A DNA stretch of 64,000 bases from Volvariella volvacea V23 (lineage: Eukaryota > Basidiomycota > Agaricomycetes > Agaricales > Pluteaceae). Both the position numbers and the translations under genes were made by a program. The stretch lies in the NCBI GenBank assembly GCA_000349905.1, contig KB722740.1, positions 1,150,575-1,214,574 on the forward strand, read 5' to 3'. Below, in pieces: positions 1 through 64,000 of this stretch. Each line of letters opens with the position of its first letter. Position 1 is the first letter of the stretch. The notes beneath the pieces are model-generated. The model saw nothing but the letters and a program-made list of their open reading frames with translations. It had not been told where the DNA came from and did no database searches.

Positions 1-179
1 GCTAGCTCCGACGTTGGACAGTGCGGTACGTGTTGTTCAATGTGATTCCCTTACGGATCTCATATCTCCGTAGGGATCGTAGCGTTTTGGGCAACCTTTC
101 AATGTCCACATTGTCCAGACGTTGGGTGATTGGAGTATAAAAAGATCTGTTGAGGGAGCATTCGACGTTTGTCAAGGGT

Positions 180-710
180 TCGTGATTGGAACGGCAGGCA
201 ACTGCTCTAGGATCACACACATCCCTAAATTTAGTCCCGAGATCTATTCAGAAGGTGAGCAATGTGAGGTTTTGGGGTCACGCTGATGGACCTCTTCGAC
301 GTTTTTCTGTTAGCCAGAGTAGATATGGGGCTATTCCAGGTGCTCCATCCCACTGTATCGATTTTAGAAATGATAGAGCCTATATGCAGAGGCATTGCGT
401 CTGAAATCCTACCCGACGGAGCCAGACGACCAGGAAATGAACAGATACTACTTGTCTATGCGCCTAGATGTAGGTTATGTATTCACTCCTAACCACCAGG
501 AGAGCTCTGAGATCTGTTTTTCCAGCCCTGTGTAACGTTACTAGGCAGGCAAATGAATGGAAGCGACCTTCCACCCTGTCCAGGAGATATCGAGATAGGA
601 AAAATCTGATTGCGAGCACAATAGAGGTGCCACGTCTTGTCATGGCGGAATCTCCTGCAATCGCCGCGTTCGTGTGTATATGGACCCACAAACGATGGAT
701 GATGTAAGAG
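180..710 (+). repeat. Diverged dispersed repeat, copy 1
   Basis: This stretch resembles 4755-5300 in the same orientation. The clearest block is about 600-700 against 5205-5297: both share the pieces ACAATAGAGGTGCC, CTTGTCATGGC and TTCGTGTGTAT at the same spacing, with scattered substitutions between. A second shared block is the GGTGAGCAA... TTTGGGGT piece near 257-280 and 4804-4832, and a third is AATGATAGAGC near 369 and 4935. Order is kept, so this is one old duplication. The plus-strand frame through 600-700 stays open in both copies and reads a hydrophobic segment (core EVPxLVMAE), so a dead membrane-protein gene is possible. Confidence 0.5.
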
Positions 711-2462
711 GCCCATCAGAACCCCGGATCACGGCTGACGATGCCATGTCAGCGTCGGATATAAGCGAACCAGGCGAGTCCCTTCTGTGGCCCAGAGGCG
801 ATAACTTGCTTAGGTCGTCTGGGCATGACACCTGGTCAACTTAAACACCTTTGAGGGACCAGATGGATGCCGTCAGGCTTGGGAAATAAAGTATGACGGA
901 GTAAGGAAGGAGAAGGTAAGTGTACTTTATCCTGTTCTCCCTGTCCATTGAGACGCTGGGCGGTGATACCTCTTGCACTGGATCTGAGGCATCAGATTAT
1001 CGCCTGCTAGGGGCGGAAGTAATTGGACGCCTTATGACGCCTTACGACAGGTTAATTCTTGTTTTCTATCTCCCACCAATAAGGGTCATGACTTAATAGC
1101 GACGAAGGCCGGAAGGAGGGTGATCGGATATCTCCATTCTTGCAAAATGATTCGTGAATCAATACGGTTCTCGTTCACACCACGATCCAAAGAGTAGGTC
1201 ATCATAATTGCAAGCGACGCTATTGATAACCATAGGGTACATTCAAAAGGTGATATGGTGCAGACAATCCATTCAATGGGCCAGCAAGAGCTATACTTCA
1301 CTCCAACATTTCTTGACGACAGGATCAAAGCAGACGTAATTGATTGCGTGTGCGTGCTCCCTACGTCGTGGCGAATGATCGACTGTTGGAAGCATTAGTT
1401 ATGGGTAGCCATGTATTCAATCCTTCCGAGACGCTCTATCGCATTTTTCATTGTGGATGCTGCTAACTCGAAACTTTGCGGGGCCACTGTGGACCTATTA
1501 AGATTTAATATTGCGTTCCCTAAACGACCCGGGCACCAGCTAGTTCCTACACCATTTCCTTCCAATAGTTGATAATTTTTGGACATCGTTTGTTAAACGT
1601 ACTGACATATAGTGACACAGGTTGCATTGCCAGTTAATAGAACGCCAAATGGGGATGGGCACCGCCCGCCAAAAAATTGTGATATTTTGGTTTGCACTGT
1701 ACACCGGAAGAAACCCGGTTTTCGAGGTTTGCGACAAGTCATCACTGTAAATCGTCAGTTACAATCGAGGAGAGCACGGTAGGCAAGTTACTGGTGTAAT
1801 AATATCAAGCTTTCTCCACGTAAGTCATTCAAAAAATGCGAAATGTGCAGATTTTTTTCTGGGTGGAAAACATTTGATTCCCCGACCAACTTCAGAGCAC
1901 GTTAAAATTTTTTCTAGCTACCGAAGCAACAGAAATGCGAATTATGCGTATTAGGGTGTCTATCCGGCAAGATTGAATGGCCGTAACCAATAGGAACAGT
2001 CAACTATCAGTAATACTCGTCCTCGTCCTTACCCATCAGTGCTGTATTAATAGATTCGGTTTCTGGTGTGTACTTAGGCTCACGTAGAGTCTGAATACAC
2101 TGTGTAATGAGCTGATAAATTGCCAGGGTTCGCCTATTACCGCAATTGAGTGTGAATGGGCAGTTGGAGAAGACACCTACTGTTCATTGCGTCGAACTGC
2201 ATCGATTACAGCTGAGATTTTTGCACTTCTGAGCTTCAAATAGTTCTTGAAAATCTTTGAAAGGACCTCGTCGTTGAGTAGCTTGACATGGATTCTGATT
2301 CGATCACCCAACTGTTTGTAGGTCATGCTGTTGATGACGACAGGGTCCCGTACCAACCCAACAGATCTGAGTCGGCCAATTTCCAGACAATTTTTCTGCC
2401 CCTCCTATTCAATTCTTTCTACATATGCAGCAACGAGCTTCTGTTGTGTCCAACAGGTGCTA

Positions 2463-3004
2463 TTAGAGCCATGCATTTTCGCCACTTAATTGCTGAGCAC
2501 GCACAGCTCGCATGTCATGCAGTTGATCAGTTTCATGACCATGCTTCTTGATAAAACTCTCCGTATAATTTCGCTCTGCCTGGGACTTGTTTGAAAGGTT
2601 GATGGCTGTTGATTTAGGATGATAGCGACGCCACATCCTCCAAGATCCTAGTGCACATTTGTTGGCATCGTTGGCGGTGGGAATAAAAATCTGGGACAGT
2701 TCATCAGGCATAAGTTAAACGAGTCACCAGGTATAAATTCTTGCGTGAATTGTTGCCAGCCTTCTGTGGCATTCCGGTGGCGCTGCAGCTTCTTCTGGCA
2801 TTGGGCGGTGGTCGCTATATCGCTATACTGGTATCGCTTTGCTTTTTTGGCTGCCCGAGCAGTTGTAAGCTGCTCTTTTTGTGCCTCGCTGAGTCTTTTA
2901 GGCATTTTGGATGTTGTAGGTCGGGTGAAAGGATGGATGTTGGCTGGCGTCGTCCTCTTGAGCAGGTGATGCATATCACCGGCGACAATGCATCTCCACC
3001 ACAC
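2463..3004 (-). pseudogene. Possible remnant of a mobile-element-associated ORF
   Basis: Two minus-strand frames follow each other here. The upstream one (3004-2648) contains a Lys/Ala/Arg-rich stretch beginning MPKRLSEAQKEQL at about residue 34, which looks like a short basic nuclear-protein N-terminus. The downstream one (2711-2463) is charged and ends near QQLSGENAWL. I cannot join them with confident introns and recognise no domain. Basic leader ORFs like this occur near DNA transposons in basidiomycetes, but that is only an analogy. It may equally be chance coding in a gene-poor stretch. Confidence 0.2.
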
Positions 3005-4754
3005 CTCCTCCTTACCTCAAACTTTTACTACTCTGAGAGACATCATTCCCTACAGAAACTAAAGTTTGCTATCCTCGTAAATGTCAGAATTCGTGCCTCA
3101 AGACATTTAGATTTGCCTGCTGAAGGCTAGGGAACGACGACTTGGGGTGGGGGGTTACAAACGGATAAGGGAATCTACATAGGGTACAATGTACGTAGAT
3201 TGGCGAAATAAAGTCCATCTCACGGTCACGCCACCATGAGCTTGTCGAAATATATGTGAATATCTGAAAGTAAAGCATTTTTCCAAGATACAGGAGTCGC
3301 TTTTTGACGGTTTTCTGCATTGTGGACGCAATTCACCACGAAAATAAATTTCACTTCGACATTACAATTTAACACATACTGGCATAATATAAAAATTAAA
3401 ATTTTTTTTTTTCCAACGACTGAGGCTGGGGTTGACGTCGCGAATGGACGACATCTGGTGAACCATGATTTTAGGAGGACAAATAAGGACAAAGCTCACA
3501 ATTTTTTGGCGGGCCATGACAATCCCCCATACTATCCTCATCGCGAACACTTGTGCGTCTTTTGCACCTCCTACTCAACGAAACGACTAACACATTGAAT
3601 CAGCAAAAACGAGTAAGTCCAAACTATACATTTACTTAACTCACATATCTATATGAGCATAGACGCTCAGACGTTGACAATGCCGGACCCCCAATCTGGG
3701 GTTTGAGCAGTCCTGAAGATATTCGAGATTCCCCTATGGTGTATATGCTATATGCCGAAGCTGGGAAAGATTGCGAGGCTTGAGTTCAATTGGTTCTTTG
3801 GGGAAGCACATCCTTATCAGAAAACACCTCTCACACCGGCCAAGAGACTGGCAGTCAAGGAAACATACAAATACTATGCCTTGTGAAACGGGACCACGCA
3901 CATATATTTACTTCGCTCCACCAACTGCCGGCTTACCCCTACCATCAAGAGGACATACTTTCCCATCTTCTACCCTACGACGTCACTCAAGGCTACCAGT
4001 GAGCGAACAACTTCTTAGGGAATATTCATGCTCACTCAAGAGGAAATGAGAAGAAGAGGACAAGAAGGGGACAAGTGTACGTTTTATAATTTTTATTTTC
4101 GGTCGAGAACATCGCATGTTGACTGGACTATTGCTTATACTTTAGTCTACCATCTAGAACGAACAATTGTTCGACTCTCCCCTGAAGTCGATGAAGACGT
4201 CAACAAATCCATGTGACTGCATTCGCAAGCGAGATAGCTCTCATACTGAGCCCACGCTGTCAAGCTATTGTGCATATGAGAAAAAGTTCGGAGGTGTTAC
4301 CACCCTATGGAACAGGTTAGTTTTGAACTTCATCCTCTTATTGCAAATGGCGGATTTGAAAGAGGTTTAGATTACAATCATAAAGTGGTTTGAGTTGGGT
4401 GAGGACGGGGTGCAAATTATCCGCTCTCGGCGAGCTACGAGGGCTAGGCAAACTACCTATCTAGGTGTACGGTGCTATACTTCGCATTACTGGCAGTGCA
4501 AATCTATGATTCGCTTATATGTTAGCATTTGTTTATTCCTTAAAGACGATCAGGCGCTCATGCGATATCTCGTGTTGTCCATGCTTCCTCAACGTGCATC
4601 AACATAGTATGTGCTACTCGGTGTAATTCTCATACGTATCTCACATCACTAGAGGGATCATTGCGCATTGGCCCAATGTCTTAACGTCTCAATGCCCCCA
4701 CCGCTTAGCAAAGAAATAACCCAGAATATACGTCGTTATTTGTATTTGGCAGAG

Positions 4755-5300
4755 CGTTCGTGATGGGAATGACGAGGGCACGTATCACCAAATTTACTCA
4801 GGGGGTGAGCAAGCTGAGCAGATTTGGGGTATGAGGGTGATGTACCTAATTCATATTCTCCCGCTAGCCACGGTAATTCTGTGCATAGGTTGTTTGGTTA
4901 TGTCAGGCACCCCATTTAGTGCAACGAATTGAAAAATGATAGAGCGATCAGTAGGAAGATCGCTGATGGGACATCAGTCTCCGGAATTCTTCCAAAACGA
5001 TGGATGAAACAACACCCGCTGTGATTTCGCGCGTTAGAAACCTAACAAATGGATCAGAACATCATTGGCCAACGCAGTTAGCTAGAGTCTAGTCCTCGTC
5101 CCTTGCCATCAACAGAACTCTGAGGTTCGAGCGGCCGGCGTTGCTATTAAAACACACAAACAGGTAAATGAAAACGAACCTATCTAGGCGATACCAGGAT
5201 AGGAATGTGATTGCGAATACAATAGAGGTGCCGCATCTTGTCATGGCCGAACCTTCTGCAATCATTACGTTCGTGTGTATGTGGACCTACAAATGATGTA
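4755..5300 (+). repeat. Diverged dispersed repeat, copy 2
   Basis: Partner of the repeat at 180-710, with the same blocks in the same order. The plus-strand frame over 5205-5297 reads the same hydrophobic segment with the core EVPHLVMAE, then stops at TGA directly after a WTYK end, whereas copy 1 runs on a few codons. Several substitutions between the copies change amino acids. Both may be remnants of one degraded gene or of an unrecognised mobile element. Confidence 0.5.
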
Positions 5301-6305
5301 ACGGGTTCAAGGGGGGTTCCTGACAAGGCATAGCCCATGTTGTGTGTAAACCGAAAAATCTTGAGCTCAAAAATCAGCGGGTTATTGTACAAGTTGCTTT
5401 CCTTGCATAGGTCGAGATAGAATACACTATTTGCAGCACTGGTGCATAATGTTGAATATCACGTACGCTTATACAATCCACTTCGATGCATCCCCTGGGG
5501 TCAGCTACGATGCGCTTATGATATCCTTATACCAATAGGGACAGACAGGTGATTGAAGAGTCCCGTGCTGATCTTGGACCCACTGGGTCATAAATCGGTT
5601 CTCAGTGGCTCGTACCTACCCTTGAATAAGGAAAGAAATACGAATTGAGTTATCGTGTCTGAGAACAAGTGTCGTGCAAGTATAGTTCACATAGTAGTGT
5701 ATCGATTTGCTCTCGCGTCCTCTTACATGCAAGGTATACTCAACCTCATCTCAGTCCCTGTGCCTGTATTTGTGTATGTCTCGCAGTTTGAGGGTACGCT
5801 GCATATTCGGCTTCTGATACTGTCAAGCTCACTTCAATCATTTGCCTTGATCTTGTCCAGGCACTCCCGCTGTTATCGACACCTAGGTTCCATAAATGGC
5901 CTCAAATCTCCGATTTCCTACCGTTCGGGGCCAATGAGATTGCAGAATTACGAGGACATTTGGAGGTGTGGCCCAAACCAGGAGATAAGAGCCAGGGCCA
6001 TGGATGCTCCCTGTTTCCCGTTTACCCTTTGATTGTATTATTTGATTCTCACAGGTTGCAGGGAAATCGCGTGATGCTTAACAGCAATTCTTTTGTGGGC
6101 GAGTAATCGTTGGCAATTGCCGAAGCATCTTTGTCTCCAACCACCACTCGCATTGCTATAGCTTGACAACACCCCGCGTCTGCTCTACTGCCATCAGTCG
6201 ACAATATGGTGAGTTAGCCTCTGCTGGACGGAAGAATCTGCGTCTATTGATGCTGAGACATGATAGAATCGTTCTAATTCTCTACCGGCTGTCACTGTCC
6301 CCCCA

Positions 6306-8544
6306 ATGGAGAACCTCCTAGATAATTTTGAGGATTTCCAGACTGGGGACAATCAAGGAATTGGTGATAATACAGCACAAGCACAATTTCCTTTTTATGA
6401 TCCTATGAATACAGGAAATGAGCCTGTGAGTCTGCCTGAGTCAACTCTGCTGTCTTGATCCTACTAATCATTGCATTATAGGGTATGATTTCCTAATATC
6501 TCTTGATTAGAGCTGATGGACCTGTGGATTAGTTGAAGGCTTAAATGCTGAGCAAGTTGATTCATATATGCCACAGAGCTCTTTCCACCCAAATAAGGCA
6601 TGTGTCAATGTATTACCACAACTCTTCACTCATAGATGTAATTATGGATCTCCAGGGCAAAAAATCATGGCAAAAGTTTCATACTCTGATTGAAACATAT
6701 GATAACAATATGTGCAAAGCATGGAATGATGAGATTCAAAATCTTCTTCTTTTTGTAAGTAATTGTCTAAGATCATTTTTAAATATTTAATACTTTGATA
6801 GACAGGCTTGTTTACTGCTGCAGTGACTGCATTTGTTGTTGAATCTTATCAATGGCTTCATACAGAGCCTGAAGATAACACTGTTAAACTTCTTTCTCAG
6901 GTGGTTTTGCTTATGGCCAACAATACTGATTTAACAGGCACTTTGGAAACAGCCTCAACAGAAACCCAAAAATCTCCTACTTATATGATTAGGATAAATG
7001 CATTTTGGTTTCTAAGTCTTACTATTAGTCTGTCCACAGTTTTACTTGGAGTTCTTTGCCTTCAGTGGCTTAGAGAGTTTCAAAGAGATGCTAGCATGAC
7101 TTCCCAGGATGCTATTGCTCTAAGGCAGCTCCGCCACAAGGGTTTAATAGCTTGGAGAGTTCCTGAGATAATCTCAAGCTTGTCTTTGCTGCTTCAAGTT
7201 GCAGTTATTTTGTTTTTTGCAGGAATTATTGATCTCGTGCTTCATCTTAATCCTGTAATTGCAGGTTGTACTATTTTTATTACTGGCAGCACATTTTTGC
7301 TATTAGCCATCACAGCATTAGCACCTACAATGCAACTAATTGTGTTGCGTATTGCTAAAAAGCCTATGGGGTCTCAGTGCCCTTACAAATCATCTCAAGC
7401 ATGGATTATATATTTAGGAATTTCTAAGCTGTATAAAAAATTGTCAAGCACATCATTAATCACAATTGAAAATGTTTCTTCTGCTTGGATTGATTTTGAT
7501 AATTATTGGCAAGAATTAGAATTTCTCAAAGTTGAAAGAACCTTTGGTCTACCACCTGAATTCCAAGACAACCCAAGCAGTAATAGAAATAACATATTAT
7601 CCCAGAATGGAGAATTAGCCCAACAAGGTGTATTAAGTACAAGAACACATCTTTGTTTGGGGCTTAATTGGGCTATTGCTACATTTGGTCATAGATTGGA
7701 TGTGTTTCGATCATTTTACAGCCTACTTTTGCAGTTTGATATTAAAGATTTAGCAGCATTAGCAGGACCTACTTACTACCTGAGGCTCAAACCAAATAAT
7801 ATCTCAGTTTGTAATCAGGATGATATTGCAACTCCTGATTCTGCTATTTTGCAAATTTTCAATCAAATGTCCATAGTCAAAAATAAGTCTATTGCATTTC
7901 ATCAGCATGACATAAAGATCCAAGTCTCAAATTTGTTTTTTAAATGTCTTAAAACTTATACTAAGCAATATGAGTTTGACTATGAGCTTCCCTTAGATCC
8001 TTTGTGTTGGCATTTGATGTATGAGAATTTTGATCAATGGTTTATAGACACAAGAAATAAGGATTATGATGTTATTATTACTATTCAGGAAAAATTAATT
8101 AACACTATGCTTCTCCCATCAACAAAACCTGAAGAAAGAGATCAACTAAATAACTGTATAAATACTATTGCCAACTATTATTGGCCACATATTACTGATT
8201 TCTGGATTTCAACCAATGAACTCAATCATGTTAACAATATTCAAAAGTGTACTAAAATGTTTGAAATACACTTAAAGCTGTTAAAAAATAAAGAGTATGT
8301 GACAGAAAATATCAGGGATACTGCCATTAGACTTGCAAAGAAGTATTTAATGGCTTTTGGAGCTTACTGGAATACACATGCAACAACTGGCCTGCAATCA
8401 GAATTGGAGCCTTTGGTAACTACACTATATGGCTATTATCAAAATGGGCATATACAATCGAAACTTGAGCTGTGGATCAATTTATATGCTATGATTGGCT
8501 CCACAAATATTACATTAAGTGAAAACCCAACAGGATTTAAATAA
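6306..8544 (+). CDS. DUF6535 domain-containing multi-pass membrane protein
   Basis: The main exon (6802-8544) encodes a long AT-rich frame that begins with the DUF6535 hallmark: TGLFTAAVTAF, followed by an ESYQWL segment. Next come three or four hydrophobic helices, around FWFLSLTISLSTVLLGVLCL, a helix ending in FAGIIDLVLHL, and a helix ending in LLLAITALAPT. The exon upstream ends at 6754 (intron 6755-6801, phase 0) and carries the expected lead-in, W..F...IETYDNNMCKAWNDEIQNLLLF. A likely first exon is 6306-6425, followed by a GTGAGT donor; the link between it and the exon ending at 6754 is not resolved because stops interrupt the simple joins. The C-terminal ~350 residues are soluble and unlike anything I recognise. 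Function is unknown for this Agaricomycete family. Third codon positions are strongly A/T and CpG is rare, unlike genes right of 14300. The domain call is firm; the 5' structure is not. Confidence 0.8.
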
Positions 8545-8761
8545 AAATTTGAGTTTAAGATTTTTATCTAATCTTAAGTTCTTTTATTTTTTTCCTAGCA
8601 TGATAATGTTTATAGCTCTACTTTTAGGATTAGCTTTGATTGAATTGATTTGCAAGCAAGTTGTTTAGATTGCTACTATTACTAAAACCCTCAATTGTAG
8701 TATTACTTATTGGAAATCAAGAATTTTGCTTTAAATATAAAAATTATGAAGCTTAAATAAG

Positions 8762-9309
8762 TGTTACAAGTACTTACCTCTGAACTGATCTTAGCAAGAA
8801 TAAAGTCAGATAGAGCAGTTGCTTGTGCACTAGTAATGCAGTAGAACAAAGAGAAAACAAAAGACAAATTAATTGATCTGAGAAGTGATACTCAGATGTA
8901 CAGGCTTTATATATCTACAAGGCTGTATGTAACTATTTGTATAATATAAATAACTGACAATAAATTTATCAGCTACCTGAGTCATGTGTTTATCTAAGTG
9001 ACCAATAGTGTAAGTTCTTCTATTCTACAGTATTCCATGATATTCTATGAGGCTGTGCATATGATGTCATATTACTCCAAGGTTCTAGAATGTTCCATAA
9101 CCTTCCAGAAAGTTCTAGAGAAGACTTGGTATGAGAAGATATTACTAATAATGATATATAATGAGATTAGGTGCCTTAAACAAGTGCTGAGGTATAAGCA
9201 CCCATAATAGCCACTCAAGGGTGTTAGCACCTGAGGGTTACTAGAAGAATACATAATAATTGAAGAAAAATAATGATATATATGCGACCAATGGTAGAAA
9301 ACTATGACA
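8762..9309 (+). repeat. LTR-like repeat R1, copy 1 (~548 bp)
   Basis: The unit starts TGTTACAAGTACTTACCTC and ends AAAACTATGACA, i.e. TG...CA ends with a short imperfect inverted match, as in LTR retrotransposons. It aligns along its length with the copy that begins at 9711: shared pieces include TTGTGCAC, TATATCTACAAG, AACTATTTGTATAAT and TTCTAGAGAAG. No coding region follows. No target-site duplication is obvious for this copy (ATAAG left, CAACA right), so it may be truncated or old. Read as a solo LTR. Confidence 0.6.
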
Positions 9310-10186
9310 CAACATGTACTCACCTCTTAGTAGCCTGTAAGTTCAGGTTGCACTGGAGTCTCTGGGGCAAAGCTAGCTCAGCAAAGTAGACAAGGTTGAA
9401 CCTGAAAAAAACTCCCAGAGCCAACCAAGCTCACTTATATATTCACCAAAGTCCATATGTACATGTTTACACTATTTCAGACTATTCTATGGGTATCTAT
9501 TTATAACCTCACAATAACATCACCAGTGTCTGGTATTGCTAAGATCCCATTAGGTAGAGATAAGCTGTAAGCTGAGATGATGGCTCCAAGACTAATGATG
9601 CTACCAAGAATACTTTGATGCCTGGGATTTCTGAAGGTGGCTCAAAAGGTAGTGTATCATGTAATCATGATGTAATCTAATCTAATCTGGATTAAGTAAG
9701 CAGTCATGTGTGTTACAAGTACTTACCTCTAAGATGATCTTTAGCAGGAGTAGAATCAAATAGGGCAGTTCCTTGTGCACAGATAATGCAGTGAAGTGAA
9801 GAAAGAACAAATTGATTGATCTGAGGAGCAATACTCAGAAGTACAGGTCTTATATATCTACAAGACTGTATATAACTATTTGTATAATGTAAATGACTGA
9901 CAACAGATCTATCAGATATCTGAAGCATGTGTTTAACCAATTGACCAATGGTGTAAGTCCCTCTATTCTACAATGTTCCATGACATTCCATGAGGCTGTA
10001 CATATGACTCAGTCATGATGTAATATGACTCCGAGGTTCTGGCATGTTCCATAATCTTCTGGAAAGTTCTAGAGAAGTCTTGGCATGTGAAGATATTACT
10101 AATAATGATTATATAATAAGAATAGACGCCTAGGATAAGCGCTGAGGCATAAGCACCCACAACAGCTGCTCAAGGGTATTAGTGCT

Positions 10187-11027
10187 GTAAGATGCGGAAT
10201 GTAAAGGGGTACAGTGAAGGCTATACACCCACACAACACAATACGCTCCCAGAGAGTTAATCGGACCTTAGAAGGGTCAGACACTTCCTGTTGTTCGTTT
10301 TAGGGTTTTTTTAGGGTAAGGTTAGACAGTGACCAAACCCGTTGGTAGTAGTGTGCGTCAGATAAGCTTGTAACTCTAGTGTAGCTCTTTAAGCAGCAGT
10401 GGTCTTTTTAGCTGGCATTCGCTCATTGTGCCCTCTCCGGCCAAAGTAGGAAAAGGGGTCTGGTAGGTCCACCCTGGAACCATGCGCACAGAGGAGTGAC
10501 AAGTGCCGCCCACCATTTCTCTTCTTACTAAGGGGCCATATCAAGTGTGTTGCATCGTTCGACATGTTTTGTTGAAAATGTAGTATAAAATTCTCTCATC
10601 TTCACCATATACACCAAACANNNNNNNNNNNNNNNNNNNNNNNNNNNNNNNNNNNNNNNNNNNNNNNNNNNNNNNNNNNNNNNNNNNNNNNNNNNNNNNN
10701 NNNNNNNNNNNNNNNNNNNNCACTATCAAATATCTTAGTAAGCTCTATATTTGACCTTCTTTTATTTTCTTTTTATCCTGAAAAATAGAAGAATATTCCT
10801 AGAACCTCTTCTAATGCTCCTTTTTCAAAGCTTTCTTTTATAGATAATACCTATCATTCTACTCTATATTGTTTCCAAGTTTCCAAGATTTTTGTTACTA
10901 TCAACACAATACAATTCTAATTTTAACACTTAGAAAAATATTTAGTCTAGTCTTAATTATTATTTCATGATGCATTTTTATACTAAGCAATTAAAGTTGA
11001 CCCTATAGATACATGTCATGCATGACA
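10187..11027 (+). repeat. Nested repeat R2, copy A (contains assembly gap)
   Basis: This unit lies inside LTR-like copy 2. It begins TGCTGTAAGATGCGGAATG and ends CATGACAGCA, so its outer six bases are inverted repeats (TGCTGT/ACAGCA). It shares nearly all its length with copy B at 11213-11964, including the block AACACAATACGCTCCCAGAG and the block AAGCAGCAGTGGTCTTTT. Just inside the right end is a perfect palindrome, TGTCATGCATGACA. It has no coding frame. A non-autonomous element or an LTR of another family would both fit. Confidence 0.6.
10621..10720. other. Assembly gap (100 N)
   Basis: Exactly 100 N. The gap lies inside R2 copy A. The intact copy B reads straight through the same point (CACCATATATACCAAATGCTATCAAACATC), so the alignment leaves essentially nothing missing at this position unless a further insertion is hidden there. 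Confidence 0.95.
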
Positions 11028-11212
11028 GCACCTGAGGGTTACTAGAAGAATGCGAGATAATTGAAGGAAAGTAGTAGTGTGAATGCTGTCACATGTAGAA
11101 GACCGTGACAATGTGGTCCTTGGTGCTTATAGAAAAGAAAAGAAAATAAAAATAAATATTAATATTAAATAGACATGAATAAATAGGGAATAAAAATACA
11201 ATTCCTGACATG

Positions 11213-11964
11213 CTAGCACTGTAAAGTGTGGAATGTAAAAGGTATAGTGAAGGCTATACACCCACACAACACAATATGCTCCCAGAGAGTTAATCAGACC
11301 TTAGAAGGATCAGACACTCCCTGTAATTTGTTTTAGAGTTTGTTTTAGGATTTTTAGGGTAAGGTTAGACAGTAACCAAACCTGTTGGTAGTAGTATGTG
11401 TGAGATAAGCTTGTAACTCTAGTGTAGCTCTTTAAGCAGCAGTGGTCTTTTAGCCAGCATTTGCTCATTGCACCCTCTTTGGCCAAAGTAGGAAAAGGGG
11501 TCTAATAGGTCCACCCTGGAACCAAGTGAGCAGAGGAGTGACAAGTGCCACCTACCATTTCTCTTCTTACTAAGGGGCCATATCAAGTGTGTTGCATTGT
11601 TTAACATGTTTTGTTGAAAATGTAGTATAAAATTCTCTTATCTTCACCATATATACCAAATGCTATCAAACATCTTAGTAAGCTCTATATCTAAACTTCT
11701 TTTATTTTTTTTATTCGAAAAAGTAGGAAAATATTCTTAGAACCTCTTTTAATGCTCCTTTCTCAAAGCTTTCTTTTATAGATAATACCTATCATTCTAA
11801 TCTATATTATTTCCCAGTTTCCAAACTTTTTGTTACTATCAACAAGATATAATTCTAATTTCAATACTTAGAAATTACTTAGTCTAGTCTTAATTATTAT
11901 TTCATGATGCATTTTTTATACTAAACAGTTAAAGTTGACTCTATATATACATGTCATACATGAC
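11213..11964 (+). repeat. Repeat R2, copy B (ungapped)
   Basis: Starts CACTGTAAAGTGTGGAATG and ends ACATGTCATACATGACAG; it matches copy A throughout with point differences and small indels. The palindrome at the right end is imperfect here (TGTCATACATGACA). It is followed by the same R1 right-hand fragment that follows copy A, but is not preceded by the R1 left-hand part. That suggests duplication of a composite R2 plus R1-fragment unit followed by loss on the left, rather than a second independent insertion. Confidence 0.6.
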
Positions 11965-12055
11965 AGCACCTGGGGATCACTAGAAGAATATGTGATAATA
12001 AAGGAGAATAATAGTATGTATGTGACCAATGGTAGAAAACCATAACAATGAGCAT
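11965..12055 (+). repeat. R1 right-end fragment
   Basis: CACCTGGGGATCACTAGAAG and the following GACCAATGGTAGAAAACCAT match the right end of LTR-like repeat R1 (9222-9309 and 11028-11110). No left part of R1 adjoins it. Confidence 0.6.
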
Positions 12056-12973
12056 GCACTAAACTATATATTGTGCAATTATTAATGGTATATATAGCAT
12101 GATACTGACTTAATAATATCTCTAACTGCTATATTACTGTTATTGGATTTTGTTGCTCAATATAAAGCTTATCATAATAATAAAATCTTTTTATACACAC
12201 TATAGCTAGTCAACACAAATAAAGATATAATAGCCTTTCTCTAGTAAGTGTTTTTTATTGGATTTTTTTTTTGCATATATATAGCTTGTTATAACTGAGC
12301 CTCTCTATTAGACTTCAGCTAACACTAGACTAGGCAATCCAAAGGATGCAAGAGATTGAAAAAGAGTGAGAACAAGCAAGCGAGAAGCTGAGTAAAGCAA
12401 ATCTCTATATTAGACTGCTAGCTATATAAGAGGTTAAGCTTGAGTTGAATCAAGCTGGAGGCTATAGCTTATATACTAATTACTGAGTAGAGGAGAGTAT
12501 GTGGCAGACAACTAAATGAAGTAAGTATTGGTGGAGGAACACGTAGGTACTACCGAAGATAGTAAAGAGATACATATGTATATGTATGTAGTACCTAAAA
12601 GAAAATTACTGTTCACGAGAGAAAAAAGAATCAAAGTCCATAGCTAAGTACATGATGTGAGAGATGAGACAAGAGAAGAAAAAAAAACGATAGGACCAGT
12701 TATGCAGTCTGTAACATAGCTAATTTTTCAATGTGCTAAGTATTTGTAACTTAACTTGATAAATACAGAATACTTAGTTATATTCAAAAGAGTATTATTT
12801 TATCTACTCTAAGTAATTATATCATTGTCTAAGCTTTTGTTTTTACCAAACTTAATAAATATCAATAGATTAAAATGCCTAAACCTTATGCACTTCAGAC
12901 ATAATTTGCTAAAATATTAGTAGTTATCTATAAGTACTTCAAATTTCAATGAGCTAACATGATATAAACTACT

Positions 12974-15900
12974 CTAGAGGTAGTACATAGATTCTTTCAT
13001 CCACCATCTTTGAGGCCCTCTATGAAACCATAAAACAACATCAGATCGTGGTCTCTCTGTTTTTGTATAGCCCTTGAGAAATGGATGCAAATAGCACAAA
13101 CCACGTTTGCAAGCCAATTTAGCATAATAGATAGGAGCTGGAACAGGAACCGCATGATTAACTTTTCCTGTAAAATAGCAAAGTGAATTGGTTAAGGTCT
13201 GAATATCATTAGACTTAAATCTAAAGTCATCATGAATAACACAATAATATGTGGGTCTTGCTGTTCCTTTTCGTGCTTCATGTGCTACATTATCCTGTGT
13301 CAATAAAGAATTATTGTAAAGCAGAACACTTACATTGCAAGAAAAAATCAAACTTATCACCAGATAAAACCCCTTGATCCACCACTGTACCAGGTGGAGG
13401 ATTTCCATGACCATATGCACTAGCAACATTTGCTGGAAAAAAGCGAGCATGGTGTTGCTGGCTCTACAATCTGGTCAATTATTATACTATAAGTATTCTG
13501 TAGTACTTACAGAGGCAATTAATGCAAACTTTGGCAAATACTTGCCACGAGGCAATTCTACAGTGATTTTGTCAAATGCAGAATATATCAATTTCATCTC
13601 TGCTGATATGATTTTGTCTCTTTCTTCCTAATGCAATGTTAAAAGTATATAAACAATAGTTTGAAATAAATTATACCTCTGGTATATCATGGCGAAATAT
13701 AATAAGACGTTCTGGCCAGACTCCATTCCGCTCTTTATATTCCATAATTCTGGTTGACAGCATATTTGGCAAATCTGTCATTACCTGCAAGTACAATCAG
13801 ATTAAAAAGTATAGCATATATCATACTCCACCTTTTGGGCTAGTGCTTGTAAAGCCAAAGATACAGCAAACTGGGAAAAGTGGTCATCAATGTTACTAGC
13901 ACAGGCCCCCACTGGTGGTATCCATGGAGTATTGAGGTGAGAGGAGGGATACCAAACATTTAGGCCCACAAGTAGGGTTGGTTTGCTTTGCAGGAAATCA
14001 AGTGTGGGACAAATTATAGTTTGGCTTGATGAAACATTATTAGGACAATACAGATGATATCACCAAATAAACTCACTTTCTTCCTCCTATTTTCATATTG
14101 ACTTTCATGGCAACTCCCAATACATATTTAACATCATCTGAGTTGAGAAGCTTTTTTGTTTGCATACAAGTATGAGCTAGACTTTTTAAGCAACAGAATA
14201 CTAAGAGCTTGACATAGCTTACCAGCACCAACATCCACCTCAAACTTGTGCTTGATTGCTGCATATACACCCCTGTCCTCATTGGCAAGCAAGAAGAACA
14301 AAAAGGAGGGTGCTGGCACCATGCTTGAGATCACATTGCCTATCACATTTATGACATCTTTGCGAAACGGATCACTTCTATGATCTTCAGGAAGTCTGGC
14401 AACACCTATTAGGGGAGCCTTTAAGACATCTATCCCCATGCGCCTGAACGCTGTGATCAATAGCCGGTCGATATGGGTTCGAATCTTTCTTCCAAGAGGA
14501 GCATTTTCTCCCAACTGATCAACAGGATTGTCATCTCCGTCGCTAATGATGATTACCGCCCATTTATCAAGCTTTACAGCACTTTGAAAAGTGGACGGAA
14601 CCGTTCGCGGGTCCCAACGAGTATCCGGCCCAACATCAAGAATGGCTCTGCCATAGCGGATTCGTGGTGGGGGAATAACCCTTCCTGGAACAGACATCAT
14701 GTCGTTAGTGACGCTGATGCCAAAAGAATGGAGTGTTGGCGACGCGTTATAGCTTAATAGATGCATCGCATCTGCTGTGATAAGCCTAGCCACTTGTGCG
14801 GGGGACTCTGTCGCATATTCGATGAGTTTCTTTATCTGCTGCGGTGTCAAAATTCCACGGAATGGTTGGTTGGGAAGGACGCTGCAATATTCCGCAGTTA
14901 CTCTTTTGTCTACAGAAAGAACCCTGGGATTTTCGAAGTAATCTGGATGTACTAATGTGACGTCCGAAGATTCTATGACGATGCATCAGGTATCGCGTGA
15001 CACATAGCCCTACATTCACTTACTGTCATCATACAAGTAATGAATTGTCCCTCGTCGTTCAGAGTTGTTCGTATTACGGACTGCAACACGGAGACCCTTT
15101 ACGAATAACTTATAACGAACTTCCTCCCACTCTCTAAAGCCCAAATCACGCATTTGCATGGGCGAATAAAACGCCATAGTAGAAACTTCAAACTATTAGT
15201 ACCTAGTGGAACGGCCCCATATGGGGAAAAAGACTCACCGTCAATATTGACGACCACCTGCCTGTGTGCAATTCCGGAACCAACATAAAAGCCTCTCCGA
15301 CCTTGCAATCCGTCTCCGATTTCTTCTGGTTTCTTTGGCTGATCGTTTGGGAAGAAGAAGCGACGGCTCGCAACGCAGGTGGCTTGCTTGTATCTCCGTG
15401 ATGGCGCAGTGAGGATGATGTCGAGAGCCTTGAGGATTGGGAAGACCTCGTCGTCCTGTATATTGATGTCGCCACCCAAATACCTGAATGGCGGGACCTT
15501 TAAAGCATGCTTCGAGTATGATCAGATTACTTACCTAAGCAGAGTCCCTACCGACAACACTCGCGACGGCGTCATGACCACCCTAAAGCCTGCCCTTTTC
15601 TCTTTGTTTCGACAGTCGTTCGTTTCATGGAATGGGACAGTTATCGTTAAGGATTCCCCTGGGAGTTCCTTCGATGAGACTAAGGTGGATGAGTAATCGT
15701 GTGCGATTTGATCCACTAGCCCCTTCCACGCTTCTGTCGCCTCCGCCAGCTCAAAAATCTTCTGTTTCATCCGTTGTGATATAAGTCGTTTATCGGTAGA
15801 TTCCTTCGCGAAGGTGATCGATACGTTGTACTCGTATAGTGACTTGTCCGAGACACGAAGGCGGAAGAAGTTGGTTCGGAGCTGGATTGGTCTGCCACCA

Positions 15901-16088
15901 GACCCAAAGTCTGGGCGAAGTATGCGATCTTTGGCTGAAGTTGACATGCTATGAAACCTAGCCAGTAAATCGTTAAGGGAACTGTCCCTAAGTTCTTCGT
16001 CGAGTTCGAAGGGCTTTTCTGCTTCAAAAATACTTGAACGAGAATTAACCGAGTGCGAGCGATTGATGAGATGTTGTATCTCACTCAT
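12974..16088 (-). CDS. Argonaute family protein, slicer-inactive
   Basis: Ten exons join in frame to 889 codons: 16088-15535, 15483-15239, 15185-15024, 14972-14223, 14176-14077, 14024-13832, 13784-13677, 13627-13511, 13463-13334, 13284-12974. Domains in order: ArgoN (RPDFGSGGRPIQLRTNFF, ~60), linker L1 (GDGLQGRRGFYVGSG; VNIDVSTMAFY at the exon 2/3 join), a short PAZ, L2/MID (RVIPPPRIRYG; YAAIK; a VAMKVNMKIGG block) and PIWI (HHARFFP, GTVVDQG, FFLQSHEARKGTARPTYY). The C-terminus ends MYYL as in Argonautes. The DEDH slicer residues align with N626, K668, H700 and K842, so cleavage is probably lost. MID residues that bind the guide 5' phosphate look mostly kept (Tyr, Lys, Lys; Gln replaced by Thr). 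It should still bind small RNA in RNA silencing. The 3' half is AT-rich, the 5' half is not. Confidence 0.9.
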
Positions 16089-16902
16089 TTATGTCAGGAT
16101 CAGGAGCAGGTTTGTATTCGTGATCACTGAAGAACATCAGAATCAATACTCGATCCAACATGTGAAAGACTCACAAATCCCTCCTCCAACCCAAAATCTG
16201 GATGGGCTCCTCCTCGAGCTGTGCTGGAACGCTAACCGGGCTCGTGCTACTACCAGCGGTGCCTCGTCTAATGTGCAGCCTCTAAACCCCAATGAGTAAG
16301 TCCAGAATCTGCATCCTACAACACGATTTGACGCACAGAGGAATCCCTATCTTCCGTTCCAGAGGTGATGGGGCGATTACGAGGCGGACTAGTAGACTTC
16401 CAAAACCTCGGAAACTTCGTTTGCTTCGCAGGTGGTGATGGCATGGGGAAGGTGAAATCGCTTGTTTGTCGTGTTGTAGGTATTGGCCGTGCGCGTCAGG
16501 AGCAGAAAGAGGCGGATGACTGTTACAAAGGCTGTGGCCACAGTTCAACGTCGTCTGATGTGCCAGAGCCCAGAATGGACACACGCTCCCATGTGGCATC
16601 GATTGCCAAACCCTGTTTCCTAAAAGGAAAGCGCTTAGCGTCAACAATACGCGCTACAACACAAGCCAAATTGCAAGACCTCTTAGTCAGCTCAGATACC
16701 CGTCTTCCTAGACCCCCACAAGCACTTTGTCGACGAAACCAGATACCTAAAGCGGTCTTTTTCACACTAATTTCATAGAAAAACGCGCATAAGAGTGTGT
16801 CTTTACAGCGATAGAGTGCATAGTATGAACGATCTTGATCTATCCTACATTTGCACTATACTCACTCAGCCCCAAATCTTATTCTTTCGCATAACGTGCA
16901 AA
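16089..16902. other. Intergenic, no supported gene
   Basis: This 0.8 kb lies upstream of the Argonaute start and downstream of the F-box gene ending at 16903. Overlapping open frames of 80-137 codons occur on both strands, none with a recognisable motif, so I read them as chance frames. The Argonaute promoter must lie in its left part. Confidence 0.6.
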
Positions 16903-18682
16903 TTAACATAATTGCAGGAGTTCGTGAACATCTCGCCATCCCCATCGGCTTGCGCGAAATTTCCAGGCACTTGAGTTCGTTGTAGCGGTGTCTCCAGAGT
17001 CAGCGGGCTTTGAGTTAAAGCCCGACAACTTTTCCAAGCGTGGAAAGGTATCATCCAGCTTTCGAGCAATCTCGAAAATGGCTGATGGACATTCCCCCAT
17101 AACGGTTAGCTCCCTAAGTCCATAGAACGGCACGTTTTTGTGGTAAGTGCGGGTAATGTCAGAGAAGTCGAGAGAGATGGTCAAGCTGGAAAGCTTGGGA
17201 CAACGTGGAAGGAAATGCCTCAACTCCGTAAGGGAGAAGCCTCGTTCTTGAGGTGGCAGATGTAGGGATTCGATATTGCGGAGTACGTCCATAAGGGGGG
17301 TATAATCCGCAACACCAGGGAGGAGCCAGGGGAAATTGATAAAGTGCAATTTTCGAAGCGCTATGCAGGCCAGGAATGGCTTGAAAAGAAGCTCGGCGAA
17401 TGTTGACTCAAGGACTCCTGCGGAACCACAAGTGCCGTTGAATGAAATCGAGATGGATTGGAGATGTACGCCCCAGCGCTCAGTGACATCTGCGATGAAG
17501 TCGATGAGCTCCCCACGGGGCGTTGCTCGTGTCTCTAATAACGCCGAAAAGCCGGACTCGTCGGGATAAATTTTGAACGACACCTCACGTAGACGATCGC
17601 TAGAAACATAGCCGATGAAAGCGTGGAGATCGTGTAAGGAACCACCAATTGACAGGTGTTCCAAATGCCCATATAACCTGCGTCCTTTTTCGCCTGGGCG
17701 TAGCTTCCAGTTTGACAGCCCCTTGAATACTGTCTGGGTAACGGAGACGGAGGAGCAGTGATCGACGGACAAGGAGGTAATCTCTACACCCTCTGTGCTG
17801 TTACCAGTCATTTTTAAGAAAGAATCATCCACGGTAACGTCCTTTCCACGGAAATTAATACGCTTCAACTCGAACGGAAGTGGAGGCACCGGATCATGAG
17901 AGAAAAATTTCGTATCTCTAGTGCAGTTAGAAATCTCGAGCTGCCGTAGGCGAGGGGACTTCAATGCGAGCATTGATAAAAAGCCACGCCCCATTTGCTC
18001 GTCAGCGCGGAGAATGGAATCGTTGATTTGAAGGGTGATCAGTGAGTGTGATAGGAGTAGAAAATAGAGATGCAGAGACGGCTGAGCAGGGTTTGGCAAG
18101 TGGAAAGGCTCGATTATAAGAGTTTGTAGGTTTGGGAGAAAATTTTGATGAGGACGGAGTGTCGATAGAGCTGTACATAGGTATATCTCTCCCTGAGTAT
18201 ACGACCCTACTGGTAGAGCGGATGTGAGTGTTAAACTGCGAACGCGGCATGAATATGAGTCGAATGCTATCCAATCCTTTTGGAGGTTATATCTGTAACA
18301 GGACTTCTGTAGGTCGTTTAGCGAGCTAGAGTCACGATTATCGATGGGATTCACTGACAATGCTCAATTCCCTTTTCGTCGAACCATGTTCATCTGTGAC
18401 GGTATGAATTGCAATAAATGGCAAAAGTTGAAGCAGAGGAACTATCGTATCCAAGTCTCTCCAGAGCGCATCTAGAGCAGGCTTCTGGAACCGTCGAGCG
18501 CTGAGTGAAAGAGACAGCAAGGAGCGACGCATGGTCCTAACTGTCAACCTCGTCCAGAGGCTTAAGGGCGCCGATAGCGGTTGCACAAATTGTGAGGTAA
18601 TTGAAGCAATGATATCTTGGGTTGAGAGAGCCCTTTCGTGAGCCGTATTAGGAGTGCTAAGGCCAACGGATGAGGTCGACAT
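16903..18682 (-). CDS. F-box/LRR protein (copy A)
   Basis: Two exons, 18682-18359 and 18306-16903, join in phase 0 across a short intron with a GTCAGT donor, giving 575 codons; a GTGAAT donor three bases on would shift the frame. Exon 1 carries a degenerate F-box (LSLSARRFQKPALDALWRDL, then TIVPLLQLLPF). Exon 2 carries leucine-rich repeats with phrases such as LRQLEISNC, LHFINFPWLLPG and ESLHLPPQERG. F-box proteins normally dock substrates on SKP1-cullin ubiquitin ligases. The family's structure is always one F-box exon, one intron, then one long LRR exon. It is divergently oriented from the pseudogene at 18951, with 268 bp between starts. The closest relatives here are at 48583-50396 and 50838-52701. 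Confidence 0.8.
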
Positions 18683-18950
18683 GATAATGGCTACGGTCTA
18701 CCGTCAAATCGAGCTTCGATCGGATTGTGAATTATATACGAATGCGGGATGTGCTATGGTCAGTGTTGTCGTTAGTCTGAGCTATTGATCGCAAGATAGC
18801 ACCTCGATATTGGGGAACAATTGCGGGAACGAAGACCTGATGCAGTGATAGGCGCACACTTCTTTGACGCAATGGTAGCCCAAACACCAGCCAACAAACC
18901 TCAATGCACCAGATAGTCGTGACTTTCCAAATCTACCATCGCCTCCGCTT

Positions 18951-20545
18951 ATGCAGGATCAGCAGGTCACAGGATCGACATCCAGGATGCTATCATTGAA
19001 TGATGTGCACCAGCAAATACCGTTTTACCTTTACAACGACAAAGAAAGCCTGGTCAATCTTGCTCTCGTTCGTCATAATTTGAGCGAGCCTGCCTTGGAC
19101 CTGGTTTGGCGACACCCACGTTCACTTCTCCCCCTTTTGCGCCTGATTCCGGGCTTCCAAAAGCTGGATGGCCAATGCGTAGGTTAGACCCTTTTACAAA
19201 TGTCAGTCTGCCAATCGTCTGAGTTTAGATTCTGACGGGAACTGCCTGTGAATGGGATTGGAGTAGGTTCGACTTCTATGCGACAAAAGTGAAAGGACTC
19301 AATCTTTACAAGGACATGGGAGTGGATTTGACATCAGCTATCTGCATCTCCCGGGCTCGCGCCACGCCGTTACTACCAAACCTCACTTCACTTGCCTATG
19401 GGGATATAGTGTCGCCTCGCTACCCGGCATCAATACCTCTAGACCCTGCAAGTCCAAGTCTCACGCACTTGAATATCACGGCAAATGGACAAGCTGATAG
19501 TTTGCTGTCCTCTCTCTTGACCATTTTGCCTACCCGCGCTCCCAATGTTCGAAGCATCTCCATCAGCGATGGGATATCCCATAGCTCTCGATCCCACAAC
19601 ATTTTGTCATCCCTCCAGTATTTCCATAATCTTCGCGAGTTACAACTATCAAATTTCGGAACGCACATATCCCTCAGATCTTTGAAGGACTTAGTTCAGG
19701 AAAACTTCACGAGTATTTCATTGAATCTGAATGTATCTGGGGTCACTGTTGCGGATGAAGACCTTTCTGGCCTGAACTTCATCGCATTGAGATCGCTGCG
19801 GTTGTACGGTGATAGTAATATCCTTTTCAAGCTTATTCGAAGCTTCGGTCCTCGAGCTTTGAAAGACCTTCGGCTTTGGACTTGGATACGGAATCGAGAC
19901 GGACGAGGAGTCACCCAAGGATCCGCGGCATCCTCTCTACTCCAATCTGCGTATCAAAAGTTGTCATACTCATTGCTTTCCCTTTGACGCTTGGATTATA
20001 TATCCCTATGAGACCAACACTGCCTCGGTTTACCAGTACACTGTGTAGCAAAAAGTGGGGTTCCGTCTCCTGAGAACATACCACGCAACCTTAAAGTCCT
20101 TCGGTGTCAGGTCTCTGGCCCCTCGAGTATATCATTAGTAACCACTCCCTTAACCCAAGGCCAGCTGGAACGGTTACTATGCAGCCTGCCCCGACTGGAA
20201 GAGCTCGCTCTCCCCTCGAGCGAGATGATGTCCTTCTCCACTCTTCATAAGTTTGTGCTGCGCTACCCGAACCTGAGGAGCCTTCAACTCAAAATCGACT
20301 TGAGCCCTATATTGTCGACCTATCCCTTGCTGAACAATAGATTATATAGCCTCACAGTTTTAGACTCGTGGTTTCCTGGTGCAGATGACCCGGAGAAGCA
20401 GCGACTCATTCTTTGGTACCTCTTTCGTATCTTCTCCAATCTTTCAATAGTGCACGGATCAGATTTCGGTTGGAAGGAAGTCCCCAAATGGTTCTCGTTG
20501 TTCCGCGCTACTGCATGCGATAGTCTCAGGCGCCCTAGCATCTGA
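18951..20545 (+). pseudogene. F-box/LRR gene (copy B) with two in-frame stops
   Basis: Exon 1 (18951-19178) has the F-box (SEPALDLVWRHPRSLLPLLRL) and exon 2 starts at 19229 after a phase-0 intron at the same place as in copies E and F. The LRR frame is open to TGA 19985-19987 and TGA 20009-20011, then reopens in the same frame and ends at TGA 20543-20545. Sequence beyond the stops still aligns with copies E and F (ENIPRNLK, SLPRLEELALP, DDPEKQRLILW), and the frame never shifts. So this looks like a young pseudogene killed by two nonsense changes. An extra intron removing both stops cannot be excluded, but the paralogues have none. Confidence 0.7.
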
Positions 20546-20811
20546 CATGTGTCGTAACCTGGCTTGTAATTGAACAACCAAGTCAATTGTATGTACGCAG
20601 TGTTATTGTAGGCCTCTCATTTGACTGCCAAGGAGATTAAGACTTGCGGTAATGATTTAAGTACTTCCGAGATACAAGTGGACGAAGATGAAGTGTCCCT
20701 TTGTTGCGTGGTAAAGTAGAAAGACAGCCATGAAGGACAAAATTATCAGCTCGTAACCAAACCAAGCCATTTATTCTTTCAGACTTAGAATGCTACGCAC
20801 ATCCCTTGCAG
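20546..20811. other. Shared 3' spacer between convergent copies B and C
   Basis: Short spacer between two converging F-box/LRR units; I see no further gene in it. Confidence 0.6.
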
Positions 20812-22537
20812 TCATTTACTGCCCATTGTCCGCCATCGAGCATCCTGACAGAGATGTACTAGCTTTTCAACCCCATCCCAAACTCCCGACAGGTCTCCAT
20901 CCTGGCACAAAACTGATTCACCACTAATACAAGACAACTGAGGAAACAAACAGTCCAAATTCCACGCGATAGCATGCGGATCTTGCTCCGAGTACTTCCC
21001 CCGCACGATCAGAGAGCAAAGGCGGTGTCGGAAGAAAGTTGGAGACGTCACTCGGCGACTACTTGGCCAGTCCCTGAAGTCGATGGAAACCGCCAACTCT
21101 TCCAGCTTGGGGCAGCCTAACACGAGCCCCTGGAGCTCGGAAAGGTTTTGTCCGATTTCTTGTTCAGGAAGATGAAGGACGCGGAGGTTGGGAAGTAGAT
21201 GGGCGATAAACGTAAAATCGAGGTGGCCGGGGAGTATATATGGGAAATTGATGAAGCAGAGAGATTGGAGAGACTTCATGCCAGCGAATGGGTCGAAGAA
21301 GGACTTCCATATGCCGGCGGCTTTAAGCGGTGAAGGAGGGGATAGGCTAGAGTCTAAATCTGTGAAACCTATCTCGAACGATTCGAGGGTTCCGTTCCAT
21401 CTACCTGATATGGTAGTCATTAGTTGCATCAGCTGTCCGTCCGGGGTAGTCACGGGTGGGTAAGGCTGTTTCTGTGCTCCTTTGACATTCCCCAACGTCG
21501 CTGCATTAAATAGCGTGGACTTGGCAGGGATTATAAGACATGTATTCTTGATCTGTGTACTGGAAATGTGTTTGATAATGGTGTGTGTAACGGACAGCTG
21601 TGAGCTGTTGATCTCCAAGCGCCTTAGACTGCGGAAAGGCTTGATGAATGAAGAGAGTGCGGTATCAACACCGAAAAATAAATTAGCAGACATTGAATGG
21701 ACAATAAGGGTCCTGAGACCGTGTAACCTGCTCAAGCTAGCAAGGTCGAGTGACCGAAGATCGTGGACTTGGACGTGAAATGAAGACTTTGAGAGCAATG
21801 AAGAGGTTTGTCCCGAGATGCCTTCTGCGTTCTCTTCTCCTGGATGTTTACCAAAATCGACCGAGATGTTTCTCATGTTCGGACACTTGACGGCCACCAC
21901 CTGAAGAAATGCGTTTCTGAGGTGGGTATTTATTGAGGTCGTGTGAAGCTCGATGGTTGACAATGTTGGCGAAAGACACAAAAGTGGTAATGAGAGGGTG
22001 TTTTCTGGGAGGTGTGAGATGGAGAGCATGCGCAAACGTGGAAGAAGGCCGTTCGGCTTCAACTGAGCCAAAACAGGCAGAATATGGGGGATGCTGCGTG
22101 TCCAGATGGTGTTTTTTTCCTCCAACAAGTGTAGTACGTGAACTCGGGGCGCGTAGTGATTAAATCTGGTCCACCAAGCTTCCTGTGGAACTGTCATATT
22201 GATGGAGACAACCTGATAATCATCATAAGCAACAATGATTCATGGCATTCACGTTGTAGTGACTTACAGCGCTGGTATATGGTTCCGAAACCTGTAATAT
22301 GGGAATAAGCGCTAGAAGTGGTAGGACAGAGTCGAGGCACCACCATAGCGAGTTGATAGAGGGCTCGTAGCATGCTTTGTGGGTCATCGCTAGGGAAAGG
22401 AGAGCTTTGTTCCGCGCCGCGTCTGGTTGGGCATCCTTGAGCTCAAAGCGCAAGTTTGAAACGATGGCCTCGATAATTGCGGAGTTTGAGAAGGCAGTCT
22501 GGGCAGCTTTTGACACAAGTTCTGAATGTAGAATCAA
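20812..22537 (-). CDS. F-box/LRR protein (copy C)
   Basis: Exon 1 (22537-22268) encodes a degenerate F-box: KALLSLAMTHKACYEPSINS, then LWWCLDSVLPLLALIPIL. A GTAAGT donor at 22267 and CAG acceptor at 22213 leave a phase-0 join to exon 2 (22212-20812), total 556 codons. Exon 2 opens with the family signature WWTRFNHYAPRVHVLHL (other copies have DWxxFxxYxxRV) and continues with LRR-like repeats, including LCFINFPYILPGHLDFTF and LRVLHLPEQEIG. It is more diverged from the other copies than they are from each other. Inferred role: ubiquitin-ligase substrate adaptor. It starts 287 bp from the divergent gene at 22825, so the two may share a promoter region. Confidence 0.8.
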
Positions 22538-22824
22538 TAATCAAGCGAGTTCTGAGTCTACTGCTGCAACGTACCTGGCATCACACGAAGTACAGAAGAT
22601 AGCGAGCCCAAGGGATAGAGAACCTAAGGATAGCAAAATAAAGCATATTGGACGAACTTATAAACATTGGGACGAAGGGACGAATCATATCTCAGCAAAG
22701 GCCTTGACTGTGCAAAGCGGAGCGGTGTTCACATGAAAGAGCCCTGCGTCGCGTAGGGTCAGGACTGCGGTACCACGCCGAATCAAACAACACCAAAGCA
22801 ACCTTTTGCTCCGATTCCGCTGAA
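22538..22824. promoter_or_regulatory. Bidirectional intergenic region between copy C and gene D
   Basis: 287 bp separates the two divergent start codons, so both promoters must be here. I see no clear TATA or CCAAT arrangement and can name no specific factor site. Confidence 0.4.
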
Positions 22825-23625
22825 ATGCACCGCGCCTGCAATGCCCTCAAACGATTTCCGAGGGCTTTGGCCGCTTCGAAATACATTTCGCTACCACTAA
22901 GGCTGCCTCTGCCACTGGCGCGCTCGCATTTATACCCACACTATCACGGGAAGACTATATTGAGTATCCGAACATACTCCAACGATTTCCCAAAGACGGA
23001 CGGAGAACAGATTGGAGAAAACCAAACTGATGAAAGCGTTTCAGACAAGATAACGTCGGAAATGTGGTTGCAGGTGTTGGAGCAGGCATCCAGAGCACCG
23101 TGGTTGAACATGCACCCTGCAAATCCCGATGATCGCCTCAGGCAGGCCCATGCATTGCTGCTCCAAATCGTGTTGTATCTCGGTAGACCCCAACCAGACC
23201 CGGATATGGCGCAGCATTATCTCCTTGTGAGTACTTCGTTTTTTGCTCTGTTACATCTCCTCACGGTGTCGCGACTCCGGGATTTATTTTGGCAGGCCTT
23301 TGAGACAGCCCCAGTAGGACCAGGGACAGAAATTGCACGAGCAAGAGACGCAACAGCAATTATCACGCGCGCTGTAGTGAACAGCTTATCTACGATACCA
23401 ATGAATGCAGAAGTTCGGACTAAACACATCGCAATCTTCGACGTTCTGGGCGCCTTAGTGGCACTTAACGATACATACCTTATGGGCAAAGACGGAAAAG
23501 TTGGAAATTGGGGCGATTTTTGGAGTCGGGCACAACCCGTGGTTTTGGACTTGTTAGAGCGATTGGAGAATGAAGGATTCGGGCTTTCTGATGCCGAACA
23601 AGAAGAGTTGAGCAGGAAGCCATAA
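22825..23625 (+). CDS. Hypothetical protein, probable mitochondrial presequence
   Basis: An uninterrupted 266-codon frame. The N-terminal ~50 residues are rich in Arg, Leu, Ser and Ala with few acids (start MHRACNALKRFPRALAASKY; IRTYSND near 50), which suggests mitochondrial import. The rest is helical and soluble, with pieces such as EMWLQVLEQASRAPWL, DDRLRQAHALLLQIVLYLG and LVALNDTYLMGKDGKVGNWG. A 69-bp stretch (23227-23295) has perfect GTGAGT...CAG ends and a length divisible by three; it is hydrophobic when translated and may be spliced, leaving 243 residues. I do not recognise the family. A decayed second copy at 26015-26310 shows it was duplicated along with an adjacent F-box gene. Confidence 0.7.
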   Translation: MHRACNALKRFPRALAASKYISLPLRLPLPLARSHLYPHYHGKTILSIRTYSNDFPKTDGEQIGENQTDESVSDKITSEMWLQVLEQASRAPWLNMHPANPDDRLRQAHALLLQIVLYLGRPQPDPDMAQHYLLVSTSFFALLHLLTVSRLRDLFWQAFETAPVGPGTEIARARDATAIITRAVVNSLSTIPMNAEVRTKHIAIFDVLGALVALNDTYLMGKDGKVGNWGDFWSRAQPVVLDLLERLENEGFGLSDAEQEELSRKP

Positions 23626-23762
23626 AGTATTATCTAGCCTGTCACCTCTGACAGAGCCGTAGGTCCCATCTGTTTTTCTGTAGCCACGGGTATTGGAATT
23701 ATCAATACGACTTTAGAACAGCTCATTGTCTCGGGGTTTCGAATATGGGCGCTTAAGTCCAC

Positions 23763-25650
23763 GTGAGGTTGACAACATGGCGCAGTCATGATTCGTCATG
23801 CACATGCATCACGGGCTGGTCGCTTCATGCTTTGACTACATCACTCAACAACCATGGCGGTCGGTCCCTTTGCTTTCCCGAGTCATTTTCACTCACACCA
23901 CCCCTGCAGCAAGCCGATCCGGTTACCAGAGTTTTGTTATTGAATGACGTATTGCAACATATCCTACTTTATCTCTGTTGAATACTAATCACCCAACCAC
24001 ATATGCCGAATATGGAATTACCTTTTATATCGCAGATAGNNNNNNNNNNNNNNNNNNNNNNNNNNNNNNNNNNNNNNNNNNNNNNNNNNNNNNNNNNNNN
24101 NNNNNNNNNNNNNNNNNNNNNNNNNNNNNNNNNNNNNNNGATTTGACAATCTCAGCAAGAAAACTCTAGTCAATTATGCACTTGTCCGGCGCGATTCGTG
24201 TGATACGGTGCTGAATTTAGTATGGCGCGACTTGGAATCGCTCGTCCCCCTTCTGCGCCTGATTCCAGGGTTCCGAATTGTTGGTGCACAATATGTAGGT
24301 TGTGTACAATAGCGAAAATTAGTGTGCTGATCGATTGGGCGCTAGATCCTAACGGGAGACCCTCGTCAATGGGATTGGGCCAGATTTGAATTTTACGCGC
24401 AGAAAGTGAGAACCCTCAAACTCCTTGACCAGAGCCATTCGGTACCATTCATCTACAACTGTGTTGCTCTGGTTCGCCCAACATCGACTCCGCTATTACC
24501 TAACCTCATTTCGCTCGATTACAATGACATATCGTCCTGTCGCGAATCTCCTCTCTTAAGTCTCATTGGCCCTTCTCTTAAACGCCTAAAGATCACCGCC
24601 GGAGCGCACGCCAACCTCGCCTCCCTTTTAACTGTTCTTCCGGCATGCGCCCCCAATATTGGTAGCGTCTCCCTCTATGACGAACTATCCAAGTCTCAAG
24701 CCCATAATTTTCTCTCTTCCCTTCAATACTTCTCTAATCTTCACGAGCTATCCCTGACGAATCACGGAACTCGTATATCATTGAACTTTTTGAAGGAACT
24801 AGAGACAGAGAGGTTTACGAGCATCTCCTTGACCCTTTCTGAACGCCAGGTCGTGGTTGAGGGCGAAGACCTTCCTGGCCTGCGTTTCGAAAGGCTGAAA
24901 TCGCTACGTTTGGATGCATGTACTAGATTGCTCAGGAAGCTTACGGCGCGCTTTGATTGTGGGAAGCTAGAGAGCCTCACGCTTGGCATCAGGATCCCAG
25001 ATGGGCAAGGAGTCGCACATGACTGTGCAGAGTCCACTCTCCTCCATTCCGCCTATCAAAAGTGGTCGCATTCATTACTCTCCCTGAGCCTCGTTCTCCA
25101 TTTTAGCACCACGAGCAAATCTACATCTCTGCAACTCGTGACGAGGAGTCTGGTTCCACCACGGGATACCATGCCGCGCAACCTAAAGAGATTTCAGTTG
25201 GACGTAACGGAGACCCGAGGGACAGTAAAGGTTGTGAACGAGGGCCAACTGGAGAAATTCATAGGTAGTCTGCCCGAACTGGAGGAGCTTACCCTCCCCG
25301 TCTGCTACGCAGTACCCTTGTCCACCGTGCAAGCACTGATACCGCGCTGCCCGGCCCTATCCAAGCTTCAGCTCAAAATGGACTTGATGTCAATCTCGCC
25401 GACCTCCCCTCTTCCATCCTTAATGGTCAATCGACTGCACACTCTTTCGGTAGGGAAAGCATGGTTCCCTCAAGCAAGTAGCTCACAGAAGCAGCGGCTC
25501 CTTCTTTGGCACCTTTTCCACGTTTTCCCTAATTTATTACAAGTGCATTCTACTGGGAACTCTGGCTGGAGAGAAGTTCCGGAATGGTTTGCGTTATTTC
25601 GTGCCGCTACGCGCGTTAGTCTCGATCGTTCTGGAATCTCGTGTACTTAA
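23763..25650 (+). pseudogene. F-box/LRR gene (copy E), interrupted in the F-box exon
   Basis: The LRR exon (24346-25650) is open and complete, starting at the conserved DWARFEFYAQKV signature and ending SLDRSGISCT. The F-box exon is broken. Its first part (DPVTRVLLLNDVLQHILLYL) runs into foreign sequence from about 23967. After a 100-N gap the homologous frame resumes at KKTLVNYALVRR (~24160) and ends at 24294 before a phase-0 intron. Compared with copy F the coding parts abut without loss, so an insertion is likely; the ends (TGTTGAATAC.../...TCTCAGCA) are not a canonical intron. The start used in copy F is also lost here (ATGCCATC became ACACCACC), though an upstream in-frame ATG lies near 23778. 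Probably a pseudogene. Confidence 0.65.
24040..24139. other. Assembly gap (100 N)
   Basis: Exactly 100 N inside the insertion that splits the F-box exon of copy E. True size cannot be estimated from the paralogue, because the paralogue has no sequence here. Confidence 0.95.
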
Positions 25651-26449
25651 CCCTTAAATACCCTTGCTTGCATTTGATACTGCCTTAACCTATGACATCC
25701 GTACATTTCTTGAGCTCTATGTGCGTACCCGGACAGGGAAATGCGGAAACTCCTAGCCTGGAGACATCTATAAACGGAATGTGCCTCAAGGGAATTACAA
25801 CTAAAAAATAAGGCGGTATTACAGAAGTGTAAAGCACCAATGGAAGCAGAGAGCAATGCTTTATGGATATGAGTGCTGAGAATTGAAGCACGCAGTGAAG
25901 TCAACTGTAGTATCTCAAAGCGTTAAGCCACTCCAATACGCGGAGCAAATGTCCTCGAGAATGTTGCATCTCCCTTTTGTCATTGTACCATCCTGAGCAT
26001 CCTGACTCGTTATGACAGGCCTCAGCAGGACCGTGGACAAAGATTTCACGGGAAAGAGACGTAAACGCTATTATTACACGCGCTGTCACGGAATCACTTA
26101 TGATTCCAGGAATTCAGATGTTTGAACTAAGCACACTGCGATATTTAATGTTTCAAGCGCCTGACGGTACATATTTTATGTTAAAAATGTGAAAGAATGG
26201 GGAGATTATTGAAGTCGAGCATAGACTATGGCGTTGGAACAGCCTATGATTTCAGATCTTCGGAATGGCTAAGGAACGAAAGATTTGGGCCTAAGAGTTG
26301 AGTGGGAAGCCATAGTGTAGCATTTAACCTCTTCGTCTCTTTTTTGTGGGCGTCTAGGTCACGTGAGATGACAACATGGCGCAGTCAACGGTGGGCCACT
26401 GGCAGGGAAACGTTAAGCTCTGTCCTTCTCCCTCAAACCACATTTACTC
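25651..26449 (+). other. Spacer carrying duplication remnants
   Basis: Between copies E and F. It contains a decayed copy of the 22825 gene (listed separately) and, at about 25905-25960, a segment resembling 28705-28765 (shared pieces: TCTCRAARYGTTAAGC and GCGGAGCAAAT/GTGGAGCAAAT). The upstream region of copy F (26350-26390) matches that of copy E (23755-23790) around ACAACATGGCGCAGTCA, so the duplicated unit included promoter sequence. Confidence 0.6.
26015..26310 (+). pseudogene. Decayed duplicate of the 22825-23625 gene
   Basis: Nucleotide matches to 23290-23630 run in order: CAGGCCT, AGGACC(A/G)(G/T)GGACA, ATTATTACACGCGCTGT, a TTGAACTAAGCACA piece against CGGACTAAACACA, GGGGAGATTATTG against GGGGCGATTTTTG, and the end GAGTGGGAAGCCATA against GAGCAGGAAGCCATA. 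Indels shift the frame several times and many stops are present. It begins just at the acceptor-like end of the 69-bp stretch in the parent gene. The 5' half of the gene is not detectable. Confidence 0.75.
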
Positions 26450-28036
26450 ATGCCATCTCAGCAGCAAGCAGATTCGGTGACCAGAGCTCTGTCACTGAAC
26501 GACGTATTGCAGCAAATTTTGTCCCACCTCGACAAGAAAACCCTGGTTTATTTTGCACTTGTCCGTCGCAGTTCGAGCGAGCCAGCGCTGGATCTAGTAT
26601 GGCGTGACCTGCCATCATTTCTTCCCCTTTTACGCCTTATCCCAGGGTTCCAGATGGTTAACAGTCAATATGTAGGCTGTTTATCTTATTAAGCGCCTGT
26701 GCGCTGATCGATTGGGTGCCAGGTCCTAACTGGAAACGCATCTGAATGGGGCTGGAGCAGATACGAATTCTACGCGCCGAGAGTAAGGATACTCAACCTT
26801 GCCACGGGGACACAGCAAGTCCCTGTGGCTCCAGGCATCTACAGCTGTGTCGCTCGAACCCGGCTAACATCGATTCCGCTGCTGCCCAACCTTACCACAC
26901 TAAATTCTGGCGACATATCCTCCTCTGACTACCCGGAATCCCTCCTTTTGAATGTTGCGGGACCCCATCTCACAGAACTGAATATTTCTGCTAACGCGCA
27001 ATCCGACCGCTTTCTCACTTCTCTGTTCACGACTCTTCCAATCTGTGCTCCCCAAATCGAGAGTATCTCCTTCTCCGACAACCAAAGGAGAACTCAGCCC
27101 CATGATATTTTTTCGTCTCTTCAATATTTCCATAATCTCCGTAGATTATCCCTGACGGCTAATGGGTCACCTATTTCCTTGAAGTTTTTAAAGGAGTTAG
27201 GACAGAGAGAGAGATTTACGAGTATCACGTTGACCCTGAGCACTGGGATCACAGTCGTGGAAGAAGACCTCTCTGATCTGCGCTTCATTGGGTTGAAATC
27301 GCTAAAATTGGACGCCGATGTTGTGTTGCTTCCAAGGCTTACTCAATATTTAGGCTCCCAGAACCTAGAAGATCTCACACTTTACATCAGAAATCCACCA
27401 GGACAAGGAATTACACATGGATGTACAGCATCCAATCTACTCCACTTCATCTATAGGAAATGGTCTCACTCGCTGCGCTCTCTATGCCTCTATCTTTGCT
27501 TCAGCCCCGGAGGGAATAGTCTTCCACTCGTGATTGGAAGTTTAATCCCACTACGAGAGAACATACCGCACAATCTGACAAGGTTCGAGTTACGACTACA
27601 TCTTGGTATATTCACGACTACGCCTCTCAGTGAAGACCAACTGGGGGAGTTTATATGCAGTCTACCCAAATTAGAGGTCCTCAATCTTCCTCCTGTGAAT
27701 AAAGTATCGTTTTCTATGCTGCAGAAGATCGCGTCACACTGTCCGAGTCTATTGGAGCTTCAGCTCGGAATCGACTTGACATTCATATCGTCCACGTCAC
27801 CTCTTCCGTCTTCCTTCAACAATCGATTGCATACCCTTTCAGTAGGATATTCGTGGTTCCCTGGTACAGACAACCCGGAGAGGCAACGACTTGTTCTTTG
27901 GCACCTTTACCATGTTTTCCCCAGCCTTTTGCAGGTACAACATTCGAATACGTCGAACTCGTGGAGGGATGTACCTAAATGGTTTGCTCTATTTCGTGCC
28001 ACCACATATGTTAACTTCAAACGCCCTCGAATCTAG
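26450..28036 (+). CDS. F-box/LRR protein (copy F)
   Basis: Exon 1 (26450-26671) encodes an intact F-box: ALSLNDVLQQILSHLDKK, then SSSEPALDLVWRDL. Exon 2 (26723-28036) follows in phase 0 and opens GNASEWGWSRYEFYAPRV; total 511 codons. LRR-like phrases include LTELNISAN, LEVLNLPPVN and LLELQLGIDL, and the C-terminus (SWRDVPKWFALFRAT) matches copies B and E. This is the only member of the B/E/F subfamily that reads through without a lesion. It probably acts as an SCF substrate adaptor, but no substrate can be inferred. It sits downstream of a dead copy of gene D, mirroring the D-E pair. Confidence 0.8.
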
Positions 28037-29514
28037 CGTGTACGAAAAATTCACCTGTAATTCTAGTTTATCCTGTAGCTGATACTGCATTTGCGCCCAA
28101 CGAATAACTTTTCTGTGGACGCATTAATATAAAACCGCGAAATATCCGTCGTATTCAGATGCCAACCCACTGGTATAATATCCCTCACATGATTACATTG
28201 TAGTCACTGACCAATCCTCAACGCTCTCGATGTTACTCTACAACACGTCAATTGAATGCGACAGTAAGATGGACTCCTTTTTCATTGACCTTCCTAGCTG
28301 TTGCTAATCAGCGTTGTCCTCTTTACGCATTTTAACCCCCTAATAGGGCACCAATGACCAGGAAATGGGCACCAAAATCTCTGGCTTATCGTATTGCTGA
28401 ATATAGAAGTGGAATTCTTTTATATTGCGAGCGTCCTCAACCTCGTCTGAAAGCACAATACGCTTGCCGTGGTGGTGCTTGAGACTGCCTTCGTTGCCAG
28501 AGGACGCAGAATGTCCCCGAGTTTCATGGCTTGCTCCATCGACGCGCAATGGGGATTCTATAGGGCTGATTGGATAAAGAACAAGTTTCTCAACACTTAC
28601 CAGATGCGTTCTTAATGCAACGGCTTCGATCGGTATGTGTAGCCGAACGGGGTTTCATGAATATGACCCAGAAGAGGTATATAGAATGCACGTGGAAGAA
28701 GCTGTAACATCTCGAAAATGTTAAGCAGTTCTGCTATGTGGAGCAAATTGAGAACTTGATGGGGTTGGGCACCTGTGCGAGGCACGAGCTGGATCGAACT
28801 CGAGAAGTGCTTTATCGTAAAGGAGGAAGTTTGGCGGGCGGTCCACAGGGCCCAAACCGAGAGGTAAGTACCAAAACTCGAGGTTTATAGTTTGTATATT
28901 TTTTAAGGAAGACGTAGCAGTTGCATTTAAGTGTGCATGCACGACCTGGGTAGTGTAACAAGGAATGAAGTATAGGGGCACCTCAAAAAATGCACTGTTA
29001 TCAAATGCTCGAGGCACCTCCCTATGGCTATGATACGCGCAGTCAGACGACAGGAGCATCAAAGGCGACTAAAAAATCCTTGGAGCTACAAGGTGCAGCC
29101 TAGGCACAGGGCTCATAATCAGGATGTTAGACAGAACGGGGAGTTCCTACTTGGGCAAGATGGCCGAAGAAATGGCCAAACAAGGCAAGAGAAGCACGAA
29201 CGAGCGGTAAAGCACTTTAAAACAAAATGTCAAACTGAATCATAGTCCGGTCTCCATCACAGCGTAGACATGTCCAAATCCAGAGGCGTTGATCCACAAC
29301 TAAATGAGGGCATCTTAGAAGGTGCAGCGCCTCCTGGGCCTTGGGCCTCAGGTGTCAAATTTCTCTTCCGTTTCCGCTCCTGCTTTGTAGCTGTTAGCGT
29401 TGCTCTCACGTCCTAGTATGGAGAACAATCGGACACGATGGCTATGCGTGTCCAGGTATAAGAAGTAGTAGATTGAGGCGTTATCTCCCTTCTCAAGCTC
29501 CTTGAACTGCTACC
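28037..29514. other. Gene-free spacer with duplication debris
   Basis: No intact gene is supported over 1.5 kb. Minus-strand frames at 28340-28549 and 28721-29062 contain coding-like text (RIVLSDEVEDARNIKEF; INLEFWYLPLGLGPVD) but are out of register with each other. About 28705-28765 resembles 25905-25960. Confidence 0.5.
28340..29062 (-). pseudogene. Possible degraded minus-strand coding remnant
   Basis: Reading minus, 29062-28721 contains SLKNIQTINLEFWYLPLGLG with leucine-rich spacing. In another frame near 28755-28660 it continues as NLLHIAELLNIFEMLQLLPR, and 28549-28340 gives an acidic/basic stretch ending in a stop. The leucine-rich patterning suggests a dead F-box/LRR-like or helical gene, but no F-box or family signature is visible. 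Frame changes and lack of a start argue against function. Confidence is low. Confidence 0.25.
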
Positions 29515-31106
29515 ATGATGATGAGCGGGAACGATCCCAAACCGTCCACATGTCAGCAACACAAGGACGTTACCCTTGTACTCGACGTCATAATATCTAT
29601 CATCGACTACTTATCCGTTGACCTTAGTGACAATGCTTGCGACGTCCAGGCGAGAAGACGGGACTTACTTCATTTCGCGCTTGCCAGTCGAAGCGTAAAG
29701 GAATCCTCGCTCAACGCATTGTGGAGGTCCTTGGACTCCTTTTATCCCTTATTTGCGCTGCTCCCCACATTCTGCCTCCAGGTGTAGGTTTTCATGCCTA
29801 TGTACGACAACACTTACCGATATTGTACCTGCAGGTTCTTCGAGGGATTCCGGACGGCGAGCATTGGTTAAGGTTCAACTACTATGCCCGGAAAATCGAA
29901 GAAATCCGTTACCGGCCAACGGAGACAGAAGATGCGAAGATCGCCCCATGCACCTATTTGGCCGTTTTTAACTCTATCCTCCCGCACCGCTATCTCCCAA
30001 ACCTGAAGGCGATTCATCTGCTGCAGCCTTCATTCATATTTCTCTCCCTCTTCTCAGCATCTCAAGAGCTGAGCTCACTCGACTTCTCCGGCATACTGCC
30101 CCCTGGTCACGCATTCATCTCTAACGCACTCTCTGTTATCCATCATAACTCAGACCACCTCACCACCCTCGCCTTGCCCGCCGCCATCTCGGAGGACATT
30201 ATCGGGCTCGCAACGGATCTTCGACATCTCCAGTCTCTTTCACTGGGAGAACGAAATACTATTTCTCTTCCCATGTTAAAGAAACTCGGAGAGCTGGGGA
30301 ACCTTGGGAGTTTGACTCTGTCCGTCACGGAGAGCTTTGGGAGCGGAAATAAGCGGGATTTTGCCAATCTTGGATTTATCGGCCTACAGAAGTTGACGCT
30401 TGCGGGTCCATTAGATGTGGCAGTATCTGTGCTCGGCGTCATGGATGCATCAGGGCTGCGAGATGTCGACATCGACTTCAATCGTCAGAGGAACCCCAAG
30501 CCAGAGATGCTCGCAGTGCTTCTGAAGAGTATAGGCAGGAAGTGGCCTTCACTGCGCAGGGTGACAATCGCCAGCGCCGCGGCATGGGCAAATGCTGGCG
30601 CGGCGAATCCGACCAAGTTTGCGGATATGCTGCAAGATTTCGCTGACCTGGAAAGCCTCGTAATCGACATTCCGAGTTCCCCTGGATTATCGCCGATGGC
30701 GCCGGATGAAGTCATTTCGTTTGTGGGCGGTCATCCAAAACTACGAAAGTTGGACCTGCCTCCATTCAATATCGTCTCGTTTTCGACTCTGATCCGTGTC
30801 GCAAGGGCGTGCCCCTTCTTGATTAGCCTCAGAATTCACCTCGGTACGGAGGATATGCCAACCCTACCGGAATGTGAGGCGTTGAGGACGAGACTGCGAT
30901 ATCTAGCTGTTGGTGCCTCCGATTTCAAGGGACTGTCGACTGCGATGGAATTAGCCAGAAGGTTGAATCGCTTATTCCCGCTGTTGGAAATCATCGAGAG
31001 TGATGGGGATGGACCAACAAAGCAGTGGCAGACAGTGCAGACCCTGTTACGGTTTGCCCATGCCACCCGTGATGACGAGTTTGATAGGCCGAAGGTCCGC
31101 GTATGA
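29515..31106 (+). CDS. F-box/LRR protein (copy G)
   Basis: Exon 1 (29515-29781) carries the F-box segment (DVIISIIDYLSVDL; DLLHFALASRSVKESSLNAL, WRSLDSFYPLFALL). A short intron with a phase-0 join leads to exon 2 (29835-31106), giving 512 codons. Exon 2 begins VLRGIPDGEHWLRFNYYARK, matching the family's DWxxFxxYxxxV start, and continues with repeats such as HLQSLSLGERN, LQKLTLAGPL and PKLRKLDLPPFN. It is in the same orientation as copy F but clearly more diverged from the B/E/F group. It is GC-richer with no lesion, so it is probably functional. Inferred role: ubiquitin-ligase adaptor with unknown target. Confidence 0.8.
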
Positions 31107-31405
31107 CACTGCGCTATCAGTTCTAGCGATATCGATATTTTATGTGTGTAGTATTATTCTTGAGCCGTCCGTAATTGTATACCTTGTATCAGCGATCCCA
31201 CAGCTACTGCGATTTGAGGATGACTTGGAGTTCTGACTTGGCGCGCTGCGTTAATACAAGGAGTTACATAATCAGCACTGCATCCGCTTACGTAATTCAC
31301 CGCAATAGGCAGTCGCGGTCGAGCGGGAGGGGTGGATATGGATCTAACCTCTTCCCATCCCAACTAATTACTCATTCCAATCTTTCTTTCTTTTCTTCCT
31401 CTATC

Positions 31406-34249
31406 ATGAGCTTGGCAGTCTCGCATACACCTCAACCTCGGCAGCCTTCTCCTAATCCATCTCGTCGACCAGCTTCAATCGCGGAATTGGCAGAACGGGC
31501 ACTCGTCGATGATGTGTGGGACGAGCACAGGGATCTAAAGTATTATCTTCGAGTTGCGGAGAAGTATCGAAAAGACGGGCGGGAGTATGCTCAGATAGGA
31601 GATTATGAGAGGGCGTTTATTGAATACGCGCGGGCTGCGACTTTGGTGCTTGAGAGACTCCCACAACATCCGGAATACCATAGGCTTCTGACGGCGCAAC
31701 AGCGTCAGAATCTTGGATTGGTTCGTATTGCTTCTACGACCCCGTTCATCTTGTGTCCATGCAGGAGACTTGGACAATCGTCGTTCGCTATCTACGCGTA
31801 CCCCCCTAAACGCAGTCTCTACTCAGGTGGCGTACCTGATTCATTCATTTGCCGCTCATATTCGCTATTATTTCATTTTCATCTATTCGGTACTGACTGA
31901 TACTTTTGCTTGGTTCATTTAGAACGGACAGGACATCTTAGAAAGTCTAGGGCAGCTAAAACCCACACTCGTTGAGCGATATGAAAGATGGATGAAGCAA
32001 TACGCTAATGGAACTGCCGTCGAGTATGAGCCACCACCACCACAAGCATCACCACCAGATACCCGACACCGTTCGACCGCTCACGAGACACGACCCAGGA
32101 CATCGCATTCGCACCGCCACTACCCAAGCGAAGACGGAGGTCGAGTTCGGACGGTGGGACCCCGGGAGCAGGATCTTAGAAACCGCGACTCTGACAGGGA
32201 AAATGCTGAACAGGTCAGACAGAGGAGTGATGCGGCATATAACGAGATTAACGCGCGATTGGGGATGCGACCGCCATCAGCACTCGCAGACCGACGCCGA
32301 GAGGTCGCCGTCCAGGCCGCAAGGCAAGCTGCTGCCTCAGGTCGGGCCGGGCCTGAATACACGTTCTCACATCAGCACTCGCAGTCGGTCGGTTCGGTTG
32401 TACCTCCACCTTCGATAGATATCCATCGACCGGAAGATGTGTATCGATATCAGCAGCAGCAACAGCAGGAGGATGTTCAGAGACAGGAGGATACTGTTAG
32501 GAGGAAGAAGAAAGAAGCAGCGGAGAGCGTTGAAGGGATTGTGAAACGGCAGATGGAGACGGAGAATGCCAATCGGACGCTACGGGAAACTATTGCCATC
32601 AACAATCCTGGGACGATAACGTCTGGGATGGCGAATCTCAGCCTTGGACTCGGATCGTCGAACACCGCCGTTGCTTACCAGCCACCAGCTTCATTAGGGG
32701 CCGTGTACCAGTCGAACGGTGCTTCTACTTCGACTGTATCCCTCGTGGGATCGTCTTCTGTGTCATCTCATGGGCATGGTAGTCTTAATTTCCCTGCTCC
32801 ATCAGTACTCCCGCTAGAAAATCCGGCCAAATATGACGGCGATTCAACCGATTCGGAGTCAACGTATGGTGCTTCTTGGAAGGCTAGGGAGCGACATCTT
32901 GAGAACGGTCGTCAAACAATTAGACCGCCGACTAGGAGGTAAGCTCCTTATACTTTGACAGCGGATCTATGGCTTATGATACCCTTGTAGCTCCTCATTC
33001 CCTCCCCCGATAACCACCACTTCACCGTCCACCGAAATTGGCCCAATTCAATACCCCGCCCTTATGACACAACATCAACAAAAACAAGGCTACCAACCCT
33101 CGCACAATTCTGTGTTCGCCGCGAACGCCGCCAGCACCGGCCACTTGGCCATTCCTCCGAACATGCTCTTTGAATCTTCAACGACGCCAACAACACGGAA
33201 CTTGTACTCATCGGAACTGTTACCCCAGCCTTCGACCCCTACCCGACCTGCGACCTTTGCTCAACCACCTCAGCCCCCTGCACAACTAATTCAACAACAG
33301 CATACGCCGACGCAAGCTGTATATCCTCCTCGGTCTGCACCGCCTTTACCCGTACCACCAGTACCGACACCGGCACCTGCACCACCACCGCCATCGTCGT
33401 CATCGAATGCTTTGGCACGAGCAGATACAGAGCCGATAATTGGGTCCAGCTCGGGATCGACAGCAACCTCAAAGTCCCCCCCTGGTCTCAAGACAGTCTA
33501 TTTGCCGCGTGAATGCTTGCCCCGATTCCTTGATATCGCGAACATCAACACTGCGCTGAATAAGGAGACTTGTGGGTTGCTGTTGGGGAAGGATAGGGGA
33601 CACAAGTATGTGGTGACGACGCTGCTGATACCGAAGCAGCACTCGACGAGTGATACGTGTACGATGGACGAGGAAGAGCTGGTGTTGCAATTTACGGAGG
33701 AGAGGAATCTTATCACACTTGGATGGGTAGGTACTCAGTTTTATTTATGGTTAGGTTGGGGTGACTGACTGAGCCGCTTTTATGTGATTCTGTGATAGAT
33801 CCATACCCACCCTTCACAGTCATGTGAGTAGGTCTTGTGGAGATTCATTGTGCCCTCTCTAACCGCGGTTGGATTTAGGTTTCATGTCCTCCGTCGATCT
33901 TCATACGCACTCTGGATTCCAACGGATGTTACCCGAATCGTTTGCGGTCGTGTGCGCGCCAAAATTTAGTCCCAAGTACGTTTTTGCGGATCTTAGGTTT
34001 GAGCGTCATGGTTGATGTACTCTGTCCAGTTTTGGAATTTTCCGACTTACGGACCCGCCGGGATTGCAAACTATATTAGATTGTAATGCAAAGGAAGCCT
34101 TCCATCCTCACCCTGATCTTCCTATATACACCGTACGTCGACGTCATCGTTGACATATCTTGGTCGCTTATCTCTTCTCGTTGCAGGACGCGGATAAAGG
34201 ACACGTTCAAATGAGGGATGCCTCACTCGAAATTGTGGATTTGCGTTGA
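31406..34249 (+). CDS. AMSH/STAMBP-like JAMM deubiquitinase
   Basis: Seven exons join in frame to 784 codons: 31406-31720, 31923-32938, 32991-33726, 33799-33823, 33879-33975, 34030-34132, 34187-34249. The N-terminus is a USP8-dimerisation/MIT-like helical bundle ([39 protein letters not shown]). A long Gln/Pro/Ser-rich linker follows, including a QQQQQQ run. The C-terminal MPN+ domain has all JAMM zinc ligands: Glu in [13 protein letters not shown] in [11 protein letters not shown], and Asp in [16 protein letters not shown] enzymes are endosomal metalloproteases that cut Lys63-linked ubiquitin from cargo at ESCRT sites, and the end ([10 protein letters not shown]) fits the family. Oddity: exon 4 is only 25 nt and carries both catalytic histidines. 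Orthologue of fission-yeast Sst2 by family; not named further. Confidence 0.9.
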
Positions 34250-34921
34250 AACACTGGGTATACCCTCACTCTGTAACCACATGGAGTAGACGGGGATTCA
34301 CGAACTTGGGCCCGTTTGCAGCTTTCTGCATCGTCTGATTTCTTTTCCTGGCATTTTTGTTTGACATACTGGAATCATTGCTTCACTCACATATGCGATA
34401 TCATGGTACCTTTGTAGTCTTTAGCTCACTATTCATCGACTCTTTTCTTTGGTTTTCTCCTCAATTTCTTGTATTTATCCAAGTGGGGCTATCACATTTG
34501 TCATCATCATTGTGCGATTGGTCCACGCGGGGTGGGCAACTCCGGGGGTGTGATGCAAGCGTCGAGTCAGTTCATCTGCCACTCCCCTCCGTCGCACTTT
34601 TTCGAGCGCAACAGCAGTGCTCATCCACTCTGCCTCTCTCAAAGCAGTTTAAATCGCCCAAATGGCCTGTCAGAACGGGGCTGTGTGTGATATCAGCCCT
34701 CGGCAACATGAGTAATTTAAACTCCGATCAAAAGTGTGGGAAGCTGAAATTGGCAATCGCTGGTTGGTCGCTCGCTGGACCAAACGACGAGCAAAGCACC
34801 CGAAATATTTACCTCCCCCTTGACTTTTCCGGGCGCCCCAACGCCCGCAATTTCCTCCCTCGTTCCCTATTATCTCTCTAAATCTTTATTCTTTCTATCC
34901 TAGCTCGTGGTCAAACTACAA
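34250..34921 (+). promoter_or_regulatory. Spacer with the complex I subunit promoter
   Basis: 672 bp between the AMSH-like stop and the NDUFS1-type start. A 174-codon frame (34357-34881) shows no domain and looks like chance. Just before the start codon are pyrimidine-rich pieces (TTATTCTTTCTATCCTAG near 34885), typical of fungal transcription starts. No other gene is visible. Confidence 0.4.
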
Positions 34922-37784
34922 ATGTTGCGCATAGTATCGTCTGTTTCGAGACCCTCGTCGACGGGATTAATCGGAAAGGTTGCCTGTTCGTCACATTCGG
35001 TGAACTCGAGTGCGTTTCTTTTGTGCATGCTTTTTATCGTCTTTTGGGCTGCGTTTTTTGCTGACGGGTGTCGAATGGAATAGACCGGAGGGGTTTTGCT
35101 TCGACGACAGCAAAACAAGCAGACATTACGCTGACGGTTGACGGGAAGGAGGTCACTGTTCCCCAGGGTGGGTTTTTCTGGGGTGTTGCTCCTTTATCGT
35201 CTGGGGGCTGAGGAGTATCGTGGTTTGTAGGTTCTGCGCTCATTCAAGCTTGCGAGGCGGCGGGAGCGACGATACCGAGGTGTGTTGTGGACGTTAGCTT
35301 CCCCTCGTTCCGATCGCTCACGTCTTTCTTCTCAGGTTCTGCTATCATGATAGGTATGTACTATGGACACTATAGATTCGATACAGCTTTGGTAACGCGT
35401 CCGTTTAAGGTTGGCCATCGCGGGTAACTGCCGGTAAGTCCATCATCATATGCTGTTCCCTCTATTGCATGTCCTCATACGTGATCCTAGTATGTGCTTG
35501 GTTGAAGTTGAACGATCACCCAAGCCCGTTGCATCATGGTGAGTATCGATGCTGTCTCCAAGAATACGTAATCCAACATAGGACCTCAGTGCGATGCCAG
35601 CAATGCCAGGATCAAAAGTCTGGACGAATACCCCCCTAGTGCACGAAGCCCGGTAAGCTATATGCGTTCTCCCTCTCTTTCCTTCGTCGCTCAGACGTGT
35701 TTACCTTCCTTCAGTGAAGGCGTCATGGAGTTCCTTCTCGCCAACCATCCTCTTGACTGCCCCATTTGTGACCAAGGTGGAGAGTGTGATCTGCAAGACC
35801 AATCAATGCGCTATGGTTCTGACCGAACCCGCTTCCACGAGATTGCTGGCAAGCGTGCAGTCGAAAACAAGGAACTCGGTCCCCTCGTCAAAACCTCGAT
35901 GAACCGGTGTATCCAGTGCACGCGTTGCGTCCGATTCGCGAATGAGGTTGCGGGTGTAGAGGAGTTGGGCACGACTGGACGTGGAAACGATATGCAGATT
36001 GGAATGTATGTTGAAAAGACGATGGACTCGGAGTTGTCAGGGAATATTGTTGACCTGTGCCCTGTCGGAGCTTTGACAAGTAAACCTTACGCCTACCATG
36101 CTCGTCCTTGGGAGTTGAAGAACACAGAGTCTGTTGACGTGTTGGACGCGGTTGGATCGAACATTCGGGTGGATTCGCGAGGTGTACAGGTTATGAGGAT
36201 TCAACCCAAAACCAACGACGATGTCAACGAGGAGTGGATTAATGACAAGACCCGATACGCCTATGACGGTCTCCGCTTCCAGCGTCTCACCACGCCCTTG
36301 ATCAAGCAAGGCGACCGCTTTGTCGCTGCTTCATGGGAGGATGCATTGACCGCAATCGCCAACGGTCTCGCCGCTTCTGGAGCATCAGAAAACGAAATCC
36401 AGGCCGTCGCCGGCCACCTCGCCGATACGGAATCCCTCGTCGCCCTCAAGGATCTCGTGAACAGGCTTGGTTCTGACAACCTCGCTCTTGACCAAAACAA
36501 CGGAAACTCCGCACCCGCCCACGGAGTCGACTTCCGCTCGAATTACTCATTCAACTCGACGATCCCAGGAGTCGAGCAGGCCGATGTTATCCTCCTCGTC
36601 GGTACAAACCCTCGACATGAAGCTGCCGTGTTGAACTCGAGGATCAGGAAGAGCTGGTTGCATACCACCTTGGAAGTTGGGTTGATTGGAGAGCGCGTGG
36701 ATACAACTTATGGGTATGAGTATCTGGGACAGGATGCTAATGCATTGAAGAATCTGCTCGCTGGAACTGGGGAACAGGCAGGATTCGCTCAACGGCTGAA
36801 GAACGCGAAGAAGCCGTTGATCATTGTTGGCAGCGCTCTTGTTGAGCATCCCGACGGCAAGGCTGTCTACAATGAGCTGGCGAAGTATGTCGAAGCGAAC
36901 AAGGATAGGTTCGTCACTCCCGAATGGAACGGCTTCAACGTTCTTCAACGCGTGAGTGTGCGATGCTCCGACTCGTCTTACTTGTTCTAAGTCTTTTTGT
37001 TTCCAGATCGCTTCCCGACCAGCAGCATATGAAATCGGCTTCACGCCATCCAAGAAAGCCACCCAGACGAAGCCCAAATTCGTCTACCTCCTTAATGCTG
37101 ACGAAGTCGATCCCAAGTCCATTCCTGAAGACGCTTTCGTCGTCTACCAAGGACACCACGGTGACCTCGGTGCTCAGCTGGCTGATGTCTGCTTGCCTGC
37201 ATCCGCATACACAGAAAAGTCTGCCACTTGGGTGAACACAGAGGGAAGAGCTCAACTGGGTCGTGCGGCCGTCCCTCCACCTGGTGCCTCGCGAGAGGAT
37301 TGGAAGATCATTCGGTAAGGTGTCTTCCTTCACATGCGACGCATTATGCTGACTCTTTGATGTGTGTACGCGTATTTGTGACTTAGTGCCCTCTCAGAAG
37401 TTCTCCAAAACCCACTACCATACGACGACGTTCTATCACTACGTGACCGCATGTGGGAGATCTCACCTTCGTTGGTGAGGTACGACGTCACAGAACCGAC
37501 ATCGACGGAGATTGCGCTTGCTGGGTTGAAGGCGTTGCAAAATCAAACGACGGGAGCAAAGATCTCGGGAGCAGTGTTCAAGAAGCCAATTGCCAACTTC
37601 TACCAGACCGATCCTATATCTAGAGCGTGAGTGTCCCCTTCCTTGCCATCGGCTGTTCGCTGTTTATTAACACCCGCGCTCGCGCGCTTTTAGTTCCGTC
37701 ACCATGGCACAATGTACAAGAGCGTTCGTCAAGGATGAGACATTCGTCGATGCAGGAAAGGCATCACAAGCTGCATTCGCTTGA
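34922..37784 (+). CDS. NDUFS1: NADH:ubiquinone oxidoreductase 75 kDa subunit, mitochondrial
   Basis: Eleven exons give 741 residues: 34922-34985, 35084-35167, 35231-35279, 35336-35353, 35410-35433, 35491-35538, 35590-35652, 35715-36951, 37007-37314, 37387-37626, 37694-37784. It starts with a Ser/Arg-rich mitochondrial presequence. Next is the 2Fe-2S ferredoxin domain, whose cysteines are spread over five small exons (CYHDR, GNCRMCLVEVERSP, then ASC), then the His/Cys 4Fe-4S motif HPLDCPICDQGGECDLQDQS. The second 4Fe-4S motif is NRCIQCTRCVRF plus DLCPVGALTSKPY, and a molybdopterin-oxidoreductase-like domain fills the rest. This subunit passes electrons from FMN along the N-module of complex I in the matrix. 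Length is normal for fungi (~740). Exons 4 and 5 are micro-exons of 18 and 24 nt. Nothing suggests loss of function. Confidence 0.95.
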
Positions 37785-38782
37785 GCTTGATGTGTTTCTG
37801 TTTTCTACGCATGTAATAAGAAGACGTATAGTAATACCTGCTTTGCATCTCTTATTCATCATCCCTTTTCTTCTCCGCTTTGGCCTTACTACTCGGGTTT
37901 AACGCTTCGAGTGGGATAGATGGGTTGATGGTGGGGACGACGTTCTTTGTGCTTTTTCTTTACTTAGTGCTGTGCTTGGTATATAGATATAAACTTGCAG
38001 GTCTGCAATACAAATCCCAAAAACTCATTTTTTAACTTCTCTGGCGCGGAACAGATTATACTGTAGATGGAAGGTGTGGTGTGAGGTGGCACACTAGTGG
38101 TCAGTTGACCTTAACCTCAGTGCTTCAGCATCAACTTTCCAGCTGCTCTTCGTGCCGCTTCTCTATTTTGTTCAAACCTAGGTCCAATTGAGGGACATTT
38201 GCCCGTGGGTGCAGCAGATCCCATGCAATGCAAGCAGCACAATGTCATAAAATTGTGCAGGACGTGGAGGCGGCGGCGCTTCCCCTACTAAGGGTTTTTG
38301 GTGTGCTATTCGACTGCTGCGCAAGCGTTATATAGCTCGCGTAATTGTCGCCTTATATCGCTACATCAGTGCGATGCGGTTTATAGCACCATTGCACTCC
38401 TCCACGTTATCAGACGCTTTGCACCTAGATGGCCTTTTTTGGCCTCGGTGCCGCAACACTGGCAGTGAATGATTGTGGCTGCATTCGCGGAACTGGAAAA
38501 TAAACCTGCACTTGTTTGGCGACCCAGATCAACTGTACGCCACAAGCTTATGTATATATATATGGTGTGCGATTTTGAAGAGAGCCCAAACCGGCGCCAG
38601 TCTTGTTCACATCATGATTTCGCAGGCTACGAACCATCATTTGTTCAATCACCCTGTCTAGCACCTGGTAGAACTCGCAATACCAATACACCAAACTCGC
38701 ATCGAATTATCAAGGTCTGGTAACGATTCAGTGTACGGGATAATTCAGTATGCTAACTCTAGGATAGCAATCCAATCCTATA
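37785..38782. other. Intergenic, no supported gene
   Basis: About 1 kb after the complex I gene. The first part is its 3' UTR and flank. The remainder has only short overlapping frames with no motif, and no repeat partner elsewhere in the window. Confidence 0.6.
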
Positions 38783-39064
38783 ATGTTACTAAGCGAACCT
38801 CGAATGATACAAGACCAAGCGCTTTTGATACTTGATATCGTCGTTTCAATCATTTCGCACCTGACATGCGGACATTCTGGACCGATTCATTTGTCGCGGC
38901 CATCCTTGCATTCTCTATCATTGAGTGCTCGACGATTTCATCAGCCCGCCCTGGATGCGTTGTGGAAATATTTGGATTCTATTGTGCCTTTGCTTGAGCT
39001 TTTACCATTTATTGAGACTCATGAAAGTATGGATGAATCTGGGACAACGAAGACACCAGATATC
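38783..39064 (+). pseudogene. Orphan F-box exon (copy J)
   Basis: This frame encodes a typical family F-box exon: ILDIVVSIISHL, SLHSLSLSARRFHQPALDAL, then WKYLDSIVPLLELLPFIETH, ending at a GTGAGT donor (39065). It is closest to exon 1 of copy A (SLSLSARRFQKPALDALWRDL). The expected LRR exon, which should begin with DWxxFxxY within about 60 bp, is absent. LRR-like sequence reappears only 650 bp later (39720-40919), separated by sequence with stops. It is therefore either a truncated duplicate or the first exon of the dead gene that follows. Confidence 0.65.
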
Positions 39065-39719
39065 GTGAGTTGTTCTTGTCCTGTCTTTCTCAGACGTCAT
39101 TTAGCGCTGGGAAGCATATCTCAAACTAGGTTGTGGTAGGCGTTTTTGTATATCACTCCTGCATGGAGACTAATGAATAATGAATTATTGGAGGCGCTGT
39201 CCAGGTAATTGAAGATTATTACATCTATAAGTGACACCGAGTAAGAGTTCTACCAAACTATTGATTTATAAACCAAGAAAAGAGAGTACAAAATGGCTCT
39301 GGAGATGCTACTAGGAACGCAATAGGTACAGTGCCCGGTGGAAGATTCAGATAGTCCCGGAATGGATAATCCGAGTGTCGGACGCTTGGACGCTTGGACT
39401 TTCTATTTCCGTAACATTAGTCAAGCGATCGAATGGAGACCGGAGTCACTGAACTGTACGTATGCATACCCTAATTAGCATGTTCGTGCCTTGGATTGAC
39501 AAACTACGACGACCATCTTCGAACACTCGATGTCCTGAGTACGACTTCTCCACCGGGCATTATGGTATTTGAAAAAACGGAACATGGTCTGAAAGGGGTA
39601 GGGCTCACTTAAGCCTTGAATCTACATCCTCATCGATTCAGCTATCAGGGGCATGGATTTGGTAGCAGGAGAGTGCCGTCCAAATTCAGACTATTCAGGT
39701 TCTGTGATCAGCGGGCATA

Positions 39720-40919
39720 CTGACAGCCCTTGAGTAGAAAATTCAACTTGAGAATTGGTCGTACGGCAAGTGTTGGGAGGAGGTCTTGTTGTCCCTGGTC
39801 CCCGCCATCCAAAACATGCCAAATTCGACAATTCAAACGTGATGTGAGCATCGATAGTGTGCTGGATGAGGATTTCACAATGACAGAATTGGAGGAAATT
39901 TGGTTCAATTGTATGCCGTTTTGCCTTCTCACTGGCACCTTCCTCCCAGACCTGTGTCGAGGTCAGCGTCGACAGGACTGGCCATATTTATTTGGACCAG
40001 TTGAATTTAACAGAATTCCGGCGACTCTATCTCATCAAACCCTCACAACCATCTCTCTTACTCATATAGTTCCCCGCGAGTGCCTCGTCAATTTAAACTT
40101 GCATGGCAATGAGATCACCGACCTTCCAAATATCTTCTATCTAAAATTCCCACTATCGAATCGTCTATTGCTCATCATCGTCACAAGCGACACCTTAAAT
40201 CTCGACATCGTCCGTTTTCTCAATAATCACCCCACAACCAAGGCCTTGTGCCTTAATGTCATACGCGTTTAGGTGTATGCAACAAGATTGATCTCGAACT
40301 CGTCTCAGATCTCATTCCTCCAACCGTCCCTCAAACATCTTCAATGCTTCTCAAGTGACCTGGTTGTCATGCTCAATCAAAACGTGAGCTCGCTGAAGAG
40401 GTTGGAGAGCCTGGAGTTGCTTTATGAGAGAGACGAATGGCATTGCAAGAAATTGATAAGCACGTTGAAGTCAGAGTCGTGGCCAAAGATACAGGTACTG
40501 AGGGTAACCACCATGGCCGCTGCTACCTCCCCGCATGGAAGGAGCTTTGTCTATATCTTGTCCCCCACGACTATACATACACAACACGGCAACATCGCTT
40601 CGCGGCATTCAGCAAGGTAGCTCCAAACATTCAAGTTGTGCGCATCAAGATGTCGTACTCCAATGTCGCTAATTTTGGGGTAAGTGCAATGCTGAGGTCG
40701 CTGCCGTGCACTTTTATTCTGACTTTTCCCATGCACGCACGGAAAATAGTTTATTCTGCGGCTGAATGCTTCCCCTCCCTCCGTTATTTCATCTTCCCAG
40801 AACTGGTCGAATCGAAAAAGAGGAAGAAGATCCAAAACCTATGTAGTTCTCAATATCCTTTAGTAAATGTGATGTTTGATCTACTTGTTGGTCCTGGTAA
40901 ACATATCTTTTCGCACTAA
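39720..40919 (+). pseudogene. Degraded LRR region (copy K)
   Basis: An open frame runs from 39730 to TAG 40270-40272, resumes in the same frame (40273-40620), then must switch frame near 40490 to continue to 40919. Leucine-rich phrases include LVNLNLHGNEI, PNIFYLKFPLSNRLLLI and RLESLELLYERD. The frame switch could be an intron (CAG|GTACTG ... GGAAG|GAGCTT), giving PKIQ then ELCLYL; the TAG has no such explanation. The same protein text recurs at 53400-54070, after another F-box exon. The pair therefore defines a second LRR subfamily with the order F-box exon, LRR part, and both copies look dead. Confidence 0.6.
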
Positions 40920-41981
40920 CCTACCAATCATTTGTCAGTCAGTTGACTCAGCCAGTGTGTGTGCTAAGCCGTGAACGTTGAATCTTGACCGTTACTGTAG
41001 GATTGGACAATCCAACGCATTTTACGTACAGGGCGGCATTTTGCCTTTGTTAACCCACGGAAGTCTCTTGTCGTAATTTCACAAATTGCGGCAAAGAGTT
41101 AATATGCTGCTCCGTTAATTCACCGCCTTTCTTACGGGTGACTGCCATAGTAGTCTCCGGGGCGGGTGTACAATGTTAGTACCAACCTCGATGGAGTAGA
41201 GAAGAGGACGCGGGGAGAGATGATGAGATCTAATTGGAATGAACAGACACACCTCGTGCAATTCATTGTTGCCCATGCATCGCGAATTGTGCACTAGGAT
41301 TTGCGCGAACAGCACGCAACGGAGTCATTTGTCGTGATCAAGCGTTGAATCTTGCGCTCTCTGTTCAGTGGACGTGAAGGCATAGTAAATGACAATTTCA
41401 GGCTCCAAATATTAAGAGGCATCTGCAACAGGCATGCCGTAAAAGCATTATCAGTGACCTTGAACGACCGCAATAAGGCAAGACTCCCCTTACCCAATCC
41501 GAACCCCAGAATGGTGGATGAGTGATGATAGTCCGGCCGACCAAGGGCCGTTACACCTCCTTTAACTTGAGCTTTGTCAGCGACAGCGTAAAAGGACCTT
41601 CGCTTGTTACTACACAAGGCCTCCACATAGGAGGGTGATGGTTAGGGGCGTGACAACGTTGTGGGTGGATCACACCTGGGTCACACAATGCCGCGCTGCT
41701 GGTCGTCCACAACGCTCATTCAGCGCCATCTTTGCGCGCTGACCCTCTGCCGACTGCACTTCCACTACTCACCATGACCGACCAGCGTGTCTCCTGGCTA
41801 AAGTTCTCCAGGATCTGTGCGTAATTGTGCAACATCGAATTCGCGCCTGACAAACGCGCGTTTTTGGGCCACGAGGCAAGGAGCCGCTCCAAGAGCGACC
41901 CGCCCGCCCGCTCCCGGTCTGAAACTCAACTCCATCACCAGCAAAGTGAAACATTGAAGGGAGTGAAAAAGTGGGCAAACC
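40920..41981. other. Intergenic, no supported gene
   Basis: About 1.06 kb between the K remnant and the metallophosphoesterase. Only chance frames (up to 110 codons, minus strand) occur. The promoter of the 41982 gene must lie at the right end. Confidence 0.6.
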
Positions 41982-43682
41982 ATGTCGAGTATCGATAACA
42001 TCCTCAGACAACTGCGGTCTTCTCTGCAAGCACCTGAAGTGAGGACGCAACCGAGGTGGGTGTCCAAGTTGCTCCACAGTTTTTGTTGCTTGAATGTGGG
42101 ATTTGATCTCGCGTTCGTTTCCGTAGCGTGCCTGTTGTGTCTGAGAAGATTATGGACGATACGGAGTTGGATGATGGAGGACCAAGGCACGCGACTGGCG
42201 TTCGAAAAGCCGTCTTGACTTCTCCCACCGCGGTCGTGCACGTCTACTACGACATCGACAATCCTCCACCCAAGCCCTCTTCAACGCTACAATCAGACAC
42301 CAAGACCTCCGAATCATCGTCGTCAGCATCCGAGCCTCCCGAGTCGACAGCCCAAGCAGAGGAACACTGGACGAGATTTGTATGCCTCAGTGACACGCAC
42401 AACCACGAGTTTCCGGTTCCGGATGGAGATGTGTTGTTGCACGGTGGAGATCTGACGAACACGGGGGAGCTGCGGGAGTTTGAGAGGACGGTGGAGTGGT
42501 TGCGCGGACTGCCGCATAAAAAGAAGATGTAAGTGAGCCACAAGGCGTTTTGTTTTGCTGGTTGCGTTTTGTCTTGTCCTGTCTTGGCTGACTTGGTTGT
42601 GTAGCATTATTGGAGGGAACCATGATCTGACGTTGGATAAGGACTGGTACGAGAGGAAGTGGGAGCGATTTCATTGTAGTAGGGGTAAGCAGGTGTGTAG
42701 CGTCTCTAGACGGCTCGTGTGTGGTGTGTGCTTATGGTGCGCAGGATAGAGACGTGATTATGGAGTTGCTTCGCGGACCTGAGGCCATAGAAGCTGGCTT
42801 GGTATACCTTCAAGACGAAGAACACAAATTCCAGGTTCGAGAGGGCGGAAGGATGTGGAGTGTATACGGATCACCGGTAGGTGTCTTCTTGCTCTGACAC
42901 TATCCTCTGACGCGCTGTCCTCCTCTCAGTGGTCTCCAGAGTTCTTTGACTGGGCGTTTAATTATTTCAGGAGCGAAGGCGCAGGTGGGTACTATCATTA
43001 AGAACCTCTTCTCCGCGTCGCATGCTACGGCCGTTAACTAACACCACCATGACGCCGTTCCAGCTCTAGTCGGGAAATTTCCCAAGGCTGACATTATGTA
43101 CGTATATTCCTTTCCCCACTCATCGAACCACGCTCATGCCAATACACCCACTGCACCATTTATATCCCGCTTCTCGCTCGCTCGCTCACACGACCTCGTA
43201 TTCTCTATATATGCGTCCATATGGATAGTTTGACCCACGGCCCGGCGTATGGGATTTTTGACCAGACACGGAGTGAGGATGAAGTAGGGTGCGAGGACCT
43301 TCGCCGACGGCTTTTGGAGCTCCGCCCGCGGTTACACGTGTCGGGGCATATACACGAAGCACGAGGGGCGCATATACATACTTGGGGTCAAGGGCCCAGA
43401 GTCAATCAGGGCGATGGCGATGGACTTGGTCCGGAGGTGGATGGGCTGCCTTGGGTTCAGTATGATGCGCTTTTTGGCAAAGGAAGTGAGACGATAGAAG
43501 GTGAGGGGAGCGAGGATGGGAGTGAGGATGGGTTAGGGCAAGGCGTGGAGAGGGAAAGAACGGTGTTTGTGAATGCGGCCAACTGGCCAGCTGGAGAGAG
43601 AGCTTGGAAGAATGGACGCCGGGTGCCTTTTGGAGAGGCAGGGTTCCGACCTATCATTGTCGATTTGAGAGAAGACATCTGA
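41982..43682 (+). CDS. Calcineurin-like metallophosphoesterase (MPPED/239AB type)
   Basis: Seven exons join in frame to 412 residues: 41982-42055, 42127-42528, 42605-42692, 42745-42876, 42930-42984, 43064-43097, 43229-43682. All five metallophosphoesterase blocks are visible: CLSDTHNHEF (Asp and His ligands), GDVLLHGGDLTN (Asp), GGNHDLT (Asn and His), LTHGPAYGIFD (His), and SGHIHEARG (His-x-His). The family binds two metal ions and hydrolyses phosphomono- or phosphodiesters; the physiological substrate of this subgroup is not known. An acidic, Ser/Pro-rich stretch precedes the catalytic domain (~60-110), and a Glu/Gly/Asp-rich low-complexity insert follows the last His motif. No signal peptide is seen, so it is probably cytosolic. 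The exon 3 end was chosen at CAG|GTGTGT because the earlier GTAAGC donor breaks the frame. Confidence 0.88.
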
Positions 43683-44442
43683 GTGCCCATTTATTGGAGG
43701 AATTATTCATGTCTTGCTGAGGTGAAGTGTAAGACTATCGCCACGTCGTTTCTTGGTTTGCACTTTGTTGGAAAATCACCCTTGCTGTATCGTCTGAAAG
43801 GCATGTTTTCGTTTCTTTGGGGGTATGATGTCCGGTGTTTCGACCAGGAAGCAAAGACAGTTCACACATTAATTCTAATTTTCATGCAGCTGATGACTCT
43901 CAACCGCATAAGCACGCTTTGGAGTGGTTCTCCATCACGAATACTTCCAGCGACACTGCACGAGAATACGCGAAGCCCAAGTGTGCATGTGCTCCGCTGT
44001 GGATTCTCATCTTCTTCCATGGCCAGCTCAACATCCTGGACTCAACTGTTCTTGCGATACGGATTCTACAATTTGAAGACGTATGAAATCGGTTCTCCAA
44101 AGGCGATTTTATCCGTCATATGACAGCCTAATGAACTCCAACAGCGTTGTTGCGGTATTGCCCGTGATCTCGTGGTCAAGAACACTGAACGTTCTCCGAG
44201 CTCAACGCCTGCCAAGTACAGGTTCGAAGATTATAGTACTCGAGTGAGCAAAATCAGGAAAAAGAAGTGCGGAAGGGGTAGGTATATGAGGTGGCGGTTG
44301 GCGAAGCGGAGGGGGTGATTTTGCTTCTCCTATCGCTCCACCAAGGCTCTCTCCGCTCCAAAGCTATAGGAGTAAACATCTTCACCTCTATCACAAGCAA
44401 CTTTGTGGAAGGGAAGAAAGTAATAGGGAATACGAACAAGAA
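43683..44442. other. Intergenic, no supported gene
   Basis: 760 bp between the phosphoesterase stop and the GH92 start. Short frames on both strands have no motif. It should contain the phosphoesterase 3' end and the GH92 promoter. Confidence 0.6.
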
Positions 44443-47400
44443 ATGGGAGCACGCCGACGGTTGACATCGATTTCGTTTTTGGCTGTGGCTGGTGTGGTTG
44501 GTCCTAGGGCCTTGTAAGTCCAAATATAACATCAGCTCGAACCGCGACTGATACCTTTATTCGTGCTAGAGCACAAGATACACCAGCAGCGCTCATCTCG
44601 GATCCGTCGAGTCTTGTGACTCCGTTTATTGGGACGACGAATGGAGGACATGTATTTCCTGGTTGGTTGAGCATCTTCTATTCCTGAGCATGCGCTGATG
44701 GTTGCATTCACGCGCATATAGGCGCTACTATCCCTCACGGGATGATTAAAGTCGGAATGGACACCGACTCTCCCGGAAATGTGAGCCGTATCCTTCTCAA
44801 TACTGCACTATTGTTGCTAATACAGTACCACGACCAGCACGCAGGATATGACGGTGATCCAAAATACAACGTTACTGGGTTTTCTCAGCTACATGACAGC
44901 GGGACTGGTGGAGTACGTGCTCTTTCTGCATTCACCACTGTACTTTTGATGCTGAATATGCTTTTTTTGAAGGCTGTTCCATTGTCCAACTTTAAGATAT
45001 TCCCGTTTTTGGAGTGCTCTTCGTTCGAGAAATGTCAGACGTCGCTTGCGAGTAGGAAGGTCCTGAGGAAGATCTTGCCAAATGGTATATCTGAGTTATC
45101 TGAGCAGAACGACCAATTAATCCTAATTTGAAAGGCTCTCCCGACGACTTTGCTTCACCTGGATATTTTGCCACTAATCTTGTAAGCCACTTCCCTCTCT
45201 CCCACCTCATACTATTTGTATCACTAATTTGAGAGCCTTGTCGTAGACAAACGGCATTCGAGTAGAACTCACGGCGACTAGAAGAGCTGCACTGCACCGA
45301 TATACTTTCCCTGTTGGAACAGCCCACCCAAGAATTGCAGTGGACCTTACGAATGATGGACAACGTAGCAGCACCGAACCCGTCATGACACTCGATCCCA
45401 AGACTGCTCGAGTGGTAGGAGGAGCTTCATTCGCAGCTTCTTTTGGTCCAGGTGCATCAGGCCCATTCGTTCTATCAGTTTGTTTAAGTTGACACGGAAA
45501 CACATAAAGGGCGTTATAGGGCTTTCGTATGCGCGGATTTCAAGGGTGAAGGATTCGACCTTGGATCACCGACAGAATATGGAGCGTTCTTGGCCAATTT
45601 CCCCGTCCAAGGGACGACAAATATCAATCAGCTCTACTACAGTGAGCATCATTCCATCACCAAGTCCTTGCTCGTGCTCTAACACCCTCTCCCTAGGTTT
45701 CATCGACGAACTAGGTGCACTGTTCACATGGAAGCCATCGCCTCAACGAACCCCAACTTCGATCCTCGTCCGAGTCGGAGTTTCCTTCATCTCGAGTGAT
45801 CAGGCCTGCAAGAACGCCGAAACGGAGATAGCAGATTGGAGCTTTGATCGAGTGCATAGGGAGAGTAGAAAAGCGTGGAACGACGTGTTGGGAAGAGTTC
45901 AGGTAGACACGAGGGGTGTGGATCCGGAAACGGTCAGGCTGCTCTACTCGTCGGTACGTCGTCCATCAAGCTCTTTACGCGGTGTAGGTTGTGATTCCGG
46001 ACCCTCGTTTTTTTGTTGGAAGATTTACCGAACTCATATTTCTCCTGCTGACTGTAAGCATCATCGGTTTAGGTGGCTTCAAAGTGCAGTTTCTGATGTT
46101 TCTCACAGATTCGGGAGAAAATCCGAAATGGAACTCGACCGAGCCGTATTTTGACTCGTTTTATTGCAATGTAGGTTTATCGTGTGGCAAGCAGCTTGAT
46201 ACGAGGAGGGCTGACCTTGGGAAACAGTGGGATACCTATAGGACACTATACCCCTTGATGTCTCTACATGATCCGTTTACTTTTGCAAACATCGTTCGTG
46301 GAATGATTGATATACAGAAGCACGAAGGTACGCCAAGTTGCCGTGTGTGGTGCTTGATGCGATGCCACTGCTGGAGCTCACCGTCCAATTTTTAGGTTGG
46401 TTGCCAGAGTGCCGTGGGGCGACTGCGCAACATTATATCCAAGGCGGAAGCAGTAAGCGGTTTCATCGAAACTATGAGCGTAATACCATAATTCACGTTT
46501 TGGATAGATGGAGACCCGATTGTCAGCGAGTATTTCGTCAAGTGTGTACTCACAACCACTGCTTGAAGGGATTCATTGACAGGGACGAATTAATAGATAC
46601 CATCAACTCGCTGCATCTATGCATGTTTCAGCAGATGATTTATACGCAGCTCTGCTTGCAGACGCTGAGAATCAGCCGCCCAACTGGGACGTTCAAGGCC
46701 GACAAGCCACTATGTGGAAGAGGCTCGGTGGGTGACTATTATCCACCAAACGTCTTGTGGTAGATCTGAATAGGACGTAGGATATATACCTCATGATATG
46801 TTCAGCGCTGGTGGTGCGAACACCAAGCAAGTGTCTCGAACGCTCGAGGTGAACATTAATTGCTTCGAGCTGGGGGGTAGTCACTGACTCCACAGTAGCA
46901 CGCCTTTAACGATTTCACGATCGCACAGGTAGCCAAAATTCTTGGCAAGACGGACGACGCACGAAAGGTTTGCTGTTTCCTCATCTTTTTCCAGCGCGTT
47001 GACGCTCGAGGTTGTGTAGTATGCTCAACGTGGAGGGAACTTCATCAACGTCTGGAATCCCAACGTCATGATGCCTGATCGTCCGGATATTGTTGGAATG
47101 ATGCAGGTACGTTCGATTTTATTACGGGGCTCATAGGAGCTGAAGGCTGTTGTAGCCGCGCTTCATGGATGGAACGTTCAACTTTACCGATCCGAGGCAT
47201 TGCAGTACCCATGATCCAGCTCAAGCTACTTGTTTCTTGAATGCCGCAAATAGAGACGGCTTCTACGAAGGTACGGGATTGGCGTCCATAGGAAAAATTA
47301 TTGAATCCTAATACTGCTGCCTAAAAGGATCTCCAATAATTGTAAGTAACATACCCTACTTGCCTGTTTTGACCGAGATTGAAGAACAGTTTAATTTAGT

Positions 47401-48291
47401 ATTCCCAAGTGAGTACTTGGCTCCGAGTGAAGTTCAGATGACTGACCCACCACTAGTATGTCCCTCACGACACAGCAAAGCTCATCGAGCTGCAAGGTGG
47501 GCCAGAGAAGTTTGTCCAAAGGCTAGATTTTATATTTGAAGGGGTAGGTTGCCTGCTTCTACACTACCAGTACAATAACTTATAACTAGGGTAGGATTAT
47601 TTCGAGTCCACAAACGAACCATCCCAGCAAATCCCGTTTATGTATCATTATGTGAACAGGCCAGGTCTGAGTACCCAGCGCTCGAGGCAAACGATCGCGC
47701 AGTTCTTCAACACTTCTACGAATGGGTTACCAGGGAATGACGGTAGGTACTCATCGTTCGGTTGTCTTCCTTGTTGCTAACTACTCCCCCTTCAAACAGA
47801 TTCAGGCAGGTTTTAGCTCTTGAGTGTGATTACAATCTCACATCCTTGCGTTAATTAGGTGCCATGGCAAGCTACGTGGCCTTTTACCTCGCCGGATTGT
47901 ATCCGCTGCCCGCCACCCGCCAATTCCTACTGTCATCTCCATACTTCCCTTCGATATCGTTCTTCAACCCCGCCTTCAACTCGACAACCAAGATCATTGC
48001 ACAAGGGTTTAGCGGTAATCCTGCTGATGGAACAGGAGGCCGCGTTTTCGTTTCGGTTTGTGTTTTTGCTGAGCGGTAATGATTGTTAGAGTGCAAGCTC
48101 GGACTGACTGATGGATATTTTAGGGTGTGAAGGTCAATGGGAGACCGTATAAAAGCAATTGCTACCTCGATTGGGATGTGTTTGAGCAGGGATCTACTGT
48201 TGAGCTGGCGCTATCGGATGATGTTAGTGTTACGTGTGGACAAGGGAAGGATGCGCTTCCTCCCTCCCTGTCGACCGGTGGGTATGACTGA
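44443..48291 (+). CDS. Glycoside hydrolase family 92 alpha-mannosidase, secreted
   Basis: A gene with many short introns. Exon 1 (44443-44513) gives an N-terminal signal peptide with an Arg-rich start and the hydrophobic core ISFLAVAGVVG. The next exons carry the GH92 N-domain: VTPFIGTTNGGHVFPGATIP, HGMIKVGMDTDSPGN, HDQHAGYDG and VTGFSQLHDSGTGG. Later come RVGVSFISSDQAC, LYRTHISPADYTGENPKW, WDTYRTLYPLMSLHDP, GWLPECRGA, YIPHDMFSAGGANTKQVSRT, and the catalytic-base motif GNDDSGAMASY. The end (DVSVTCGQGKDALPPSL...) is the beta-sandwich terminus. GH92 enzymes remove alpha-linked mannose, usually 1,2, using calcium and an inverting mechanism; here probably extracellular mannan or N-glycan trimming. 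Exon joins were checked at several places but not all. A 6-nt micro-exon lies in the catalytic motif. No stop or frameshift is forced. Confidence 0.9.
47800..47805 (+). other. Six-nucleotide micro-exon followed by a GC-AG intron
   Basis: To restore the GH92 motif GNDDSGAM, the exon ending GGGAATGACG (47742) must join ATTCAG (47800-47805), then GTGCCATGG (47859). The micro-exon is preceded by CAG and followed by GCAGGT, so the downstream intron (47806-47858) would start GC rather than GT. The alternative GT donor three bases further breaks the motif and frame. Confidence 0.65.
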
Positions 48292-48582
48292 ACATCACGC
48301 TTCAATCTGTCAAAGAAAGTGCAATAAGCATATCACAATAAAATTGGGTTTCAACTTGCAGGACGTAGGTTGAGATGCCACGCGTCGTGTCGATGAGACA
48401 AGACGGTCCTATGCAATTGCAGTTTGAACAATCCGCTGGCGCTAGGAAGGCATCCACTGTTATGTGATAGGTGCATCATTGCACGTGGCCATTGGCCGCC
48501 GCATATTGACACGGCTGACTTTGTGTTGACTGCGCCACACTTCTGCTACCATCTATCAAGAACGTTGAGAGCATTCAAATCG

Positions 48583-50396
48583 ATGGAGATTGGGCATATA
48601 CTACCTCTCGAAGGTAAGAAAGGATTTGCTATTATAAATAAAGGGCTTTCAGATACCATAATGATCAATCTATATAGGATCGGTCGAGGATTCAAGTTCA
48701 GGGGATTTGGGACGAGAGACAGCACTAAGTAGGGTGCTCTCAATCGATGACCTCGTCCTTTGCATTGCTTCGCAATTTGATTACCCAATCCTTTGCTGTA
48801 CAACAGAAGAGGACTATGACGAATTCATAGAAAATAAAAGGACTTTGCACTCTCTCGCTTTAACGTCAAAGGCATTCGCTTCCCCAGCACTCGATATTTT
48901 GTGGAGGAATATGGATTCATTGATCCCATTAGTCAAGCTCCTTTCGTTTGTCAAGGTTCAAGTTGACACTGGAGAAGTATCGGTGGTATGTTGGTCGACT
49001 TCGTTTGTGAGGAATTCATTGTCATGCAGAACCATTCTGTTTTATGCAGGGCACAGTAGCGCGTTATGACTTGGATAATGATTGGGCACGCTTCAATCTC
49101 TACTCACCCAGAGTTCATGCACTCCGGATTCACTCTCGATCGATGGGACGCTTTCTGATACTACGCGAGCTGTACTTTTACTCTACGTTGTCCACTCTTC
49201 GCTCGGGAACCTCATTTCTTCCGAACATACACACCCTCATTCTTGAGCATCTTCCAACACCTGAACAAGCAAATCAACTCACAGCCCTCTTAATGTCCTC
49301 ATCACTCATCACTCTGGTGCTTCACGACACCGTCCTTAAAGCCGTGACAGAACATGCGGGCAACCTGATGGCATTGGTATGCTTCAAGTGCCCTCATCTC
49401 CGACGCTTGGACTTCGTCGGCTGCTCTGGGAAATCATCCCTATTCACGGCTAACACCCCTCCTCCATCCGCTTTGGCGTCCATAAGCATCATGGGATCTG
49501 GGCTTTCGCTTAATTCTATGAACCTATGGGCTACGGGGCTCAAGTGCGAGCTAACAAAGCTCTCTTTGGGCTCGTGCTCGTTTATTTCCACCTGGTCGAC
49601 TTTCCATCCTCGGGACACCTACACCAATTGGAAAATGTTTCCCGGTAAGACCTGTAGGGATTTATACAAAGCCTTGGAAACGGTAGAAATTACCGCCCCA
49701 TTATCTCTTCTTCAGACCTTCTTTGGATATATATCGAGCAACAACCTTCAAAACGCAGTGATCAAGGTTGTTCTCACCCAGGCTAGCTCTTCCTCTTCAT
49801 CGGACCAAGGAGTATTGGCGCCACACAACCAGTGCATGGAATTTATCGCGGACATCACTGACCGCTGGAGCCACACACTCGAGTCTCTGCAAATTTCTTT
49901 TGACGGTGCTTCTGGAAGCACATCGCTTTTTAAGCAGATGCCAGCACAAGTCTTTTTCGAGCCCTTTCTCAAATGCAGTAATCTCCGGGCGCTTCGTTTC
50001 TTCAACTTTCCTAAGAGTCTAAGTGGAGCTCTAGACTATACCCTTCTCCATCACATCCTTTCGCTACCGAGGCTGGAGTCCTTACACTTACCTCCCCACG
50101 AGCAGGGTCTTCCTATCTTTAAATTAAGAAATCTCCTCGACTTCCACCCCGATGTCAGGGATCTAGGAATTTCACTGGACTTCCAAGACGCCATGCCCAG
50201 CAGCACTCTCAACCATAAACTCACAAAACTCAAAGTCTTTGGGAGCTGCCCTTCTAACATCGTGAGAACAGCTCGTCAGCTGGACGACATATTTCCTCGT
50301 CTAGTCCAATTGACAGGGGTGACGGATAAGCCGAGATGGGAAGAAGTACAGGAATTGCTGCATCTATGTCAGCATGCGCGTTGTAGAACAGGATAG
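48583..50396 (+). CDS. F-box/LRR protein (copy N)
   Basis: Three exons: 48583-48613, 48678-48985, 49050-50396 (561 codons). The tiny first exon (MEIGHILPLEG) is needed because exon 2 has no ATG in place; copies P and Q show the same three-exon plan. Exon 2 holds the F-box (SIDDLVLCIASQFDYPILCC; SPALDILWRNMDSLIPLVKL). Exon 3 opens YDLDNDWARFNLYSPRVHAL and carries LRR-like repeats (LRALRFFNFPKSLSGALDYT; LESLHLPPHEQGL), ending near WEEVQELLHLCQHARCRTG. It is closest to copies A and P. All joins are in phase and no lesion is seen, so I read it as functional, presumably a SKP1-binding substrate receptor. Confidence 0.82.
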
Positions 50397-50837
50397 GCGT
50401 TGGCGTGGTGATAGTGGAGACTTACAGTAATTTCTGTATTCGCTAATCACTTGATACCACACCCGTATAGCTAAATATGGATGGCCTCATCTCGTGAAGC
50501 ATGACGACAAGAGGTATGTAACGCACGAAGTTGTGGTAACTCTGTGGGAGAATCATGAGCACGGAGGCCTTCACAGCATCTGGTCGTGATTGCTTCATTT
50601 AACTCATAACCCCCATTACGATGCCGATGGACACTGAAGAACTTATTGGGGTGTTATAATGGTATGGACATCGGATCTGGAGCTTCTACTTTGTACGGAA
50701 TCATATGTAACCAGGAGTATGCTGTAGGAGGAATTTGTAGCTCCACCAGATGTAACTGCGCATTGACTGCGCAACACTATCACACGATTAATTCGGTGAT
50801 AAAAAAAACGAGTAGTTTCCTGCCGCTCCCTTGGAAT
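50397..50837. other. Intergenic, promoter of copy P
   Basis: 441 bp with only a chance frame. It separates two same-strand F-box/LRR units and must contain the promoter of the second. Confidence 0.5.
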
Positions 50838-52701
50838 ATGAACTCTGAAAAAATGTCGTCGAAAAGTTCCGTAACGTCTTTATCGTTCACATCTTCAGGT
50901 AAGAAGTCTGCGCTTTATTCTTTCAAGTCTGTCACTAAAGTCGATACAAACCAGTTGAGGACTTAGAGGGCCCATCACGCAAGACAGCGACGAAGCGGGC
51001 TCTCTCAACCTACGACCTCATTGTTACTATCACATCCCATCTAGATTTCCCTATTCTGAACCATAGAACGGAGGAGGATTACCGCAAGTTGCAGGAAAAT
51101 CAAAAAACGCTATACTCGCTTGCACTAACGGAAAGGCAGTTTACTGAACCAGCGCTCGATATTTTGTGGAGGAATATGGACTCTTTGATTCCGTTGCTCA
51201 AGTTGCTCCCGTTCATTCGACTTGAACAGAAGGAATCATCAGTTGAATTAAGCCTTGTAAGCATTGAAATCGCTTGTTTATTATCGAATACATATTTTTC
51301 ATCCAGAAACCGACCCCTGCGTACAACGCGAAAGCAGACTGGCTGAGATTCAGCTACTACGCACCGCGTATTCGCACGATCCGCATTCATTCCAACTCAA
51401 ATAAAGGATATCAGATTGAAAAAGAGGCGCAGTTATATGCAACGCTGTGCGCGCTTCTTCAGCACAAGTGCTTTCTCCCGAAGGTCCAAACGCTCATTCT
51501 AGAGCAATTGCCCTCATCCAAATCATCTGCAAACGAAATCTTAACTCAGCTACCGCACTTACTTCTCTCTTCTTCGCTGATTGCGATCGAAGTGGAAACC
51601 TCAATACTTCAATCGATTAATCACAGCGGTTCTTTTATAACAATCCTTAACTTCAAAGCTCCCTATTTGCGGCAGTTCTGCTTGACGCAATGCAATGGCG
51701 ACAGCAAACCCTTCTCATTTGATCCTGTACCCATACTCCCCCAGATGCACCACATCCAATTCGTTGGAACTGGTATAAACATCGACACCCCATTTTTACA
51801 AGCCACCGGCCGTCGTGCTGACCTGAAGATCTTGTCTCTGAATACCTGCGCAAATGTTGTAACTATGCCTACATTTACCAAGGGGGTGGACTACGAAAAT
51901 TGGAAGCTTTTTCCAGGGGAGACGGGAAAGCCCTTATACCACGCCTTGGAAAGTCTCGAACTGGGCGGACCTTTGGATCTCATTCATAACTTTATCGGTT
52001 ACGTGTCCAGTGCCCATATTCGCACTGTGGCTTTTACCATCTATCTCCCTGATGACGCCAATTTTTCTTCGCTCATGCAGACGAGAGCAACATCACGTGG
52101 AGAGTTTGTCGATTTCATCACGGATGTAATACAGAGGTGGGGAAGCACCCTCCAGTCCTTCAAAATCACGTTCTCTGGCGGTACGGGATATACAGACGTC
52201 CAGGATGTCAATGTTGGCGAGCTGTTGTTCAAACCTTTTGTTGGCAACACGAATCTTCGGGCATTACACTTCGTTAATTTCCCTGGGAAGCTGCACGGTG
52301 TTGCAGAGTACACCCACTTGAATGACACTGCGCCCAACCTCCGGTCGCTGTACCTACCACCACAGGAAAAGGGTCTCGGAATTGCAGAGTTTAGGCATCT
52401 CCTATCCTCGTGTCCACACTTGAAGGACTTGGCCATTTCTTTGGATTTTGCATCCGACTCAGACTCTCCTCCACCTCCCACTAATAATGATTCGTCTTTT
52501 GGACTATATAATGGAGTTCTTGAGCACAGCCTCGAGAAGTTGTCGGTACTCGCCCAGTGCCCTTCTGACACCTTTGAAGCCGCGCGCCAATTGGACGACA
52601 TATTCCCCAATCTAGTTGAGTTGAAAGGGATGGGAGAAGGGTGGGATGGCGTACAGAATTTGTTACGTCTCTGCCAATATGGGAGGAGAAGGACATATTA
52701 A
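50838..52701 (+). pseudogene. F-box/LRR gene (copy P) with a frameshift in the F-box exon
   Basis: Exon plan as in copy N: exon 1 50838-50898, exon 2 50966-51256, exon 3 51307-52701. Exon 3 is intact (AKADWLRFSYYAPRIRTIRI at the start; LRALHFVNFPGKLHGVAEYT; LRSLYLPPQEKGLG). In exon 2 the frame entering from exon 1 reads TYDLIVTITSHLDFPILN and then meets TAG at 51064-51066. The rest of the F-box (EEDYRKLQENQKTLYSLALT; PALDILWRNMDSLIPLLKLL) is in another frame. Against copy Q the interval from CTG to GAGGAT is one base too long. So exon 2 has a one-base shift near 51057-51070. A sequencing error or unusual splicing could also explain it; otherwise this is a recent pseudogene. Confidence 0.6.
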
Positions 52702-52866
52702 AGCGGATGTGATATAAGGCTTTAAATAAGTTCCCATAACCTACGTCCTGGTATTGCTGCCCATTTCGGTATCCGAGCTCACGTGAACTAAGTCACGCGA
52801 TCAGCGCGTAGTTGTGATCCAGGAAACCCACGCTTGCGTTGTCACCATACAGTGTCGTGCTGACTG

Positions 52867-54070
52867 ATGGCTACCAATAACGCTTCGTCGAGCAGTTCTA
52901 TCGTATCTCTCAACTCTTTAGATGAGAGTTCGTTCATCCTCACAGTGTAAGCTAGTTACTGACACAGCACATAGAATCAGTTGGAAATACGAAGCCTCTG
53001 GTACGCGAAACAGCAACAAATCGGGCACTCTTAACATACGACATTGTGGTTCCCATTATCTCGCATCTTGAGCTCCCTATACTGAGCTGTGGAATAGAAG
53101 AGGACTATAACGAGCTACATGCAAATCGAAGGACACTATATGCCCTGGCCTCAACAGCAAGACAATTTCGCGACCCCGTTTTGGATATTCTATGGAGAGA
53201 TATGGACTTATTGATTCCTCTGCTTAAATTACTCCCGTTCATCCGAATTGAGCCAAAAAACTCGTATGTTGAATTAAGTCTCGTAAGTGCTGAAGTCTCA
53301 ACGTTGCTGCACTTCATGCACTGTACGTGGTTTTTTCATTACTCCCATCTCAGACCCAAATCGGTGTCAGCATCAGCAAAACTAACTATCCGGATCAGTT
53401 GAATCCGACAGAATTCCAAAGACACTCTTTTCATCGTGTCGTCAGACTCGCACAAGCATCTCTCTCACTCAAGCAATTTACGAGGAAGCAGCCATCCTAT
53501 CAAACCTCTTCCATCTAAACTTCTCCTTGCTGGGTCGTCTCTTACTTGCTGTCACCATCAACGACAACTTGAAGCTCAACATCNNNNNNNNNNNNNNNNN
53601 NNNNNNNNNNNNNNNNNNNNNNNNNNNNNNNNNNNNNNNNNNNNNNNNNNNNNNNNNNNNNNNNNNNNNNNNNNNNNNNNNNNTGACCTGTGGTACAGGT
53701 ACCGAGGGAAACCACTATAACCACAGTCACTGCCACTTCCCCGTTCTAAGGGAGCTTTCCCTGTATCTCGATACTAATGATTATACGTTCAGAAACCGGA
53801 AACAGTTTTTCAGGGCATTCGGCCGGATCGCGACAAACGTCCAAGTCGTGCGCGTCCATATGGGTTACTTCAGGGCCAAGCACTTTAGGGTACGTGCAAC
53901 ACCGAGATCGTCTCTATAACGCACCCAACTCTGACTCTCGGAGCGACACAGAAGGCAATTGGCGCTGCGGCTGAATGCTTGCCCTCTCTCCGTTATTTCA
54001 TGTTTTCGCCATTGACCGGATCGGGGAACAGGAAGAAGAATAGGAAGCGCTGCGCTTTCTATATCCTTTA
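52867..54070 (+). pseudogene. F-box/LRR gene (copy Q), gapped and degraded
   Basis: A short Ser-rich first exon (from ATG 52867, MATNNASSSSSIVSLNSLDE) resembles those of N and P. The F-box exon (about 53000-53284) is in frame: ALLTYDIVVPIISHLELPIL, RRTLYALASTARQFRDPVLD, ILWRDMDLLIPLLKLLPFIR. What follows is not the usual DWxxFxxY exon but sequence like copy K: ILSNLFHLNFSLLGRLLLA before the gap, then ELSLYLDTNDYTFRNRKQFF and NVQVVRVHMGYF after it. The 5' exon join does not keep frame cleanly and the 3' part has stops. With the gap I cannot prove it is dead, but degraded is the better reading. Confidence 0.55.
53584..53683. other. Assembly gap (100 N)
   Basis: Exactly 100 N, within copy Q. 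Aligning its flanks to copy K (40209 and about 40480) predicts roughly 270 bases missing if the two copies are colinear. Confidence 0.95.
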
Positions 54071-54618
54071 GCAAACGTGGTGTTTGATCCTACTTGTAAT
54101 TTTTATGCAAATTAGTTTTCGTCACCGAATGCGCGATCTGCTTTGGCGGTCAGTGCACTCAATTGGTGTGCGAGAGCCGAACGTTGAGTAGGGGCTCAGA
54201 GGGGTCCTATGGATGGAGAGGGAATCCCGAGTGCATGAGCTCTATCTAGGTGGGTGGTGGTGGGAATGGAAAGAGGCTTGGAAGGAGTGCCAGTGGTTGC
54301 AGCCACTTTCTTGCTCCCAAGAGCCTCGATGGACATAAATATCCACATGTCAACACCAATGATCCTTAGGGTCTTACCGTCATATATGCATACAAGCACG
54401 CTCAGACGTATAGACGGACCAACGGACACGGACACGGACGGACACATGTACAAATTACGAAATGAAATATGGACATGTACATCGTAATCCCAGCACCCAC
54501 CAACACCCCAATCGCAAACGAATGAAATCTTCAAAACGTGGAAAAAGAAAATGAAAGACGGAAAAGATCGAGTGTCCCAGTCTGACCAACAGCGCCACCG
54601 CAACCGCGAATGCACCGA
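54071..54618. other. 3' flank between copy Q and the zinc transporter
   Basis: 548 bp with no supported gene. It includes a GGACACGG-type short tandem-like run near 54418-54445. Long minus frames here are outside the transporter's reading and lack motifs; most of this is probably transporter 3' UTR. Confidence 0.5.
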
Positions 54619-57600
54619 CTACCCACGCACAACACCAACCGTAACCTCCGCCCCACCACCACCCTTCACTGAGCTCCTCACGCTCCCACCAGCACCAGCG
54701 CTCGACAGCGCGCCCACACACCGCTCCCACGCCCACTTGGTCAGCGCCAGCACGTCGTCGTCGCTCAGATTGGGCTTCACATGCAGCTCCAGCGTGACAA
54801 CCATCGTCTCGTCCTGCGCTTGGCCATGACCGTGCTCTGCACTCCCATTAGCATGTCCGTTCGCGTGTCCATTTGCATGTCCGTTCCCATTCGCATGTGC
54901 ATCCCCATTAACGTACCCATTCCCATTCGCGATCGCGCCTTCCCCCCCTCCCGCACCTCCCATTCCCCCCGCTCCCATTCCCAGAGGCGTTAGCTGCCAT
55001 ATATGCGGCGCGGGGAGGTGCATCACCATCGGGTGCCGCTCAATCTCCTTCATCGCCCTCAAAAACGCCTCCATCCGGCCGTTGGGCAGGCCCCTCGGCG
55101 GCGCGGTCTGGAGGAGGACGGTGCCGAGGATCTTGCACGAGGTGTAGGAGAGGTGGAACGTCAGGAGGGAGAGGAGGGTTGAGAGAATCAGGTCTGTCGG
55201 TTGGTGTGTCGAACTGTTGGTAGGCGTGGTGTGGAGTGGATGGTGCAGCGTGTAGAGTAGGGTGTGTGTGAAAGGGAAAAAAAGGATAGAGAGAAGAGTT
55301 GAAAAACCCGATGGACAATGACGAGAACACACGAGACGACGCACCTGTGGCCAAACAGCCCCATCCAGAGTATACACCCGCAAAACGCGAGCGGGCTCAC
55401 CACGTACGGGTTTGACAGCGCCATCCCGAGCCGTGTGCTCGGCAGCGGGGCCTGCCACTGTCCATATCCAGAGGTGTAGTTGTAGCTGTAGTTATAGTTG
55501 CTGTAGCTATTATATTGACTATACGGTGGGTTTCGGGAGAGTGAGGATGAGGGTTTGCGTTGAGGGCTGAAGAGGGAGCGGAGGAGCGAGCGGAGGGGGG
55601 GTATACGGTTGCCTGTGACTGGTGAATTGCAAATGAGGAGTTGAGTTGAGAGGACGAGATTGGGGATGGAGAGAGGTGGAAGAGGGCGAGACGGGACGTA
55701 CTGGTAACCAGCTTGTTGTGATTATCAAAAAAGAGGGAAGTACACAGTGTCGTCACAGACGCCAGGAAGACGAGGAACAGAGGGAACTCGATGCTGAGCC
55801 CCAAACGCCAACAGTCAGTCGACAAAAAAGCAAGACGGAAGATGGGCAGGGTATATGCGTGGGTGAATGGGGACTCACCCAAGCTCGTCATCGTGGTGGT
55901 GGTGGTGCCCGCCTCCGCCACCGCCCAGCTCGGCACCTTCCACACCGGCTTCGCCGCCTGCATTCAGCAGCAGGTGCTCGACCGTCTCTTTGCACACGTA
56001 CACGGATGCGAACATCAGGTACACCGTTTGCGCGAACATCAGCACCGTCTCGACTCGTGCGTTTCTAGTAGGATGCACATCTCGTGTGAGCACATGACAG
56101 AGGTAGAGGGGAGGGAAGCTACAGAGAGGAGAAACAATGACATACCCGTAGAACCTCTTCACGCTGCTCGTGACACCCGCTCCTCCCCCTGCACCGCCAA
56201 CGCCGATACCGAACCACTCGCTCCAGCCCGGAATGCCCACGCCAAACGCATCAAACACGATCCAATACCCGAGGCCTGTGCACGCCAGCGAGCCGTTTTG
56301 CTGGCCCGAGACCCAGAGTGCCGCGCCGAGGAGGAACTGGAGGACGCTTATTACACGGAGAGTCGAGGGAGAGTGCGCATAGAGGGAGGAAGGAGCCGAG
56401 GTGGTTGAGAAGGTCGAATAGGTGGAGTGGGTCGAGAGGTTGGAGGGTGTGGGGGATGTCGACGTTGGATGGGGCGATATCGAGCCATTTGCGGTGCTGG
56501 CGCCTTCGGTGGCGCTTATGCTCTGCAGCTGAACCTGCTGGTTGCCGCTCATATGTCCAGCCGAAGAGGGTGTGCGCGGGAAGGGCGAGATGGGCTGCCA
56601 GGGGGAGACCAACTCTGGTGTGGGCTGGGTATGCAGCTGGAGCACGTCGCCGTCCAGCTGCTGGCGAGCTTCATCGCTGGCACCCGGTGCGGACGAAGAG
56701 CGCAGGTTGGTGCCAGGTTCTAAAAATGAAAAGAAGTTGTGGGAAAGGGAGTGTTTGTGGTGGTGGCCGCGTCTGGTGCGGGCAGATGAGGGGGCCGGGC
56801 CGAGGGACTCGTCGAGGGCATCGGCGTCGATGCCCATCCCGGGAGGGGGTTTGGCGCCAAATGTGAAGCCTGCTCCTAATGGCGTGAGGGGGCCCCGCGC
56901 TGCGCCGGCTCCCGGGCCTCTGCCCGATGCGGCTCCTGAGATGCTGCGTCGGGAGGAGGAGTAGCTGACGCTGGAGCCGGCGGAGGGGATTGGGACACCG
57001 GATTCTTCGTCGCCGTGGTCCAGCTCGAGCTCTTGTGCGCCGTCTTCGGCGATGGTCGTGTGTGGGAGGGAGCCGGGGCGGGGGAAGAAGATGGAGAGGT
57101 TGCGAGAGTGGAGGCGAGAGTGGCGGCGGGAGTGGTTTGGGGCTGTTGTTGGGCTTGGGAGGGTGTCGGTCGTGGTGGTTGTCGCGCTGGAGGTGTTGAT
57201 GGTTGGGAAGGCTATGGAGCCCTGGGACTGGGTATGGGAGTGGGAGTGAGAGTGAGCGTGGTGAGATGGAGCAGAGTAAGATGGGGAGAGAAGGGGCGGT
57301 GGGTGGGGGTATGGAGGTGCGCTGGTGTCGTTGTCTTCCTGGTCAGGGAAGGACGAGGAAGCCAAGGGCGACGATGAGCTCGGAGAGAAGGGAGTGGAGA
57401 CTGAACGGGTTCTTGCGTGCGAGCTTGCGATGGACTGTGCTCTGCCGTGGCCGAAATGGGCGCCTGCTGAGAGGGGCACGGACGCGGGGACGCTGAAGGA
57501 GGCGCGGAAGGGCGAGGCGGGTGCGTGGGCGTTGAGGGCTGCAGTGGGGCCGTTCGTGTTCATGGCGAGAGGAGAGCGGGGGGAGCTGAAGGCGGTCCGA

Positions 57601-57797
57601 TAAGGCCCAGCGGATGGGGGCAGCAAGGAACCAGAAGAGGGCGAGCGAGCGTGGCCGGGCGGATGGAGAGGGGTCGAGTTGACGCGGGTCCGTTGATTGG
57701 GTATGGGATCCGCGCTGGTGTTCGGTGGCGGAGTGACGACCACGAGGCTCTCGTCCCCGTCCTTGCTCGACTTGCGCCGGTGCAGAGTGCTGGCCAT
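54619..57797 (-). CDS. Cation diffusion facilitator, Zrg17/Cis4-like zinc transporter
   Basis: Exon 1 (57797-56146) starts MASTLHRRKSSKDGDES; an in-frame ATG 27 codons upstream is possible. It has a ~450-residue Ser/Pro/Thr/His-rich cytosolic region, then membrane helices (RVISVLQFLLGAALWVSG; GYWIVFDAFGVGI). Exon 2 (56064-55879) has NARVETVLMFAQTVYLMFAS and YVCKETVEHLLL, then a GGGGGGHHHHHDDE loop. Exon 3 continues with IEFPLFLVFLASVTTL and the FFDNHNKLV helix end; exon 4 with NPYVVSPLAFCGCILW; exon 5 with TDLILSTLLSLLTFHLSY and a C-terminal cytosolic domain (VVTLELHVKPNLSDDDVLAL). The layout fits Zrg17/Cis4 proteins, which pair with a second CDF to load zinc into the ER and secretory pathway. 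Oddities are a Tyr/Asn/Ser-rich loop in exon 4 and an Asn-Gly-His-Ala repeat in exon 5. Confidence 0.85.
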
Positions 57798-59642
<1,845 letters not shown>

Positions 59643-61780
59643 TCATTTCCTTTGATCTTATCATGGCCTTTACATACCCACCTACCACCCGAAGACGAAA
59701 ACCTAACCTAATCTACCTAAAAAGCGCCCTCGGACTCGATACATCTGGTGTGATCAAAAACACCCGTGGCAGGATCCTTAACACATGCGGGAATATGCTT
59801 GGGAATTATATCACAACTCGGGCTTCCACTTTGCCCTTCTTCTCGAAATCAGACAAGCGGTTGGAGACGAGATGAAGGAGGAAGGCTCACCCGAACTACC
59901 TCACGACACTCAACCTCCTGCCCCAGATCTCCAATACCCCGATCCCGACTTCTGACTTTCCAGTGACGGCGAAGACCTTTACTGGCTAGCACCTTCCCCA
60001 GCACCTTCAAGGCCCCGATCCTAATCTCCTGCACCCTCAGCACCCCAACCGTAACACCACGCCATTTCCGCAGGAACACCCAACCCTCCAACCAGAAAGG
60101 ATACTCGTCAACATATCCTGTAGATATACTACCAACGCGTTCGCACAGCTATCCATGTCAGGCCACGGGCGTACTCCCAATACCTCCTCTCTAAACGAAT
60201 ACCTAGACAAACCTACCTCTCCGTCACGTAACCAGCATCACGCTCTACGTCTACCGCTACCTCAGAACATAATCCACCGAGCACTGCCATTATACGCGCA
60301 AGCCGAGGTACTATACCGCTACCGCTCAACTGGCTGAGGAACGAGTACTGCCACCGCCACGCTTCCTCTTCCCCCCGAGATTAACCCGGCTTTCGCTGGG
60401 ACTCTGCGTCCAACACCTCTCGACCTCTCCTCCACCGGTGAAGGACTACTGGCCTTTGATCAGTGGTAACAAGCCTGGCAGCGCCTCCTCTAACTCGTCA
60501 AAGGCGTAGAGTTAGTCGACTATGATGCGTGGGAAGCACAATTCGTAGTACCGTCTCCATCCGCCACCCTCACATCACTCCCGGCAATGCGTGACACCTA
60601 GTCACACATGGACAATACTCCCCATCACCATGTCAGAACACCTACTCCATTTACTCCTTAATTCATCATCGAGTTACCCTCCAAACCCAAAGTAGATCTT
60701 CTCCTTTGTCAAACCTTCAAGCGTACACCTCCCAATGCCGTCACGGAAATACGAAAAACTCAACAGAATCATATCCGATTCTATTCACCACAGTTGGGTG
60801 TCCAGCACGCTAAAACGGTACAAGTCTGCCCTCGACTCGCCAAATTCTGTATTAAGCAGCCCCCCTCCTTCCCCAACACATTACCTACAGGCAGATTTAT
60901 TCTCTGCGCATACGTGGCCTTATACGACTTGCAACTACCTCCCTTCACTCAAAGCTGCACATATCGCACAAAACGTTGCCTGGCAAGGCAGCCCCAGTCT
61001 ACCAGTTTATAATATGAAAGGCGTCGAGAACCGCACACCACCCCTTTCCCGGCGCCCACCCCCCCAACCTCCCATACACGAAACATGTTATCCATTCTCG
61101 CCTTGGCAAGCTCCTACCCTCTAACTCAACACTCATTAAAACTTCGATTTCATACCTCCCGAGCTGCAGCTCCATACGCAAGTCATACTCCAAGAAATTG
61201 ACTTGTATCTGATGCCTCGCATGTACGAAAACCTTGCTTCAAGGGCAAAATCCAGAAATCCTCCGTCGATTCCATCACCCACCTACACATCAACAAACTG
61301 CCGAGCGATCACCACCTCTTCTTGTACAACAGCTCCTGTAGTGTCCATTCACTCACCACCAAAGCCTTTCTCTCTCATCACAATGCCATCTGTTTCAAGC
61401 ACGACTACCTCTCCATTACCGGTCACGCATCCCATATCGGCTGCACAACCAAACTTCTTCTCGCTGGCGTTCCCCCGACGTCGTCAAGGCTACGGGTTGG
61501 TCTTCCGACGCCTTGTTCAAGTACCGGTGCTCAACCAAAGGCAACATTTCGTGCTTCAACCTCCCGCAAGCTCCAAGACCTTGCACCTCATCACCATCTC
61601 CTCGCAAACCCGTTTCCAGCTTCAGTTGCAAGCCTTTTTCTCAAGGGTCTCATCTTGGGGCTGCCCTCTCTCTCTCGGTCTTTTTCTTAGGCTCTCTCTG
61701 CCCCCCGTACGTAGCCCGTCCTTCACCCACAATGTCATCCATTTGTGTACCTAACGTGAGAAGCGAGGCAAGAATATGAT
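59643..61780 (+). pseudogene. Decayed tyrosine-recombinase (Crypton-like) mobile element
   Basis: Fragments appear in the right order but in changing frames. At about 60780 is SWVSSTLKRYKSAL, typical of the core-binding helix that opens these recombinases. Then come an LKAAHIAQNVAWQGSP segment, KGVENRTPPLSRRPP, and MLSILALASSYPL after a frame change. Near 61340-61470 is KAFLSHHNAICF followed by ITGHASHIGCTTKLLLAGVP, the catalytic HxxR-type box; the expected Arg appears to be His here. After another frame change comes WSSDALFKYR with the terminal Tyr. At least two frameshifts and several stops make it a fossil. The leading frame (59663-59875) may be its N-terminal leader. Such captured recombinases are common in Agaricomycetes. 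Confidence 0.65.
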
Positions 61781-62176
61781 CAAGGGCATTAGGCGTGATG
61801 GGGGGGGCAGATGTATGCGCGATCGCTCAAGAAACTAACCTCGGACGCGAGATGGATTGAATTGGGGGACAAGATACAAATCTGGTTGACAAGAGGATGC
61901 AAGATAATGTACGTGAATTATAAGCCTATTGGGTGTCCGAAATGACCAAGCTAATGCATATTTCCAAAAGAAAAGAAAAGGGAGAAAGGCCTTGGACGGC
62001 TAAAATGGGATAAATCTCAAGTGAACGGGCAAGGTGCTGAAATGTCGCTCTTGACTACTACAGCACAATATAGTTGACAGGAACGGAAGTGATGTGGTTG
62101 GGATATTGGACACAGATATAAAATTTGTGAGTATTCTTAGTGGCATGGTGCAAAGCCAAGATGAACCTCACGAACC
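61781..62176. other. Intergenic, no supported gene
   Basis: About 400 bp between the recombinase fossil and the next gene's stop codon. It includes a short G run (about 61801-61808) and purine-rich sequence; probably 3' UTR of the minus-strand gene. Confidence 0.5.
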
Positions 62177-63018
62177 TTAATGCCTCATGATACGTAACGC
62201 GATTGCTGGGATCATGAACACAAACAAAAGAATGACAATCGCAAGTGAGAGAACGAAGCCCCAATTTCCACCGCTTTGCCTATAAGCAGTTGCGCTAAAT
62301 GCTGCATCTTGAATGACACCTGCAGAAACATAGACGATGGCAGCACCAACTCTGATCCTCATTTCTGTCACGTATCGCGGTCTAATGATCCCAGATTCAT
62401 AGTATTCGGGATTTGAGAGGTTGGTCGCAAATCCCAACAGCCCTACTCCAGCCACTGAGGCAATGACTGACAGACCTGCTGGAACATAAGAGTTCCACCA
62501 GCCATCGTGGTGCTCTTGCGGCGCGAATGGGGTGGCCACCGTGTACACCAGAACTGACACGCCAATTACCAGTGTCTGTAGGGGATGCGAGCTTGTGTTC
62601 GATTGGTAGCTTGTGACATGTTGATGAGATCAGGACAACTACTTACCGTATACAAGAAAGTCTTAGCTTCCATGAAAGCTGCTTTGAGTTTAGCTTATAT
62701 GAACAGAGGTTAGTTGATCGTTAACAAAAAGGATGATGTATGCTGACTTAGCTCTGCATCTGAAGTCAGTTGACTTGGTAGATTTTGTTGAGTTGGATCT
62801 TGTCGACTCTGTGCGTTTGATTGATTCATGTCATCTAGTGGAACGTCTCTAGATTCTGATGTGGGCCGGGTTAGGATGCCAATGGGCAGTATGAATGATG
62901 GATACAGAGCCATACCTGACATCAATTGGGATTGTAGATACGGGGAGGGAGTGTGCTGGGTTACAGAGGATTTGGAAATGCTGAGGGAAGGTGAGTATAT
63001 GCGCATCAAAATGTGCAA
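62177..63018 (-). CDS. Small four-pass membrane protein, unknown function
   Basis: Read on the minus strand. The last exon ends at 62177 and includes four hydrophobic stretches: GVSVLVYTVATPF, a helix from VPAGLSVIASVAGVGLLGFA, GAAIVYVSAGVIQDAAF and VLSLAIVILLFVFMIPAIAL, then a short tail IMRH. Splicing back gives KLKAAFMEAKTFLYT joined to TLVIGV, a likely intron with GTCAGC donor before that, and a polar N-terminus (SRDVPLDDMNQSNAQSRQDP). The upstream start may be 63018 or 63006, or MNQ at 62829 if the first intron is wrong. I do not recognise a family. Size and topology suggest an endomembrane or plasma-membrane protein. The gene model is partly inferred; the last exon is solid. Confidence 0.6.
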
Positions 63019-63533
63019 AATAACACTACACTAACCTGAAGGCAGAAGAGCACAACGTGGGATTAGACGTGGAGGGGAATTAGGAGTTTATAAGCCGTAG
63101 GGGTTCTGTTGACTGCAAGGGTATCGTTCTTGACTGTGGCTGACTGAAAAGCAATTGGCTCTCGATTACTGATGATGGTGGTTTACGGGTAAGTAATCCA
63201 TTTTTATTCTGTTGTACTCTATGGTTTAAGTAGTCTTTTAGATGTCAGCCTCCTGTCGTCCAAATATCACCCAGCCAATATCTAACCATTCCGATCATAC
63301 ATATCATCAAGCGCTGGCTAGCCGCAAATGACAGACAAACGATCGCATTCATTCATGTCCCAGGCCACAAAAGATCGTCTGGAACGAGCGGTGCGATAAA
63401 GATGCGGAGGCCATGGCCAGAGTTCCACTTGATGGGATAGTAACCCAGTCAATCACATAGGAGAGATAGGACATAGAAATAGAGGCCCTCAAGAGGTGGA
63501 AGGGCATACCCAAAGAGAGATAAGGCAAGAATA
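63019..63533. other. Intergenic, no supported gene
   Basis: About 515 bp that should include the promoter of the membrane-protein gene on its left. I see no further coding signature. Confidence 0.5.
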
Positions 63534-63993
63534 GTGTATTCTTTTCTTCAAAGATTTATCAAATTGGAGGAACAATGGGGAGTAACGATGCAAGACTGGG
63601 GTCACGACGTCAGGGGAGTGGGTGCTGAAGATGAGCCCACACTGCCATTGTACAGCATCAACGACATGGGAGTATCCTGGGAGAAGAGAGACATCATATT
63701 CTGGAGAGGCACTAATACAGGTGGGGGAAACCATCCTCTGGTGTTTTCACCCTAATACCACAGACATAGATCCATGCGGATGACAACAGACATGACTGTC
63801 ACTGCTAGTCCTGAAATCCCCAATGTCACCTTATCATCCCCAGCTCCACCTTCGTCCACTTTGAGTCAACAGCTGCTCCTCCAGCTTGCGCTTCTAATTT
63901 GGAGTTAGAGGTGGAGATTATCGATGTGGCGTTTGTAAAGGCCATAGCCACGAGCTTGTACCCGGGCAGACTGGATGTGATGATGTGAGACCA
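63534..63993 (+). pseudogene. CAP10/GT90-type glycosyltransferase fragment
   Basis: The frame includes RDIIFWRGTNTGGGNHPLVF, which matches the nucleotide-sugar-binding core of CAP10/GT90 transferases (FWRG-x-TTGG), preceded by DMGVSWEKR. A TAA at 63753-63755 follows, then the same frame resumes with YHRHRSMRMTTDM, in the position of the family's HRxRMV segment, so the stop looks like a true nonsense change. Another frame shift precedes EVEIIDVAFVKAIA. No upstream exons are recognisable in the preceding 500 bp. Living family members transfer xylose or glucose to glycans in the Golgi. This piece is probably dead, though the window edge hides the 3' end. Confidence 0.45.
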
Positions 63994-64000
63994 TCAGTTA

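Follow-up and report, generated by a model that had tools for sequence, protein, structure and literature searches.

Introduction

The PAZ domain of an Argonaute holds the 3' end of the guide; this domain is kept in the nematode WAGOs, and the long-B and short prokaryotic Argonautes are encoded in operons with partner effectors. The Argonautes of basidiomycetes were reportedly the subject of a study by Hu et al. in Mycologia in 2013. Across 34 species, of which 25 are fungi, a published comparison found the two Asp that open the DDH motif to be well conserved in fungi, and deviations from the motif to be much commoner in animals, above all in C. elegans (PMC4290597). Slicing was naturally lost in Drosophila Piwi, with a DVDK tetrad (PMC7015924), nematode WAGOs without a complete tetrad form a lineage-specific, non-cleaving expansion beside active Argonautes (PMC10101689), and slicing was lost in long-B and short prokaryotic Argonautes, the short forms consisting of MID and PIWI alone (PMC12477606).

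Five Argonautes have been published for Volvariella volvacea, and the catalytic tetrad is given for VvAgo1 and its subfamily (PMC7522536). No paper on catalytically dead mushroom Argonautes was found by title and abstract. Here we describe an Argonaute gene of V. volvacea V23, contained in a window of 64,000 nucleotides (the whole stretch of DNA analysed), which, judged from its sequence, is a member of a small slicer-dead, PAZ-reduced Argonaute lineage in Volvariella.

Gene model and domain organization

The gene runs on the minus strand from 16088 to 12974 in ten exons, separated by nine introns of 46-53 nt whose predicted joins are all GT-AG. The joined frame has 2664 nt and encodes 887 aa, its terminal stop being the sole stop, and an alternative acceptor giving a 47-nt form of intron 8 leads to a protein of 889 aa; this second form was picked by the profile gene finder and agrees with the protein annotated in V. 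volvacea WC 439 (AX16_004281, our P0001), which matches 86% of the query at 99% identity. The uninterrupted ten-exon frame of the original prediction was therefore borne out, with 887 codons or, by the other acceptor, with the 889 it had counted. The translation start may lie upstream of the one first modelled; the WC 439 protein opens with exons matching 16444..16085 and omits the first 19 codons of that earlier model. The parts of the gene are as follows.

16085..16444, minus strand: alternative 5' part in three segments (16444-16340, 16278-16177 and 16122-16087), following the annotation of the WC 439 protein
15535..16088, minus strand: exon 1 (N domain), its first 19 codons intronic if the upstream start is used
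15239..15483, minus strand: exon 2 (end of the N domain, L1; gene model and Pfam)
15024..15185, minus strand: exon 3 (end of L1 and PAZ domain remnant; gene model and alignment)
14223..14972, minus strand: exon 4 (end of the PAZ remnant, L2, most of MID; gene model and Pfam)
14077..14176, minus strand: exon 5 (MID, 5'-phosphate pocket; gene model)
13832..14024, minus strand: exon 6 (PIWI, tetrad positions 1 and 2; gene model)
13677..13784, minus strand: exon 7 (PIWI, tetrad position 3; gene model)
13511..13627, minus strand: exon 8 (PIWI; gene model)
13334..13457, minus strand: exon 9 (PIWI), its upper end at 13463 in the 889-aa form
12974..13284, minus strand: exon 10 (end of PIWI, tetrad position 4, C-terminus ...MYYL; gene model)

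Pfam recognized the Piwi domain in the window protein with an E-value of 8.9e-54 (183.2 bits, cut-off 28.9), and ArgoN, ArgoL1 and ArgoL2 were likewise above their cut-offs, with 74.1, 39.4 and 50.3 bits respectively. The PDB entries that a sequence search aligned to the protein include human AGO1 and AGO2.

Loss of the slicer tetrad

The tetrad was placed by alignment to human AGO2 and to the 22 proteins other than P0001 that were returned by the first search, together with an intron column shared among paralogues. By this placement it reads NKHK, where a slicer-competent Argonaute carries DEDD or DEDH.

13958..13960, minus strand: Asn626, codon AAT, replacing the first catalytic Asp (alignment)
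13832..13834, minus strand: Lys668, codon AAG, replacing the glutamate finger and immediately preceding a phase-0 intron common to paralogues
13689..13691, minus strand: His700, codon CAT, replacing the second catalytic Asp (alignment)
13118..13120, minus strand: Lys840 in the 887-aa form and Lys842 in the 889-aa form, codon AAA, in place of Asp/His (alignment)

The replacement of all four slicer residues, as first proposed, is thus confirmed by alignment, and two of the four changes are compatible with single G-to-A changes. The DEDH taken as reference at that time was not upheld: among the 22 relatives the tetrad is DEDD in 19, DEDH in one, a plant protein, and gapped in two. The ancestral tetrad would then be DEDD, because the relatives read so, as is also reported for VvAgo1 (PMC7522536). 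Given established Argonaute biochemistry, we infer from the loss of the full tetrad that the window protein would be unable to cut RNA.

Could an error in the assembly or in the gene model be masking a normal tetrad? The exon borders are predicted, and the start and one acceptor are uncertain; however, three of the tetrad codons lie inside exons and Lys668 sits at a border that the paralogues share. The phase-0 intron following it occupies an identical alignment column in four other Argonaute loci of the genome (L009, L011, L012 and L013), where the preceding codon is Glu; the border reads LAQK in the window gene against RPNE and SKKE in L009 and L012. Two joins free of stops were found at this border, the one adopted here and one with a GC donor that drops three residues including Lys668, and neither restores Glu. 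Moreover, Asn, Lys and His recur at the first three sites in the protein of strain WC 439, as annotated up to a point before the fourth site. This annotated model is without about the last 100 residues, which looks like a different splice choice; where both models agree in structure, three amino-acid differences were counted (57, 157 and 526). Modelling used the WC 439 protein, and so the fourth site is outside the model. Taken with these observations, an artefact is highly improbable.

Such a tetrad is rare among the proteins that we compared. Three word-based searches gave 117 database proteins, a sample of those sharing words with the queries and no census of fungi, in which 112 carried either DEDD (51) or DEDH (61). 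The other five were the WC 439 protein (NKH and a gap), P0025 (KECD), P0049 (DDDH) and the gapped P0019 and P0021.

Argonaute loci of the genome and ancestry of the dead genes

Eight Argonaute loci were found in the genome, five of them DEDD by aligned residues (L009, L010, L012, L014 and L015, the last two with rough or partial models) and three dead: the window gene, L011 (SEYD) and L013 (TEHE). The eight loci, three of them dead, stand against the five Argonautes published for this species (PMC7522536). The original prediction had missed that the gene is one of three dead copies, and likewise the degenerate PAZ described below.

1941-4984 (G000:C5:1382940-1385983), strand not given: L011, an open 887-codon frame with seven GT-AG introns
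2179-4600 (G000:C17), strand not given: L013, a dead Argonaute with TEHE

L011 is on the same contig as the window gene, about 216 kb away, and the two proteins are 37% identical, the window protein and L012 being 32% identical. In L013 an in-frame stop interrupts the N domain and no PAZ lies between L1 and the end of L2; this locus is probably a decaying copy. For the comparisons, its MID-PIWI part was taken from the profile gene finder, whereas the N-terminal region was judged by eye. Closer dead relatives were sought with a profile of the window protein and L011, which returned the same 23 proteins only, and a search with the C-terminal part of L011 returned 95 proteins, with a best identity of 41%, to the WC 439 protein itself. 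No WC 439 counterpart of L011 was found among candidates chosen by shared words and length, a choice because of which its absence is not implied.

A 46-row tree, for which the tetrad columns were masked, unites the window protein, its WC 439 counterpart, L011 and L013 in one clade with support of 100/99. The window protein branches among basidiomycete Argonautes, on long branches that make its exact place unsure, and the tree program warns of long branches meeting. In quick trees, whose stars are less trustworthy, the pair of window protein and L011 was starred without L013, and that of window protein and L013 was starred without L011. Six intron positions in MID-PIWI agree exactly, in column and phase, in the window gene, L011, L013 and L012, and four of the six are absent from L009 and L010. 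The free tree separates the dead trio from L012, whereas a tree holding the trio with L012 has a log-likelihood 0.94 higher (p-AU 0.547). Because the six introns are shared and this tree is slightly more likely, the simplest reading is that the trio would descend from an L012-like DEDD gene.

Several changes at near-invariant sites are alike in the window gene, L011 and L013: Thr827 became Asn in all three, Asp700 became His, Tyr and His, and Gly701 became Asp, Asn and Asn, respectively. This pattern suggests that catalysis may have been lost already in the common ancestor of the three genes, in which case two frames would have stayed open for long without slicing.

An old loss, common to other Agaricomycetes and including Irpex rosettiformis P0025, would make the family wider than Volvariella; this origin is compatible with the role proposed below and seems improbable to us. 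Grouping P0025 with the three dead genes was not rejected (p-AU 0.398), but the best tree sets it beside P0016, near P0002 and P0024, with weak support (86/50), P0025 retains a PAZ above the Pfam cut-off, and a tree uniting the trio with L012 is no less likely and accords with the introns they share. An independent loss in Irpex was what we had expected, and the AU test fails to reject the common clade.

PAZ domain and guide-binding features

The PAZ region of the window protein spans 90 residues between conserved flanks, compared to 112-114 in 17 of the 22 relatives, and, by alignment, it is missing the stretch that bears the YF...YP...VG motif. Pfam PAZ (PF02170) gave no match at 1e-3 in the window protein; for L011 and the WC 439 protein, a listing up to E<=10, from which filters remove most matches above 0.1, contained none; the controls L012, P0002 and P0025 gave 1.5e-19, 2.1e-19 and 6.5e-14, respectively. 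On this sequence evidence we regard the PAZ domain of the window protein as degenerate.

14091..14265, minus strand, with an intron in between: codons of the MID 5'-phosphate pocket, Tyr557, Lys561, Thr573, Lys595 and Lys599

The pocket reads Y-K-T-K-K compared to Y-K-Q-K-K, so that four of the five residues are kept. As first described, the Tyr is present and Gln is replaced by Thr, although the alignment counts three retained Lys and not two. DEDD basidiomycete relatives are also without the Gln, having Val, Ile or Phe there, and the Tyr and the three Lys are retained in the window gene, L011 and L013 alike.

Of 51 near-invariant sites, 15 are lost in the window gene, and the 887-aa model has a gap at one conserved Lys column. 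By unplanned, post hoc arithmetic, the chance that the three tetrad columns among the 51 would all be among the 15 lost is ~0.02, and that of all four MID residues being kept is ~0.24; with the latter value, the retention of the pocket does not reach significance when the window gene is taken by itself. Where human AGO2 has Arg710, Arg792 and Ser798, at what we take to be the matching positions, the window protein has Gln, Lys and Pro, and the seed channel may therefore be impaired as well; the presumed equivalents of His712, Arg714, His753, Arg761 and Tyr804 are kept. The survival of guide binding put forward originally remains plausible for the 5' end; it would not extend to the 3' end, given the degenerate PAZ, and several near-invariant positions near guide contacts are changed.

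The degenerate PAZ and the changes at several guide-contact positions would also suit a protein that has become an Argonaute-fold scaffold, making protein contacts only and binding no nucleic acid. We consider this rather improbable, as the MID Tyr/Lys/Lys/Lys and the presumed equivalents of the five residues just named are retained. The same has been proposed for Med13, which keeps Argonaute features and is described as unlikely to bind nucleic acid via that interface (PMC12477606).

Selection, base composition and genomic surroundings

A drift simulation without selection was run from L012 down to 40% identity of two copies; it includes no indels and spans the whole history, including any time before slicing was lost. 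The mean was 16.8 stops per copy, and each of the 200 runs had at least 18 stops in total, whereas the window gene and L011 have none. Between these two genes pN is 0.44, below a pS of 0.74, with dS saturated. For three whole-length pairs with the window gene dS went from 2.8 to infinite, and is saturated; the sole finite moderate value came from the C-terminal part of the window gene compared to L011 (dN 0.50, dS 1.42). Database searches found no relative at a distance short enough to yield a clean dN/dS. The selection suggested earlier, favouring a protein that does not cleave, would fit two dead paralogues that diverged and stayed open; dS is saturated, however, and L013 carries a stop.

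The 3' third of the gene is A+T-rich, as is that of L011, with GC3 of 0.23-0.36 from residue 601 onwards in the window gene, and a repeat block lies beside its 3' end.

8760..12716, no strand: A+T-rich repeat block with many copies elsewhere in the genome

Segments of this block have copies of 76-99% identity on many contigs (best candidates only), and it apparently consists of nested interspersed elements. Mutation bias may have contributed to the changes, given the A+T-rich 3' third of the gene and its position beside the repeat island; a RIP-like process is one candidate, suggested by the A+T-rich 3' half. Together with the stop in L013, these two features speak against long maintenance of the dead genes.

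These surroundings bear on the main rival explanation, in which the window gene is a duplicate in relaxed decay: following duplication of an L012-like gene, slicing and PAZ would have been freed from constraint, the copies would be drifting, and the open frame would be transient or left over. Besides the adjoining A+T-rich block with repeats, it can draw on L013, with its stop in the N domain and without the PAZ region, on the very long branches in the tree, on the 15 near-invariant sites lost and on the WC 439 model without a C-terminus, even though the latter looks like a splice choice. On the other hand, two GT-AG-spliced frames of 887 codons that are 37% identical have stayed free of stops against the 16.8 per copy expected, and the MID Tyr and three Lys are spared in all three dead genes. 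We therefore rate decay as possible, though on the unlikely side.

Other features of the window were recorded in passing. A 580-residue frame with a DUF6535 domain (2e-41) is located at 6802-8544, at the edge of the A+T-rich block. Long open frames at 16903-18363, 20812-22239, 24346-25650, 26708-28036, 29631-31106, 49011-50396 and 51268-52701 appear by eye to be seven related frames of LRR/F-box type; of three that were scanned, one gave a sub-threshold LRR_14 match and two gave none. The region 55001-59000 is G+C-rich (0.57-0.64) with a swing in GC skew, and is partly covered by a 725-residue frame (55875-58052) that looks Ser/Pro-rich.

Proposed role and comparison with known systems

We give about an even chance to the window gene encoding a disarmed, non-cleaving Argonaute that holds the 5' end of a guide and damps or redirects RNA silencing. 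Its MID-PIWI lobe would still grip a small RNA by the 5' phosphate, with the 3' end held weakly or not at all; the dead Argonaute might then act as a sponge, sequestering small RNAs from the five DEDD Argonautes, or as an adaptor that occupies seed-matched targets and recruits further factors. The result in either case would be a non-cleaving regulator of mushroom RNA silencing. Several observations weigh against this regulator: L013 shows decay within the dead clade, the changed equivalents of Arg710, Arg792 and Ser798 perhaps impair the seed channel, the pocket Gln is replaced, although in basidiomycete DEDD relatives it is absent too, and the neighbouring repeat island and A+T-rich 3' third make mutation bias possible.

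A bolder proposal, which we hold to be unlikely, is that Volvariella maintains a class of Argonautes without slicer and PAZ that keeps the 5' anchor, as a eukaryotic parallel to the PAZ-less inactive prokaryotic Argonautes; such proteins could use guides of unusual length or turnover and serve as antagonists or adaptors of silencing, perhaps tied to the adjoining transposons. With an open fungal frame in which the four residues are replaced, next to five DEDD copies in one edible mushroom, the role of an Argonaute unable to cut and barely holding its guide becomes testable.

When compared to known systems, the window protein shares with the canonical basidiomycete DEDD Argonautes (the VvAgo1 subfamily, PMC7522536, and L012, L009 and L010) the N-L1-L2-MID-PIWI order and the MID Tyr/Lys/Lys/Lys, and with L012 it shares intron positions; in contrast, these Argonautes have DEDD and PAZ (the latter tested for L012), while the window protein has NKHK and no detectable PAZ. 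Drosophila Piwi also has Lys at the fourth position, and His600 and Ser610, which support the glutamate finger in hAGO2, are replaced in Piwi and correspond to Tyr629 and Pro641 in the window protein; in Piwi both Asp are retained and the PAZ still binds the guide's 3' end, whereas the window protein has lost all four residues and its PAZ is degenerate (PMC7015924). The agaricomycete I. rosettiformis P0025 resembles it in the replacement of both catalytic Asp of the DED core, and differs in keeping the Glu, the last Asp and the PAZ. Like the window lineage, the nematode WAGOs are a non-cleaving expansion beside active Argonautes; they belong to a different clade, and we know of no link between the window Argonaute and secondary small RNAs. 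The long-B and short Argonautes share the loss of slicing with the window protein and, unlike it, are prokaryotic.
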